Shown here one piece after another: positions 1 to 56,147 of a DNA stretch of 56,147 bases (positions are counted from its first letter, which is position 1; every line of letters starts with the position of its first letter). The stretch is from Geitlerinema sp. PCC 9228. GTDB taxonomy: Bacteria; Cyanobacteriota; Cyanobacteriia; Cyanobacteriales; PCC-9228. The stretch lies in the NCBI RefSeq assembly GCF_001870905.1, contig NZ_LNDC01000080.1, positions 1 through 56,147 of the forward strand. The letters are read 5' to 3'. The notes beneath the pieces were generated by a model that made no database searches, was not told where the DNA came from, and worked only from the letters and a program-made list of their open reading frames with translations. A program made the position numbers and the translations under genes.

Positions 1-78
1 ATCTTTAAGAAAGATGGCTACGACTATCAAGTCAATAAAAGTCAATTATTGTCCAGTAAACAACCTATTAGGAAGTAG
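1..78 (+). CDS. possible 3' end of a gene entering from the left edge
   Basis: The first frame is open from base 1 and ends at a TAG at 76-78, giving 25 residues that end in QPIRK. The peptide is polar, with several Lys, Tyr and Gln residues, and would suit the tail of a soluble protein. It is too short to identify. An open frame of 26 codons at a window edge can arise by chance, so this is only a candidate. Confidence 0.2.
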   Translation: MFKKDGYDYQVNKSQLLSSKQPIRK

Positions 79-403
79 CAGAGGCTTGACAAACCGGAAT
101 GGATGGTGGGGAATGATTTTCTCGCTGCGATCGCGCCAGGATGGTTGGGGATTTCTTGGAAAAAGGCCGCAAAATTTCTTAAAATAACTGGATACCACCT
201 ATGTTTCGACCAGCTCAGCACAAGTAGCGTTGGCCAAACTTGGGTTAAGGCCAGGTTCCATGGATTTGGGGAAGCTCGCTCCCCCACCGCCAGATAGCCA
301 ACGCCGGCGGGGAACATTTTGTTAATAAAAGTTCACCGTGTAACTTTTGTGTCGTATAGTACCAAAAGGTTGGCCCCTATTTTTTCCATGGGGCAACTAT
401 TCA
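79..403. other. intergenic stretch, no recognisable gene
   Basis: I find no protein family match in any frame here. Short open frames exist on both strands, but their translations have no recognisable motif and they overlap one another. The segment contains a HIP1-like octamer near 128 and the string agctcagcacaagt near 212-225. That string recurs at 44171-44184 next to transposon debris, so part of this stretch may be decayed mobile-element sequence. Confidence 0.4.
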
Positions 404-900
404 ATTAAGATAAATAACGATTTGGTCGCCTACGAAAATTTGAGGATTCGCAACATGGTGAAAAACCATTGCGGGCGCAAAATCGATAAACAATGCTGCT
501 TGGGACAAGTTCCGCATCTGGCTAGAACAGTTTGGTAGAAAGTAGGGGGGATAACTGTTGCTGTTCATCCCGCTGGTACGACCCAAAACTGTTCCGGCTG
601 CAGTGCCATGGTTCGCAAGTAGGGGCGGTTCGCGAACCGCCCCTTCCACACGTACCCACATTTGCGCCTTGTGGGTGTTGGTTGGATAGAGATGAAAATG
701 CGGCACGTAACATTTGGGAACTTGCTTTAAGTACGGTGGGGCACACCGAAACTTCTGTCGGTGAGGCAGGAAACGCTTCCGGAGATTCGTCCGCTACGGT
801 AGCTGGTGAAAGCCTGTTGCCGCAAGACGAATCGTTGAAGGAAGAATCCGCGTCTGCGACGAGCGCGGAGTGTCAACGTAAATGTAAATGCAAGGAGTGA
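404..900 (+). pseudogene. decayed IS200/IS605-type TnpB (C-terminal half)
   Basis: Three different frames on this strand read as consecutive pieces of TnpB, the RNA-guided nuclease encoded by IS200/IS605-family elements. The first piece (about 418-468) reads DLVAYENLRIRNMVKNH, the segment with the RuvC-II glutamate. The second (about 553-617) reads GITVAVHPAGTTQNCSGC, the start of the zinc ribbon. The third (about 646-720) reads CGCWLDRDENAARNI, the end of the ribbon with the RuvC-III aspartate. A Ser/Glu-rich tail typical of IS1341-like TnpB closes at the stop at 898-900. Stop codons and frameshifts separate the pieces, and a perfect palindrome interrupts the zinc ribbon, so the gene is dead. 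It lies directly against crtR. Confidence 0.8.
621..644. repeat. perfect 24-bp palindrome inside the TnpB remnant
   Basis: AGGGGCGGTTCG is followed at once by its exact reverse complement. It sits between the two Cys pairs of the decayed TnpB zinc ribbon, where a functional gene would have only a few codons, so it is probably an insertion. Short palindromes with AGGGGCG/CGCCCCT arms are common dispersed repeats in filamentous cyanobacteria. A related AGGGGCGCAACGCGT motif is found at 41434-41500. Confidence 0.7.
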
Positions 901-908
901 AGAAGAAC

Positions 909-1799
909 ATGTCGGAGGCGATGGAGCCACTGACCGTACCGAAACAATTTTTCGGACCACCAGCAAGCGATTGGAACCCCACTCTACTTTTATTTCTAAC
1001 TGCTGTGGTTTTGGTGGCAAGTTCTACAATTGGCTATTGGTGGGGAGATTGGCCCGGTTGGTTCTGTTTTGGTCTCAACGTGTCGGCATTACACATGGCA
1101 GGTACGGTAATTCACGACGCTTCCCACAATTCGGCCCATCGACGCCGATTTTTAAATGCCATTTTGGGACATAGCAGTGCTTTGATGTTGGGGTTTGCTT
1201 TCCCGGTGTTTACCCGGGTTCACCTGCAGCATCACGCTCACGTTAACGATCCCGAAAACGATCCCGACCATTTTGTGTCTACTGGTGGTCCTTTGTGGAT
1301 GATTGCCGCACGTTTTTTTTACCACGAGGTGTTTTTCTTTAAACGCCGTTTGTGGCGCAAGTACGAGCTGTGGGAATGGCTGTTTAGTCGCCTGTTTTTG
1401 GTGGCTGTGGTCCTCGCTAGTATCCATTTTGGTTTCTTGGGTTTTATTTTGAATTATTGGTTTACGCCAGCTTTGGTGGTGGGATTGGCGTTGGGGTTGT
1501 TTTTTGATTATTTGCCCCACCGACCTTTTCAAGAACGCGATCGCTGGAAAAATGCACGGGTCTATCCCAGTTGGATTCTCAATATCTTAATTTTGGGACA
1601 AAATTACCACCTCATCCATCACCTCTGGCCTTCCATTCCCTGGTATCAATACCAACCGGCATACTACGCCACCAAACCTTTACTGGATCGAAAAGGTTGT
1701 ACCCAGTCGTTGGGTTTGTTGGAAGGAAAAAGTTTCTGGAGCTTCCTTTACGACATATTCTTAGGCATTCGTTTTCACTCGCGGAAAACCCACTCTTAA
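909..1799 (+). CDS. crtR: beta-carotene hydroxylase CrtR
   Basis: The 296-residue product is an integral-membrane di-iron hydroxylase of the fatty-acid-desaturase superfamily. CrtR adds 3-hydroxyl groups to the beta-ionone rings of carotenoids, giving zeaxanthin and related xanthophylls in the membrane. All three histidine clusters are present: HDASH near residue 69 (then NSAH), HLQHH near 105 (then AHVNDPENDPDH), and HLIHH near 234 followed by LWPSIPWYQY. Hydrophobic segments lie between them. I chose the ATG at 909 because AAGGAG (892-897) is 11 bases upstream; the in-frame ATG at 888 lies before that site. A TnpB remnant ends 8 bases upstream, so the promoter must lie within old transposon sequence. 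A rho-independent terminator follows. Identification is strong. Confidence 0.92.
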   Translation: MSEAMEPLTVPKQFFGPPASDWNPTLLLFLTAVVLVASSTIGYWWGDWPGWFCFGLNVSALHMAGTVIHDASHNSAHRRRFLNAILGHSSALMLGFAFPVFTRVHLQHHAHVNDPENDPDHFVSTGGPLWMIAARFFYHEVFFFKRRLWRKYELWEWLFSRLFLVAVVLASIHFGFLGFILNYWFTPALVVGLALGLFFDYLPHRPFQERDRWKNARVYPSWILNILILGQNYHLIHHLWPSIPWYQYQPAYYATKPLLDRKGCTQSLGLLEGKSFWSFLYDIFLGIRFHSRKTHS

Positions 1800-1831
1800 C
1801 TTGATTCCATTTCCAGAAACCAAGGTGCCAT

Positions 1832-1861
1832 GGGAGGGACAAAGGTCCTTCCCTTTTTTTT
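1832..1861 (+). terminator. rho-independent terminator of crtR
   Basis: GGGAGGGAC, loop AAAG, GTCCTTCCC forms a 9-bp stem with one G-T pair, followed directly by a run of eight T. It lies about 30 bases after the crtR stop and points in the crtR direction. The opposite strand has no T-run, so it would not terminate the convergent SGNH gene. Confidence 0.8.
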
Positions 1862-1876
1862 CATGCTGTTTGACTG

Positions 1877-3046
1877 TTATTCCCTACAGGTAACGGGGTA
1901 CAAACGACAAAATTCCGATTGGAACATTTGCCAAATCTTTTGGTGACCTTTGGCGTTAAAATGGGCGCGGGTACGGGTCCACAAATCGGGGTTTTGAAAT
2001 TCCCGGGAAGGAACAAACATTAGTTCGCTGCCGGTGTGCAATGCGACCGTTTCTAGATAGGCTTTCAGCTCTTGCAAAGCTTGCAAATATCCCTCTCGTT
2101 CTTGTTGGGTAATGCGGTCGTATTCGTAGTGAATGGGAAAGGAAAAAATAATCGGTGGTTTGGCGCTGATGCGTTTGGCGATCGCGATCGCTTGTTCCAA
2201 ATAATCTCCCTGAACGTGAGGCGTAAACACCGGAGGATTGCCATTGGTATCTTCAGCATAGGCTCGTTCGTAGGGAAAATCATCCATTCTAGCAGCCAGG
2301 CGATTGGTTCCCTTGCCGCGTTCGGGAAACAGCCGCATCAAAATAGAACGGGGAATTAAAGCAGAAACCGTCCAAAAGGCTGGATAGTTGCCAATGTATT
2401 CGATGCGCAAAAAATCGCGATGGCGGTACATCATAGAGAGATTCCCTAGCCTCCATTGTGCCTTGGCTTCTACAGCTTCGGTACGAGGTAAGGCCGCAAT
2501 ATCCAAACCAAATTTTTGTGGGTCTATAAAAGGAACGAATCGCTGCAGTTCGTAAATGGTTCCCGAAGCAGCATAGGCAGAAGTTTTTTGACCGGTTTCG
2601 CTCACCAAAAACTTGCTAGGCAAAACTTCAATAATAACGCGATCGATTTTTGCCACATTGGCTTTTTCCATCGCATCCAGCATGACCGTGGAAGATACCG
2701 TATCTCCCCCCGGCAAAGCCAAATTAAACGAACGCCAGGGGTCATCCAAAGCTTGGGATAGTTTTCCCATTACAATATCTTGATGGTCGTAGACGCCGCC
2801 ACCTAGGAGGGTCGAATCTCCCACCCCAATGATTTTACGCTCGTCAGAAGCGATCGCTTGTTGCAAAATGGCACGCGAACCATGCAAAGCACTCACAGCA
2901 ATGCGGGAATATTGGGGCGCAGCTATGCGAAATCCCACTTCTAAAAGCGCCAACCCCACGAAAAAAAATAGCAGAATTCGCTTCACCGAAACCCTCGGCA
3001 ACCATCGAAAATAGCTAACATAAATTCCCCGCCGCGACGATGACAT
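1877..3046 (-). CDS. membrane-anchored SGNH-fold protein of the polysaccharide acylation locus
   Basis: The product has 389 residues, with one N-terminal membrane segment (about 22-40, preceded by Arg/Lys) and an extracytoplasmic domain. Block I of the SGNH fold is visible as GVGDSTLLGGG, with the candidate nucleophile Ser78. A C-terminal block reads AHFNAKGHQ with His362. Classical SGNH enzymes have Asp three residues before that His; here the residue is Thr359, so the catalytic set may be altered. Partners of MBOAT acyltransferases such as AlgJ, AlgX and DltD share this fold and finish acyl transfer to the polymer outside the membrane, and I infer the same role. The ATG at 3046 has GGAGG (3057-3061) ten bases upstream. 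It is the last gene of the operon, 30 bases after the microprotein gene. Confidence 0.7.
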   Translation of the reverse strand: MSSSRRGIYVSYFRWLPRVSVKRILLFFFVGLALLEVGFRIAAPQYSRIAVSALHGSRAILQQAIASDERKIIGVGDSTLLGGGVYDHQDIVMGKLSQALDDPWRSFNLALPGGDTVSSTVMLDAMEKANVAKIDRVIIEVLPSKFLVSETGQKTSAYAASGTIYELQRFVPFIDPQKFGLDIAALPRTEAVEAKAQWRLGNLSMMYRHRDFLRIEYIGNYPAFWTVSALIPRSILMRLFPERGKGTNRLAARMDDFPYERAYAEDTNGNPPVFTPHVQGDYLEQAIAIAKRISAKPPIIFSFPIHYEYDRITQQEREGYLQALQELKAYLETVALHTGSELMFVPSREFQNPDLWTRTRAHFNAKGHQKIWQMFQSEFCRLYPVTCRE

Positions 3047-3076
3047 AATTGGCTAGCCTCCAACGTCAAAAACTGC

Positions 3077-3187
3077 TTAAAAATCAATATAAATAAATTC
3101 ACTAACAGGCGCTCCGAAGCTGAGCACCAACCAAACATTCGCCACCATAATCAAGGCAATGCTAATTTCCAATAGAATTTGTTTCAT
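3077..3187 (-). CDS. DltX-like membrane microprotein (36 aa)
   Basis: The ATG at 3185-3187 overlaps the TGA of the MBOAT gene as ATGA, and GGAGT (3193-3197) lies five bases upstream. The gene ends in TAA at 3077-3079. The product has a short N-terminus with Lys2, one hydrophobic helix (about residues 4-24) and an acidic C-terminus, which predicts N-in, C-out topology. The last six residues are F-I-Y-I-D-F. As I recall, DltX of the Gram-positive dlt operon is a microprotein of about 50 residues with one helix and a C-terminal FIYxxF-type motif, and its Tyr has been proposed as an acyl acceptor during D-alanine transfer. The position between an MBOAT and an SGNH protein suggests an equivalent acyl-relay peptide. 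The coding call is well supported; the DltX analogy is inference from motif and context. Confidence 0.72.
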   Translation of the reverse strand: MKQILLEISIALIMVANVWLVLSFGAPVSEFIYIDF

Positions 3188-4521
3188 AAAACACTCCGAA
3201 CAACCAACTGCAAATACTGACCCACATCTTCTAAAGACCACATAAACAGACTCCACCCAAACCAAACGCAGGCCATGGTTAACCCATAACTACATGCAGT
3301 ATAGATCTTACCGCTAACCCAGCGAGTTGGTAGGTGGGGTTTCATTTGGCTTGCGTATACCCGATGGATGGCCAGCAAGAAACCATGCCACAATCCCCAC
3401 ACAATAAAATTCCAATCCGCACCGTGCCATACACCAGAGACAAACATGGTGGTGATAATATTGAGCAAATTACGTACAAATCCAACGCGACTGCCTCCTA
3501 AAGGAATATAAATGTAGGTCAGCAACCAACTGTACAAACTAATATGCCAGTGTCGCCAAAAATCGGCAATATTGGTTCTCAAATAGGGAAAATGAAAGTT
3601 TTCTGGCAAATGAATGCCAAACAAACGAGCGCTGCCAATGGCAATGTCGCTATAGCCGGAAAAGTCCAAATAAATCCGAAATCCGTACAGAAAAATTGCA
3701 CCGCTCAACAGAATAATATTTTGCGTTTTGTCGGGGGACCCAACTTCTTGGATTAAGGTGTTGAGATTGTCAGCAATGACGATTTTTTTGGCCAAGCCAA
3801 CAATAATTCGGCAAATTCCTTCCAGAATATGGTGAATTTTGAACTTCTGCGCCAACCCCAGCTGTTCTTGAAATTGATCGTAGGTTTTAATCGGACCGGC
3901 AATTAGAGTAGGGAAAAAGAAAATAAAAGATATATAGTCAATGAAGGAAATATGTCCGATTTTGCCCTTAAATTTCTCCGCAGCAACTTGAATAAATTCA
4001 AACGTAAAAAACGAAATCCCTAATGGCGCGACAATGCGTTCCACTTCGGTCGCCACAAACATGCTTTTGATAAAGCTGCTGTATTTAAAATATCCCAGAA
4101 CAAACACAAAGACAGGGATGGTTGCCAGCCATAGATATTTTTTGTAGTTGGCAGGAGCAACCGCCGTCATTTCCCCTGGGGAAGACAGCCGCATTGATTG
4201 GCTGTCAACTGATTCGGCTGTCGGTTGCTGGTTGGATTGGTAGTTGAGGGAATTGGTCGATTGCGTGGTATTTTGATAGCTAGCTGCCGTACTGTCTTTT
4301 TTTTGGGTTTGGGTTTCCCGCCAGGCATCCCAACCAAATAAGACAATCCAAGAGCCAACTGTAACGCTAGCAAGCAAAATCAACCAGTGGGAAGCGTAGT
4401 AGCCGTAACAAACAATGCCAGAAGTGGCCAAAATAGCTGGTTTGTATTTATGGTTGGCCAACCAATAAGCGATCGCTGTCACCAAGAGAAACAGCGCATA
4501 AAAAATTTCCCCGAAGATCAT
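3184..4521 (-). CDS. MBOAT-family O-acyltransferase (AlgI/DltB type)
   Basis: This 445-residue polytopic membrane protein belongs to the membrane-bound O-acyltransferase family, which passes acyl groups across the cytoplasmic membrane to surface polysaccharides. The core motif WRHWHISLYSWLLTYIYIPLGG and the catalytic-histidine region GVWHGADWNF (His about 366) followed by GLWHG are both present. An unusual stretch at about residues 66-130 is rich in Gln, Ser, Thr and Asn and is not hydrophobic; it is probably an extended loop between early helices, longer than I expect in AlgI. The gene lies 23 bases after the GT2 gene and overlaps the microprotein start by four bases, so translation is probably coupled. 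Acetate is the likely acyl group, but the sequence does not prove it. Confidence 0.9.
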   Translation of the reverse strand: MIFGEIFYALFLLVTAIAYWLANHKYKPAILATSGIVCYGYYASHWLILLASVTVGSWIVLFGWDAWRETQTQKKDSTAASYQNTTQSTNSLNYQSNQQPTAESVDSQSMRLSSPGEMTAVAPANYKKYLWLATIPVFVFVLGYFKYSSFIKSMFVATEVERIVAPLGISFFTFEFIQVAAEKFKGKIGHISFIDYISFIFFFPTLIAGPIKTYDQFQEQLGLAQKFKIHHILEGICRIIVGLAKKIVIADNLNTLIQEVGSPDKTQNIILLSGAIFLYGFRIYLDFSGYSDIAIGSARLFGIHLPENFHFPYLRTNIADFWRHWHISLYSWLLTYIYIPLGGSRVGFVRNLLNIITTMFVSGVWHGADWNFIVWGLWHGFLLAIHRVYASQMKPHLPTRWVSGKIYTACSYGLTMACVWFGWSLFMWSLEDVGQYLQLVVRSVL

Positions 4522-4544
4522 CCTTGAAATTGCCCCATCAATAG

Positions 4545-5549
4545 CTAATAGTTATTTTTTTGCCTGTTTTTTAGGTACATGTCATCTTGACGGCTGTAGC
4601 GCTGGCCATCATCCCACAGCGACTGTCCCATCGTCGCGATCGCGCGCAACATCCCCAACAAATAAAATCCCCCGCGCGCTGTCGTCGCCACCAGAGAACC
4701 ACTTTTTTGACAGGGAGGTTGGCCCAAAACTTGGCAGTCAAAAATCAACTTAGCAAAGCGCCACCATTGTACGAATGAAAGATGTTTGCACGCCATCAAA
4801 AAGTGATTGTGGTAAAAAGTAATTTGATACTGTAACGAACGGGTACTGATATCGTGGCAGCCGCCAGTGGGTTCTCCCAAATGCACCAAATGCGCTTCCG
4901 GATCGTACCAAACCTTATATCCAGTGCGGCGCAGACCCAGACAAAAATCTGATTCTTCACGCACTGCACTTCCTTGGAAACGTTCGTCAAAAGCCATAGC
5001 GTATCGATCAAAAAGTTCCCGCCGGAACGACATATTGCACCCACGCGCCGAAATCACCCACTGCGGCTTCACCGTATGGACCAAATCCAACTGATACCAA
5101 GCCACAGCTGGGTCCATGGCTTGGGGAGGCAGTTCTTCAATTTGCTTGGCCCCTTGAGACTCCGCCAGTTTCATGCGATCGAAAATCCGACCGGCTACCG
5201 CACCCACCTCTGGCCGCGACTGGAAATTACGCACGTGCGCGTGTAGGAAACCTTTTGGCAATTGCACGTCATCATCAATAAATAGGATAATCTCTCCGCG
5301 CGCGCGACGAACCCCGTAATTGCGTGCGCCTGGCAAACTGGACCAATTGACGCAAAACCACTGGATTTTACCTTCGTTGCTCACTTGCTGCAAATACGCT
5401 TGCACTTGCGGCTGATGCTGTTGGGTTTGATCCACCACCAGCACTTCAAAATGGGGATAGTCCTGTTCGAGCAAGTCTTCTAAAGTATCTCGCAAGGGTT
5501 CCTCGCGAGCGTAAGTTGGTACGATAACGGAAACCAAAGGAAAAGTCAT
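4545..5549 (-). CDS. family 2 glycosyltransferase
   Basis: The 334-residue product starts MTFPLVSVIVPTY, a typical GT-A N-terminus, and has the DDD metal-binding motif in FIDDDVQLP, which binds nucleotide sugar and a divalent metal. The following RGCNMSFRRELF and the Glu/Glu-Asp region (REESDFCLGLRR) match the acceptor-side motifs of GT2 enzymes. No membrane helices are convincing, so it probably acts at the cytoplasmic face. I prefer the ATG at 5549 to an upstream in-frame TTG at 5573 because it starts just before the first beta strand, although neither has a clear ribosome-binding site. It lies between the ligase/polymerase-like gene and the MBOAT gene in one minus-strand operon. Confidence 0.88.
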   Translation of the reverse strand: MTFPLVSVIVPTYAREEPLRDTLEDLLEQDYPHFEVLVVDQTQQHQPQVQAYLQQVSNEGKIQWFCVNWSSLPGARNYGVRRARGEIILFIDDDVQLPKGFLHAHVRNFQSRPEVGAVAGRIFDRMKLAESQGAKQIEELPPQAMDPAVAWYQLDLVHTVKPQWVISARGCNMSFRRELFDRYAMAFDERFQGSAVREESDFCLGLRRTGYKVWYDPEAHLVHLGEPTGGCHDISTRSLQYQITFYHNHFLMACKHLSFVQWWRFAKLIFDCQVLGQPPCQKSGSLVATTARGGFYLLGMLRAIATMGQSLWDDGQRYSRQDDMYLKNRQKNNY

Positions 5550-5619
5550 AAGGAAAAACCAAAATCTAACCAATCAAAAGTAAAAATTCATGGGAATCGC
5601 CATTCTCCAACGCGGATAG

Positions 5620-7260
5620 CTACGATTCCTCTTCCTCTTCTTGTTTTTTCCGTTCCATCTCCTGTCGGTCAATAACCGGTAGTTTGAACAAAACCCCAGC
5701 AAAAAACCAATAATAAACGGCTACTGGGTCCACATCCAAAGGATAGTAATACGTGTTATAGCTTATACATAACAAGAATACCCACAAACTGGCACCGTAA
5801 CTACTAATATTGGGGTCTTTGAGGGAACGATAGGTTTTCCAACCAACCACAACCAAGGTAGTTACCAAAGCTAAAAACACCAGTGCTCCCGGAAGTCCAA
5901 TTTCGTAGATAATTTTGGGGTAGTAGGTTTCTACCAGGGATGTATCTCCAAATATTCTGGCTGCGTTGGTAGCGCGTCCCACCCCTTCTCCAAAGAGCAA
6001 ATCGTCCTTCGTAGCCCAGTCAAATTGGTGGACAATAAACTGATGGGGAGGGGATTTTTGCCAGCGTTCGACAAAACTGTCGATGCGTTGTTGAACCACC
6101 TCTGGGTTGCTAGTAGCTGCTCCCACAAGTAGCAAACCCAAGCCAACACCAATGGGAATAAAGCGTTTTAAATTGGCAATTTGTCCGGTGAGAACGAGCA
6201 AAATAACGGTCACGGTAGGCACCAAAGCCAAGGCAATCCGCTGTCCGGAAATTACGGCATTTAAAAAGACCAATCCCATGGCGACCATGCTAATCGGACG
6301 CCAAATCAATCGTGAAGAATCGCTAAAGGCGGAGGCAAAAGTCAAGAAGGCATTGGCAATCAAAAACCAGGCCCATTGCCAAGGAGCAACAAACGTTCCC
6401 GGAAGTCGAATCATATTAACTTGGGGACTAAAAAGTAAGGAACCGCCTACCAGGCACTTGGCTTCTAAGGTGGCTTTAAATAAATCTTCTCCGCTTAAAT
6501 TTCGCGTTCCTACACATCTTCCCGAGTCCAGCATGTAATATTGCATGGCCCCCAAACAGCAGCAAATAATTGCTAAAACTACGTGGAGGCGACCGAGAAA
6601 CAGCAGTTCTTTTTTGTTGCGAATTAAATAATAGCCGCACAGCATTAAGGGAATATAACCAATAAAAACCTTCAATCCCAAAATGCCTAATAAGATCGGT
6701 TGTTCGGGTACACAGCGACCGTTTTTCTCCCAGCTACAAGGGTCGAATTGGTCAGGAATGTTTCCCATTATTATGCTCAAGGCACAGACAATTAGAAGGA
6801 GGGTGAGGGGTGTTTTTAGCTGTTTGACGATTAAAATTGGGGTGTTGGTTTGCAGGCATCTTTGTACCAAACGCATTAAGGCAGGGATGTAAAAGCCGTC
6901 TTTGGCGAGCTGAAAAATGGCGTTGCCACCGGCTATCCAGTAAGTCACCGTACCGGCAAATGGCATGTAAATTAAAAACAACCACATGCCCATCCGCCAG
7001 TATTTATAAGATAGGGCCATGACAATGGTACCACCGCACCCGGCTAGGGCTAATTTGGGTTCGTCTATGGCATAGAAGGCACCCCCCAAAAGCAGTCCTA
7101 AAGCTGTAAAAGGCAGTAGGAATTGGATGAATTCTTTGATTTCTTTCTGACGCTGTTTCTGCCGCTGGCGTATTTCTTTCTTGCTGAGTTTTGGTTTTTC
7201 ATTTTGCTGTTTTTTGTTTTTCTTTTTTTTCTTTTTTGCTTTGGATTTGGTAGGAGCCAT
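5620..7260 (-). CDS. O-antigen ligase/Wzy-like polysaccharide membrane protein
   Basis: The product of about 546 residues starts with a Lys-rich cytoplasmic tail (runs of Lys over roughly the first 45 residues), followed by ten or more hydrophobic segments. A large non-membrane loop near the C-terminal third contains GEGVGRATNAARIFG, ahead of helices that include YEIGLPGALVF. This is the layout of the O-antigen ligase/polymerase superfamily (WaaL, Wzy), which joins or polymerises lipid-linked sugar units outside the membrane. The protein ends in an acidic run of Glu. I chose the ATG at 7260, just before the Lys tract; an ATG at 7329 would add 23 residues. Whether it is a ligase or a polymerase cannot be told from sequence. 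Confidence 0.75.
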   Translation of the reverse strand: MAPTKSKAKKKKKKNKKQQNEKPKLSKKEIRQRQKQRQKEIKEFIQFLLPFTALGLLLGGAFYAIDEPKLALAGCGGTIVMALSYKYWRMGMWLFLIYMPFAGTVTYWIAGGNAIFQLAKDGFYIPALMRLVQRCLQTNTPILIVKQLKTPLTLLLIVCALSIIMGNIPDQFDPCSWEKNGRCVPEQPILLGILGLKVFIGYIPLMLCGYYLIRNKKELLFLGRLHVVLAIICCCLGAMQYYMLDSGRCVGTRNLSGEDLFKATLEAKCLVGGSLLFSPQVNMIRLPGTFVAPWQWAWFLIANAFLTFASAFSDSSRLIWRPISMVAMGLVFLNAVISGQRIALALVPTVTVILLVLTGQIANLKRFIPIGVGLGLLLVGAATSNPEVVQQRIDSFVERWQKSPPHQFIVHQFDWATKDDLLFGEGVGRATNAARIFGDTSLVETYYPKIIYEIGLPGALVFLALVTTLVVVGWKTYRSLKDPNISSYGASLWVFLLCISYNTYYYPLDVDPVAVYYWFFAGVLFKLPVIDRQEMERKKQEEEEES

Positions 7261-7363
7261 GATGTTTCTAGGTGGATTTTCCTTTGACAAAGGTACCGGT
7301 AAGGTTTGGTAGATGACCCCGATTTGCATTGGTTTGCTGGTTTGGAAAGGATGGTTGGTGTTG

Positions 7364-8215
7364 CTATCCGCGTACCAAGGTATTGAGTTTGCGGATGGCG
7401 CGGCGATAGAAAGAATATGGTTTGTATATTTGGTTGTAAAACTGAAATCTTTTTAGTTGCTGCCAAAAGCGATCGCCATAGCTTTGAATTTGCTTTTCAA
7501 AACGTTTTTGGGCGTATTCATAAAGTTCGATATCCAAAGCATTGTACTGGCGAATCACTTCTAAAGTTTCCGCATCAATATGGGAGGAACCTGTCTTTTT
7601 TTTGGTCACATTCCTTTTCGTATAAAAAGGCATTTTCCAATCGAAAGCTAGCTGGCAAAGAATTAAGGTTTCGTCAAATCTTTCTGTGAATCCCACCACG
7701 GCAAAGTGTTTGTCGATATTTTCCTTAGCCAACGCCAACATATCTGGTTTCGCTTCCCCGAACTTGACTTGCCAAGCCACCCCCGACAAAAGCCGCGTTT
7801 GAATGTTATCGTAAAGAGGCGAATCTTCCCGGGAAACAAAGGCCTGCAAGCTCATTTTTTCTTGATTGACCACAAAATCGTAAAAATTATGATGGGGCGT
7901 TTCCCAAATGTAATAATAATCAGAAATAACGCGGCTTATGGGGTCGCGCAACATGGTAATATAGCGACAAGGACGGGGAAAATACTTGTGCATACCAAAA
8001 TACATATGTCCTTTCAAAACCCGGAAAGCAGCGCGTTCTGTGGGGGGAAGATTTTGAAATTCTGCCATCGATTCCTCGTAGCGAGCGCCATTGGTGGTAA
8101 AAATCCCCTCCCCGGCGTATTGTCGTTCGATAATGTCGTTCAGGGTGCTACCGCCAGCTTTCCAAATATGTAGGAAAATCAGTCCTTCCCGGGTTGGTTG
8201 CGTGTTCTTCGCCAT
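7364..8215 (-). CDS. sulfotransferase-family protein
   Basis: The 283-residue product has the PAPS-binding P-loop-like motif LHIWKAGGSTLND close to the N-terminus and the 3'-phosphate motif LRDPISRVISDYYY about 90 residues later. This pairing is diagnostic for carbohydrate sulfotransferases of the heparan-sulfate 2-O type (sulfotransferase family 2). Such enzymes move sulfate from PAPS to sugar hydroxyls. As the first gene of an operon with glycosyltransferases, a ligase/polymerase-like protein and an acyltransferase, it suggests a sulfated exopolysaccharide, which many cyanobacteria make. The start at ATG 8215 is preferred to a TTG at 8266. The C-terminus is basic and Tyr-rich. Confidence 0.82.
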   Translation of the reverse strand: MAKNTQPTREGLIFLHIWKAGGSTLNDIIERQYAGEGIFTTNGARYEESMAEFQNLPPTERAAFRVLKGHMYFGMHKYFPRPCRYITMLRDPISRVISDYYYIWETPHHNFYDFVVNQEKMSLQAFVSREDSPLYDNIQTRLLSGVAWQVKFGEAKPDMLALAKENIDKHFAVVGFTERFDETLILCQLAFDWKMPFYTKRNVTKKKTGSSHIDAETLEVIRQYNALDIELYEYAQKRFEKQIQSYGDRFWQQLKRFQFYNQIYKPYSFYRRAIRKLNTLVRG

Positions 8216-8343
8216 CTTTGATTCGTGCTTTGCTTGCTTCGTGCGCCAATATTCAACTGGAGTCAATCTGCTGCAATTCTAGCTTATTTCCGGGAAAACT
8301 CTAGGGAAGTAAGACCGCCGTTTCATCACGGGAACTTTTTGTT

Positions 8344-9318
8344 ATGAGTGCCAATATGGACTCTACCAGCCAGCAGGCCATTTATCCCCAGGTTTCTGTT
8401 ATTGTACCTGTTTACAATGGTGAAGCCGATTTGCCGGATTTGCTAGCTTGTCTGCGATCGCAAACCTATCCCTGCGACCGGGTAGAATATCTGTTGGTAG
8501 ACAACAACAGCAGCGATCGCACGGCGGCTACCATCGAGCAAGCCATTGCCGAATTTCCAGTCAAAACCTATCTGCTGCAGGAAAAACAAATTCAGAGTTC
8601 CTATGCCGCACGCAATACTGGAATTCGTGCTGCCACCAGCGATATTCTAGCTTTTACCGACGCAGACTGTCGTCCCCAGCCGGATTGGTTGGAAAATCTG
8701 GTACAACCGTTTGCCAAAGGGGAAATTGGGATTGTCGTTGGAGAAATTGAAGCACTCCCCAGTCGGACATTTTGGGAAAAATATGCCGAATACCGGCAAG
8801 TGCTCTCCCAACAATATACCCTGCAGCATTTTTTTTATCCCTACGGTCAAACGGCCAATTTGGCACTGCGACGGGAAACGTTACAGGCAGTGGGATTGTT
8901 TCGCAGCCACCTCACCACTGGTGGCGATGCCGATTTATGCTGGCGCATCCAACAGCAAACTGCTTGGCAGCTACATTTCCAACCTGCAGCAGTGGTCAAA
9001 CACCGCCACCGCAACACATTTGCAGATTTCATGGCTCAAATGCGCCGCTACGGCAAATCCAGTCGCTACCTCCACGACTTATATGGAATTGCCTTACTAC
9101 CAGAACTTTCCCGACAGCAATATCTCTATCGCCTAGCGCGGTGGTTGTTGAAAGAAATTCCTACCAAAACCCCAAAAGCGATCGCGCCCAACAGTCAAAC
9201 CCGTTGGTTCGATTTACTCCAAACCCCCATTAGCTTGCTGCAATCGAGAGCGCGCATCGCCGGACAGAAAGAAGCCAAACTCCCGGAAAAAGCCAAAGAA
9301 ATTGAATATCTAGAATAA
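8344..9318 (+). CDS. family 2 glycosyltransferase with long C-terminus
   Basis: This 324-residue GT-A enzyme has PQVSVIVPVYNGEADLP at the N-terminus, the UDP-binding LLVDNNSSDRT, the DxD motif as FTDADCRPQPDW, and TGGDADLCWR further on, which corresponds to the ED/Q-x-x-R-W-like acceptor region. It has no obvious membrane helices. It is divergent from the sulfotransferase gene (128 bases apart) and probably belongs to the same surface-glycan locus. An internal ATG twelve bases downstream is an alternative start. The tRNA-Val on the other strand ends immediately after its stop codon. Confidence 0.88.
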   Translation: MSANMDSTSQQAIYPQVSVIVPVYNGEADLPDLLACLRSQTYPCDRVEYLLVDNNSSDRTAATIEQAIAEFPVKTYLLQEKQIQSSYAARNTGIRAATSDILAFTDADCRPQPDWLENLVQPFAKGEIGIVVGEIEALPSRTFWEKYAEYRQVLSQQYTLQHFFYPYGQTANLALRRETLQAVGLFRSHLTTGGDADLCWRIQQQTAWQLHFQPAAVVKHRHRNTFADFMAQMRRYGKSSRYLHDLYGIALLPELSRQQYLYRLARWLLKEIPTKTPKAIAPNSQTRWFDLLQTPISLLQSRARIAGQKEAKLPEKAKEIEYLE

Positions 9319-9390
<72 letters not shown>

Positions 9391-9459
9391 ATGCTTACAA
9401 TTTTCCTAGGATACCAGAAAAAAAGCGATCGCGCAATCCCCCAACCTTTTCTTTTTTTC

Positions 9460-10191
9460 CTATTCCTGCTGCGGGTACTCCTCCCACAAATTGGTGTTTT
9501 CGCGCAAACTGCAGTGGTTGCCATGTCCCAAAATCAAATGGTCCAATAAAGGAATCCCCAAAATCTGTCCCCCTTGTAACATTTGTCGGGTCAATTCAAT
9601 ATCCTCTTCACTGGGTTCCACACTTCCCGAAGGATGGTTGTGAGCAACAATGGCGCGGGTAGACCCCTGACGAATCACCTCCCGAAAAATCTCCCGGGGA
9701 GAAGCCAAAGTCTCCGTCGCTGTACCAATAGTCACAATCCGCGACCCCATCAAACGATTTTTGACATCCAAAAACAACACCGCAAAATGCTCTTGTGATT
9801 GCCACATCAAATCGTGGCTGAGAACTGCCGCCGCTGCTTGGGGACTATCAATAATTCTCCCTTCCGGTGGTTTGAGTTGAAAAACGCGCTTGCCTAACTC
9901 AATAGCCGCAATAATGGTTGTCGCTTTTGCCGGACCTACTCCCGGAATTTGCCTCAACTCGCCAATAGTCACATCCCGCAACATTTCCAACGGTTCCCGC
10001 TGGTTTTCCCCGAGTTGCTGCAGGATGTAATGACCCAATCCCACCGCCGAGAGTTTTCCCGGACCCTGACCCGTTCCCAACAAAATCGCCAACAGTTCTG
10101 CCGTGGAGAGCGTTTTCGGACCGCCAGCCATCAAGCGTTCTCGCGGTCTTTCGCTGCTTGGCAAATCGGCAATTCTCAGCTTGTATGTCAT
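9460..10191 (-). CDS. radC: RadC-family JAB-domain protein
   Basis: The 243-residue product starts [20 protein letters not shown], with the conserved N-terminal helices ([13 protein letters not shown]) and a helix-hairpin-helix ([12 protein letters not shown]). The C-terminal JAB/MPN metal-binding domain contains [14 protein letters not shown], matching the family's H-x-H-P-S-G-x8-D signature. RadC was once linked to DNA repair; its true role is unsettled, and the domain is predicted to be a zinc hydrolase. The ATG at 10191 is preferred to a TTG at 10212. Length is normal for the family. Confidence 0.93.
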
Positions 10192-10280
10192 GGCTTGTAC
10201 GCTACAAAACAAAGAATCTGTTTGGCCAAAGAGAAATTTCTACAATCATGACACAAAATGCTCTCCCAGATGGAATTTTT

Positions 10281-10805
10281 TTATGGATTTTCTTTTCGAT
10301 TGGTAACTTGGACAGCAAACAAGAAAATTCGCCGCTGCCATTTATAGATTTCTTTTTCGTAGCGTAAACCAATTTTGGCAGCCACACGCATGGATGCTTG
10401 GTTTTGCGGGTCTATCAGCGAAATCAAGCGACTGCATCCCAATTTGTGAAAACCGTAGTTACGAATTGCCAGCGCCGCCTCCGTGGCCAATCCCTTTCCC
10501 CAATAAGCTTTTGCCAGCATGTAGCCAATTTCCACCTCCGCTACTCCCTCAATTTCTTGGGGAATCAAACCGCAGCGACCGATAAACCGACCGTTTTCCC
10601 GATAAATTGCGGCCCACAAACTAAAACCGTACTTTGGTTCCATCTCTAGATAGCGTTGCAAATGAGCTTGCGTTTCCTGACGCTGGTATGGTTTACCGCT
10701 AATGTAAATCATCACCTCGGGGTCGCTATACCGAGCCACCAAATCATCCAAATCATCCCACCGTAGTTTCCGCAGGTACAAACGAGGCGTTTCTAAGACA
10801 ATCAT
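10281..10805 (-). CDS. GNAT-family N-acetyltransferase (RimJ/RimL-like)
   Basis: The 174-residue product has the acetyl-CoA-binding motif region GYMLAKAYWGKGLATEAALAIRNYGF and the N-terminal TPRLYLRKLRWDDLDDL strand/helix typical of the RimJ/RimL branch, followed by SMRVAAKIGLRYE. Members acetylate protein N-termini or small amines; the substrate here is unknown. Its ATG overlaps by four bases (ATGA) the stop of the broken sugar-dehydrogenase gene upstream, so it was probably the downstream cistron of that operon. The insertion in that gene may have cut it off from its original promoter. Confidence 0.88.
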   Translation of the reverse strand: MIVLETPRLYLRKLRWDDLDDLVARYSDPEVMIYISGKPYQRQETQAHLQRYLEMEPKYGFSLWAAIYRENGRFIGRCGLIPQEIEGVAEVEIGYMLAKAYWGKGLATEAALAIRNYGFHKLGCSRLISLIDPQNQASMRVAAKIGLRYEKEIYKWQRRIFLFAVQVTNRKENP

Positions 10806-11356
10806 GGCTGGGTTGCGCTGGCATCGTAGGAAATACGATAAATGCGATTGTTGGCTTCTTCAGTAAATAGCAAACTGCCATCGGGAAGTTCCAGCAATCC
10901 TACCGGTCTTCCCCAAGTTTTGGGAACCGTGGGGTCTAACACAAATCCCGTGAGGAAGTTTTCGTAGTAACCTTGAGGACGACCATTTTCGTTAAAAGGA
11001 ACAAATACAAGTTTGTAGCCAGTCGCGCGATCGCGATTCCAAGAACCACGAAAAGCCACAAACGCGCCTTCATGGTATTTTTCGGGAAATTGCTCTCCCC
11101 GATAAAACGTCAATCCCAAAGCTGCCGAGTGAGAAGCAAACAATACATCCGGCATTTTTGTCTGTTTTACCAAATCCGGACGTTCGCTGGTACCGTTGTT
11201 GGTCCGGCGGGGGTCCAACAATTCTGGTTGAAAATAAGCGTAGGGCCAGCCGTAAAATTCTCCCTGGCGAATTCTGGTTAAATAATCGGGAACCAAGTCA
11301 TCTCCCAGACCATCCCGTTCGTTGACGGTAACGTACAGTTGCTGGGTTTGGGGTTG
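10802..11356 (-). pseudogene. C-terminal part of a PQQ-type sorbosone/sugar dehydrogenase, cut by IS607 element
   Basis: About 185 codons read as the C-terminal beta-propeller of the glucose/sorbosone dehydrogenase family: VNERDGLGDDLVPDYL, FYGWPYAY, AFRGSWNRDRATGYK, WGRPVGLLELPDGSLLFTEE. The coding sense continues upstream of any start codon to PQTQQLYVTVNERD and stops where element sequence begins near 11357. The matching N-terminus is at 13072-13446 on the same strand. The two pieces total about 310 residues, whereas lipoproteins of this family are usually about 430 by my recollection. Roughly 120-150 residues of the propeller are therefore missing, and removing the insert would not restore the gene. 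Confidence 0.85.
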
Positions 11357-11410
11357 TCAAACAGTGATTAATTTGCTAATATATATTCACAATGATCAAC
11401 AAACGTTCAA

Positions 11411-12109
11411 ATGAAATACGTACCGAGTAGAAAAGCTTCAGAAATACTGGGGCTTCATCCAAATACCTTACGAAAATATGCAAAAACAGGGAAAATCAAC
11501 TTCATCAAAAACGAGGCTGGACAACGACTATACGATGTCGAGTCCTACGCCAAACAGCCAACGACAGCTAGAGTTATTTGCTACTGTCGAGTCTCAAGTT
11601 CAAAGCAACAAGACGACCTGCTCAGACAAGAGCAATACCTCCAAGAAAAATTCCCGCAAGCGGAAATCATCAAAGACATCGGCTCAGGACTCAACTACAA
11701 ACGAAAAGGACTTAAAACCATACTACAGCGATGTTTGCAAGGAGATAGTATCAAACTTGTACTGTCCCATCGGGATCGACTTGTCCGCTTCGGCTTCGAG
11801 CTTATCGAGTTTATCATCGAATCCAGTGGTGGAGAAATCGTGGTTCTCAACAGTAAAGACAAGTCCTCCGAAACTGAACTTACCCAAGACCTACTATCAG
11901 TCCTGCACGTCTTTAGCTGTAGGATGCACGGAAGGCGAAGTTATTCAAAAGTCAAAGAAGATTCGTATTACCCCGACGACAGCCCAGAAGGCTATATTAA
12001 AGCACTGGTTCGGAGTCTCCAGATACGTCTTCAACAAGACAGTGGAGTATCTCAAACAACCAGAGACGAAAGCAAACTGGAAAGAAATCAAGGGCGGTAT
12101 TCTGTCTAG
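11411..12109 (+). CDS. tnpA: IS607-family serine-recombinase transposase TnpA
   Basis: The 232-residue product begins with a MerR-like helix-turn-helix (SRKASEILGLHPNTLRKYAK) followed by a small serine-recombinase domain: ICYCRVSSSKQQDDLLRQ carries the catalytic Ser within RVSSSKQ, and LSHRDRLVRFGF the conserved Arg residues. This is the inverted domain order specific to IS607 TnpA. The recombinase domain ends near HVFSCRMHGRR. The last 45 or so residues overlap the tnpB frame and look like read-through, so the natural C-terminus is probably extended. A long overlap of tnpA with tnpB is seen in this family. Confidence 0.9.
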   Translation: MKYVPSRKASEILGLHPNTLRKYAKTGKINFIKNEAGQRLYDVESYAKQPTTARVICYCRVSSSKQQDDLLRQEQYLQEKFPQAEIIKDIGSGLNYKRKGLKTILQRCLQGDSIKLVLSHRDRLVRFGFELIEFIIESSGGEIVVLNSKDKSSETELTQDLLSVLHVFSCRMHGRRSYSKVKEDSYYPDDSPEGYIKALVRSLQIRLQQDSGVSQTTRDESKLERNQGRYSV

Positions 12110-13016
12110 CCTTCCAGAATGGGCAAAAACAGTGCCGTACCAAATCAAAAGTATCGCAGTCAAAGATGCTTGTACAGCGGTAAGGGAAGCAAAGAAAAAG
12201 ACCGCAAATGGTCAACCGTCCTTCGTGAAGTTCAGGTCGAGGAAAGATCGAGTTCAGTCTTTCTATGTTCCTTCTAGCGCAATAAAAGAAAAAGGCGTTT
12301 ACCACACCAAATTAGGTGTTCTAAATTATAGAGAAAGCCTACCAGAAGTCATTAAAGATTCAAGATTAATTCGACACCGAGGCCAATACTTCTTATGTGT
12401 TTCAACGGAAACACAAGTAACTCCCGCTGAGAGCCAAGGTGGGATTGTAGCCCTAGACCCAGGTGTGCGTACTTTTTTGACCTTTTATTCTCCGACTTGC
12501 TTTGGAAAGTTAGCCGATGGAGACTTCTCCCGCATTCAACGTCTTTGCCATCATTTAGACCAATTAGTTTCTAAGGCGTCAAAAGCGACTAGTCCCAGAA
12601 AACGCAGGCTTAAAAAAGCCTGTGACCGGATGAGAACGAAGATTAACAATTTAGTCAAAGAAGTTCACCATCAGGTCGCCAACTGGTTAACTCAAGAGTT
12701 TGATGTCATCCTTCTGCCAACTTTTGAAACCAGCCAAATGTCTTCTAGAGCTGGTCGTAAATTCAGGTCTAAGACGGTTAGAGCCATGCTTACATGGAAT
12801 CATTACCGATTTCAACAGTTTTTGTTGCACAAAGCAAAAGAGCGTAACAAGACTGTCTTATTGGTGAATGAAGCCTACACTAGCAAAACGGTTTCTTGGA
12901 CGGGAGAAATCGTCAAGAACTTAGGTGGTCGTAAAAAGATTAAGTCACCTTCCACGCAAGAATGGATGGATCGTGACCTTAATGGTGGGAATTTTTCTCA
13001 AAGCTTTGGTAGATAG
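11478..13016 (+). CDS. tnpB: TnpB RNA-guided nuclease of the IS607 element, C-terminus frameshifted
   Basis: The frame is open for 512 codons, but only the region from about residue 145 (SKKIRITPTTAQKAILKHWF) looks like TnpB. The earlier part overlaps tnpA and is low-complexity Ser/Lys/Thr sequence, so the real start probably lies well inside. The RuvC aspartate is in GIVALDPGVRTF, the RuvC-II glutamate in LPTFETSQMSSR and the RuvC-III aspartate in MDRDLNG, so the DED triad is intact. Shortly after, near 12985, the frame shifts: the next frame reads GIFLKALVDSPSLEFVKSAFVNM and stops at 13057-13059. The usual ending RDLNGARGIFLKAL has therefore lost bases and about 22 tail residues. The Cys pairs of the zinc ribbon are absent in this subfamily. 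It may still cleave. Confidence 0.82.
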   Translation: MQKQGKSTSSKTRLDNDYTMSSPTPNSQRQLELFATVESQVQSNKTTCSDKSNTSKKNSRKRKSSKTSAQDSTTNEKDLKPYYSDVCKEIVSNLYCPIGIDLSASASSLSSLSSNPVVEKSWFSTVKTSPPKLNLPKTYYQSCTSLAVGCTEGEVIQKSKKIRITPTTAQKAILKHWFGVSRYVFNKTVEYLKQPETKANWKEIKGGILSSLPEWAKTVPYQIKSIAVKDACTAVREAKKKTANGQPSFVKFRSRKDRVQSFYVPSSAIKEKGVYHTKLGVLNYRESLPEVIKDSRLIRHRGQYFLCVSTETQVTPAESQGGIVALDPGVRTFLTFYSPTCFGKLADGDFSRIQRLCHHLDQLVSKASKATSPRKRRLKKACDRMRTKINNLVKEVHHQVANWLTQEFDVILLPTFETSQMSSRAGRKFRSKTVRAMLTWNHYRFQQFLLHKAKERNKTVLLVNEAYTSKTVSWTGEIVKNLGGRKKIKSPSTQEWMDRDLNGGNFSQSFGR

Positions 13017-13071
13017 TCCCTCTCTTGAATTCGTCAAGAGTGCATTTGTTAACATGTAATTGTATTTGTTA

Positions 13072-13446
13072 ACGAAAAACTATCGGTCGGTTGAGGTTGT
13101 CGGCAAAGACGTTTACTTGAAAGCCTGGGGGAAGGTTGAGGGTGGGATGGTTGGGAATATTGGCAATTTGCGGCGGTTTGGAGGCGCTTTGGCTGTGGAA
13201 GGGTTTTGGGAGGTCGCCGATGCGGATGCGAATGGGGTCTGGGGAAATGGGTTGGGTGGCGATCGCTTTTTCTGGTGGAACGGTGGGTGTTGGCGTAGAA
13301 TTGTCTGGGGTAGTATCGGTGGTTGTGGGTGTGACGGGTTCGATGCTGGTTTCTTGGGAGGTTGGCTGGCAGGCAGCTACGGTGGCACTCACGCCTATGG
13401 CGAAGGCAAATCGCTTCCAAGGGGAAAGGTTTGGGAGAATATTCAT
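13072..13446 (-). pseudogene. N-terminal part of the interrupted sugar-dehydrogenase lipoprotein
   Basis: From the ATG at 13446 the frame encodes a signal peptide with lipobox TVAAC, a Pro/Thr-rich linker (TPTTTDTTPDNSTPTPTVPP), and the start of the propeller, LPPGFQVNVFADNLNRP. It then runs into element sequence and a stop at 13069. It is the missing head of the sequence at 10802-11356. The intact ancestor would have been an exported, lipid-anchored, PQQ-type aldose/sorbosone dehydrogenase-like protein. A truncated secreted 125-residue product could still be made. Confidence 0.82.
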
Positions 13447-13573
13447 GTTGGCGGATAGGCAGGAAATATACCGGGTGGCAAGCGATCGCAGGATAACATG
13501 AAAAATGTGGCGTTGCTGGCACCCGCCATTGCAGGTGTGGGAATTGCGATGCCTACTTGGAAAAGAACCGAAC

Positions 13574-13596
13574 CCCACTTTTTGTGGGAATTTTTT
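13574..13596 (+). promoter_or_regulatory. short hairpin with T-run upstream of hsp20
   Basis: CCCAC, loop of five T, GTGGG, then AA and six T. It lies about 65 bases before the Hsp20 ribosome-binding site. A five-pair stem is weak for a terminator. It could be an attenuator or a 5'-leader structure of the heat-shock gene. The CIRCE operator (TTAGCACTC-N9-GAGTGCTAA) is not present here. Confidence 0.3.
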
Positions 13597-13663
13597 ATAG
13601 TAAAAGTAAAGCAAAGGTTAGATGTTGCGGTCGAAATTCTCAAGAAAAAGGAGGGTGATGGAT

Positions 13664-14110
13664 ATGGTACAACTAACACGTTGGGATCCGTTCCGCGAAA
13701 TTGATAACCTGCAACGGGAAGTCAATCAATTATTTGAAACTTTCCCAACTTTAGAACGGCGTTCTCGTAACAACTATACCTTCGCGCCGGCAGCAGAACT
13801 CCACGAAACATCCGATGCGGTTCAGCTGAAACTAGAAGTTCCCGGCATTGACCCCAAAGACTTGGATATTCAAGCCACTGCAGAATCGGTTTCTATCAGT
13901 GGCGAACGGAAGTCGGAAGAAACAAGCGAGGATGGCGGTATCCATCGTAGCGAATTCTACTACGGTAAGTTTCAGCGGGTGATTCCCTTACCTTGCCGCA
14001 TCCAAAACAACAACATTGAAGCCAATTACAAAGATGGCGTCTTGCATCTGAACTTACCCAAAGCGGAAGAAGAGAAAAATAAAGTCGTCAAAGTAGACAT
14101 CAAATCGTAG
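13664..14110 (+). CDS. hspA: small heat-shock protein, Hsp20/alpha-crystallin family
   Basis: The 148-residue product starts MVQLTRWDPFREIDNLQREVNQLFE, the usual N-terminus of cyanobacterial HspA. It carries a full alpha-crystallin domain (ELHETSDAVQLKLEVPGIDPKDLDI through the GVLHLNLPK motif, about residues 45-140). It forms ATP-independent oligomeric holdases that bind unfolding proteins and thylakoid membranes under heat or oxidative stress. AAGGAG (13648-13653) sits ten bases before the ATG at 13664; the ATG at 13658 is an alternative. A strong terminator follows at 14212. The gene is single and flanked on the left by the broken lipoprotein gene. Confidence 0.93.
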   Translation: MVQLTRWDPFREIDNLQREVNQLFETFPTLERRSRNNYTFAPAAELHETSDAVQLKLEVPGIDPKDLDIQATAESVSISGERKSEETSEDGGIHRSEFYYGKFQRVIPLPCRIQNNNIEANYKDGVLHLNLPKAEEEKNKVVKVDIKS

Positions 14111-14488
14111 TCGCAGCGTTACGACATTGTAGAAGTTGGGCACAGTAAGAATAGAACGGACTGAAGGAATTCTCCGGTTGGGAAGTTTGGATAATTAGAC
14201 AACGGTTTTTTAGGGTGTGGGAACTGCTCCTACACCCTTTTTTTTGGGTTGGGATATTTTTGGCTTTTTGTCAAAATCGAGCCAAAATTTGCTATTCGCT
14301 ATTGCCAACTTGCTCTACGATGGGAGAATTAAGCCACGAAATTTGGAAAAGGCAACTAAGACAAGCTGCTATCTCCGGCCATCTTGGGATCGAGAAATCT
14401 GCTCTGGTTGGGGATGAATCGCGATCGCGCTACCAAAATATAGTATCCTAGAGAATTTGAAGCCAAGTCGCAGTGGAAGGAAAAATTC
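14111..14488. other. intergenic region with hsp20 terminator
   Basis: The first 135 bases are the 3' untranslated region of hsp20 and end in a terminator. The remainder up to the GT4 gene has HIP1 sites and no convincing gene. Short frames of 60-80 codons here show no family features. The promoter of the glycosyltransferase/carboxypeptidase pair is probably within the last 100 bases, where TATAGTATCCT near 14440 could hold a -10 element. Confidence 0.4.
14212..14245 (+). terminator. rho-independent terminator after hsp20
   Basis: AGGGTGTGG pairs with CCTACACCCT across a short loop and is followed by eight T. It lies about 100 bases after the hsp20 stop in the same direction. Confidence 0.8.
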
Positions 14489-15568
14489 TTGAAACTTCTG
14501 TTTCTTTCAACGCCAGTAGGTACTTTGGGGTCTGGTTTGGGGGGTGGGGTGGAACTTACCCTGTACAATATTGCCGTGGAAATGCGCCAGCGGGGACATA
14601 GCGTGACGGTGGTAGCACCGGAAGGGTCGCAATTGGGGGAGATTCCCATCGCACCAATTGCTGGCAACCTGCAGGTAACAGCCCAAAGTCAATTGTACAA
14701 CAGTTCCATTTCCATTCCTCCTGATGCGGTTTTGGGGAATATGTGGGCCTACGCGCGCGAGGTACAGCATAAGTATGATTTGCTGGTGAATTTTGCCTTC
14801 GATTGGTTGCCTTTCTATCTGACGCCGTTTTTTGCTACACCAATTGCGCATTTTGTGAGTATGGGGTCGCTTTCGGAGGCGATGGATCGGGAGATGGTGA
14901 AGGTAGCCGAACAGTTTCCCGGAACTGTTGGGGTTTACACGCGATCGCAAGCGGATACCTTTCCCAACGGCGATCGCTTTTGGTGTTTGGGAAGCGGCAT
15001 TGACTTGCGTTTGTACGAGTTTTGCGAACAGCCACAGGCCCAACTGGCATGGGTGGCCCGTATTTCCCCGGAGAAAGGATTGGAAGATGCGATGGCGGCG
15101 GCGCAAACGACGGGGATTCCCTTAAAAGTATTGGGAAAAATGCAGGATGAAAGCTACTGGCAGCGGGTTTGCCAGCAATATCCCAACGCGCCGGTAGACT
15201 ATGCAGGATTTTTTCCCACCGACCAGTTACAGCAACATTTGCGCCAGTGTCAGGCTTTGTTGATGACCCCCCGGTGGGTGGAGGCGTTTGGCAATGTGGC
15301 GATTGAGGCGCTAGCCTGTGGCGTACCGGTGATTGCTTACAGTCGCGGGGGTCCTGCGGAAATTATTGAAAATGGCAAAACTGGGTGGTTGGTGGAACCG
15401 GATAATATTGATGGGTTGATCGCTGCGATCGCGAAGTTAGACCGTCTCGACCGTCGCACTTGCCGGCAAGTTGCGGAAGAACAATATTCTCTAACGGCAT
15501 TAGGCGATCGCTTTGAAGATTGGTTTTTCCACCTCCTGGAGACCTTTGGCAACCAGAAATTCCTATAG
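14489..15568 (+). CDS. family 4 glycosyltransferase
   Basis: The 359-residue GT-B enzyme begins MKLLFLSTPVGTLGSGLGGGVELTLYNIA, with the Gly-rich loop of GT4 and the GGVELTL acceptor-side motif. The nucleotide-sugar domain has WVARISPEKGLEDA and the retaining-enzyme E-x7-E signature in EAFGNVAIEALACGVPVIAYSRGG. Members transfer hexoses to lipid or sugar acceptors. No membrane helices are evident. The start is a TTG at 14489 with GGAAGG eight bases upstream; no ATG lies near. The LD-carboxypeptidase gene begins six bases after its stop, so the two are co-transcribed. The acceptor is unknown. Confidence 0.88.
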   Translation: MKLLFLSTPVGTLGSGLGGGVELTLYNIAVEMRQRGHSVTVVAPEGSQLGEIPIAPIAGNLQVTAQSQLYNSSISIPPDAVLGNMWAYAREVQHKYDLLVNFAFDWLPFYLTPFFATPIAHFVSMGSLSEAMDREMVKVAEQFPGTVGVYTRSQADTFPNGDRFWCLGSGIDLRLYEFCEQPQAQLAWVARISPEKGLEDAMAAAQTTGIPLKVLGKMQDESYWQRVCQQYPNAPVDYAGFFPTDQLQQHLRQCQALLMTPRWVEAFGNVAIEALACGVPVIAYSRGGPAEIIENGKTGWLVEPDNIDGLIAAIAKLDRLDRRTCRQVAEEQYSLTALGDRFEDWFFHLLETFGNQKFL

Positions 15569-15574
15569 GAGACG

Positions 15575-16483
15575 ATGCTGCAAATGCCACCTCCCCTACA
15601 ATCGGGAGATTTGCTCAAAGTTATTGCACCCAGCGGTTGCTTGCAAGACTGGGAAGCCATTGAAGCTGGGATGGAGATTTGGCGACAGCAAGGGTACCGC
15701 GTGGAACCCACCCCCGGCTGTGGCGATCGCTGGGGATACTTAGCTGGCAGCGACGATAACCGCAGAGCACAATTGGTGGCAGCTTGGCAAGACCCCCACT
15801 GCAAAGGCATTCTCTGTGCCAGGGGGGGATACGGCAGCGCGCGTTTGCTGGAACGTTGGTCTTGGTCTCCCCATGTTCCCAAATGGTTGGTGGGATTTTC
15901 CGATGTGACCGGTTTGCTGTGGCGTTTGTATTCCCAGGGAATTGCCAGCGTTCACGGTCCGTTGCTAGCTACTTTGGCGTCGGAACCGGCTTGGTCGCAG
16001 CAGCGGTTGTTCGACGGATTGCGGGGAAAATTGCTAGACCCTTTGTGGGGAGATCCCTGGCAGGGGGGGTTGGCAACGGGAAGGTTGCTGCCGGCGAATT
16101 TAACGGTGGCTACCCATTTGTTGGGAACACCGATCCAACCGCCACTGGATGGGGTGATTTTGGCGTTGGAAGATACGGCGGAAGCTCCCTATCGCATCGA
16201 TCGCATGCTCACCCAGTGGCGCATGTTAGACGTGTTGCCGCAAGTGCGCGGCATTGCTTTGGGTCGTTTTAGTCGCTGCCATGCCAGTGGCAAGTATCCC
16301 AGTTTGACGGTGGAGGAGGTATTGCGCGATCGCTTGCTTGGTTATCTCGATGGTCCCATGGTGGCCAATTTGCCTTTCGGTCACGATGGGGTGAATGCGG
16401 CGTTGCCGGTGGGAAGTTGGGTACGTTTGGATGGCGATCGCGGTTGTTTGTCCCAATTAAGTTTCACGCCCCATAGCTATTAA
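15575..16483 (+). CDS. ldcA: LD-carboxypeptidase (muramoyltetrapeptide carboxypeptidase, S66)
   Basis: The 302-residue product matches the S66 peptidase family, which removes the terminal D-Ala from murein tetrapeptides during peptidoglycan recycling. The nucleophile Ser109 is in VGFSDVTGLLW, the catalytic Glu in LALEDTAEAPYRIDR and the His in LPFGHDGVNAALPVG, which forms the Ser-Glu-His triad. The N-terminal LLKVIAPSG is also characteristic. No signal peptide is seen, so it acts in the cytoplasm. AGGAGA precedes the ATG by two to three bases. It sits immediately behind the GT4 gene and is probably translated from the same message. Confidence 0.92.
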   Translation: MLQMPPPLQSGDLLKVIAPSGCLQDWEAIEAGMEIWRQQGYRVEPTPGCGDRWGYLAGSDDNRRAQLVAAWQDPHCKGILCARGGYGSARLLERWSWSPHVPKWLVGFSDVTGLLWRLYSQGIASVHGPLLATLASEPAWSQQRLFDGLRGKLLDPLWGDPWQGGLATGRLLPANLTVATHLLGTPIQPPLDGVILALEDTAEAPYRIDRMLTQWRMLDVLPQVRGIALGRFSRCHASGKYPSLTVEEVLRDRLLGYLDGPMVANLPFGHDGVNAALPVGSWVRLDGDRGCLSQLSFTPHSY

Positions 16484-16523
16484 GATTTGATACAATTAGA
16501 GTGTTTTTCAAAGAATTTGTGGT

Positions 16524-17207
16524 ATGGCTGTAAAAATTGGATTTGCCCTGCTGTGGCTGGCCTTGGTTCTGTACGCCTTTTTCCTAGCACCTCCCAGCGA
16601 CCCCAACACCGTCAACTTAATTCGCGATTTATCGTTTTTTGAAACCGAAGATATCAATCCCCTTCTGGTTTCGCTATTCAATTTAATGGGAATTTTGCCA
16701 TTGATGTATTTACCGTTTTTGCTGGTGGATGGAAAAGGTCAAAAACTGCCAGCGTGGCTGTTTGCCTTAATTTCCTTTGGGGTGGGTGCCTTTGCCATTT
16801 TGCCGTATTTGGCGTTGCGCGAACCGCCAGTGCGGTTTCCGGGAACCAAAAATTGGTGGCTGAAAATTCTCGACTCCCGCTTGTTGGGAATTTTTCTCAG
16901 TGCCGCTTTTATTGGGGTCTTGGTTGGCGGTTTGCTGGCTGGGGATTGGGGAGATTTTCTGCGGCAGTGGCAAACCAGTCGGTTTGTTAACGTGATGAGT
17001 TTGGATTTTTGTTTGCTGGTTTTGCTTTTTCCGGCCCTGCTGCAAGATGATTTGGTCAGGCGGGGACTGGACAGGGTAAAATTTCTGCAAGCATTGTTGT
17101 GGGTGCCTATGGTCGGACCTTTGATTTATTTTTGCATTCGACCGCCACTGGCAGAAAGCGACAATACCAGCTCCGAACAGGTAGCCACCGGCAGTTCCCC
17201 AACCTAG
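16524..17207 (+). CDS. conserved cyanobacterial integral membrane protein, function unknown
   Basis: The 227-residue product has about six hydrophobic segments (roughly 3-22, 48-68, 75-98, 120-142, 155-177, 188-207) and a short Ser/Thr-rich cytoplasmic tail. The loop LREPPVRFPGTKNWW between helices three and four is distinctive. The pattern resembles proteins found in cyanobacteria and in plastids of plants, but I do not recognise a named family with known function. It starts 40 bases after ldcA in the same direction, with no clear ribosome-binding site, and could be the third gene of that transcription unit. Confidence 0.75.
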   Translation: MAVKIGFALLWLALVLYAFFLAPPSDPNTVNLIRDLSFFETEDINPLLVSLFNLMGILPLMYLPFLLVDGKGQKLPAWLFALISFGVGAFAILPYLALREPPVRFPGTKNWWLKILDSRLLGIFLSAAFIGVLVGGLLAGDWGDFLRQWQTSRFVNVMSLDFCLLVLLFPALLQDDLVRRGLDRVKFLQALLWVPMVGPLIYFCIRPPLAESDNTSSEQVATGSSPT

Positions 17208-17412
17208 CTGGAGAAACGTTTGGCCGATAGCCGTAGGGAACTTGAGCTTTTCATTTGGATCGACTTGGTTGCCATCAAGGATGAATCTAGTTCAAGACAG
17301 TCCCCAGTTCCAAGCATAATCAGCCACCCCGCTATGCCTGGCCAAGTGGTGGGGAGAGTGGGTTGAGCAAGGAGAAGTGACTGTTGCTACACCAGACACA
17401 TTGCATACCCAT

Positions 17413-18828
17413 CTAACTATCTTCTTTTTGAGGTTGAACGTTGGAAAAACTGACAATATAACGATAGCCGAGTTCGGGATTGCCTTTCACCCAAATTTGA
17501 CCGCCATGCATGGAAGTTAGCTGGCAGCTCAACCACAGTTCCAGCAAATCTCGGTTGTTTTCTTGGTTGGCTTCTAGTTGCATTTGCTCTAGCAGCTGTT
17601 CCATTGCCACCACTTGCGGTGCAACCAAATTGGCAACGCCATCGTCGGCGGCATGACGTTGTCTTTTTCTGGATTTGGGGGGTTCGGTAGCAGGCTGGGT
17701 TTTGGGAACTGGCAGGTGGCAGGGATAGTTTTCTGGCGCGGGGATGCCATCTCCCAGCCACAGGTGGGAAAACCAAACGGCAATGTTGAGATGTTCGTCT
17801 TTGCGGGAAACATGCAGGCGAACTGTGCAAGCGGCTTCCGCGGCTTTGATGACACTGAGGGTTAGATGGTAGAGGATTTGGCGAACTTTGGTGCGATCGA
17901 GGAACCAAATGCGATCGCCGGGTTCTACGGTTAATTGTAGTTGCTGGCGGTTGCGAGCCGCGAGGGGTTCTAAATTTTTAACCACCTGCTGGCAGAGCAT
18001 TTCTATATCTACTGGGGTGGTTTGAATCTGGGAGAAACCGCTATCTAGCTGCCGCAGTTCCAAGACTTCTTCGACCAAGGCAAGCAAATACTGACCGCTG
18101 CTGTAGATGGTATCGAGATATTCTTTTTGTTTGGTTTTCAAAGCGCCGTAAATTTCGCTGTTGAGAACGCTGGTCATCCCCATAATGGAACTGAGGGGAT
18201 TGCGCAGTTCGTTGAGCAAATCGGTAATGAGTTCTTGATGGAGAAATCGGTCGGTGGTGGGTTGGATGCTGTGCAGGCGTTGGGTTTCCAGGTCTTTCAT
18301 GGCATTGCTGGCGACCAATTCCAAAAATTGGATATCTTTCTCGCTAAAACTGCGAGGTGCCAAATCCATAACCGCCAGGGTGCCAATACAAATACGTTCG
18401 CTTTTCACCTGGTTCCCTTCCACACCGTAATGGGTAAACAAAGGAACGCCAAGGTAGGCACGAATGCCCCATTTCTGCAAAAATTTGCTATTGGTAAAAG
18501 TAGAGTCGGCAGCGGTATCCCGCAGTGCCAGCACCTGCTCGGATGCCACTACCCGGCTGCAAAAGGCATCTTTATGGGGGATCTTTTTCGGCTGCGGCGT
18601 ATCGTCAAAAATGGCTAGCTGCGACCACCCCAAACTGGCTTTGACCCATTGGTAGTGACGGTCGGGGATACTGATAATGCAAATCGGTACTTCCAGAAAT
18701 TTGGCTGCGGTTTTGACGGCTTCGTCAAATTCGGGGAGGTGTTGGTATTGAAGCAAACCAGACGCCGCTAGCAGGGAGAGGCGCTTGGTTTCGTTTTCGT
18801 TTGGGTTCTGAATCTGGGGAACTGCCAT
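17413..18828 (-). CDS. GAF domain, kinase-like sensor lacking the phospho-acceptor His
   Basis: The 471-residue product has an N-terminal GAF domain (about 18-183, with ICIISIPDRHYQWVK and AYLGVPLFT) followed by a dimerisation/phosphotransfer-like helix and a degenerate ATPase region. In histidine kinases the helix reads S-H-E-L-R-T-P-L; here it reads LLNELRNPLSSIMG, so the His is Asn (about residue 206). The N-box of the ATPase domain is also poor (VRQILYHLTLSVIKAAE, without the usual Asn), and no clear G1 motif is seen. The C-terminal part carries a Pro-rich linker and a basic stretch (PPKSRKRQRHAADD). It is probably a pseudokinase that senses through GAF. I chose the ATG at 18828; a GTG at 18954 would add 42 unrelated residues. 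Confidence 0.75.
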   Translation of the reverse strand: MAVPQIQNPNENETKRLSLLAASGLLQYQHLPEFDEAVKTAAKFLEVPICIISIPDRHYQWVKASLGWSQLAIFDDTPQPKKIPHKDAFCSRVVASEQVLALRDTAADSTFTNSKFLQKWGIRAYLGVPLFTHYGVEGNQVKSERICIGTLAVMDLAPRSFSEKDIQFLELVASNAMKDLETQRLHSIQPTTDRFLHQELITDLLNELRNPLSSIMGMTSVLNSEIYGALKTKQKEYLDTIYSSGQYLLALVEEVLELRQLDSGFSQIQTTPVDIEMLCQQVVKNLEPLAARNRQQLQLTVEPGDRIWFLDRTKVRQILYHLTLSVIKAAEAACTVRLHVSRKDEHLNIAVWFSHLWLGDGIPAPENYPCHLPVPKTQPATEPPKSRKRQRHAADDGVANLVAPQVVAMEQLLEQMQLEANQENNRDLLELWLSCQLTSMHGGQIWVKGNPELGYRYIVSFSNVQPQKEDS

Positions 18829-19107
18829 TAACACTTGCTTTTCCTGATGCGAACTAAGTAGCGATTGGGGAATGAAATGGGAGGCTTCTGCACTCCTTGC
18901 AGGCACGGAAAGTTGTTCTGGAAACAATATCCTGCCTATAGGTAAAGTACCCACATGGGGAAGACGATAACAGGATTTTTGGGAGAATGTATCCGGATAC
19001 AGCTCTACAAGCCGGTTTTTGAGTTACTGCCACAGATGCGATCGCGTTTTGGTTGGCAGGATAAACTTTCTATTGTATCGCATTTTTCCCCGGGGGAACC
19101 AAAGCGT

Positions 19108-20085
19108 CTAGGTTTCTTCCACGGTATATCCCAACTCCGATAGTCGATGGGATGACTGCCGCCATTTTGGACGCACTTTCACAAATAATTCTAGATAGAT
19201 CTGACCGGCGATGAGCTTTTGCATGGCTTCTCTGGCTGCAGAACCAATTTTTTTGAGCATTTGTCCGCCTTTGCCAATTAAAATTCCCTTTTGGGAACGT
19301 CGTTCTACGATAATATCGGCATAAACGTGGGTAATCTCTGGCGTTGCTTCCACATGCTGCACCGCCACTGCTACGGAATGGGGAACTTCTTCGCGGGTTA
19401 CCAACAGAATTTGCTCGCGAATTAGCTCTCCCATAATAAACCGTTCCGGTCGGTCGGTGACCAAATCTGGGGGATAGTAGTAAGGTCCCTCGCGCAAGCG
19501 ATCGCGTAGTAGCGATTGTAGCGCATCCATTCCCAATCCGGTTAGGGCAGAAAATTTCACTAAAGTCCAATTGTCGGCGTTGGGTAAGCTGGTGTAGCTA
19601 GCGTCGATGGGATGGCTGGGGGAACTTCCCGGTGGCAGAATTTCCGGAATTTGTTGGGATTGGTGGCGTTGGTCGAGCTTGTTGGCACCTAGAATAACAG
19701 GTACTTGGGGATTTTGGAGCCAATCGGCAATAAAGCGATCGCCTCCTCCAGCTGCACAAGACCCATCCACCAAAAACAAAACCACATCCACCGCCTGAAT
19801 CGCCATTTTCGCATTTTGCACCAAAATTCTGCCCAATTGATGGTGGGGTTTGTGAATTCCCGGCGTATCTACAAACACCATTTGCGCACTATCAGTGGTT
19901 AAAATTCCCTGCAACCGATGGCGCGTCGTTTGTGCCACCGGCGAAGTAATTGCAATTTTTTCTCCCACCAACTGGTTCATTAAGGTAGACTTCCCCACAT
20001 TGGGACGACCCACAATCCCAATAAATCCTGACTTAAACCCAGCTGGTGCTGGCGGAATTATACTTGTTACCGTAGATTCAACCAT
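19108..20085 (-). CDS. era: GTPase Era
   Basis: The 325-residue product has the Era layout: a small GTPase domain with G1 GRPNVGKS (26-33), G2 TTRHR, G3 DTPG and G4 NKLD, and a C-terminal KH domain (IIVERRSQKGILIGKGG). Era binds the 3' end of 16S rRNA and assists 30S maturation, and couples ribosome assembly to growth. The G3-G4 interval and the loop after NKLD (QRHQSQQIPEILPPGSSPSH) are longer than in E. coli. The N-terminus carries about 18 extra residues before the first beta strand. Divergent from the ParA-like gene, with 167 bases between. Confidence 0.95.
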   Translation of the reverse strand: MVESTVTSIIPPAPAGFKSGFIGIVGRPNVGKSTLMNQLVGEKIAITSPVAQTTRHRLQGILTTDSAQMVFVDTPGIHKPHHQLGRILVQNAKMAIQAVDVVLFLVDGSCAAGGGDRFIADWLQNPQVPVILGANKLDQRHQSQQIPEILPPGSSPSHPIDASYTSLPNADNWTLVKFSALTGLGMDALQSLLRDRLREGPYYYPPDLVTDRPERFIMGELIREQILLVTREEVPHSVAVAVQHVEATPEITHVYADIIVERRSQKGILIGKGGQMLKKIGSAAREAMQKLIAGQIYLELFVKVRPKWRQSSHRLSELGYTVEET

Positions 20086-20252
20086 ATTCCTACCAAATGT
20101 CTACTAAAATTTGATTTTCCTTCTTCCCCCATCTTGAAAACGCCCCTTGTTCCACAGAACAACCTCCGGTAGGATGGCAAAATAACATTGTCGATATTCA
20201 CGAACAAGCTATACTGACATGGGATTCTCTGTATTGGTAGAGGATTAAACTG

Positions 20253-21194
20253 ATGGGATACGTTATAGCAACGGCAAACATGAAAGGTGGTGTGGGAAAA
20301 ACCACGCTAACCGTTAACCTAGCTGCGGCTTTAGCCAAAGACTTCGGCAAGCGCGTTCTCGTTGTCGATTTAGACAATCAAATTAGCGCCACCTTAAGCC
20401 TAGTGCCTCCTTCCGATTTTGCCAAAATTCGCCGCGAAAAGCGAACCTTACGGTATCTCATCAACCAAGCCATCCAAAACGCCGACCAACCAGATGCCCG
20501 CATTCAAGATTTTATCAGACCCTACGTCGGCAATACCAAAGATTTAAATCTCTTACCTGGGGATTTGGATTTATACGATGAGTTTTTGGTATCCCAAAAG
20601 CTGCACGAGAAAGCCGTACAGCAACAGGCAAATACTAACTTTGAAGGGGTATGGACGGAACTAGAACGGGTTTTGGTTTGGAGTATCCTAGAACCGGTCA
20701 TTGACGACTTTGATTTTATCATTTTAGATTGCGCCCCTGGCTATACTTTGCTCACCCGCAGTGCCTTAGCTTGCAGCAATTTCTATTTACTCCCTGCCAG
20801 ACCGGAACCCCTTTCTTTGATTGGCATCCAACTGTTGCAAAGACGTTTGAAACAACTCAAAGAAGTGCATCAGTTCGACCACGAGTACGTTATGGAATTG
20901 GTAGGTATTGCCTTTACTATGTCGGGAGGTCTGCTCAGCGGTCGCTATTCCAAGAAAGTTATGCAGCGTGTGCATAGCGACTTTGGTGAAAAGAAAATTT
21001 TCCAAACCCAAATTCCCCTGGATGTGAATGTCTCCAAAGCTGTAGATAGCTATTTGCCAGTTGTTATCAGCGACCCCACTTGTTCGGGGTCTAAAGCCTT
21101 CCGAAAAGTGGCTAAAGAATTTATGGAGAAACTAACAGAAATTTTAGGCAGCAAGGCGCAAAAGAGTAAGGTGGATTTGGTGGAGATGGAGTGA
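20253..21194 (+). CDS. ParA/Soj-family ATPase
   Basis: The 313-residue product begins MGYVIATANMKGGVGKTTLTVNLA, with the deviant Walker A box (KGGVGKTT, residues 11-18) that includes the signature lysine of ParA/MinD ATPases. Switch I VVDLDNQISAT and Walker B FIILDCAPGY follow. These ATPases form ATP-dependent dimers and position DNA or protein cargo on the nucleoid. No parB-like gene or parS sites are adjacent, so the cargo is unknown; an orphan ParA could partition a chromosome region, carboxysomes or another complex. It has an insert around EKAVQQQANTNFEGVWTE. The next gene is convergent. Confidence 0.88.
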   Translation: MGYVIATANMKGGVGKTTLTVNLAAALAKDFGKRVLVVDLDNQISATLSLVPPSDFAKIRREKRTLRYLINQAIQNADQPDARIQDFIRPYVGNTKDLNLLPGDLDLYDEFLVSQKLHEKAVQQQANTNFEGVWTELERVLVWSILEPVIDDFDFIILDCAPGYTLLTRSALACSNFYLLPARPEPLSLIGIQLLQRRLKQLKEVHQFDHEYVMELVGIAFTMSGGLLSGRYSKKVMQRVHSDFGEKKIFQTQIPLDVNVSKAVDSYLPVVISDPTCSGSKAFRKVAKEFMEKLTEILGSKAQKSKVDLVEME

Positions 21195-21223
21195 TTTTTG
21201 TTTGTTTGGATGGTGCGATTTTC

Positions 21224-21760
21224 CTATTCTTTTTTCTGAATGGGAATTTGTACCTCGCTCATTTTTTTCTCCACCGGCGTGTAGGGAGCGTTATACAGAA
21301 ACCGACGGGGAGACCCGACAATTTCGTATTCGGGATGTTGTTGCAACCAGGATTGTAGCTGCTGCCAGTGTTGTTGGTAGCTTTCCCAAGTGTAGCCGCC
21401 GCGAATGCCGATGCTGGCTACGGTTATGGCAGGATGGTCGGTGACGCCAACGTCGTTGCCTACTTGCTGGGGAGTAATGTCTGGTTGGGGATAAATAAAG
21501 GAAACTTTGGCGGTGCCGGTGTCGGTTAGGTTTTCGGCAACGCTAGCGGCGGCGTGGTCGGGGTATCGCACTTCTACGGGAGTGGTCATGGCAATTTGAT
21601 TGCTGCTAATGTGGCGGTAGAGGGAGTTAAAAGCAGCTTGGCTGGCACGGGATAAGTTGCCGTGATGTTCGTAGGTGATGCTGCGATAGGCAGGATAGGT
21701 TTTGATTTCGATTTTTCCTTCGGGAGTGGCTGGGGGGAATCCTAAGGGAAGGTCTGCCAT
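21224..21760 (-). CDS. SOUL-family heme-binding protein
   Basis: The 178-residue product shows the SOUL/HBP pattern: IEIKTYPAYRSITYEHHG near the start, then SNQIAMTTPVEVRY, the hallmark M-T-T-P-V motif, and FLYNAPYTPVEKKMSEVQIPI at the C-terminus. SOUL proteins bind heme or tetrapyrroles through a surface hydrophobic cleft and are thought to carry or buffer them. No signal peptide, so cytoplasmic. It converges with the ParA-like gene, with 29 bases between the stop codons. Confidence 0.88.
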   Translation of the reverse strand: MADLPLGFPPATPEGKIEIKTYPAYRSITYEHHGNLSRASQAAFNSLYRHISSNQIAMTTPVEVRYPDHAAASVAENLTDTGTAKVSFIYPQPDITPQQVGNDVGVTDHPAITVASIGIRGGYTWESYQQHWQQLQSWLQQHPEYEIVGSPRRFLYNAPYTPVEKKMSEVQIPIQKKE

Positions 21761-21896
21761 AGGTGAAGGTTTGCTGGTTCGCTACACTTTGCTAGATTTT
21801 AGAATAACATTTCCCGAAGCGATCGCGATCGTGTACCCAATTGACGGGAAGTTCGCTACACTCTAAGATAGATTGGCATCTATCGTGTCTGGCGTT

Positions 21897-24059
21897 ATGT
21901 CTGCTGTCGTGCAACAACTGGCACAAGAACTTTCCCTACGACCCCAACAGGTGGAAAACGCGCTAGCATTATTGCAAGAGGGCGCTACGATTCCTTTTAT
22001 TGCACGCTACCGGAAAGAACGTACTGGGGAAATGGATGAGGTGCAGTTGCGCCAACTACAAGACCGCTATACTTATATTCAACAACTGGCAGCTCGTAAA
22101 GAAAGTATTCTACAAGCGATCGCGGAACAAGGCAAACTCACCGACGACCTGAAAGCCAAAATTACCGCTTGTACCCAAAAAAACGAACTGGAAGATTTAT
22201 ACTTACCCTACCGCCGCAAACGTCGCACCCGCGCCACCAAAGCAAGGGAAAAAGGGTTGCAACCCCTGGCGGAATGGATTGAAGCAGAAAATCAGAAAGC
22301 TAGCAAATCCGTATCTTTAGAAGATGCCGCTGCCAACTATATCAATACCGAAGTTGGCGTAGATACAACAGAAGCAGCATTGCAGGGGGCTAGCGATATT
22401 ATAGCCGAAGCGATCGCCGAACGTGCCGATGTGCGATCGCAGCTGCGGGATATTTTCGCCAAATCCGCCGTTGTCGTTTCTACAATTAAGGAAGACTATC
22501 CCGAAGGTACCACCAAATTTGAAATGTATCGGGATTACCAAATCCCCATCACCAAAATTGCCCCCCACAATTTACTTGCCTTGTTTCGCGGCCAAGAGGC
22601 AGGTATTGTAAAATTCGATCTGAGCGTGGATAGCGATCGCATCTTATCCCATCTAGCATCGCAAATTCTGATTTCCCCTGCCCCCTCCCTGAAAGATTTT
22701 TATACCGCCACCATCCGCGATGCCTACACGCGACTGCTGAAACCCGCCACCATCAACGCTGTTTTAGCCGATAAAAAAGCGGAAGCCGAACAAGCCTCTG
22801 TAGAAACCTTCGCCAACAATCTCTGTTCGCTGTTGCTATCCCCGCCGGCAGGAATGCAGGCAACCCTAGGCATTGACCCCGGATTTCGCACTGGCTGTAA
22901 AGTAGCCGTCGTTGACGAAACCGGCAAATTTTTGGAATATCAAACTATTTTTCCCCATCAAAGCCACTCCCAACGCCAGCAAGCCAGCCAAACCTTGCAA
23001 AAATTGCTGCAAAAATATCCTATCGCTTTTCTTGCCATTGGCAACGGTACTGCCAGTCGGGAAACCAGTCGGTTTGTGGAAGAAGTATTGGCAAATCTTC
23101 CCTACCAGGAGAAAAAACCCATTGCCGTTACCGTCAACGAATCTGGTGCTTCCGTTTATTCTGCCAGCGAAGTAGCCAGGGAAGAATTTCCCCATTTAGA
23201 TGCTACCGTACGCGGTGCCATTAGCATAGCCCGCCGCCTGCAAGACCCGCTGGCGGAGTTGGTGAAAATCGACCCCAAATCCATTGGTGTGGGTCAATAT
23301 CAACACGATGTAGACCAAAAATTGCTGCACAAAAAGTTGCACGAAACGGTGGAAAGTTGCGTGAATTACGTTGGTGTGGATGTGAATACGGCTTCCAAAC
23401 AGTTGCTGACCTACGTATCCGGCATTACCCCCACCATTGCTAATAATATTATCGCCTATCGCAATCAAAATGGGGCTTTTCGCGATCGCCAGGAGTTGTT
23501 GCAGGTGAAAAAATTAGGTGTCAAATCCTTCGAACAGGCAGCAGGATTTTTGCGGATTCGCCAGGGAAACAATCCGTTGGATAACACAGGGGTGCATCCG
23601 GAAAGTTATGCTGTGGTAAAAGCGATCGCGGCCGATATCAATCTTTCCCTCAGTCAAATTTCCCAAGTTACCGACAAACTCCACCAAATCGACCTGCGGC
23701 GCTATACCAGCGATACGGTAGGGGAACCAACCTTACGGGATATTATACAGGAGTTGGAAAAACCGGGACGCGACCCGCGCCAGTCGTTCACCTATGCCAA
23801 TTTTGCCGAAGATGTGCATACCCTAGAGGATTTGCGCGTGGGAATGCAATTGGAAGGCGTTGTCACTAATGTGGCTAATTTTGGGGCTTTTGTTGACATT
23901 GGCGTGCATCAAGATGGGTTGGTTCATATTTCCCAACTGGCTGACCGTTTTGTTCGCGACCCCAATGAAATTGTGCGCGTGGGTCAGGTGGTGCAGGTAC
24001 GGGTTTTGGAAGTGAACGAGAAACTACGGCGCATTGGGTTATCCATGAAGAGCCCTTGA
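21897..24059 (+). CDS. tex: Tex-family transcription accessory protein (S1 RNA-binding)
   Basis: The 720-residue product matches Tex over its whole length. An N-terminal helical region contains LLQEGATIPFIARYRKERTGEMDE. A YqgF/RuvC-like domain carries LGIDPGFRTGCKVAVVDETG. Helix-hairpin-helix motifs follow (PTIANNIIAYRNQNGAFRDR), then a C-terminal S1 domain (GVVTNVANFGAFVDIGVHQDGLVHISQL). Tex binds nucleic acids and affects transcription and expression of toxin or stress genes in other bacteria. I chose the ATG at 21897, which begins MSAVVQQLAQEL; a TTG 24 bases upstream is possible. A copy of the R1 repeat with its own promoter-like start follows seven bases after the stop. Confidence 0.94.
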   Translation: MSAVVQQLAQELSLRPQQVENALALLQEGATIPFIARYRKERTGEMDEVQLRQLQDRYTYIQQLAARKESILQAIAEQGKLTDDLKAKITACTQKNELEDLYLPYRRKRRTRATKAREKGLQPLAEWIEAENQKASKSVSLEDAAANYINTEVGVDTTEAALQGASDIIAEAIAERADVRSQLRDIFAKSAVVVSTIKEDYPEGTTKFEMYRDYQIPITKIAPHNLLALFRGQEAGIVKFDLSVDSDRILSHLASQILISPAPSLKDFYTATIRDAYTRLLKPATINAVLADKKAEAEQASVETFANNLCSLLLSPPAGMQATLGIDPGFRTGCKVAVVDETGKFLEYQTIFPHQSHSQRQQASQTLQKLLQKYPIAFLAIGNGTASRETSRFVEEVLANLPYQEKKPIAVTVNESGASVYSASEVAREEFPHLDATVRGAISIARRLQDPLAELVKIDPKSIGVGQYQHDVDQKLLHKKLHETVESCVNYVGVDVNTASKQLLTYVSGITPTIANNIIAYRNQNGAFRDRQELLQVKKLGVKSFEQAAGFLRIRQGNNPLDNTGVHPESYAVVKAIAADINLSLSQISQVTDKLHQIDLRRYTSDTVGEPTLRDIIQELEKPGRDPRQSFTYANFAEDVHTLEDLRVGMQLEGVVTNVANFGAFVDIGVHQDGLVHISQLADRFVRDPNEIVRVGQVVQVRVLEVNEKLRRIGLSMKSP

Positions 24060-24065
24060 TTTGGA

Positions 24066-24174
24066 TTGACATATTTTTGATTTGGTGGTATGGTAAAGAT
24101 ACATAGGGCGATTTTTGAGCGATCGCTGTAAAAAAGGGGAGGCTGCGGACGTCTTTACCCAAACATCTAAGCTG
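24066..24174 (+). repeat. R1 intergenic repeat, copy 1 (possible small RNA)
   Basis: It starts with TTGACA (24066-24071), 17 bases, then TATGGT, a sigma-70-like arrangement. It continues through AAAAAAGGGGAGG and TTTACCCAAACATCTAAGCTG, both shared with copy 2 at 25779. Similarity to copy 2 extends further, to a shared TACAAAATAC near 24197. A third, more diverged copy is at 34874. None encodes a protein. The conserved promoter-like start and conserved 3' block suggest a transcribed element, but no terminator is clear. Confidence 0.55.
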
Positions 24175-24208
24175 AAAAAAAATAGTAATTTGTTGGTACA
24201 AAATACGA

Positions 24209-24325
24209 ATACCAAATCCGTACGGCAAAGACCAGCATCATCCCCAGGCTAAGGCTACAACTTCTTTGTAGTTTTCCCCTTCCTCCCCCTCCTCCCACTC
24301 CTCCCACTCCTCCCACTCCTCCACC
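24209..24325 (-). repeat. R2 dispersed repeat, copy a
   Basis: On the minus strand it reads through a GGAGTGGGAGGAGGGGGAGG tract, then ACAAAGAAGTT, TAGCCT, GCCTGGGGA, GGTCTTTGC and CGGATTTGGTAT. The same blocks in the same order occur at 32350-32421 on the plus strand. A rearranged copy is at 35181-35275. It overlaps the 3' part of the small pyrophosphohydrolase-like gene, so that gene's C-terminus is repeat-derived. Confidence 0.6.
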
Positions 24326-24450
24326 AGCTTCTCGCGCAAAGCTTGCCGGTATTCTGCGGCCGATAGTTGTGTTATTGTACAAGATTTGCCGTTGGCGCGA
24401 ACGATTTCGGGAATGCGATCGCGTACCAGTTTAGCTGGTTTGGAAGTCAT
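24238..24450 (-). CDS. truncated phosphoribosyl-ATP pyrophosphohydrolase-like (MazG/HisE-type) protein
   Basis: The 70-residue product opens with KLVRDRIPEIVRANGK and AAEYRQALREKLVEE. This is the N-terminal half of a small all-alpha NTP-pyrophosphohydrolase family related to HisE/MazG, usually about 100 residues. After EKLVEE the sequence becomes WEEWEEWEEGEEGE, encoded by a GGAGTGGGA-type microsatellite, and then ends in NYKEVVALAWG, encoded by the dispersed repeat R2. The metal-binding EExxE region that should follow has been replaced, so activity is doubtful. Microsatellite expansion or repeat insertion probably truncated the gene. The start ATG at 24450 is divergent from the helical-repeat gene. 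Confidence 0.6.
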   Translation of the reverse strand: MTSKPAKLVRDRIPEIVRANGKSCTITQLSAAEYRQALREKLVEEWEEWEEWEEGEEGENYKEVVALAWG

Positions 24451-24542
24451 AGTATCTTGGGATGAGCTAATTTCCGGAATTGTTTGTTGGGGTTCCGAAT
24501 AAACGATAGCCAGTCCTTTGCTGGGGAGTATAAAAGCAAACT

Positions 24543-25595
24543 ATGTCTGGTTCTAACGTTTCAGATTGTACCACGTATACCCAAGTTCCATCGAACCAAT
24601 CGCCCAGTTCGTCGGCAACGGCTTTCCGGTGGTTTGCAGCAACGGCAGGAGTGGGAACGATCCTCAATACCGCTGCCATTGCTTATGGCGTTCAAGAATT
24701 GCTGGTGTATTCTCCCTTAGCAAGCAGCGAGAAATACCAGCAAGCCAGCATCGCCTACCAACAAGGGGAATTGGAAAAAGCAATTTCCCTGGTATCTGCC
24801 ATCCCCCCTAGCAGCGAACACTACCGGCAAGCCACCGAAGCAGCCAGTCAATGGCAAAAAGAGTGGCAATTGGCAAAAACTCAATTTCAGAAACTAAAAA
24901 AAGCTTTTGCCACCGGTAAATGGCAACAAGTGCGAGAGGTCAGCCACCAGCTTCCCCAGATTGAATTTTGGCGAGAAAAAGCCGAACCTTTTCGACAGCA
25001 AGCGCAATTACATCTAGAATCCCAAGCCTACCAGCGGCTACAATCGGCTTATAACCTAGCGATGAAGAAAAATTTTGCTGGCGCGATTCGACACTTGCAG
25101 CAAGTTCCCTCCCAAACCAAGTTTGATGCGAAAGTGGCTGCTAAATTAAAAGAATATCGCCACAAACAGAAAATTAAAAAAGAAACCCAAGCCCACCAGC
25201 TGCTACAATCGGCTTACAATTTAGCTGTTGGTAAAGATTTTACCGGTGCGATCGCGCAGCTACAAAAAATTCCCAAAAACACCCAAACCTACCAACGAGT
25301 ATCGGCGAAATTGCAAGAATACCGACAAAAACAGCAAGTTCGTTCTCAATGGTATCTAACTCAGGCAGAAAAACGCGCTCGCCGCCAGGATTTTATTGCT
25401 GCTCTATACTATTTGCAGCAAATTCCCCCTTCCACTTCAGCCTATCGTCTTGCCGAACAACACGCTAGCGAATATTGCCAGCAACTCCCCTTAGATTTTT
25501 CTGCTAGTTGCAAATCCACCCATTTGGCAGGTTCCTTTCTCCCAAATCCTGCTACCTCCATGCAAGCGGTGGATATTCCCCAATTTTCCCGCTAG
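24543..25595 (+). CDS. membrane-anchored helical-repeat protein, unknown function
   Basis: The 350-residue product has a short Ser/Thr-rich N-terminus, one hydrophobic segment (about 28-50) and a long soluble region rich in Gln, Ala and Lys. Within it, two segments of about 55 residues are clearly repeated: QRLQSAYNLAMKKNFAGAIR with HLQQVPSQT, and QLLQSAYNLAVGKDFTGAIA with QLQKIPKNT. Weaker copies lie before and after (YQQGELEKAISLVSAIPPSS; RRQDFIAALYYLQQIPPST). These are TPR-like helical hairpins, so a protein-binding scaffold is likely. The topology suggests the repeats face one side of the membrane. Two Cys near the C-terminus (YCQQLPLDFSASC) could pair. I do not recognise a named family. 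Confidence 0.75.
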   Translation: MSGSNVSDCTTYTQVPSNQSPSSSATAFRWFAATAGVGTILNTAAIAYGVQELLVYSPLASSEKYQQASIAYQQGELEKAISLVSAIPPSSEHYRQATEAASQWQKEWQLAKTQFQKLKKAFATGKWQQVREVSHQLPQIEFWREKAEPFRQQAQLHLESQAYQRLQSAYNLAMKKNFAGAIRHLQQVPSQTKFDAKVAAKLKEYRHKQKIKKETQAHQLLQSAYNLAVGKDFTGAIAQLQKIPKNTQTYQRVSAKLQEYRQKQQVRSQWYLTQAEKRARRQDFIAALYYLQQIPPSTSAYRLAEQHASEYCQQLPLDFSASCKSTHLAGSFLPNPATSMQAVDIPQFSR

Positions 25596-25668
25596 TACCC
25601 GTTTGGAAAAATTTTGGCTGTTTTCCTTTACAAATTTGGGGTTTTCTCTGCTATATTAGTATATGCCC

Positions 25669-25750
25669 GCGGACGTGGCGGAATTGGTAGACGCGCTAGA
25701 TTTAGGTTCTAGTACCGCAAGGTGTGAGAGTTCGAATCTCTCCGTCCGCA
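25669..25750 (+). tRNA. tRNA-Leu (UAG)
   Basis: Acceptor arms GCGGACG and CGTCCGC pair, with discriminator A at 25750. The anticodon stem CTAGA/TCTAG encloses TTTAGGT, giving anticodon TAG. A long variable arm (TACCGCAAGGTG) marks a class II tRNA, and the T arm is GAGAG-TTCGAAT-CTCTC. The length is 82 bases with no encoded CCA. A TATATTAGTATAT stretch just upstream probably holds its promoter. Confidence 0.95.
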
Positions 25751-25778
25751 TGACAGTCCCCACCATAGAGTGGGAATA

Positions 25779-25891
25779 TTGACAAAATTCCCTATTGGTG
25801 GTAGTTTAAGATTAATATAGGACGATTTTTGTTCGAGTCGTCATAAAAAAGGGGAGGTTTTTGAGGCGCCTTTACCCAAACATCTAAGCTG
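25779..25891 (+). repeat. R1 intergenic repeat, copy 2 (possible small RNA)
   Basis: TTGACA, 17 bases, TAGTTT, then TATAGGACGATTTTTG, AAAAAAGGGGAGG and TTTACCCAAACATCTAAGCTG. It matches copy 1 almost throughout and shares its leading CCCACCAT and TTGACAAAA-TCCCTA with copy 3. It lies 28 bases after tRNA-Leu in the same direction, so it could alternatively be part of a tRNA read-through region. Similarity to copy 1 continues to about 25926. Confidence 0.55.
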
Positions 25892-25944
25892 CGCCAAAAT
25901 AAAAAATTGTTATTACAAAATACATACAATTTCAATTACCATAT

Positions 25945-27096
25945 TCAGGAAACAATTCTACCCAAAGCTAATCCCAAAACAGCGATCGCAACGATAAGAG
26001 GTAACGTTTGTTTTTTACTGTAACCACGATTTCCCATCTCTACAATACTAAAAGAACCGGCAGTAATACCAACAACGCTCAAAATAAATTGTAGGAATAA
26101 AAAGAAATCCAGCCAACTTGCCACAAGTAACAGTTCCCGGAGAAAAATCCAAGATACCACAAAAGCACCAGCAATAAACAGAGAGAGTTTTAAAGAACGA
26201 TAGAGATGCCATCCCCACTGAAACCAATAAAAAACGGTTACTAAAATCGTCAAAGGCACAAAACCGAGCAAGGTTCGAATAACAATTGGATCGTTGGAGA
26301 AAATTGCAAAGAAAACCGCCATAGGTAGGAACCAAAGCAACTGTTCGTCTAGCCACCACATGAAAGAACTAAAAATTGCCAACAACCAAAATTCCCAACC
26401 AACTTGATAATAAACCATTCCTTGCGCTAATAAAAAATAGCCCAATCCCCAAGCCAACAAAAATTTTCTCGGCAGATTGCGCCAAAAACGTTTTCCCTGC
26501 AATCCTCTATGGGAAAGGAAAAAAGAATACTGTTGGTTTTTAACTTGGGGTAAAGAGAGAACAAAGGGAGATTGTGCTTGGGTTTTACGATATTGATGGT
26601 TGGCTGGAAATGTTGCTGTTTTTTCTCTAGAATCGTTGCTATCAGGTATAAAGTTTTCGGTGGTGCCAGCAGTTGTTTGTTCGCTAGTAAAATAGGTGTC
26701 GCTACAATCAGTGCCATCAAATGAGGTTTCGGCTATATCGGCATCGTAGAGTTTGGCTTGTTTTAAATTAGCATTGCGAAAAATAGCACCTTGCAGGCAA
26801 GTTTGGCTGAAATTGGCACCGGCTAAATTAGCGTTGGTAAAATTGGCGTTGGTGAGGTTGGCTTGGGTAAAATCGGCGTTGGTGAGGTTGGCTTGGGTGA
26901 AGTTGCTTTCTGGGAGATTGGCTTTGATAAAAATAGCGGCTTCGGCTTGGGTTTGTTGCCAAGAAGTTTGACAAAGATTGGCTTTACGAAAGCTACTATG
27001 GTTGAAGTTTCCGCGATCGAAATTGCTGCCTTCTAGGGAAGTTCTCGGCATGAGAATGTGGGGGAGTTGGCTGCTAGCTAGGGAAGTTCTCGGCAT
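25945..27096 (-). CDS. pentapeptide-repeat protein with C-terminal membrane domain
   Basis: Residues about 18-130 of this 383-residue protein are pentapeptide repeats of the A(D/N)LxX type (KANLPESNFTQANLTNADFT and following), which fold as a right-handed quadrilateral beta-helix. A polar linker (about 135-205) leads to a C-terminal domain with about six hydrophobic helices. The architecture is common in cyanobacteria; a role in membrane-associated scaffolding is plausible but unproven. The first 19 bases from the ATG (encoding MPRTSL) are duplicated 45 bases downstream, so an alternative start at 27051 gives a nearly identical N-terminus. Upstream, the truncated CHAT gene ends about 90 bases away on the same strand. 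Confidence 0.8.
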   Translation of the reverse strand: MPRTSLASSQLPHILMPRTSLEGSNFDRGNFNHSSFRKANLCQTSWQQTQAEAAIFIKANLPESNFTQANLTNADFTQANLTNANFTNANLAGANFSQTCLQGAIFRNANLKQAKLYDADIAETSFDGTDCSDTYFTSEQTTAGTTENFIPDSNDSREKTATFPANHQYRKTQAQSPFVLSLPQVKNQQYSFFLSHRGLQGKRFWRNLPRKFLLAWGLGYFLLAQGMVYYQVGWEFWLLAIFSSFMWWLDEQLLWFLPMAVFFAIFSNDPIVIRTLLGFVPLTILVTVFYWFQWGWHLYRSLKLSLFIAGAFVVSWIFLRELLLVASWLDFFLFLQFILSVVGITAGSFSIVEMGNRGYSKKQTLPLIVAIAVLGLALGRIVS

Positions 27097-27183
27097 TTTG
27101 ACTCAGGAAAAATCTCGCTTGCCGTCGCGGTATTGTTGTTGCAATTGTGCCAATTTCATAGAAGTGAAAATGGTGGGAAAAGG

Positions 27184-29451
27184 TTACATGGTGCGATCGC
27201 TTGGTTGGTAGTAGGAATAGCTTCTCGGAATACCGGCTATTGCACTTTTGAGGAGGGAAATTTGAAAAATATCCTCGGTGGAATGCCACCGATAGCGATA
27301 ACAATGTTCCAATAGGTGGCTGGGATAAAAGGTGGTAAAAGTATTTTTGCCACTTTGCCAACCTTGGGGATGGTGGTGGGTAAATCGCAAAACTTGAATG
27401 GCAGAAGCAGCCAGTAAAGTATGTTTTTCGATGAGATAGTTTCCTCGTTCGTCTTGCAAGGCGGCAAAAGGAATGGAAACCAATTCTGCTTGAGGAATCA
27501 AGCCAACCAGTTGCTGGGGATTGCTAGGAAGCAAAGATTCAATGGGGGTAATTAATAGTTGGTAGAGTTGTTGCAAGTGTTTTTGCCGCTGGCTATTTTC
27601 CTGGCTATCTGTTTGGATTTCTAGGTTGTCTTCCCCAGTTCCCAAACGCCAGGCTAAATCGGTGATAGGGGTTTCTAGAAAGCTGAGATCGACGGCACGA
27701 AAGGCAATATTTTTATCGGGAGAAATGACCCAAATATACAGCCAATCGGGGTCGCTGACCACCGAATATTGCACCAAGGTAGCGTTGCGCTGGCTGGCCG
27801 TTTGGCGAATTTCTTCGACGGTGGATGCGCTAATATCCAGGATAGCGCCATCGGTTCCTGCTAGCCGGGAATTTAATAATTTTTTAAAGGTTTTCACGCG
27901 ATCGCTTTCGGCGACTTCTAAGGCAAGTTCGGTTTTTCCTAAGGCGACCAAAACTTGTTGCAATCGGGAATAATTTTTGGTTTGTTCGGTTCTCAAACTG
28001 GCAAGATGGCAGGTGGGAGGCATGCAATTGCTTTCGCTGGCTTCGGCGAGGGTAATGGCTTGCCAAAGAACGCTTTCTGCGGCTTGCAGTTCGCCGGCTT
28101 TGAACAAGACGATGCCTAAGTTGCCTAAAGAGCGAGAAATGCCAATTTTATAGTCGATTTGTTGGCAAATGTGGTGCGATCGCTTGTGAAGTTCCATTGC
28201 TTTCTCGTATTGTCTTTGAAAGCGATAGGCGACCCCCATGCGGTCGAGAAAGTAAGCCTGCGCCAGGCGATCGCCTAACTGGCGGTAGATGCGCAAAGCT
28301 TCCTGGTAGGATTGAACGGCTTTTCGAGCTTCTTGCAATCCCAGACAGGCATCGCCAATATTTCCCCAAGATTTGGCTATGTGGAAGCGATCGCTGAGTT
28401 TCCGGGAAATTTCCAAGGAGGTTTCAAAAAAGGCAATTGCACGTAAATATTCGCCTAAATCAGCGTAAACATTGCCCAAATTCCCCAGAGCGGCAGCCTC
28501 CCCGGAACGGGAACCAATTTTTCGGAATTTCTCTAAAGAATTTTGGTAGTATAAAATCGCATTGTCGTATTCGTGCAAGCAGCAAGCCGTCATACCCAAA
28601 TTTCCCCAAGCGACAGACATGCCATTACCATCGTCAACGGTTTGGAAACATGCCAGAGATTGTTGGTAGCACTCTTTGGCACTTTGATATCTTTCCATCG
28701 AAAAATAGATATTTCCTAGATGGCTAACGCAAATTGCTTCAGCCGTGGCATCCCCTACTTGCCGCCAAATCTCTAAAGATTGCTGCATGTATTGAATGGC
28801 ATGGCGATTGTTTCCCAATTGGGCATAAGTCATGCCTAAATTATCCAGAGAAGTAGCCATTCCATTTAAATCTTCCAAACTCCGGTCAATATCCCAAGCC
28901 AGTTGGTGGCATTCCAAAGCAGTTTGGTGTTTTTGCAAATGGGAACAAGCAATTCCCAGATTGTTGAGGGAAATAGCAATGGCGCTGCGATCGCCCAAAT
29001 CCCGGAAAATTTCTAGAGACTGTTGGTAAACGTCTGCAGCTCTGGTATACTGACCCATCGCAGCATAAGCCAATCCCAAATTCCCTAAAGAAGCAGCTTC
29101 TCCATGGCGGTCGTTGATGTGGCGGTAGAGAGTCAAAGCCTGTCGGTGATATTGAATGGCGCGGGGAGAATCGCCGCTATCCGCGCAAGCAATTCCCAAA
29201 CCCACAAGGGAGTTAATTTCGCCAGTGGTATCTTTCAAGGCGCGATAGTTGATTAAAGCGAGTTCCCAGCATTGGATGCTTTCCACCAACTCGCCGTTTT
29301 CTAACTTTTGATATCCTTGCAAAAACAAAATATCGCTTTTGGTTTTGCGCGTGGATGAATTGTTGTCTGCCATGGTATTTTGTGAGGTAGACAGAGGAAA
29401 AAGATGCACGTTGGCAGTTGCCATTTGAAAAGATTTGGGAACGTATCGCAT
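27184..29451 (-). CDS. TPR protein with truncated CHAT protease domain
   Basis: The 755-residue product holds about eleven 40-residue tetratricopeptide repeats (residues about 40-480, typified by ASLGNLGLAYAAMGQYTRAA), of the LGN/kinesin-light-chain type. The start of a caspase-like CHAT domain follows (VQYSVVSDPDWLYIWVISPD, then LVGLIPQAELVSIPFAALQD and TLLAASAIQVLRFT). In intact CHAT proteins the catalytic His (HLATHG) and Cys (LSACQT) come after this point. Here the sequence departs into an unrelated tail of about 50 residues and stops. No other frame downstream supplies the missing part before the next gene. It is probably a binding scaffold without protease activity, or a decaying gene. 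Start ATG at 29451; the ATG at 29373 is an alternative. Confidence 0.78.
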   Translation of the reverse strand: MRYVPKSFQMATANVHLFPLSTSQNTMADNNSSTRKTKSDILFLQGYQKLENGELVESIQCWELALINYRALKDTTGEINSLVGLGIACADSGDSPRAIQYHRQALTLYRHINDRHGEAASLGNLGLAYAAMGQYTRAADVYQQSLEIFRDLGDRSAIAISLNNLGIACSHLQKHQTALECHQLAWDIDRSLEDLNGMATSLDNLGMTYAQLGNNRHAIQYMQQSLEIWRQVGDATAEAICVSHLGNIYFSMERYQSAKECYQQSLACFQTVDDGNGMSVAWGNLGMTACCLHEYDNAILYYQNSLEKFRKIGSRSGEAAALGNLGNVYADLGEYLRAIAFFETSLEISRKLSDRFHIAKSWGNIGDACLGLQEARKAVQSYQEALRIYRQLGDRLAQAYFLDRMGVAYRFQRQYEKAMELHKRSHHICQQIDYKIGISRSLGNLGIVLFKAGELQAAESVLWQAITLAEASESNCMPPTCHLASLRTEQTKNYSRLQQVLVALGKTELALEVAESDRVKTFKKLLNSRLAGTDGAILDISASTVEEIRQTASQRNATLVQYSVVSDPDWLYIWVISPDKNIAFRAVDLSFLETPITDLAWRLGTGEDNLEIQTDSQENSQRQKHLQQLYQLLITPIESLLPSNPQQLVGLIPQAELVSIPFAALQDERGNYLIEKHTLLAASAIQVLRFTHHHPQGWQSGKNTFTTFYPSHLLEHCYRYRWHSTEDIFQISLLKSAIAGIPRSYSYYQPSDRTM

Positions 29452-29502
29452 CGTCAAAATCTCCCGAAAAATATCTCATATATGCGAGGTATACATGGTT
29501 CG

Positions 29503-29919
29503 TTAGTCAAATTTTGTGCTTGCTGCTAGGTCTTGGTAAATTGCTAAAGCCTGTTGGTGAAATTCCATGGCTTGGGAAATTTCGCCATCGTCTGTGCAGG
29601 CAATGCGCAATCCTTCAAGGGAGTTGACAATTCCCACGCGATCGCCGATAATTTGGTAAGCTTGCAAAGCCATTTGCCAAGATTGTATGGCTTGGTGTAT
29701 TTGGTAGCTTTGTAATTGGCGGACGCCGGAGAGAAACAAACGGTCCGCATCGGCTTGGCAACAGCTATCTACCGCCTGGCTACTGCGATCGCCGGTCGTA
29801 GATGCACGGAGTTTGAGATTCCTGAAAAACTGAACAATAGAAAACACGATCCGAATTCTCCGTAGTAATACTGAATGTTTGGGAAGCCTTCCCTGAGTTC
29901 TAATTATTTTTACTTCCAA
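29503..29919 (-). pseudogene. TPR fragment, partial duplicate of the neighbouring TPR gene
   Basis: The last 75 codons (LFLSGVRQLQSYQIHQAIQS through FHQQALAIYQDL) closely resemble residues about 45-120 of the 755-residue TPR protein immediately downstream (LFLQGYQKLENGELVESIQC). Intron-like runs of repeats do not follow: the frame stops after two TPR units. No ATG is present in the first 100 codons upstream; the frame would have to begin at TTG 29919 with no ribosome-binding site. It is probably a remnant of a tandem duplication. Confidence 0.5.
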
Positions 29920-29961
29920 GGAGGGCGTGCTTATGCAGAATTTCTAGCAAAATGCAATGCC

Positions 29962-32121
29962 CTAACGTGCCGCTTCTACCGCTTGGAGAGCATTTACCAA
30001 ACCAGCGCCAAAGAAATATTGTTCCCGCGAAATGGGAGAAGCCTTGGGAAAAATTCCCGATGGGCGAATAATGGGATATCCCATTGCCGTGCCAAACCCC
30101 ACAGCCGCCTGCAAGCGATAGTGATGCTTCTCTGCTTTCAACAAACTCAAACTATCGTAGCTAGCGGTTTCCTTAAGAATGGTGGCAATTTCCTCCCATC
30201 GCAAATCAGGATTGACTCCTTTCATTAAAGCCACCACCCCAGAAACATTGGGTGCCGAAAAAGACGTTCCCTGCACTTGTACGTATTTGCCGCGCGCATC
30301 TAAGGCAAGACCCCAGCTATAATCGGGAACGGAGATTTGCCGCCACCAACTTTCCATCCCAGTGCCTCCCGTGGTGAGAATGCCACCGCTCAAACTCCTG
30401 GAAGTATCCCCACCAGGTGCCACCACATCCAAACCACCGCCATAATTGCTGTAAAAAGTACGGTTTCCTTGCATGTTGGTAGCACCCACCGCGATGGTTC
30501 CGGGAATAGCAGCGGGAAACCCAACGCCGTCTAAATCGCTGTTTCCCGCCGATGCCACAATGGCAATATCCGGATGGGCATCCAAAATATCAAAAATTTG
30601 TCCAGTCAGCGCACTATCGGGAAGCAATCCTCCCAAACTCATATTAATTATATCCGCATCCCGCGCGGCGGCATAGCCAACTGCCTCGACCAAGGAAGCA
30701 GCATCGATCTCGCCACCCAAACCAAACACGCGCACTGGCAGGATTTTGGCGTTTGGTGCCACGCCGACAGCTCCCATTTTCTTGCTGGGATTGGCAGCGA
30801 TAACCCCCGCCGACCAAGTGCCGTGGAACTCAGAAGCTATCTGGTTGCGAACGTAATTGCGAATGCGCAGGGCAATTTCGGCTGAGGAAGCTTGGGGATT
30901 GTTTTGCTGCAAGTATTCTGCCAGGTCTGGGTATGTCTCTAGGATTTTTTGGTCGGAAGCAGCGAAGCTACGTTGGAAGTGAGGGCGCAAAACTTGCATT
31001 TCTTGAGAACTCAGGCGTGTATTTGGGTCGCCGCCATTTTCGCTGGAAAAATCCCAACCATGTTCTTCTCCTGGTAAGGCATTTTCGTAGTTGGCGGTGT
31101 TGGCAATATTGTTTTTTAAATCGGGATGGTCCCACTGAATGAGACTATCGATAACCGCAACGGTAACATTGCGACCACCATTGCTTTTTTCCCAGGCTTC
31201 CGTTATTTGTAAATCAGTTCTTGGTAAAAAGTTTCCCCGCCGGGGGGTGCTGTCTAGATGCCACTGTAAGGGCAACAAACTTTGGGCAAATGGCGTTTTT
31301 TCAGGCATGGGAAAGGCGGCAACGGTTTCTGGTAGCGATCGCGTAGCCTTTTTCTGGACCAATTTAGGTGAGTCAATTTGGGTTTGTTGGGGTTGGTAGC
31401 TGGGGGTTTGGATAAAATTGGGGGTTGCCGATTGGACCCCAATGGCGGTATTTAAACGGTTGGATACCTGTAAAATGTGGGTACCGGTGGCGGTTTGCGA
31501 TCGCACCAAGTATCGGTCTTCAGCAAAGCGCAAAGGTCGCACCACCTCTAGCTGATTTTGCGCGAGTAACTGACGCCGGCGGCTGTCGGAAATGTTAGGT
31601 TCCAGACTGAGAACGATTTCGTTGGGGAGGAGAATATTTTCTTGGTTGGCTTGCGCGTCTTCACCAGCGGCACGGCGACGCAACACGGGAAGGGTTTGGC
31701 TAACGTAAGATTGCTGCTGGATGCGCTGGCGTGCCATGGATACACCAGCAGAACGGGTGTTCCTCGGTAATTTCACCAAGGCATAGCGGTTGCCGATTGG
31801 CTGCACTTGCGCGTTCAAAGGCGCTCCCCGACCGCTTCCACGGGTTCCACTCCCTTGCTGCTGCAAGGCTTCTTGGAGTTGCATGTATAGCGGCTGCGTA
31901 GTTCCACGGGTTCTACTGCCGCTTTCTGGGGTAAAGGAAACGCCGATAATGTCGGAACGTTGGTTGAGGGGAATTTTTTGACCGTAGTAGGTGTAAAAGA
32001 GTTCTTCCGATGTTTGCGTGGGATGGGAGATTGGCTGCGCCAGGGAAACCATGGGGGGAATCCCTATAATTCCTAAAATGCAAGTGGTGGCAAACAAGCG
32101 GCAACCTAGGGGAATAACCAT
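29962..32121 (-). CDS. secreted subtilisin-like serine protease (S8)
   Basis: The 719-residue product has an N-terminal signal peptide (about 1-29, cleaved near SLAQ), a long prodomain-like region with two basic/Arg-rich segments, and an S8 catalytic domain. The triad is Asp325 (VAVIDS), His433 (FHGTWSAGVIA) and Ser620 (GTSFSAPNVSG). The usual Asp-His distance is about 40 residues; here it is 108, because of an acidic/Gln-rich insert at about 366-428. The oxyanion Asn is in SAGNSDLDG. It is likely periplasmic or extracellular. It diverges from the orthocaspase gene with 445 bases between and lies next to a TPR-CHAT gene. Confidence 0.9.
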   Translation of the reverse strand: MVIPLGCRLFATTCILGIIGIPPMVSLAQPISHPTQTSEELFYTYYGQKIPLNQRSDIIGVSFTPESGSRTRGTTQPLYMQLQEALQQQGSGTRGSGRGAPLNAQVQPIGNRYALVKLPRNTRSAGVSMARQRIQQQSYVSQTLPVLRRRAAGEDAQANQENILLPNEIVLSLEPNISDSRRRQLLAQNQLEVVRPLRFAEDRYLVRSQTATGTHILQVSNRLNTAIGVQSATPNFIQTPSYQPQQTQIDSPKLVQKKATRSLPETVAAFPMPEKTPFAQSLLPLQWHLDSTPRRGNFLPRTDLQITEAWEKSNGGRNVTVAVIDSLIQWDHPDLKNNIANTANYENALPGEEHGWDFSSENGGDPNTRLSSQEMQVLRPHFQRSFAASDQKILETYPDLAEYLQQNNPQASSAEIALRIRNYVRNQIASEFHGTWSAGVIAANPSKKMGAVGVAPNAKILPVRVFGLGGEIDAASLVEAVGYAAARDADIINMSLGGLLPDSALTGQIFDILDAHPDIAIVASAGNSDLDGVGFPAAIPGTIAVGATNMQGNRTFYSNYGGGLDVVAPGGDTSRSLSGGILTTGGTGMESWWRQISVPDYSWGLALDARGKYVQVQGTSFSAPNVSGVVALMKGVNPDLRWEEIATILKETASYDSLSLLKAEKHHYRLQAAVGFGTAMGYPIIRPSGIFPKASPISREQYFFGAGLVNALQAVEAAR

Positions 32122-32566
32122 AGAAACTCTCTCAAAATTTTATCCGCGATTGTATATTTCCTGGCGATAAGAGGATATGCAGGTTGGTAGGCTGGGAAAA
32201 TTTTGCATAGGTTACTGTTTGATAAGAAGTAGAACATAGTAACAGGAGGGCAATCCTGGAAAACAAAGAAACTAGAATGGGGATGAATGCTATCCTTGCC
32301 ATGGGGGAGTTGGTATGAAATCCGATGTGCACAGTACCCAGGAGTACCGAAGTGGGAGGAAGACGACAAAGAAGTTCTAGCCTGGGGGATTTATCGGGTC
32401 TTTGCAGTGCGGATTTGGTATGAGGATGCAACCAGACGAACCATTCTGGGTGGGAATTGCCATGATGGCATGTTTTCCGTGACCTTGCTAGGGATAATAT
32501 TTCGGAAAAATTATTCCTGGTCAGAAGAATGATGCAATCGCATGTTTCTATTATGGAGCAAAAATT
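32122..32566. other. divergent intergenic region between subtilase and orthocaspase genes
   Basis: It must hold promoters for both genes. The left 150 bases are AT-rich with no gene. The centre (32350-32421) is a copy of dispersed repeat R2. Short frames on either strand have no family features; one plus-strand frame includes VFAVRIWYEDA, also encoded by the R2 copy at 24.2 kb, so this is repeat sequence rather than a conserved protein. GGAG at 32554-32557 is the ribosome-binding site of the orthocaspase. Confidence 0.5.
32350..32421 (+). repeat. R2 dispersed repeat, copy b
   Basis: It reads AGTGGGAGGAAGACGACAAA, GAAGTTCTAGCCTGGGGG, then GGGTCTTTGCAGTGCGGATT, TGGTAT. The blocks ACAAAGAAGTT, TAGCCT, GGTCTTTGC and CGGATTTGGTAT are shared in order with copy a (24209-24325). 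TCTTTGCAGTGCGGAT is shared exactly with copy c (35181-35199, other strand). Confidence 0.6.
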
Positions 32567-34822
32567 ATGAGACCGATCGGACGCCGTCATTTTCTCCAAT
32601 TTGCCGCATCCGCCTTGGCGACCTTAGGTATGAGCCAACTTGAGGTGCGCAAGCAAGGGTGGCGCTACGCTAAAATGCTAGCAGCTCCCACTTCCCGGAA
32701 ATTGGCGTTGCTGGTAGGTGCCAACGGATATCCGGAAAATCCTTTGTATGGATGTATCAACGATGTGTTGTTGCAGCGGGAACTGTTAATCCATCGTTTT
32801 GGCTTTCAACCGGAAGATATTTTGACCGTGACTGACGAGACGGAGATAAAACCTACCCGGGAAGGGATTTTACAAGCTTTTGAACAACATTTAATCCAAC
32901 AAGCAAACCCATCCGATGTGGTGGTTTTCCATTTTTCCGGTCACGGTTCCCAAGTGGTTGACCCCAATTCTCCTTTTAGAAACCAACTTAACAGTACTTT
33001 TGTACCCCTCAATCGGCAAGTTTCCCAAAGTAGCGATCGCTTTGTGGTTTCCGATATCATGGGGAAAAGCTTGTTTTTGTTAATGTCGGCACTGCCAACG
33101 GAAAATGTGACGGTGATTTTAGACAGCTGTTACTCCGGCGGCGGCAAGCGGGGAAATCTCACCATACGGTCGATTGTTGGTGGCAACGATACCTATCGCA
33201 GCGAAAGCGAACGGGAATACCAGGAAAAATGGCAAGAACAATTAAAAATGAGCGATGAAGAACTCCATCGCCAACGCCAGCAAGGTGTCGCCAAAGGTAT
33301 CGTTATTGCTTCCGCCGCACCAGACCAGCTCGCTGCCGATACGCCGTTCGATGGCTTTCATGCGGGAGCGTTCACCTATGCGCTCACCCAATATTTGTGG
33401 CAGATGACTGGGAGCGAATCAGTTAGCAATGCGATCGCGAATATCTCCCGCAGTACCACCAAAATTTCCACAACCCGCCAAATTCCGGAATACGGCGTTC
33501 AACCCCATACCAATCACGAAAACAAGCCTACTTACTTTATCACCCCAGACACGCCGCCAGCAGAAGCGGTGGTCACGCAAATGGAAAGCGATCGCGTACA
33601 ATTTTGGATGGGAGGTATTGGCGCGCGTTCTTTTGCCGCCTTTAACCAGGATGCTATGTTTTCCCTGCTCGACCGACAAGGAAAAGAAGTCGGCACCCTA
33701 AAAATGGCATCCCGGGATGGTTTGGTGGGGTCTGGTACTTTAATAGAAAATTCCCGCACCCAAGGTTCACCGCAATCGGGATTGTTTTTGCAAGAAAAAG
33801 TCCGCGCTATCCCCAAGGATTTTGCTTTACATATCGCACTTGACCCTTCTTTAGGCGAAAATATCCGTACTCATACCATACAAAAACTATCCCAAATAGC
33901 CCGCGTGAAATTTTTTGAGTTGGGAGAAACAGAAATTCATTATATTTTGGGACGCATGGATGAAGAAAAGGCTGGGGAAGCTCGCAATCGGGATATCCAA
34001 GAAACGCCAGAAATTGGTAGTATTGGATTGTACGGTCAGGGATTGGACTTCATTCCCGGTTCCTTTGGTCCTGCCAACGAAGATGTTCCCCATGCGATGG
34101 AACGCTTGCAAGCCAAATTTAAATCCTTACTAGCCGCAAGATTGGTGAAACTGACCCTCAACGCCAGTTCCTCCCGCACCAAGGTATCGGCAACCATGCG
34201 CGTTGTTGGTTCCCAAGGCAAGGAAGCGATCGCAGCTCAAGAATTTACCCCCCGGGGAACGGTACGAAAAGAAGATATAAATGAGTCTACAGCCCATCTT
34301 TCCCTAGACCAAATCGATTTTAAAAATGGCATTCCCTTGTTGCCAATAGGAACACGCGTGAATTTGGACATTCAAAATCAAGAACAAGGCGATCTCTATA
34401 TCACAGTTATTGTAATTACACCAGAAGGAGATATGTCTGTAATTTTTCCCAATAGCTGGACAGCCAGCGAAGCTGCTGCTATTGTAGAAGCTGGAGAAAC
34501 CCGGACAATTCCCAACCAGGCTCAGGGAGACCAGTTTCAACTTACCGTAGACAAGCCTTTGGGAACCGCAGAAGTATTGGTTCTCGCTAGTGCAGCTCCT
34601 TTAAGCAAGGCTCTCAAACGGTTGCAGAAGATTGCTCGCAGTCGCGGGATGCGAAAAGGACCAATGGCCTTGCAGGAAGACGCTCCTGGCGCTATTGAAG
34701 AACTGTTGGAAGACTTAAATCGGGGAACCCGCAGTCTATATGCAACGCCAACAACTCGCACCGTCGATACATCGCGGTTAGCCGCCATGTCTATTACCTT
34801 CCGTGCCATCGAGGCACCATAG
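32567..34822 (+). CDS. orthocaspase (caspase-family C14 peptidase) with Tat-like leader
   Basis: The 751-residue product starts MRPIGRRHFLQFAASALATLG: twin Arg followed by a hydrophobic stretch, resembling a Tat signal. The p20-like caspase domain (about 44-320) has the catalytic His126 in FHFSGHGSQV and Cys188 in LDSCYSGGG, with the acidic pocket LYGCINDV upstream. Orthocaspases cleave after Arg/Lys and are linked to stress or cell-death responses in cyanobacteria. The C-terminal half has a DUF4384-like beta domain (about 590-680, GTRVNLDIQNQEQGDLYITV), common behind bacterial caspases. GGAG is nine bases before the ATG. Export would place the protease outside the cytoplasm, next to a secreted subtilase encoded divergently. 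Confidence 0.9.
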   Translation: MRPIGRRHFLQFAASALATLGMSQLEVRKQGWRYAKMLAAPTSRKLALLVGANGYPENPLYGCINDVLLQRELLIHRFGFQPEDILTVTDETEIKPTREGILQAFEQHLIQQANPSDVVVFHFSGHGSQVVDPNSPFRNQLNSTFVPLNRQVSQSSDRFVVSDIMGKSLFLLMSALPTENVTVILDSCYSGGGKRGNLTIRSIVGGNDTYRSESEREYQEKWQEQLKMSDEELHRQRQQGVAKGIVIASAAPDQLAADTPFDGFHAGAFTYALTQYLWQMTGSESVSNAIANISRSTTKISTTRQIPEYGVQPHTNHENKPTYFITPDTPPAEAVVTQMESDRVQFWMGGIGARSFAAFNQDAMFSLLDRQGKEVGTLKMASRDGLVGSGTLIENSRTQGSPQSGLFLQEKVRAIPKDFALHIALDPSLGENIRTHTIQKLSQIARVKFFELGETEIHYILGRMDEEKAGEARNRDIQETPEIGSIGLYGQGLDFIPGSFGPANEDVPHAMERLQAKFKSLLAARLVKLTLNASSSRTKVSATMRVVGSQGKEAIAAQEFTPRGTVRKEDINESTAHLSLDQIDFKNGIPLLPIGTRVNLDIQNQEQGDLYITVIVITPEGDMSVIFPNSWTASEAAAIVEAGETRTIPNQAQGDQFQLTVDKPLGTAEVLVLASAAPLSKALKRLQKIARSRGMRKGPMALQEDAPGAIEELLEDLNRGTRSLYATPTTRTVDTSRLAAMSITFRAIEAP

Positions 34823-35215
34823 CAAGACCCAGTGGGATGCCTTCCAGGGTGCCGGCTATTCCCCCACCATCTCTTGACAAAACTCCCTAAGTAGTGGTAT
34901 CTTAAGAATTATAGATAGACAATTTTATAAACAGTTGGTGCAAAGGAAAAATTTTTCCTCCCTGCCCGGTCGGGGAAACAGCTTGGTTGCAGACGTTTCG
35001 CTCAAACATCCAACCTGCCCGGAAATAATTTAAATATTTTTACCCAGCCTAAATGTTTGGGTTGGAGTGTCCCATTAAACTCCCCCTTTTTTTACAGCAA
35101 GCTCCCTCACCCTATGTCCCCTCCATCCTAACACCAAAATCCAATTTTGTCTAGGAACGTATGGCGCTTTTTCATCGGTCATCCGCACTGCAAAGACCCG
35201 CTCTTCAGTCTCTAT
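34823..35215. other. intergenic region with R1 and R2 repeats
   Basis: After the orthocaspase stop this stretch holds R1 copy 3 (34874-35017). Next is an imperfect inverted repeat in which CAAACAT (35003-35009) pairs with ATGTTTG (about 35053-35059). The 3' portion is the start of R2 copy c. No open frame resembles a protein. I see no strong terminator for the orthocaspase gene. Confidence 0.5.
34874..35017 (+). repeat. R1 intergenic repeat, copy 3 (diverged)
   Basis: TTGACA (34874-34879), 18 bases, TATCTT, then TTATAGATAGACAATTTT. A GC-rich insert CCCGGTCGGGGAAACAGC follows, then GACGTTTCGCTCAAACATCC with AACCTG at the end. The first 60 bases match copy 2 (CCCACCAT before TTGACAAAA-TCCCTA-GTGGTA). 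The 3' block corresponds to TTTACCCAAACATCTAAGCTG of the other copies. It is about 30 bases longer than those. Confidence 0.45.
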
Positions 35216-35275
35216 CTAAAATATGATACCAAATCCGCTTTCTCCCCCTCCTCCCACTCCTCCCCCTCCTCCCCC
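35181..35275 (-). repeat. R2 dispersed repeat, copy c (rearranged)
   Basis: On the minus strand a GGGGGAGGAGTGGGAGGAGG tract is followed by GCGGATTTGGTAT and, 30 bases on, GGGTCTTTGCAGTGCGGAT. These are R2 blocks in a changed order compared with copies a and b. The G-rich tract forms the 3' end of the PPC-domain gene. Confidence 0.5.
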
Positions 35276-35617
35276 ATCATCATTCTCTGCCATTTGCCTT
35301 CCTTCCGCATCTAGCAAAATCAAATAAGCATCAAAATCCGCACTGACAACTTCAATTGCAATTTCTTCGCCAGCTTCTCCTGTAAAGGTATGGGTTTGAT
35401 AGTAGCTGCCATCTTCGAGGATATCGCTGTTGCTATCGAGTTGACCGCGAATGGTGTTGGTTTGCGTTGGCGAAACTGTTTCTGCTGGTGGCGAAACTTC
35501 CCTTTCCGTTTGACTCCTAACAACGGGGATAGAAATGTTCCCCACTGCCAGCCATCCCGCAATTCCCACCGAAACGGTTGCCACCTGCCAAGATTGAGAT
35601 TGTTTTCTTCCAGTCAT
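35216..35617 (-). CDS. exported protein with truncated PPC (pre-peptidase C-terminal) domain
   Basis: From the ATG at 35617 the 133-residue product has Lys/Arg, one hydrophobic segment (about 13-30, a signal peptide or anchor), a Thr/Pro-rich stretch and a PPC-like beta domain: DGSYYQTHTFTGEAGEEIAI then DFDAYLILLDAEGRQMAENDD. PPC domains are about 70-80 residues and continue with a strand after the acidic loop. Here ENDD runs into GGGGGGVGGGGESG, encoded by the GGAGTGGGA microsatellite, and the frame stops in repeat R2. The domain has lost its last strands. An upstream TTG extension to 35764 is possible but unlikely. It is probably periplasmic; function unknown. Confidence 0.6.
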   Translation of the reverse strand: MTGRKQSQSWQVATVSVGIAGWLAVGNISIPVVRSQTEREVSPPAETVSPTQTNTIRGQLDSNSDILEDGSYYQTHTFTGEAGEEIAIEVVSADFDAYLILLDAEGRQMAENDDGGGGGGVGGGGESGFGIIF

Positions 35618-35856
35618 GGCTTCCCCCTTTTTGATAAATAACGCTTCCCTTAACCGAATCTTTCCTTTATCGGAAACTGACCCAATCGCCACCCCTTCCC
35701 TCTCATCCAGAAAATCCCCAGTAACAATGGGTGTCGCCGCCTGACCAGCAAACACCCATTCCATTAAGATTTCAATTTTATTATGTCCGAACCTCCCCTA
35801 ATTCGGATTTCTCACCTTCAAATTTTTAGCAAATTACAACAAAAGTTTGACAAACA

Positions 35857-38800
35857 TTACACTCCCAAAAATTCTCCTGCAACCAAATCGGAAATCTCTG
35901 CAGCATCGGCAGATTCTGTTTTCAATGGGTTTGGCAATCCCAAATTGGATACCGATATTGGTTCAAAGATTTCCACAAATTTTGATAAATCGTCAGATTC
36001 CTCAAGGGAAAACCCTTCTCCTTCTCCTTCTCCTTCTCCTTCGGGAAACTCACCCGTGATACCATCCAATCCCAACGCTTGCTCTACGCTTTCCCACGAG
36101 ACAAACTTAAAGTTGGTACTTTTATTTTCCAGCTCTTCTTCATCTTGAAAAACAGCCTGTGGTTCGTTGGCACCATCTTGCACAACCAATAAACCAGACG
36201 GATATTTTGTTCCCAAATTGGCATTCACCACATCCAAGCCATCGCTTTCGTTGGCTTGGTCGATGGGTCCGTTATCGCCGATAACGAAACTTCCCAAATA
36301 TGGATTGTCGCCTTCGCGGTCGAATACGGCATAGCTGCTGTCTCCCTGACTGGAAGCTAAAATATATCCGCTGCCATTGCCGGTATCGTAAATAGACAAT
36401 CCTTCTATATCTGGTTTGAGGGGAGATTCATCTTGCGATCGCAATTCTGCAATCTCTTCCCGTACTGACTCAGCCACAATCGCATTAACAGCCGCTGACG
36501 GGTGAAAATCATCCCAAAAAACATATTCATCGGGATTGGGAACCACTTCCCCAGTGGTCGTATTCAAAGCCTGACCGCTGGTATTGGTAAAACCGTATTC
36601 TACCGGACTTTCCAAAATATCATCAAAAATACTGGCAAAATCTAACTCCACAATATCGACATCCAAGCTAAATTCCAACGCATCCAAGCTGGTATCCAAA
36701 AGAGCGTTGAAACGGTCAAGGGAAGCAGCTATTTCCTCGCTGCGTCCGATGAAACGTACAAAGGGGGCAACGCTGAAATCTCCCAAATTGGGAACGAGGA
36801 AAGTTTCCGCCCCAGCTTCGGCGAGGGTAGTAATGTGACCAACAATATCGCTGACGACAGTAGCTGGATCGACGGGCATAGGACTTTGTACAAAATTGTT
36901 AGAACCAGCATGAAGATAAATTAAATCACTAGCATCGGGGGTGTTTTGGCTGAGGTAGGCGTTAATCTGTTCGCCAATGTTGGGTGTTCCTTCTGCGGAG
37001 GTACCAAAACCGGTAGTTGCCCCACCAATGGCAAAATTGCTGCCGCCAGCCAAGGCAGGAACAGAGGCATTGAGACCTAGCATCTCGGCAATGCGTTCCA
37101 CCCCCAGTTCGCCGTTGCTGAAACGACCTTGAAAGTAGGGAGGAGAAGGCGGTCTGGTTCCGTTGCTGGCAATGAAAGCGTTGCCTACATCGGAAAGGCT
37201 GTCGCCGAATACAACTACTTGGTCGAAGCTAGTTATGGCTTCTTCACCGGTATCGTTGGCTTGTACCAGTTCAAATTCGCCTTCGGTGACGCCAGTTTCA
37301 TCGGAGGATTCGCTGTCGTCGTTGGGAGAAGCATTGGTTTTGAGCAATCCTACTTCTTTTTCCATGGCAACGTATAAAATATTGCGATCGCGATCTACCA
37401 CCATACCTTCTGCTTGAGAATCAGCTGGGTCTCCCGTGGGAACCGGCAGTTCCAAAGTTCGTACCACATTGGCATTCACCAAACCATTTTCTTGGAAAAT
37501 CAACTCCAATTGAGCAACGAAATTCCCATCTGCTTGGGTAACAAACACATAAGGGGTTCCGGAGGTGGGGTCGGTGTACGCCGTCAAACCATAAGCCGTT
37601 TGTTCCCCATCATCTACACCAAAAATGGTTTCTGGAATATCTGGTGAAGTCACATCAATGAGTTGGCGACTGTTGGGGTCGATTCGCCAAATGGCCAGGG
37701 TGTCGTTTTCCCGGTCGGACGCGATCGCGAAATTTCCCAAAATATCCACATTATTATAGCGAATCTCACCAAAAGGAGCCGGCTGAATTGCTTGCAAAAT
37801 TTTCCCATTCAAATCAAACGTCACCAACCCCCCATCTTTCGCCGTCGCCACCACCAAGCTATTTGCCGGATTGTTGGGATTCACCCAAATACCCGGATCG
37901 TCGGAATCTCCTGCAAACAAGGCATTTTCACGATCGACAAACATCTGTGTCTCCACCACAGGCAACACCGCCGGTATTGTTTCCAAATCCAACGCCAACG
38001 CCACCAACTGAGTGGACTGAGTATCGTTAAAATTATTATCACTAACCACAATCAGCGACTGACGACCGTCTGGTAACTTCGGACCCAACGCCAATCCTTC
38101 CAAATTATCCGGCGTCACGCCAATTTCGGCAAAATCCAGCAACAGCTGCTTCCGAAGCGGCGGGTCAATTTCAAAGGGAATCCCTTCTTCTTCCCAGAAT
38201 AAATCCTGCTCACCACTGACATCGAGAGCTCCTTGGCTGTTGACTTCGTAAAGCTTCACCGTATTGCCAACCCCCGCCGAAAATGCCCGTTCCAACGCCA
38301 AAAACGTACCGTTATTATCGAGAGCCAGCAATTCCACCAAACCGTTGGTACGAAAACCATCAGCAGGAATCGGTTCTTCCGGTACCGCATCCACCTCGTA
38401 AACCAACTCGCGGCTGGGTTGTCGCGTCGCCACATCGTACGCCACCATCCGCGATAGGCTGCCATCCTCCAAACTCGCTGCCGGTCCATCCTGATGCAAA
38501 GCATTTTCTGTAGCCGTATACAAGTAACTGCCATCAGGGGTCAGCGTCAAACTTTCAAAAGCCAAATTGTTGCGAATTCCACGGCTGCTATCTGCGGTAG
38601 GGAGAAATTTCTGCGGCACCGGAAACTCGCTCAGCTGCCTGCCGTCGAGGCGATACTCCCGAATAAAAGGATTTATCAAATTGTTGGCATCTCCCTCGGA
38701 AGCAATCAGAAGCGTATTTTGCGGGGTTAAGGCAATGCCTTCCGGGTCGAGGCTGTTTTCTGGGAAAGGTTTGCCATTGCCTTGCAAAAGCGTGGTGACC

Positions 38801-40233
38801 TTCGTAAAGCTGACATCGCCGTCATCGAGACGGCCATCGCTGAGGTCGATATCGAGGCTGTAGTAGCGGGCGGGATTGGTTTGGGAGCGATCGTCGGATA
38901 AACTGTAATACAACCCCCGTTCTGCATCGTAAACAATCCCCGACAAACCACCCACTTCCGTTTCTTGAAACTGAAAACCAGTGGGAAAACTCACTTCACC
39001 GAGAAGTTCCACATCGCCAACCGAAACGCGGTTGGAACTAGAAATGGTATCAGCGGCTACGTCAGATGGGGCAACAGCCACATCGGCATAAACCAAGCGG
39101 TGGTCGGAACTGGGGAAAGGAAAATCGCCAACCAAGTCAAACTTCGGGTCGTCAGCTGGCGGCCAAAAGACCCCGGCATTGGTCATTTCCAGATTTTGCG
39201 ACGGCAAAACGTAATCCACCCGTACATTGCCCGGACCGTCGAATTCCGCTTCTCCAAAATCAGCCGTATCGTAGGCAGGATTGCCAATTTGCGTTAAATT
39301 ATTGCTACCTTGGCGGTTGGTAGCATCGATAGCTCCCAAACTGGCTGGTGTGACGCTGGTGTTGATATAGGGATTGTTGAGTAACTGCCGAATGGCGTTG
39401 TCGGTACTATCGCCGTCAAAGGGATCGGCATTTTGGTCGCCCATAATAACAAAAGATGCCCCCGGTTCTAATCCACCAAAGTTGCCACTGTCGTCGTAAA
39501 TATAATTGCCTTGACCAGGACTAACGTAATCGCGCCAAAACCTGATTTCATCATGATTGCGGCGACCGTTGCGGTCTTCTTCGCCATCAAATACTGGAGG
39601 TGTAGGATGACTGGCAAGAATATGTGTGGTTTGCCCGTTCATATGAATGGGAATATCCCAGTGGCTTTTGGAAGATAGCCGCAAAGCCTCCAATTCGGCT
39701 GGGGAATACCAATCGTTGGGTTCGGGGGTTTCCGGGTCGTCGGGAAGCAACGCCCCAGGCATGTCTTTCCACAGAAAGTTTTGGAAGGTGCGAATTTCCT
39801 CGGTTACAATGGGATACTTGGCGTACAAGACCATGCCAAACTGACCGGGAAAGTTGCCAAAGCCAAAAGCATCGTTGCCGTAGCCGTCTTCGCCAACTGT
39901 GGTGACAGTTTCGCCGTTGTTATCCAGGTCGAATCCAGAAGGAATGCCGGTGTTGGAAGGAGCAACGTAGCGATAGGGATAGTTGATGGGGGCAGCCCCA
40001 TTTTGGCTTACGGAGAGATAGTTTTCTTGAAAAAGTTGGGCGGCTTCACCGTTAGGGTCGAAGTCAAATTCGTTGAGCAGCAGGATGTCGGGATGAGTGC
40101 GTTGAATAATTTCTGCAACCGCTTGGGCTTGTTCGTCGTTGGGGGTGGAGAGGTTGGCAATTAGCTCTCCTTGGGTATCACGGTTGAGGGAAGCGTTAAA
40201 ACTGGCAAGGCGTCGGGTATTGAATTTATTCAT
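35857..40233 (-). CDS. giant multidomain phosphatase/phytase with nested GDSL esterase domain
   Basis: The 1458-residue product combines four domains. Residues about 1-388 are endonuclease/exonuclease/phosphatase-like (LLLNEFD with Glu55, GDQNADP with Asp266, SSDHR with His377). About 400-755 match the esterase-like phytase domain (DPEGIALTPQNTLLIASEGD, DNLEGLAL). About 756-990 are the first blades of a beta-propeller phytase (DDPGIWVNPNNPANS, YNNVDILGNFAIASDREND). About 1003-1262 are a GDSL/SGNH esterase (VVVFGDSLSDVGNAF with Ser1012, DDFHPS with Asp1241/His1244). The propeller then resumes at about 1275-1385 (DIEGLSIYDTGNGSGYILAS, DGLDVVNANLG). An acidic Gly-Glu repeat follows. No N-terminal signal peptide is seen, so export, if any, would be C-terminal. 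Likely role: scavenging phosphate from nucleic acids, phytate and phosphoesters. ATG at 40233. Confidence 0.88.
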   Translation of the reverse strand: MNKFNTRRLASFNASLNRDTQGELIANLSTPNDEQAQAVAEIIQRTHPDILLLNEFDFDPNGEAAQLFQENYLSVSQNGAAPINYPYRYVAPSNTGIPSGFDLDNNGETVTTVGEDGYGNDAFGFGNFPGQFGMVLYAKYPIVTEEIRTFQNFLWKDMPGALLPDDPETPEPNDWYSPAELEALRLSSKSHWDIPIHMNGQTTHILASHPTPPVFDGEEDRNGRRNHDEIRFWRDYVSPGQGNYIYDDSGNFGGLEPGASFVIMGDQNADPFDGDSTDNAIRQLLNNPYINTSVTPASLGAIDATNRQGSNNLTQIGNPAYDTADFGEAEFDGPGNVRVDYVLPSQNLEMTNAGVFWPPADDPKFDLVGDFPFPSSDHRLVYADVAVAPSDVAADTISSSNRVSVGDVELLGEVSFPTGFQFQETEVGGLSGIVYDAERGLYYSLSDDRSQTNPARYYSLDIDLSDGRLDDGDVSFTKVTTLLQGNGKPFPENSLDPEGIALTPQNTLLIASEGDANNLINPFIREYRLDGRQLSEFPVPQKFLPTADSSRGIRNNLAFESLTLTPDGSYLYTATENALHQDGPAASLEDGSLSRMVAYDVATRQPSRELVYEVDAVPEEPIPADGFRTNGLVELLALDNNGTFLALERAFSAGVGNTVKLYEVNSQGALDVSGEQDLFWEEEGIPFEIDPPLRKQLLLDFAEIGVTPDNLEGLALGPKLPDGRQSLIVVSDNNFNDTQSTQLVALALDLETIPAVLPVVETQMFVDRENALFAGDSDDPGIWVNPNNPANSLVVATAKDGGLVTFDLNGKILQAIQPAPFGEIRYNNVDILGNFAIASDRENDTLAIWRIDPNSRQLIDVTSPDIPETIFGVDDGEQTAYGLTAYTDPTSGTPYVFVTQADGNFVAQLELIFQENGLVNANVVRTLELPVPTGDPADSQAEGMVVDRDRNILYVAMEKEVGLLKTNASPNDDSESSDETGVTEGEFELVQANDTGEEAITSFDQVVVFGDSLSDVGNAFIASNGTRPPSPPYFQGRFSNGELGVERIAEMLGLNASVPALAGGSNFAIGGATTGFGTSAEGTPNIGEQINAYLSQNTPDASDLIYLHAGSNNFVQSPMPVDPATVVSDIVGHITTLAEAGAETFLVPNLGDFSVAPFVRFIGRSEEIAASLDRFNALLDTSLDALEFSLDVDIVELDFASIFDDILESPVEYGFTNTSGQALNTTTGEVVPNPDEYVFWDDFHPSAAVNAIVAESVREEIAELRSQDESPLKPDIEGLSIYDTGNGSGYILASSQGDSSYAVFDREGDNPYLGSFVIGDNGPIDQANESDGLDVVNANLGTKYPSGLLVVQDGANEPQAVFQDEEELENKSTNFKFVSWESVEQALGLDGITGEFPEGEGEGEGEGFSLEESDDLSKFVEIFEPISVSNLGLPNPLKTESADAAEISDLVAGEFLGV

Positions 40234-40410
40234 AACAGTAGATTAGGGAAGAAGTGTTGGTTTGTGTTTGATAATTATTGTTTGGAAATCTGGTATTGAG
40301 TTTTTTATATTTGGCTACTTTGACATTCTCATGAATAGAATTCGTGAGATGCTCGCTTCATTGGGTGTGCCTAGATGAATTCGCTATGAGCTAGTCCATC
40401 CCCGGCAACA

Positions 40411-40752
40411 TTACCCTCGACGAGTGTTTTTCCGCTCTGTGGTGGACGTACTTTCGACATCTCGATTCCAGACCACTTGTGCTGCTGCTACGTCTCGATG
40501 GGTTTGATAGCCGCAGTGGGAGCAGGAATGAGTTCTTTGAGAAAGCGGCTTTTTCCCGTATGGACACCACCAATTTGACTGCTCTGTTTGACCTCTACTC
40601 CCAATTTTGGAAAGGTCGATGTGATTCCCTTCGATAATAGGTTTAAAAAATTGCACCTGCTTTCTGAAAGTATAGCACCTCAACTTGATTTTGACGGCGG
40701 CGATCGCACGGGTCGCTTTTCCTCCCGGCTGGGAAAGAGGCAAGGCTTTCAA
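40411..40752 (-). pseudogene. internally deleted TnpB remnant (IS200/IS605 type)
   Basis: The C-terminal 47 codons read KKPLSQRTHSCSHCGYQTHR then DVAAAQVVWNRD, the second half of the TnpB zinc ribbon with the RuvC-III Asp. The preceding codons (KLRCYTFRKQVQFF, NHIDLSKIG) come from elsewhere in an element and are joined without the nuclease core. The first Cys pair and RuvC-I/II are missing. The upstream part is shared with a second copy at 44189-44350. It is a dead remnant. Confidence 0.65.
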
Positions 40753-40755
40753 GCT
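40601..40755 (-). repeat. IS-derived repeat, copy A
   Basis: About 150 bases starting CCAATTTTGGAAAGGTCGAT on the plus strand recur at 44189-44350. Shared blocks include GTGATTCCCTTCGATAA, TTTAAAAAATTGCACCTGC, TTTCTGAAAGTATAGCACCT and CAACTTGATTTTGACGGC. Differences are mainly small insertions or deletions. Copy A is joined to TnpB zinc-ribbon sequence; copy B is not. Confidence 0.75.
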
Positions 40756-41284
40756 CCTGTCTTTTTTCGTAAACTTGGCGTTTGTTGGTTCTCTGGGAAT
40801 CCGGTATCGCCATGGAATTCATCGCGAAGGGGATTGCCATTATTGAAACCTTTGCAAGCCATGTTTGTAGGGTGTTGCGTCGCCAATCAGCTCGTTTCCA
40901 CTGCCAAACCGACAAAGTCAGATGTAGGATTTCGGGTCCACGGGAGGGGTTTATCTTGGCTGATATTCTCTGAGATAATATCGTTAGGATGGAAGCGTGT
41001 TTGGTATGATGTTTCATGGTTGCGAGATATCTGTTTGTATCTACTTCCAACAGACGTAGCCAGTTTGGTAGATTCATGGCGAATAAAAACTCCGTTTTGC
41101 TAGCGCGATTTTCTTTAATTTAGACGATAGAAGCAGGAACCGTCTTACTATAAACGAAACTAATAATAAATTTGGAAAAATGAGTGAAAGTTAAATCTAG
41201 TTAAAAAAATAGATAAAGAAAAGTTACGAATTCTATTATCTGTTTCTATCATCCCTAAATTTGGGAATAGGAAGGATGAATTCT

Positions 41285-41544
41285 ATTTCTGAAAAACAAT
41301 GATTCTATAGAATTTTCTGATTTTTCTGGTAGGAGTATTTTGGGAAGGCCCCCTAAACAATTTCTCGATTATTGCTGGCAAACTTTTCATACCATTTCCT
41401 TAATAATATGCAATAGATGATAGAGGCATTTTTGTAGGGGCGCAACGCGTGAGTAGGGGCGCAACGCGTGAGTAGGGGCGCAACGCGTGAGCACCCCTAC
41501 CAGGGCAATTGAGAAATTCCAGACAATCGTTGTTTTTCAGAAAT
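41285..41544. repeat. MITE-like element with imperfect terminal inverted repeats
   Basis: ATTTCTGAAAAACAA at 41285-41299 is exactly complementary to TTGTTTTTCAGAAAT at 41530-41544. The match continues imperfectly for another 16 bases inward (about 27 of 32 overall). The 260-base element has no coding capacity and carries a 19-base tandem repeat in the middle. No target-site duplication is obvious. Confidence 0.5.
41434..41500. repeat. tandem 19-bp repeat, three units
   Basis: GTAGGGGCGCAACGCGTGA occurs three times without gaps (41434-41490) and is followed by GCACCCCTAC, the inverse of its beginning. The array can fold into GTAGGGG/CCCCTAC hairpins. It looks like a known type of cyanobacterial palindromic repeat whose left arm has been multiplied. 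Confidence 0.85.
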
Positions 41545-41812
41545 GGTATAAGGAAATGATAGAAGTGGTTTTTTGAGCGATCGCATTTTTTATATGCAAA
41601 TTTCTCTTTTCTTTTTCCTAGTTAAGCAAGTAAAACCAGGAATCTAGTAAGATTTTGTGCGATCGCTAGCCAACCACCCATGGCAGCAGTAAACATCCAG
41701 AATTCGTGAGAGTATCAACAAAAGGACAAGCCACCCACATCCATAGCCAGCTTTATAAAGATGGTGTAGTGACTTGTTGCCTATTGTATATTCGGAATTA
41801 TACCTTAATTCT

Positions 41813-42658
41813 CTATTTTGCAGCCACATTCTCAATTTGAGCAACTTCCGCTTCCGTTAACTCAAACTCGTTAATTTGCAAATCCTGCTGCATGTGTTGA
41901 AAATCGGTGGTTCCCGTCAGCGGTAACATCCCGGCTTGCCAGGCAAATCGGAACACAATTTGCGCTGGGGTTTTATCTTTGCGTTGCGCGATCGCTTTAA
42001 AATTGCTAGATTTCTGTAAAATTTCCGCATTTGCCGTCAACAGCGAAAATCCCTGATAAAGAATCCCCTGCTGCTGGCAATACTCGCGAAGTTCCCGATC
42101 CCAAAGCTTGATAGCAAAACAGCGACTTTGTACGAAACTTGGCTTGACACGTGCTCCCTCAAAAAACGCTTGCAACTGCCCCAGGCTAACATTACTAACA
42201 CCTAAATAACGCACCTTGCCCCGGTCGTACAGCGATTCCATTGCTTGCCAAATTTCCCAGTCGCTACTGCTAAGACCTTTTAAAGTCATGGGACCGTGTA
42301 AAATGAAAGAATCCAGCCAATCAGTTCCCAAATGTTCCAAAGAACTCTCGCAAGATTGCTGTACCTGTTCCCCTAGGGAAGCTTGTGGATCGTAAGGCAG
42401 ACGATTGTCTTGTCCACCGCGTGGTGTAAATTTGGTTTGTAGAAAAACATCTTCCCGCTGCAGCAAACCGCTTTCGTAAGTACTCTGTAAGGCTTTCCCC
42501 ACACCAGCTTCGTAATAATGTTTCCGCTGGTTGGCGGTATCGATACCGCGAAATCCTGCTTTTAAAGCATTTTCGACACAACGCTGGGTTTTATCTTCTT
42601 TCCATGCCGTACCGTAAAGAAAGTAGGGAACTAGATTCAATGTGGCTGTGGTATTCAT
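41813..42658 (-). CDS. aldo/keto reductase
   Basis: The 281-residue product has the aldo/keto reductase barrel signatures: GFRGIDTANQRKHYYEAGVG with the catalytic Asp and a Tyr in the expected position, LQTKFTP with the Lys, and FILHGPM with the His. TGTTDFQHMQQDL near the end resembles the NADPH-binding region. Members reduce aldehydes and ketones, or act on sugars and steroids; the substrate is unknown. The Tyr spacing (HYYEAG) is slightly unusual. It lies alone, with transposon debris downstream and a divergent-length gap of 162 bases before the hydrolase gene upstream. Confidence 0.88.
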   Translation of the reverse strand: MNTTATLNLVPYFLYGTAWKEDKTQRCVENALKAGFRGIDTANQRKHYYEAGVGKALQSTYESGLLQREDVFLQTKFTPRGGQDNRLPYDPQASLGEQVQQSCESSLEHLGTDWLDSFILHGPMTLKGLSSSDWEIWQAMESLYDRGKVRYLGVSNVSLGQLQAFFEGARVKPSFVQSRCFAIKLWDRELREYCQQQGILYQGFSLLTANAEILQKSSNFKAIAQRKDKTPAQIVFRFAWQAGMLPLTGTTDFQHMQQDLQINEFELTEAEVAQIENVAAK

Positions 42659-42820
42659 AAAAAACCCCTAAATTGCTGTATTTATAGAACATCTGACACT
42701 AATGTTCCAACTTACCAACAACAGCGATCGCTTTGCCAGCAACTCCCAACCACCATCAATCCCTCGATGTCACGCCAGTTCCCCAACCCAACGTTTAAAA
42801 ACCATTTCTAGGCAAGAATA

Positions 42821-43999
42821 TTAAGATTTTTCCACTGGCGGTACGGCTGGCAAATTGGGGTCTAGTTCTAAATTGCTCATATTGCTGGTGTCTACCTTAG
42901 CTGTATCCAAAAAGCGAAAGGTTTCTTGGTAGAGACTGCGCCAAAAACGGTTGCTCATCCCCTGGCTGACTTCGGTCGGATCGACCATAGGATGGGGAAC
43001 CAAATCTTTGGCTGGGTATAAATAAGAACAATGCCCTTGTCCCCTACCACCAATTTTTTTGAAAAAGGTCTGACTGGTTTCGATATCCGCTGCATCTTCG
43101 TTTTCAGTGAGAACGAGAAAAGTAGGAATTCGTTTTAGAGCGCGAATGGCTGGCGACGTAAGGATCGCACTGCTGCCAAAACGATCGGCAGCGGTCAGGC
43201 AACCCACGGGAAAACGCAAATTCGGGTCCCATCCCAACTCAGAAATATCCAACGGACCGGAAAGCATCACGTACTCGCGACGCTCTTTTCCATAGATTCG
43301 CAAAAGGGGTGCATAAGCCACAACCCGTTGAATGCGATCGCTTCGATCGGCAGCCAACGCCAGTGCCACCGCACCACCTACCGACAATCCCACAGTATAA
43401 ATCGGACCGGGCATAGCGTCAAGCTCCCGCAAGCGATCGCGTGCGTTTTCTAAATAGTTCATATGTGAGGAAGTAAAACAGCGATCGAAGTCCGGATCGT
43501 TAGATTTGCGAATGGCTTTAGCAATATCCAGCAAACGCGGGTCCAACTCCATCAATCGCGCAACCAAAGCTTGACGTTCCTGGAAACTAGGACGCTGAAA
43601 CTTACCGTTGCTTGCCGCTAAATTCGCAAAGTAAGTACTCAGAACCGGGTCTTGCGCCACCTTTTCCCGCAAGGGATTGTAAATTTCTGGTTTTAGGTCC
43701 ACCTGCGGCCAGTACTGGCTGGGAGGAACCCACGGATGGCCGGCGAGGGAACATTGGTAGAAATTATAGCCATTCTGAAAAAGATAGTCCGCCAATCGCC
43801 ACATTTGGTCGGGTTTGGCACTAAATCCATGGAAAATTAAAACCGTACCGCGAATGGGTGTATCTGCCTCGTGGAAGCGATAGTAGGGATAAGCGCCAAC
43901 TCGGCGATGGGGATGCGTATCGATGCTCTGAATGTAGCTATCGATGGCTTGACGCGTTTGGGAAATTTGTTCGGCAGTTGGCTTGATGGTTGCAGTCAC
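42821..43999 (-). CDS. alpha/beta hydrolase
   Basis: The 392-residue product is an alpha/beta-hydrolase fold enzyme. The oxyanion region is TVLIFHGFSAKPDQMW, the nucleophile elbow is VGLSVGGAVALALA (Ser in G-L-S-V-G), an acidic candidate is in LTENEDAADIE, and the His is probably in GQGHCSYLYP. The first 45 residues and a helical cap (about 110-190) are extra. No signal peptide is seen. The start codon is GTG at 43999. Substrate class (lipase, thioesterase or other) cannot be told. Its length is above the usual 250-300 for small hydrolases. Confidence 0.85.
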   Translation of the reverse strand: MTATIKPTAEQISQTRQAIDSYIQSIDTHPHRRVGAYPYYRFHEADTPIRGTVLIFHGFSAKPDQMWRLADYLFQNGYNFYQCSLAGHPWVPPSQYWPQVDLKPEIYNPLREKVAQDPVLSTYFANLAASNGKFQRPSFQERQALVARLMELDPRLLDIAKAIRKSNDPDFDRCFTSSHMNYLENARDRLRELDAMPGPIYTVGLSVGGAVALALAADRSDRIQRVVAYAPLLRIYGKERREYVMLSGPLDISELGWDPNLRFPVGCLTAADRFGSSAILTSPAIRALKRIPTFLVLTENEDAADIETSQTFFKKIGGRGQGHCSYLYPAKDLVPHPMVDPTEVSQGMSNRFWRSLYQETFRFLDTAKVDTSNMSNLELDPNLPAVPPVEKS

Positions 44000-44430
44000 G
44001 AAACGAACCTCATTTAAAATAAGCTACACCCAGTTTAGCTGCCGCCTACCCATCTGAAAAGAACGCTGCCATAAATCGTTGAAAATACGGAAAGTGAGAA
44101 CTCCTACCTGCTGAACCTGGAGAGCCCTCACCGAAGGGAACGAGACTTGAAAAACTGTATGCTTGGGCGTAGCTCAGCACAAGTTTCCCCAATTTTGGAA
44201 AGGTCGATGTGATTCCCTTCGATAAGATAATAGATTTAAAAAATTGCACCTGCTTTCTGAAAGTATAGCACCTCAACTTGATTTTGACGGCAGCAACCGC
44301 CGCACGGGTCGCTTTTTATCCCTGCGCGTGACAAGTCAGGGCTTTCAGGATCTCGATTCATGCGGTAAAGTATGAACACTCAGAAAAAATTCCAGCCAAT
44401 TCCCCCTACCCACGCCCATCAACACCATCC
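44000..44430. other. intergenic region with IS-derived repeat copy B
   Basis: The stretch between the hydrolase start and the proline iminopeptidase stop carries mobile-element debris, including the shared repeat at 44189-44350. A minus-strand frame (44046-44276) encodes RCYTFRKQVQFFKSII as in the TnpB-linked copy A, but no recognisable protein follows. It has the string AGCTCAGCACAAGT, also present near the left end of the window. Confidence 0.55.
44189..44350 (-). repeat. IS-derived repeat, copy B
   Basis: It shares its sequence with 40601-40755 from CCAATTTTGGAAAGGTCGAT through the GCTTTCAGGATC/GCTTTCAAGCTC region. Copy B has extra bases in the GATAAGATAATAGATTT segment. It is not followed by TnpB zinc-ribbon sequence. 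Confidence 0.75.
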
Positions 44431-45384
44431 CTATGCTTCCATTCGAGCAAACCGATCCGTTGCATTCAACAAAGCTTCACGAATCCCCGGTTCCATCGCT
44501 GAATGACCCGCATCGGGAATCACCACAAACTCAGCCTCCGGCCAGGCGCAATGGAGTTCCCAAGCCGTCATCATAGGCGTCACCAAATCATAGCGACCCT
44601 GGACAATCGCCGCCGGAATCGTGCGAATTTTGTCGATATTCTGCAACAATTGGTCTTCCGGGTCAAAAAAGCCATGATGGACAAAATAGTGGCACTCCAG
44701 CCGCGCAAACGCCTCAGCAAAATCGGGGTTGCTAAACTTTTCTTTTAATTCCACATCCGGGTATAACTTACTCGTACTTGCCTCCCACACCGACCACGCA
44801 CTGGCAGCTTCCCGGCGAACCTCAGCATCGTTGCTGGTCAAACGCCGGTAGTACGCCGCCATCAAGTCATCTTGTTCGCTGGCGGGAATCGGTTCTAAAA
44901 AAGCTTCCCAAGCATCGGGAAAAATATAACTGGCCCCTTGCTGGTAAAACCACTGAATTTCCTTATGCCGGAGCATGAAAATCCCGCGTAAAATCAGACC
45001 CAAACAGCGATCGCGATAGCTTTGACTGTAAGCCAGAGCCAGAGTACTCCCCCAACTACCGCCAAACACCACCCACTGTTCGATTGCCAAATGCTTGCGC
45101 AATACCTCAATATCCCCCACCAAATCCCAAGTGGTATTCTCGCGCAACTCAGCATGGGGCGTACTTTTGCCACAACCCCGCTGGTCGAAAATCACAATGC
45201 GCCAGCGCTGCGGGTCAAAAAACTGTCGGTACAGAGGAATACTGCCGCCGCCGGGACCGCCATGCAAGAAAACCACCGGTTTGCCATCAGGATTGCCTGA
45301 CTCTTCATAGTAAATCTCGTGCAAATCCGAAACTTGCAGCCAGCCGGTATTGTAGGGTTCGATGGGGGGATAAAAATCGCGCAT
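44431..45384 (-). CDS. pip: proline iminopeptidase
   Basis: The 317-residue product is a clear prolyl aminopeptidase of family S33, which removes N-terminal Pro from peptides. It has the oxyanion motif FLHGGPGGGS, the nucleophile elbow GGSWGSTLALAY (Ser), DQRGCGKSTPH, an Asp in VQGRYDLVTP and the His in PDAGHSAMEP. Length is typical. It is cytoplasmic with no signal peptide. The ATG at 45384 lies 27 bases after the stop of the ABC ATPase gene on the same strand, so it may be expressed with the amino acid transporter, which fits a role in peptide and amino acid recycling. Confidence 0.95.
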   Translation of the reverse strand: MRDFYPPIEPYNTGWLQVSDLHEIYYEESGNPDGKPVVFLHGGPGGGSIPLYRQFFDPQRWRIVIFDQRGCGKSTPHAELRENTTWDLVGDIEVLRKHLAIEQWVVFGGSWGSTLALAYSQSYRDRCLGLILRGIFMLRHKEIQWFYQQGASYIFPDAWEAFLEPIPASEQDDLMAAYYRRLTSNDAEVRREAASAWSVWEASTSKLYPDVELKEKFSNPDFAEAFARLECHYFVHHGFFDPEDQLLQNIDKIRTIPAAIVQGRYDLVTPMMTAWELHCAWPEAEFVVIPDAGHSAMEPGIREALLNATDRFARMEA

Positions 45385-45411
45385 AATCGCTAAATTGCTT
45401 CTCTATACCTT

Positions 45412-46254
45412 CTATTGTCCCAGATAAGCCTGCAAAACTTCCGGATTCTTCTGAATTTCCTCTGGGGTTCCCACAGCCAAATTGCTACCTTCTGCCAGTA
45501 CCCAAACGCGATCGCACAAAGACATTACCACATCCATATTGTGTTCTATAATCAAAAAAGTCATCCCTTCTCGATTCCAACGGTGAATGTGCTGGCAAAT
45601 TTGATTGACCAACGTGGGATTCACACCAGCGGCAGGTTCGTCCAGCAAAATCAACTTCGGATCGGCCATCAACGCCCTCGCCAACTCCAAAAGCTTGCGC
45701 TGACCGCCCGATAGGGAACCTGCATAATCGTGGGCTTTTTCCGCCAATCCCACCGACGCCAAAATTTGCCCAGCCTTCTGCTGCAATTTTTTCTCCTCGC
45801 GTGCCACCCGACGCCCTTGAAACCAGGCTTTCCAGAACACTTCCCCAGTTTGATTGGGCGCAGCCAGCAGCATATTTTCCAACACCGATAGTTTGGATAA
45901 AACCTTCGCCACTTGGAACGTACGAATCAATCCCCGCTGCGCCACCAAATGGGGAGACAATCCTAGCAGGGATTCCCCATCAAAACAAATTTCACCGCGA
46001 TCGGCCCGAATAAAATTCGATAGTAAATTAAATAATGTCGTTTTGCCAGCCCCGTTGGGACCAATCAACCCCGTAATGCTGCCTGCCGGTACTTCCAAAC
46101 AGGCATTATTCACCGCTTTCACCCCGCCAAAACTTTTATACAAATTGCGGGCATACAAAAGGGCATCTTCGGATATGGAAATGGGGAGTTGCGGGTTTTC
46201 CGAAACTGGCATTTCCCCGGTTGTAGAAGCAGCGAAATTTTGCTTATCCTCCAA
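45412..46254 (-). CDS. livG: LivG-type ABC transporter ATPase (NAT/branched-chain amino acid)
   Basis: The 280-residue ATPase has Walker A LIGPNGAGKTTLF, the signature LSGGQRKLLELARALM and Walker B LILLDEPAAGVNP, with the extended HAAT-family motif GLIRTFQ. It powers uptake of hydrophobic or neutral amino acids with the two permeases next to it. The start is probably the TTG at 46254: GGAGGA (46263-46268) lies eight bases upstream and the start overlaps the permease stop by 11 bases. The ATG at 46212 is a weaker alternative. The family match corresponds to NatA of the cyanobacterial N-I neutral amino acid system, but substrate is inferred. Confidence 0.9.
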   Translation of the reverse strand: MEDKQNFAASTTGEMPVSENPQLPISISEDALLYARNLYKSFGGVKAVNNACLEVPAGSITGLIGPNGAGKTTLFNLLSNFIRADRGEICFDGESLLGLSPHLVAQRGLIRTFQVAKVLSKLSVLENMLLAAPNQTGEVFWKAWFQGRRVAREEKKLQQKAGQILASVGLAEKAHDYAGSLSGGQRKLLELARALMADPKLILLDEPAAGVNPTLVNQICQHIHRWNREGMTFLIIEHNMDVVMSLCDRVWVLAEGSNLAVGTPEEIQKNPEVLQAYLGQ

Positions 46255-47548
46255 GGGTGAGTTCCTCCTTTTTGCCTAAAATACCTTGCGGACGCCAAAT
46301 AATTAAAATAATTAACAGCAAACCGATGACCATGAGGCGAAATGCCCCCAAACGGGCATCGTCTAGGGGAATGATATCTTTGAGAATAAAGCGGGTGGCC
46401 GTGTTGTACGCCCAAAAGATAGTCGCCCCCAGGAGGGTTCCCACATTGTTGCCAGCGCCGCCTAAAATAACGATGGTCCAGGCTTGAAAGGTAATTAACG
46501 TGGTAAATCCGTCAGGGTTGATGAAGGTAAGCTGCCAGGCGTAGAAAGCACCGGCAATGCCAGCAATGGCACCACCCAACATAAAAGATTGTAGCTTGTA
46601 CCAAAAGACATTTTTGCCCAAGGCCCTAGCCACTTCTTCGTCTTCGCGGATGGCTTTGAGAATCCTTCCCCAGGGCGAAGCCAGCATCCTCTCCAAAAAC
46701 CAGAAGGTAAGGGTCAAAACCACCAGCAGCAACAGCATCAAGCCAGCTTTGTAGGAATAATTATACAGGGCTACCGCACCGCAGCCGTATACCCACAAAC
46801 CAAATGCCGTTACCCCCACAGAACCAATCAAAGCCGAACTGACGTGCCATTCTGGTAGTTTGGGGAACATACGCCGCGCCCACCAAACGTACAACCAAAC
46901 GGTAGCTGCAAGGGTAGCAATCAAGAAGATGCCCAATCCCCAAGGAGGTAAAATTTGGTTGGCTTTTAATTGTTTGGCGATCGCGCCAATGGCGAATAAG
47001 ATGGCCATCAGAGAAATCAGGTAAGTGGCGACCAGGGGTAAGTTGCGCTGCCACTGGGAACGGGAACTTCCCTGGATTTGCGCGCCCATCCACCGCCACA
47101 ACCGCCACAGGGCCACGGCAACAATAGCAGTTAAAATAGCGATCGCGGCTAATTTGCCTACAAGATTGGGCTGATAGTCTTCCAAGGGCAAAGGAAAGCC
47201 ATACAATCCCATGGGACCGCGCGTCAGCCACGCTTCGTTGACAGCAATCAAACGCACCACTTCTGCTACCCCGACGGTCACAATCGCCAAATAATCTTCC
47301 CGCAAACGCAAAGTAGAAAAGCCAATCAGCAAGCCCAACAACGCTGCCATCGCCCCGCCGGCAATGACAGATATAAATAAGGGAACATCCTGCAAGCTCA
47401 GCAAGACCGTGGTATACGCCCCTAGGGTCATAAAAGCAATATGACCAAAATTAATCAGTCCAGTAAAGCCCCACTGTAAGTTTAATCCCAAACTAAATAG
47501 GGCGTAGGTGGCTGTAAAAATTACGAGAGAAACAATATAGCCAATCAT
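46244..47548 (-). CDS. livM: LivM-type ABC transporter permease with central insert
   Basis: The 434-residue permease has the LivM signatures INFGHIAFMTLGAYTTVLL near the N-terminus, LREDYLAIVTVGVAEVVRL, the EAA-like cytoplasmic loop ILKAIREDEEVARALGKN and NPDGFTTLITFQAWTIVILGG. It exceeds typical LivM (about 320-370) because of an insert at about residues 150-270 containing extra helices and a basic loop (GSSRSQWQRN). This form is seen in cyanobacterial NAT permeases. It pairs with the LivH-type subunit encoded 36 bases upstream. Confidence 0.9.
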   Translation of the reverse strand: MIGYIVSLVIFTATYALFSLGLNLQWGFTGLINFGHIAFMTLGAYTTVLLSLQDVPLFISVIAGGAMAALLGLLIGFSTLRLREDYLAIVTVGVAEVVRLIAVNEAWLTRGPMGLYGFPLPLEDYQPNLVGKLAAIAILTAIVAVALWRLWRWMGAQIQGSSRSQWQRNLPLVATYLISLMAILFAIGAIAKQLKANQILPPWGLGIFLIATLAATVWLYVWWARRMFPKLPEWHVSSALIGSVGVTAFGLWVYGCGAVALYNYSYKAGLMLLLLVVLTLTFWFLERMLASPWGRILKAIREDEEVARALGKNVFWYKLQSFMLGGAIAGIAGAFYAWQLTFINPDGFTTLITFQAWTIVILGGAGNNVGTLLGATIFWAYNTATRFILKDIIPLDDARLGAFRLMVIGLLLIILIIWRPQGILGKKEELTLGG

Positions 47549-47584
47549 GCTTGCCTTTGTCTGGGTTGTCTGTGGATTTTCTCG

Positions 47585-48454
47585 TCAAATGGTGCCTCGG
47601 AAAATGCCTTGAGGACGAAACAGAAGCACAACAATCATTATAACGAGGGCGATCGCTGGTTTGTATGCAGTTGGTAGCCAGTAGGTACCGGCTTCTTGGG
47701 CAATCCCCGTCACCAACGCCCCAGCAATAGCGCCGTAGGGATTGCCAATGCCGCCCAAAATAATCGCCGCAAACATGGGCAGGATTAAAAACCAACCCAT
47801 ATTGGGACGTACGGCGGTCATTAACCCATACATGCTGCCTCCCAAAGCGGTCATGCCAATAGCAATAACCCAGGTCCACACGGCAACCCGTTCCACATTG
47901 ATACCGCTAACCCTAGCCAAGTCGATATTGTCGGAGACAGCCCGCATGGCTTTGCCAATTTTGGTGCGCTGTAGCATATAATGCAGCACCACGATCGCGA
48001 TTGTTGTTAAAGCAATTACCAACAACTGGTAATACGCCAGGCGGACCCCTAAAATTTCCACCGCTTGGGCAACAGGAACATCATAAGATTGGTTGCCGCC
48101 TCCCCAAATTAAAATCACCCCATTGCGTAAAAATAAAGCCAAGCCAATGGCTACAATAATCAAAGTAGTCATGGAAGCCCTGGCATCGCGCAAGGGGGAC
48201 CAAATGAGCTTTTCGCAAATTAATGCGATCGCGATCGCCAAAACCGCCCCAACCACAATGGAAAACCAAATATTCAACCCCAAACCATTGGCAATGAGGG
48301 TCATGTAGGCACCCACCGTCAAAAAATCCCCGTGGGAAAAATTCACCAAACGCAGCACGCCGTAGGTAATTGTTAGCCCCACCGCCGATAGGGCAATAAT
48401 ACAACCTACCGCTACGCCGTTAACCACCAGTTGCGAGAATAATTGCAGATCCAT
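47585..48454 (-). CDS. livH: LivH-type ABC transporter permease
   Basis: The 289-residue inner-membrane permease has the LivH signatures YGVLRLVNFSHGDFLTVGAY, SPLRDARASMTTLIIVAIGL, the EAA-like loop QRTKIGKAMRAVSDNIDLAR and AIILGGIGNPYGAIAGALV. Seven or eight hydrophobic helices are predicted. With the LivM-type subunit it forms the translocation channel. It is the first gene of the minus-strand run livH-livM-livG-pip and is divergent from the LivF-type ATPase gene, with about 150 bases between. Confidence 0.93.
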   Translation of the reverse strand: MDLQLFSQLVVNGVAVGCIIALSAVGLTITYGVLRLVNFSHGDFLTVGAYMTLIANGLGLNIWFSIVVGAVLAIAIALICEKLIWSPLRDARASMTTLIIVAIGLALFLRNGVILIWGGGNQSYDVPVAQAVEILGVRLAYYQLLVIALTTIAIVVLHYMLQRTKIGKAMRAVSDNIDLARVSGINVERVAVWTWVIAIGMTALGGSMYGLMTAVRPNMGWFLILPMFAAIILGGIGNPYGAIAGALVTGIAQEAGTYWLPTAYKPAIALVIMIVVLLFRPQGIFRGTI

Positions 48455-48608
48455 AGATTGTTTTTATATACCAACCAATCATCTGTTTTCGTTTCTGTAC
48501 CAGAAGCAGCAGCCCCCGGTCCCAGAAAACAAAAATTCGGTTTAATTAATAATAGTATGCTTGATGCTATTGGAAAATCCCACTCAATCCGCTGTTTTTT
48601 TGTTATCT

Positions 48609-49340
48609 ATGCATGACTCCCAACCCACAAACAACCCATTACTAAACGTTGAAAATGTCTATGCCGGCTACTTCAAAGACCTCAACATTCTCCAAGGGGT
48701 CAATTTTTCCCTGTATCCGGGAGAACTGGTAGCCGTTATTGGTCCCAACGGGGCAGGAAAATCCACCCTCGCCAAAGCCATTTTTGGTCTTTTAATCCCC
48801 CAACAGGGCAGCATTACGTTCAAAGGAGAAAACATTGCCGGCTGGCGACCCAATCAAATCGTTCGCCAGGGCATGTGTTACGTTCCCCAAATTTCCAACG
48901 TATTTCCTTCTCTGACCGTAGAAGAAAATTTAGAAATGGGGGCCTTTATCCGCCAGGATACCCTCACCCCCCTCAAAGACCGGGTTTACACCATGTTCGA
49001 TTCCTTAAAAAAACGTCGCCACCAACTGGCGGGTACCCTCTCTGGTGGCGAACGACAAATGTTGGCGATGGGACGGGCTTTGATGTTGGAGCCCGATATG
49101 ATGATTTTGGACGAACCGTCCGCTGCCCTCGCACCAATTTTGGTGAACAATGTTTTCGAGCAGATTTTGGCCATCAACCGGGAAGGGATTGGCATTATGT
49201 TGGTGGAACAAAATGCCCGCAAAGCCCTAGAAATGTCCCATCGCGGTTACGTGTTGGAATCGGGTAGCGATCGCTTTTCCGGTCCGGGTCGCGAATTGCT
49301 CGACAATCCGAAAGTCGGCGAACTCTACCTAGGAGGATAG
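48609..49340 (+). CDS. livF: LivF-type ABC transporter ATPase
   Basis: The 243-residue ATPase has Walker A VIGPNGAGKSTLAKAIF, the HAAT-family CYVPQISNVFPSLTVEENLEM, the signature LSGGERQMLAMGRALM and Walker B MMILDEPSAAL. It resembles cyanobacterial NatE and forms a heterodimer with the LivG-type subunit. Unlike in most liv operons, it lies on the opposite strand from the permeases. The start is uncertain: ATG at 48609 fits homologous N-termini; ATG at 48564 would add 15 residues. Neither has a strong ribosome-binding site. It converges on the binding-protein gene, with 10 bases between the stops. Confidence 0.9.
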   Translation: MHDSQPTNNPLLNVENVYAGYFKDLNILQGVNFSLYPGELVAVIGPNGAGKSTLAKAIFGLLIPQQGSITFKGENIAGWRPNQIVRQGMCYVPQISNVFPSLTVEENLEMGAFIRQDTLTPLKDRVYTMFDSLKKRRHQLAGTLSGGERQMLAMGRALMLEPDMMILDEPSAALAPILVNNVFEQILAINREGIGIMLVEQNARKALEMSHRGYVLESGSDRFSGPGRELLDNPKVGELYLGG

Positions 49341-49350
49341 AGAGCGGTTG

Positions 49351-50667
49351 TTAGCTTCCTTGCTGTTCTTGTACGTCGATTTTTTCCACGGTTTCCAGGC
49401 TGCCATCGGCGTTGACCGTCCACACGTCGTAAACACCGCGGACATTGCCCAATTCGTCAATATCAACCCGGGAACTGGCCCCTTGATAGTTAATTTCTTC
49501 GCCGTTGCGCAGCAGTTCTAGGGCTTGGCACACATCGCTGACTTCCTGACCTTCCGGATTGGCAACCGCACGGAGGTTCTCTTTAATGGCTTCGCCGGTA
49601 TTGGTATCGCCAGCTTCCGCCGCCAGCATCAACAAAGCCCCAGCATCCCAAGTGTGGGGAACAAAGGCTTCCGGTTCGGTTCCCAAAGCGGCCTGTAGTT
49701 GTTCCAATCCCGGTCCGCCAGCACCGACGGTGGTCCCCAAAGCGCCTTCTAGAATGTATTCACCTTGTTCGTTTTTGCCCACTTTTTCGGGAAATTCACC
49801 GGAGTACACGCCATCGGTGAGCAGCACTGTGGCATCTTGCATCAAACCTTGCTGGTAAGCGGCTTTTAAGAACAAAGCACCGGTTTCTACGTACAAAACG
49901 CCCATGACGGCATCGGGGTTATCGGAAAAAGCAGCGGTGGCTTCCGATTCAAAGGTGGTGGCTTTGGGGTCGTAACGTACCGGACTGCCCTCGTTGACCA
50001 CGCTGCCTCCCATATCCTGGAAGGCAGGCACAAATTCTTCTTCAAAGCCGACGCCGTAATCGTTGTTGATGACAGCGGTGGCTACGCTGTCAAACCCTCG
50101 TTCCATAGCGAGACTGGCCAGTGCTTCGGCTTGGTAGCTGTCCGGGGGCGCAGTACGGGCCCAATAGCCGTTGAAGTCGCCGTTTTGTGCCCGTTCGGTG
50201 AAAATGGTGCTGGTACTGCCCGGGGAAATCATCATGACCTGGTTGCGCGCCGCAATATCCACCGCTGCGTTGGAAATGCTGCTGCCAAAGGCACCTACCA
50301 CACCGGCAACGTTATCAACTTCTGTGAGCTTGGTCATGGCTTCTGCCGCTGCTGCTGGTTCGGTTTGTGAGTCTTCCTGAACCAGGGTGACAGGGGCCCC
50401 GTTGACGCCGCCGCATTGGTTGACGGTATCTACGAGTACCGGGAGGGCGTCGATCATGTATTGTCCGATGGAGGATAGGTCGCCGGTGGCGGGCAGCAAA
50501 GCCCCAATTTTGAGCCCTTCGCTGCCGTTTTGGGCGGTGGTTTCGGTGCCTGGTTGGCCTTCGCCGCCGTTTTGGGCTGTGTTACCACAGGCTGCCAGCA
50601 ATCCCCCAGCTAAGACGGCAGTGGTGACGGCTATGAATTTGCGGGTAGGTTTTTGGGAAGTTCCCAT
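49351..50667 (-). CDS. periplasmic amino acid-binding lipoprotein of the transporter (LivK/NatB-like)
   Basis: The 438-residue product starts with a signal peptide ending in the lipobox LLAAC (Cys near residue 27), then a Gly/Gln/Thr-rich linker. A type I periplasmic binding domain follows: LKIGALLPATGDLSSIGQYM, then VAGVVGAFGSSISNAAVDIA, and the C-terminal lobe SRVDIDELGNVRGVYDVW. It would capture hydrophobic or neutral amino acids and deliver them to the LivHM permease. CAGGAGATC precedes the ATG by about eight bases. A GC-rich hairpin (GCGAGGTGACCTCG region near 50710) lies in the leader. Confidence 0.92.
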   Translation of the reverse strand: MGTSQKPTRKFIAVTTAVLAGGLLAACGNTAQNGGEGQPGTETTAQNGSEGLKIGALLPATGDLSSIGQYMIDALPVLVDTVNQCGGVNGAPVTLVQEDSQTEPAAAAEAMTKLTEVDNVAGVVGAFGSSISNAAVDIAARNQVMMISPGSTSTIFTERAQNGDFNGYWARTAPPDSYQAEALASLAMERGFDSVATAVINNDYGVGFEEEFVPAFQDMGGSVVNEGSPVRYDPKATTFESEATAAFSDNPDAVMGVLYVETGALFLKAAYQQGLMQDATVLLTDGVYSGEFPEKVGKNEQGEYILEGALGTTVGAGGPGLEQLQAALGTEPEAFVPHTWDAGALLMLAAEAGDTNTGEAIKENLRAVANPEGQEVSDVCQALELLRNGEEINYQGASSRVDIDELGNVRGVYDVWTVNADGSLETVEKIDVQEQQGS

Positions 50668-50705
50668 GGTTTTGATCTCCTGAAGTCAATCTGGTTGGCT
50701 GCAGG

Positions 50706-50722
50706 GACGAGGTGACCTCGCC
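50706..50722. promoter_or_regulatory. hairpin in the leader of the binding-protein gene
   Basis: CGAGGT and ACCTCG form a perfect short stem, with flanking GGGACGAGG/CCTCGCCCC extending it imperfectly. It lies 40 bases before the start of the binding-protein gene on the minus strand. Another weak inverted repeat (AGAAG-CTTCT) follows upstream. It could affect mRNA stability or translation; no riboswitch class is recognised. Confidence 0.3.
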
Positions 50723-50799
50723 CCATTTCAACTTAGAAGCTTTGACTTCTTAGTCTAGGAGATTCTGTTGTCTATATTACATATCGAGGAAATTTTGAT

Positions 50800-51729
50800 T
50801 TACGATTCGTCGCCGGCATGGTAGGAACTGCGTACCAAAGGACCGGAACGAACGTGGGAAAAGCCCATTTCTCGGGCAATTGCACCCAAACGCTCGAACG
50901 CTTCTGGCGTCCAGTATTCTTTGACGGGAAGGTGCTCGAGGGAGGGACGCATGTATTGACCGATGGTAATGCGATCGCAATCGACTGCCCTTAAGTCGCG
51001 CATCGCTTCAATGACTTCGTCTTCGGTTTCCCCATGACCCAGCATCAACCCAGATTTGGTGGGAATGGAGGGGTCGAATTCTTTGACCAATCGCAATACT
51101 TCTAAGGAACGGTCGTACCTCGCCCCCCGCCGTACCGGACCTTGCAGGCGAGAAACGGTTTCAATGTTGTGGTTGAAGCATGCTGGCTGGGCTTTGGTAA
51201 CGGTTTCTACCCGCTGCCGTTGCAGTTGGGCGGGAGTGTGGGTAGCGGTTTTGCCACCCCAAAAGTCGGGGGTGAGAACTTCAATGCCGGTTTGTGGGTG
51301 GCGCTGGCGAATGGCTGCCATGGTGTTGACGAAAACGCTGGCACCCCCGTCTGCTAGGTCGTCCCGGGCTACGGAGGTGAGCACAACGTATTTCAAGCCC
51401 AAGCTTTCCACCGCTTCTGCCACTTTGCGCGGTTCCTCGGGATCGAGGGGCATGGGGGCATGTCCTTTGTCTACTTGACAAAATGCACAAGATCTGGTAC
51501 AGGTGGCACCCATTAGCAAAAAGGTAGCGGTCTTGCGAGCGTAGCATTCGCCGCGATTGGGACAACGACCTTCCTCGCAAATGGTATGAATGCCTTTTCG
51601 TTTGATAACTTGCTGTACGGTGGAAATGTCGCTGGCATTGCCCACGGGTCGGCGCAACCAGTCAGGCATGGCCGCGATTTCTTGACGTAACTGTTCTCGT
51701 CGAGAAGCAGAATTGGTACTAGGAGACAT
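50800..51729 (-). CDS. lipA: lipoyl synthase
   Basis: The 309-residue radical SAM enzyme inserts two sulfurs into protein-bound octanoyl groups to make lipoate for 2-oxoacid dehydrogenases and glycine cleavage. The auxiliary cluster motif [12 protein letters not shown] and the radical SAM motif [13 protein letters not shown] are both complete, and the C-terminal RSSYHAGD with the cluster-ligating Ser is present. I prefer the ATG at 51729 ([13 protein letters not shown]) to a GTG 21 bases upstream. [12 protein letters not shown] is the conserved N-terminal region. No neighbouring lipB is seen. Confidence 0.96.
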
Positions 51730-52282
51730 AAAATAGCAACAAACTTTCACTATCTACACGATGGATTGGCTGTGGCGATCGCCGCAACCATCCCAAGCTT
51801 TTCTAAGATAGCATTGACAGTTGGTGGGCTGATGGGGAGTATGGGTGCGTGGGTGCTACCGTTCGCTTGTCACCGACCAAACCAGGGGCGGCGCGATCGC
51901 CATGCCCTTGCGATTGTGGTTAAGAATACGTTAATCCCCTATCGAACGTACGATCCAGAAACTCTGGTTCTTTCTATTTCCTCACCCCTCGTACATTTGT
52001 CCATTTTTCATTTTGAATTTTCCAACGCTATTAGATGCTTCTCTCCCCAATACTCCCAGGCACCCATCCTCGGTACACCCCAATGCTCCCACGCCCCTGA
52101 TACACTAGGGAGAGAATATTCGCAAGCACCCTTAGCTAGCAGCCCATTGCCGCTAGCCAACCAAAGCAGTTAGTGCCATTGGGGGTCGTTTTCCCTGTCT
52201 GTTGCCAACATACATAGGGAACTGCTTTGCCAGCTCAAATGATTTCACGTTCGCTATTTAAAAACCAGCAGAGGAGTCAGCC
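51730..52282. other. intergenic region between lipA and the response regulator
   Basis: A 135-codon frame from 51766 has no family features, is rich in Pro/Ser/His, and its second half is encoded by imperfect repeats (ACTCCCAGGCACCC, GCTCCCACGCCCC), so I do not call it. Promoters for lipA (left end) and the response regulator (right end) must be here. GAGGAG at 52271-52276 is the ribosome-binding site of the latter. Confidence 0.4.
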
Positions 52283-52852
52283 GTGGCAGCGCACAAAATT
52301 CTTGTTATCGATGACAGCCGCGTCATCCAAAAAATGGTCAAAGAGATGCTCCCACCGGGGAACTTTGAGGTGCTACAAGCTAAAGATGGCGAAGAAGGAT
52401 TGCGATTGATTCGCGAAGGCCACCCCAATTTAATTATGCTGGATTTCTTGCTCCCCAAGGTCAATGGTTGGGAAGTGTACCAGCAAATTCAAGCCGATCC
52501 TCATTTGCGCAGCATTCCTTTAGTGTTGATGTCGGGGCGTAAGGAAGAGGTGGTGGAAAAAATTCCCGAACCTTTTGAGTATTTTGAATTTATTGAAAAA
52601 CCCTTCGAGAAAAAAGCCCTGATTAACGCCATCAAATCGGCGATGGCAAAGGCGAAAAAACGCCCGGCAGCCAAACAACCAGCCCAGAAACAAGCAGAAG
52701 CCCCTGCCCCCGCCCCGGCAGCCAGCGCTCAAGGCAGCGACCAGCAAGTACAAGAACTGCAACAAAAAGTCGCCAAATTGGAAAAAGAAGTGGCTACTTT
52801 GAAAAAACAATTGTCCCAAATGATGACGTTTATCAAACAAAAACTAAAATAG
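52283..52852 (+). CDS. response regulator with C-terminal coiled coil
   Basis: Residues about 4-120 of this 189-residue protein are a receiver domain: IDDS with the acidic pair, the phospho-acceptor Asp in LIMLDFLLP (about residue 54), VLMSGRKEE (Ser in the Thr/Ser position) and the Lys in FIEKPFEKKAL. A Lys/Pro/Ala/Gln-rich linker follows, then a C-terminal coiled coil with heptads (VQELQQKVAKLEKEVATLKK). It has no DNA-binding domain, so output is through protein contacts. The start is a GTG at 52283 with GAGGAG six bases upstream. It lies 46 bases before the PfkB kinase gene. Confidence 0.9.
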   Translation: MAAHKILVIDDSRVIQKMVKEMLPPGNFEVLQAKDGEEGLRLIREGHPNLIMLDFLLPKVNGWEVYQQIQADPHLRSIPLVLMSGRKEEVVEKIPEPFEYFEFIEKPFEKKALINAIKSAMAKAKKRPAAKQPAQKQAEAPAPAPAASAQGSDQQVQELQQKVAKLEKEVATLKKQLSQMMTFIKQKLK

Positions 52853-52898
52853 AAACCGGTTAAACGCTGGTTTTCTAAGACGCTGAGAAATTGACAAT

Positions 52899-53945
52899 AT
52901 GGAGATAGATTCTACTTTTGTCGATCGCTTGCGTGGTAGAAGCGATCGCCTGTTCGATTTGCTGGCAAACTTTCACCAACCCCGCATTTTGGTGGTGGGT
53001 GATTTAACGCTGGATGAGTTTCTCACCGGTCAGGTGGAACGTCTCTCCCGGGAAGCCCCGGTATTGATCGTACGCCACGAAACTACCCAGCAAGTGCCCG
53101 GCGGCGGTGCCAATGCGGTGTACAATCTAGCCCAACTGGGCGCCCAGGTGAAAGTGGCGGGCTTGGTGGGGCAAGACCAACAGGGGGAAGCCCTAAAACG
53201 GATTTTTACCGAAGCCGGGGTGGATGTAAGCGGCATGTTTCCCGATCGCGATCGCCCCACGGTCACCAAAACCCGCGTTTCCGCCCACGCCCGACAATCG
53301 GTGACCCAACAGGTGGTCCGCATCGACCGCAAATCCGATGCCCCCCCTGCAGGAGAATGCCTGCAAGCGGTGGCAAACTACATTCGCGACCAAATCGATA
53401 CAGTGGATGCGGTGGTTTGTTCTGACTATGGAGAAGGGGTGCTTTCACCAGCCACCATTGCTGCGGCTTTATCCCATCCGCTGACTGTGGTCGATACCCA
53501 GAAACACCTGGAACGCTATCGCGGCGCTACTTTGTTTACCCCCAACCTCCCAGAAGCCGAACTGGCGGTGGGATATGCCATCGATTCTCTGGAAAGCTTG
53601 CAGCAGGCGGGCAAGGATTTAATCGAACTGACCCAGGCAAAATATATGCTCCTCACCCGCGGGGATGCCGGCATGAGCCTGTTTGATGCGTGGGGCAACC
53701 ACGAAGACATTCCAGCGTTCAACCGTACGGATGTGTTTGACGTTACCGGCGCGGGCGATACGGTGGTGGCGGCTTTGAGTGTAGGGTTGGCGTTGCAAGG
53801 TTCTGCCTGGGAAGCGGCTGTATTGGGCAATTTGGCAGCTAGTTTGGTGGTGCGTCAGTTTGGTACCTCTACGACCAATGCGGCGGATATGCGTCGGATG
53901 CTGGCGACACTTTTGGAACCGGGGATGTTGCCGGAAGTGGGTTGA
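52899..53945 (+). CDS. PfkB-family carbohydrate kinase (RfaE1/HldE kinase-like)
   Basis: The 348-residue product has the ribokinase-family pattern: ILVVGDLTLDEFLTGQVERL with SREAPVLI, GGGANAVYNLAQLGAQVKV (PfkB signature 1), TPNLPEAELAVG, and the C-terminal FDVTGAGDTVVAALSVGLAL (signature 2, catalytic Asp in GAGD). SREAPVLIV followed by PGGGANAVYN is characteristic of the heptose-7-phosphate kinase branch (RfaE1, the N-terminal half of HldE). No nucleotidyltransferase half is attached. It probably phosphorylates a sugar phosphate for LPS or glycan precursors. Its 3' end overlaps the convergent phosphopantetheinyl transferase gene by 77 bases. Confidence 0.88.
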   Translation: MEIDSTFVDRLRGRSDRLFDLLANFHQPRILVVGDLTLDEFLTGQVERLSREAPVLIVRHETTQQVPGGGANAVYNLAQLGAQVKVAGLVGQDQQGEALKRIFTEAGVDVSGMFPDRDRPTVTKTRVSAHARQSVTQQVVRIDRKSDAPPAGECLQAVANYIRDQIDTVDAVVCSDYGEGVLSPATIAAALSHPLTVVDTQKHLERYRGATLFTPNLPEAELAVGYAIDSLESLQQAGKDLIELTQAKYMLLTRGDAGMSLFDAWGNHEDIPAFNRTDVFDVTGAGDTVVAALSVGLALQGSAWEAAVLGNLAASLVVRQFGTSTTNAADMRRMLATLLEPGMLPEVG

Positions 53946-54675
53946 GTTGGACGTCGAGGGCGCAATAGGTTGCATCTGAGCAGCAGCGATCGCAGATTGC
54001 CAGAGCACCCACATATCCCGCTGGCAGGGAAACAGCTTGCACTTGCCAGGGAGACGCGGCAGGAGAAACCCCATCCAGACGATGGATTTGAGGGGGTTGG
54101 TGGGGAGCAACCGATACTTCCACGCGATGCCAAGCCCCCGCCAAGCCGCAACCGATCCCTTTGAGATAGGCTTCTTTGCACGTCCAAATTTCAAAAAAAG
54201 CTTGCTGCTGCTGTGGGAAGGGGAACTGAGCGATCGCTTCTGCCTCCCCAGGGCAAAAAAACCGTTCGCTGAGACGTTGCAGGTTCTTCACCGGGCGCAC
54301 TTTTTCCACATCAACGCCCACGGGCGTATCGTAGGCGACAGCAACCAGCGCCAAGTTTTGGGTATGGGATAAATTAAACTGGATGCCCGTTGCTTCCCAC
54401 CCACCGGCGAGTTTGGGTTTGCCCCTTTCTCCCTCTTCAAAAGGAATTTCCGCTGCCGGCAGCTGCAAATAATCTGCTAGAATATACCGCAATCCAGCAT
54501 GGGCAAGTACGTAAAAACAGCGATCGCGCTGGAAGCGAAACCGATTGGCTTTTTGACGCTCTGCAACCGATAGCACCGATAAATAGGGCGTCACATCAAC
54601 CGATTCGCTCAGTGGGATTTGCCAAATACAAACGGTTCCCTTGGGAAAATTGTTGCCAAAACCCTGAGAAGACAT
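53869..54675 (-). CDS. 4'-phosphopantetheinyl transferase (Sfp/HetI type)
   Basis: The 268-residue product has the Sfp-type motifs: GKPKLAGGWEATGIQFNLSH (ACP/CoA region), PVGVDVEKVRP with the Mg-binding Asp/Glu, and WTCKEAYLKGIGCGL. It transfers phosphopantetheine from CoA to carrier proteins of fatty acid, polyketide and peptide synthesis; many cyanobacteria have one broad-range enzyme, related to HetI. Two Cys-rich spots occur near the C-terminus (CDRCC). The ATG at 54675 is good. Its last 77 bases overlap antisense to the PfkB gene stop. Confidence 0.92.
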   Translation of the reverse strand: MSSQGFGNNFPKGTVCIWQIPLSESVDVTPYLSVLSVAERQKANRFRFQRDRCFYVLAHAGLRYILADYLQLPAAEIPFEEGERGKPKLAGGWEATGIQFNLSHTQNLALVAVAYDTPVGVDVEKVRPVKNLQRLSERFFCPGEAEAIAQFPFPQQQQAFFEIWTCKEAYLKGIGCGLAGAWHRVEVSVAPHQPPQIHRLDGVSPAASPWQVQAVSLPAGYVGALAICDRCCSDATYCALDVQLNPLPATSPVPKVSPASDAYPPHWS

Positions 54676-54842
54676 GGCTAAATTGCTGTGTATTGTGATA
54701 CTTTGAAAGGCTGGATTTGGGAGCGTACCCAGCGTGGGAGACCAAAGTCAATTGTATTTCCCTAATCTTCTAATTTCCTAAGTTCCTACACCGCACACTG
54801 CTACCGGTAAAGCAAATCGATCGCTTCATTACAAAATCATAG

Positions 54843-55700
54843 ATGAGTACCATTGGCATTTTTGGTTTGGGATTAATTGGCGGCTGTTTGGGATTGGATT
54901 TGCGCAGCCGTGGCTATCAAGTGTTAGGGGTCAGCCGACGTCAGGATACCTGCGATCGCGCCGTATCTTTGGGTGCTGTCGATCGTGCCAGTGTCGATCC
55001 ATCGCTATTGGCACCAGCGGAAATGATTTTCTTGTGTACCCCCATTGAAGCGATCGCACCAGCGGTGAAACAGTTGCTGCCGTTTTTAGACCCAAAAACC
55101 ATTTTGACAGACGTGGGGTCGGTAAAACAGGCCGTGGTGGATGCAGTGGTGCCGTTGTGGTCGAATTTTGTACCGGCGCATCCCATGGCAGGCAAAGCAG
55201 AAAATGGCCTGCAAGCGTCGCAAAAAGATTTGTTTGTGGATCGTCCCTACGTTATTACCCCAGTTGCCAGTACCCCCGCAGCCAGTATAGCCAAAGTCGA
55301 GGCAATTGCGCGATCGCTTCGCTCGTGGGTTTACCAATGTTCCCCAGCCAACCACGACCGCGCCGTTGCTTGGATTTCCCATTTGCCGGTTATGGTCAGT
55401 GCCAGTTTGCTAGCGGCTTGCAGCAGCGAATCCGACAGTCAAGTTTTGGATTTGGCCTACAAACTCGCTAGCAGCGGTTTTTACGATACTTCCCGCGTCG
55501 GCGGTGGCTATCCAGAACTGGGGGTCATGATGGCGAAATACAACCAGCACCAGGTCTTGCAAGCCCTCTACGCCTATCGCGATCGCCTCAACAATTGTAT
55601 TGAAAGCATCGAACAAGCCAACTGGTCGGGATTGGAAGCTACTTTTGAAGAAACTCGACAAATTCGCGATCGCTTTTTTCCCCCAGAGAATCGATATTGA
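54843..55700 (+). CDS. tyrA: prephenate/arogenate dehydrogenase
   Basis: The 285-residue product has an N-terminal Rossmann domain with GIFGLGLIGG, FLCTPIEA and DVGSVKQ, and the conserved FVPAHPMAGKAENGLQ with the catalytic His, then NHDRAVAWISHLPVMVSASL. It oxidises arogenate (or prephenate) to Tyr; cyanobacterial enzymes mostly use arogenate and NADP. No ACT domain is present, as is usual for the short cyanobacterial form. The ATG is at 54843. Its stop is immediately followed by an IS200/IS605-like right end. Confidence 0.93.
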   Translation: MSTIGIFGLGLIGGCLGLDLRSRGYQVLGVSRRQDTCDRAVSLGAVDRASVDPSLLAPAEMIFLCTPIEAIAPAVKQLLPFLDPKTILTDVGSVKQAVVDAVVPLWSNFVPAHPMAGKAENGLQASQKDLFVDRPYVITPVASTPAASIAKVEAIARSLRSWVYQCSPANHDRAVAWISHLPVMVSASLLAACSSESDSQVLDLAYKLASSGFYDTSRVGGGYPELGVMMAKYNQHQVLQALYAYRDRLNNCIESIEQANWSGLEATFEETRQIRDRFFPPENRY

Positions 55701-55712
55701 GCTTGACAAATT

Positions 55713-55733
55713 CCCCGCGCTAAAGCGACGGGG
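55713..55733 (-). repeat. right-end hairpin of the IS200/IS605-type element
   Basis: CCCCG-CGC, loop TAAA, GCG-A-CGGGG forms an eight-pair stem with one bulged A. Such imperfect subterminal hairpins are recognised by TnpA at the ends of these elements and are also part of the TnpB guide RNA. Confidence 0.7.
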
Positions 55734-55742
55734 ATTCTGGGG

Positions 55743-56147
55743 TCAAACAGTAAATGCAGGCTGAGCCTGACTGACTTTACCTCGCCCACAGGTTGATGCC
55801 CCAACCTGTTTGATATTGATGGCGGCGTTTTCGTCACGGTCGTTTTCCGACCCACAAGACGGGCAGCGCCACCGTCTCACGCTCAAATCCAACTCGTCCA
55901 AAACATACCCACAGCCCGAGCAGGTCTTACTGGATGGAAACCAACGGTCGATGTAGGCAACGACTTTTCCTTTCTTTTGAGCGACCCATTCCAAGATTTG
56001 CAGGAACGACCGAAATCCTAAGTCAGAGGCTTTGCGTCCCCAGAGTCGCTGCATGGCTTTTAGGTTCAACGTCTCGAAATAGAGAACGTCAAACCGATCG
56101 GTCAGCCAGTGAGCCAGTTTCCAAAACCAGTCTTCTCGCCGATGAAC
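55743..56147 (-). CDS. tnpB: TnpB RNA-guided nuclease, partial (5' end outside window)
   Basis: The 134 codons visible are the C-terminal third of TnpB. RuvC-II Glu is in VLYFETLNLKAMQRL, the zinc ribbon is intact with CSGC and CPSC pairs (SSKTCSGCGYVLDELDLSVR, then WRCPSCGSENDRDENAAINI), and the RuvC-III Asp is in NDRDENA. The ending VGASTCGRGKVSQAQPAFTV is typical. No stop or frameshift is visible, so this copy may be functional, unlike the remnants at 0.4 and 40.4 kb. Confidence 0.88.
   Translation of the reverse strand, partial: VHRREDWFWKLAHWLTDRFDVLYFETLNLKAMQRLWGRKASDLGFRSFLQILEWVAQKKGKVVAYIDRWFPSSKTCSGCGYVLDELDLSVRRWRCPSCGSENDRDENAAINIKQVGASTCGRGKVSQAQPAFTV

Follow-up and report, generated by a model that had tools for sequence, protein, structure and literature searches.

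The 56,147-nucleotide stretch of Geitlerinema sp. PCC 9228 DNA analysed here (the window) carries on its minus strand a very short open reading frame at 3187..3077, whose 36-residue product (MKQILLEISIALIMVANVWLVLSFGAPVSEFIYIDF) ends in the hexapeptide FIYIDF, with the motif tyrosine at position 33. An earlier note on this DNA had placed a microprotein at these positions, with an ATGA overlap and a ribosome-binding site at its start and a single helix and FIYIDF tail in its product, and all of this is borne out, the strand being the minus strand. The ATG (3187-3185) overlaps the TGA stop of the preceding gene (3186-3184) as ATGA, a Shine-Dalgarno-like GGAG can be read 6 bases 5' of it (3194..3197, minus strand), the tail is seen in the translation, and the helix in the hydropathy profile, with one predicted transmembrane segment and a Kyte-Doolittle 19-residue mean of 2.44. 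A longer form starting at TTG (62 residues) was also considered and is unnecessary, because the ATG is found in all ten homologues. Judged from its sequence, the frame is confirmed as a real gene for a tiny membrane protein.

The gene whose stop it overlaps (4521..3184, minus strand) encodes an MBOAT acyltransferase (Pfam PF03062, 122 bits against a cut-off of 27) with an invariant, conserved His366 in a WHG motif. This protein ends in QLVVRSVL and has no FxYxxF at its own C-terminus. A structural model (pLDDT 80) found DltB as its best match, with a Z score of 35.9 over 371 residues at an rmsd of 3.1. The model matches DltB over almost its whole length, so the window MBOAT is a full core as large as DltB.

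On the other side, preceded by a Shine-Dalgarno-like GGAGG seen in the sequence (3057..3061, minus strand), lies a gene for an SGNH-like extracytoplasmic protein (3046..1877, minus strand) with an N-terminal hydrophobic helix, a G-D-S78-T block and His362. It is placed among SGNH proteins by these motif blocks and by a Pfam GDSL score below threshold (20.3 against 32.9 bits); Ser78 and His362 are invariant in four distant homologues. An AlphaFold2 model built from four sequences was too poor for a fold search (pLDDT 41), a PDB profile search with the window protein and its closest counterpart (locus L034, see below) returned a single chance match, and no other match to the window protein was found among 386 genomes of the phylum. 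The protein is presumed to be the final acyl transferase. In the window and L034 proteins (1877-3046 and 4371-5576, respectively) the block with the catalytic-type histidine reads WTRTxAHFN, without the usual aspartate three residues before the histidine, which is kept in the proteins of L035, L036 and family f48.

Further genes lie upstream on the same strand: a family 2 glycosyltransferase (4545..5573, PF00535), separated from the MBOAT gene by 23 bases, a multi-pass membrane protein (5620..7329) that resembles a polysaccharide polymerase or ligase by reading only, with no Pfam match above cut-off, and a sulfotransferase (7364..8266, PF06990). With the MBOAT set, and given the shared strand and close spacing, they read as a polysaccharide operon. 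Elsewhere in the window, a broken frame at 532-900 (plus strand) looks by eye, with no Pfam match, like the C-terminal zinc-finger part of an IS200/IS605-type TnpB (DRDENAARNIW). A 1458-residue protein at 35857-40233 (minus strand) combines Exo_endo_phos, phytase-like, GDSL lipase and phytase domains, and a caspase-domain protein (PF00656 with DUF4384; 32567-34822, plus strand) lies beside a subtilase (29962-32121, minus strand) and a TPR-CHAT protein (27184-29457, minus strand).

Split loci and their distribution

The same arrangement, in which a frame of 36-57 codons lies directly 3' of a shortened MBOAT gene, was found at nine further loci, giving ten split loci with the window. Of the nine, one is in a second cyanobacterium, five are in genomes of a single deep-branching family (f48) within the window's phylum, two are in Myxococcota and one is in a planctomycete. 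The second cyanobacterium, which came from a scan of species genomes, is a Synechococcales MAG (L034, 56% identity by tblastn), in which the MBOAT gene is followed with an ATGA overlap by a 36-residue microprotein (MRQFLLEISLAFIMLFHVFLILSLGASSSEFIYIDF) and then by the SGNH gene. The split MBOAT of a member of the Myxococcales (L035) is paired with a 50-residue microprotein ending FLYVDF, that of the planctomycete (L036) with a 57-residue one ending FIYIDF, and the second myxococcotal locus (L131, genome G692) came from a profile search of Myxococcota. The f48 genomes, which are all the sampled members of that family and are all split, came from a motif pattern search of the 386 genomes; matches of this DNA pattern in unrelated frames across the phylum had no MBOAT nearby and were discarded. 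Across the three phyla, all ten microproteins end in F-[IL]-Y-[IV]-D-F followed by the stop codon, and this hexapeptide, always at the very C-terminus, is their most conserved part.

An SGNH-like gene adjoins the microprotein set in nine of the ten loci; in the tenth, L081, the MBOAT gene is cut off by the start of the contig and the flank is unreadable. The order is MBOAT-microprotein-SGNH in the window, L034, L035 and L036, and SGNH-MBOAT-microprotein in L078, L079, L080, L082 and L131, so the linkage of the three genes survives a change in gene order.

The distribution of the split set is rare and patchy. Within the window's order it occurs once in 371 genomes and within the order of L034 once in 29; two of 189 Myxococcota and 5 of the 18 genomes of the class that holds f48 also have it. 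Among 199 Planctomycetota there was one match at 581 bits, the rest scoring 323 or less; those that were read are fused, most tails here being judged by score and frame length. Horizontal spread of the split cassette seems likely.

Separate and fused tails

Both the positions of the motif and the substitutions within the gene speak for a genuine coding sequence. FxYxxF stands before only 3 of the 3609 stops in the six frames of the window, the microprotein's own among them. It precedes none of the 960 stops that follow 68 fused-MBOAT loci (some few of these loci being redundant), and downstream of split MBOATs it is present at 10 of 10 loci, so that chance is rejected as the origin of the frame. 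Between the window and L034 genes, eight codons are identical (stop included), 17 differ synonymously and 12 nonsynonymously, with 11, 4 and 25 differences at codon positions 1, 2 and 3, respectively; this position bias and synonymous excess are a coding signature.

Every non-Dlt MBOAT relative whose end was read terminates in the motif itself, among them relatives with longer frames from a sample of the window's order. The MBOATs paired with a microprotein are exactly the tail-less ones, so that an MBOAT either has the tail built in or receives it from a separate peptide. The separate peptide is not general to cyanobacterial MBOAT-SGNH pairs, as the usual MBOATs of cyanobacteria, two paralogues in the same genome as the window among them, carry the motif fused. 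Immediately C-terminal to the motif tyrosine, all ten separate peptides have Ile or Val; the fused MBOATs that were read have Phe at this place, or in rare cases Tyr.

Beyond the last core helix, the window MBOAT has 19 residues and the split MBOATs 16-19 (nine measured), compared with 85-148 in fused proteins. The stretch that leads from the core to the motif helix in fused proteins is therefore mostly missing in the split ones and not merely interrupted. In a phylogenetic tree, nine split MBOATs group together as a single clade (100/97).

Relation to Dlt, PatA-PatB and AlgI-type systems

The DltX background on which the earlier note drew agrees with a 2025 paper (PMC12148441), according to which DltX binds both DltB and DltD, the motif tyrosine of PatA is acetylated and required, and an acetyl-FIYANF peptide serves as acetyl donor to PatB. 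The same paper describes non-Dlt MBOAT-SGNH pathways as having no DltX-like microprotein.

The split set shares features with each of these systems. Like the DltX-DltB-DltD machinery of teichoic-acid D-alanylation, it has a separate single-helix peptide with a FIYxxF-type tail, an MBOAT of DltB size and a putative SGNH-type partner. It differs in that its peptides have no PF12459 (DltX) match, its MBOAT lies outside the sampled DltB branch, neither a DltA above cut-off nor a carrier gene accompanies it, and the microprotein gene directly follows the MBOAT gene, whereas DltX precedes dltA, as seen in L136. With the PatA-PatB and AlgI-type pairs it has in common the gene pairing, the absence of a dedicated D-Ala ligase, the closest MBOAT sequences and the hexapeptide. 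In those pairs, however, the MBOAT itself carries the hexapeptide, on two additional helices; the MBOATs of the split set lack these residues, and the tail is encoded by a gene of its own. A Dlt-type operon of Bordetella genomosp. 13 (L045) offers a further comparison, with a tail-less MBOAT and, directly upstream of it, an unlisted DltX-like peptide ending FQYQQF (2601-2726, plus strand) that Pfam also misses. Unlike the split set, this operon places the microprotein gene before the MBOAT gene and includes a carrier (PF00550), a DltD (PF04914, 191 bits) and an AMP ligase. A separate tail is therefore also present in Gram-negative Dlt-type operons, and what is new is a separate tail without the Dlt donor genes.

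The earlier note had proposed that this locus encodes the same relay as DltB-DltX-DltD. The conserved three-part arrangement supports this well as a mechanism by analogy, and the microprotein probably works like DltX; membership of the DltX family is not established, because the family model finds none of these peptides, the window MBOAT falls short of the DltB equivalog cut-off (TIGR04091, 184.8 against 375 bits), the operon differs and no ligase (DltA) scored above cut-off in eight split genomes. PF12459, which scores 72.6 bits on the real DltX of L136, gave no match at E ≤ 1 in six split microproteins and none above cut-off in six split genomes, with two of 14 control genomes passing. Remote homology to DltX may still exist, because the proteins are short and PF12459 also misses the Bordetella peptide.

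A literature search, whose scope did not include the primary 2023 paper on the DltX acyl shuttle, returned no description of a separate shuttle peptide in non-Dlt MBOAT-SGNH systems. In the earlier view the shuttle tyrosine is separate in Dlt and fused to the MBOAT elsewhere, a rule that the split clade breaks in three phyla. From its gene content, the split set is a putative acyl-shuttle system outside Dlt, contrary to the statement of absence in PMC12148441, and its microproteins belong to a gene family too short to be recognized by the Pfam and NCBIfam libraries.

Proposed acyl relay and its alternatives

We consider it highly probable that the three genes form a polymer-acylation system in which the acyl-shuttle tail is encoded separately, and in which an acyl group would pass from the MBOAT to Tyr33, on to Ser78 and finally to a polysaccharide. 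This proposal draws directly on the gene and its coding conservation, the invariant C-terminus, the tail-less MBOAT and the linkage to an SGNH-like gene; for the acyl-tyrosine chemistry, the topology and the complex, we infer from PatAB and Dlt biochemistry. In this model, a donor in the cytoplasm, most likely acetyl-CoA, would provide the acyl group, most likely acetyl, which the MBOAT would transfer to Tyr33 by means of His366. The helix of the microprotein would cross the membrane and leave the C-terminus on the outer side, where the acylated tyrosine tail would swing to the SGNH protein and load Ser78; the SGNH protein would then esterify a polysaccharide made by the neighbouring genes.

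It is very improbable that the locus is instead a true Dlt system, performing D-alanylation with a divergent DltX. The window MBOAT does match TIGR04091 weakly, and its low score alone does not exclude Dlt, because the Dlt-type MBOAT of L045 is also low on this model (198 bits); in addition, the SGNH protein of L079 narrowly misses Pfam DltD (21.8 against 22.7), and the FIYNEF end of Latilactobacillus DltX closely resembles FIYIDF. Against this, the DltBs of Lactobacillus and Niallia group on a branch (100/100) that is separate from the split clade, and PF12459 fails on all split microproteins. Moreover, no DltA scored over the cut-off in eight split genomes, with two control genomes passing, and no carrier and ligase pair adjoins the split genes of the kind that accompanies L045; a scan of the ten split loci alone gave no carrier-like frame and the same scan found the carrier of L045.

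A frameshift or assembly error in an ordinary fused MBOAT gene could leave a short coding stretch of this kind, as the microprotein is read in a different frame from the MBOAT, immediately at the MBOAT stop, and resembles the last helix of fused MBOATs with its motif. This explanation is barely credible, as the same split recurs in unrelated assemblies of ten genomes from three phyla, each with its own ATG, the split MBOATs are missing most of what joins core and motif helix in fused proteins, and they form a single clade. Somewhat easier to entertain, if still improbable, is a purely structural role, with the microprotein stabilising the MBOAT or the MBOAT-SGNH complex and its tyrosine carrying no acyl group. 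The binding of DltX to both DltB and DltD means that a scaffold role exists (PMC12148441); on the other side stand the position of the hexapeptide at the very C-terminus and its conservation above the rest of the peptide, together with the acetylation of the same kind of hexapeptide in PatA (PMC12148441).

Within the preferred reading of a three-component acyl relay, an exopolysaccharide is a plausible acylation substrate, given the neighbouring genes, although the identities of both the polymer and the acetyl-CoA donor are guesses. An acyl-CoA donor appears more likely than a D-Ala carrier, because of the absence of DltA above cut-off and of carrier-like frames in the loci. The split set would offer a naturally occurring in-trans form of a system that is probably fed by acyl-CoA; its peptide could be mutated, swapped or added separately, leaving the MBOAT as it is. 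It is also conceivable, if rather doubtful, that the separate tail is the ancestral state of MBOAT-SGNH acylation and was fused later, in which case the split clade would be a living link between Dlt and PatA/AlgI-type systems.

In two f48 genomes, the SGNH-MBOAT-microprotein set is immediately preceded by a gene for a FadD-like acyl-CoA ligase (L078 3057-4895, L079 3003-4850), which hints at a possible supply of acyl donor and a longer acyl group there.
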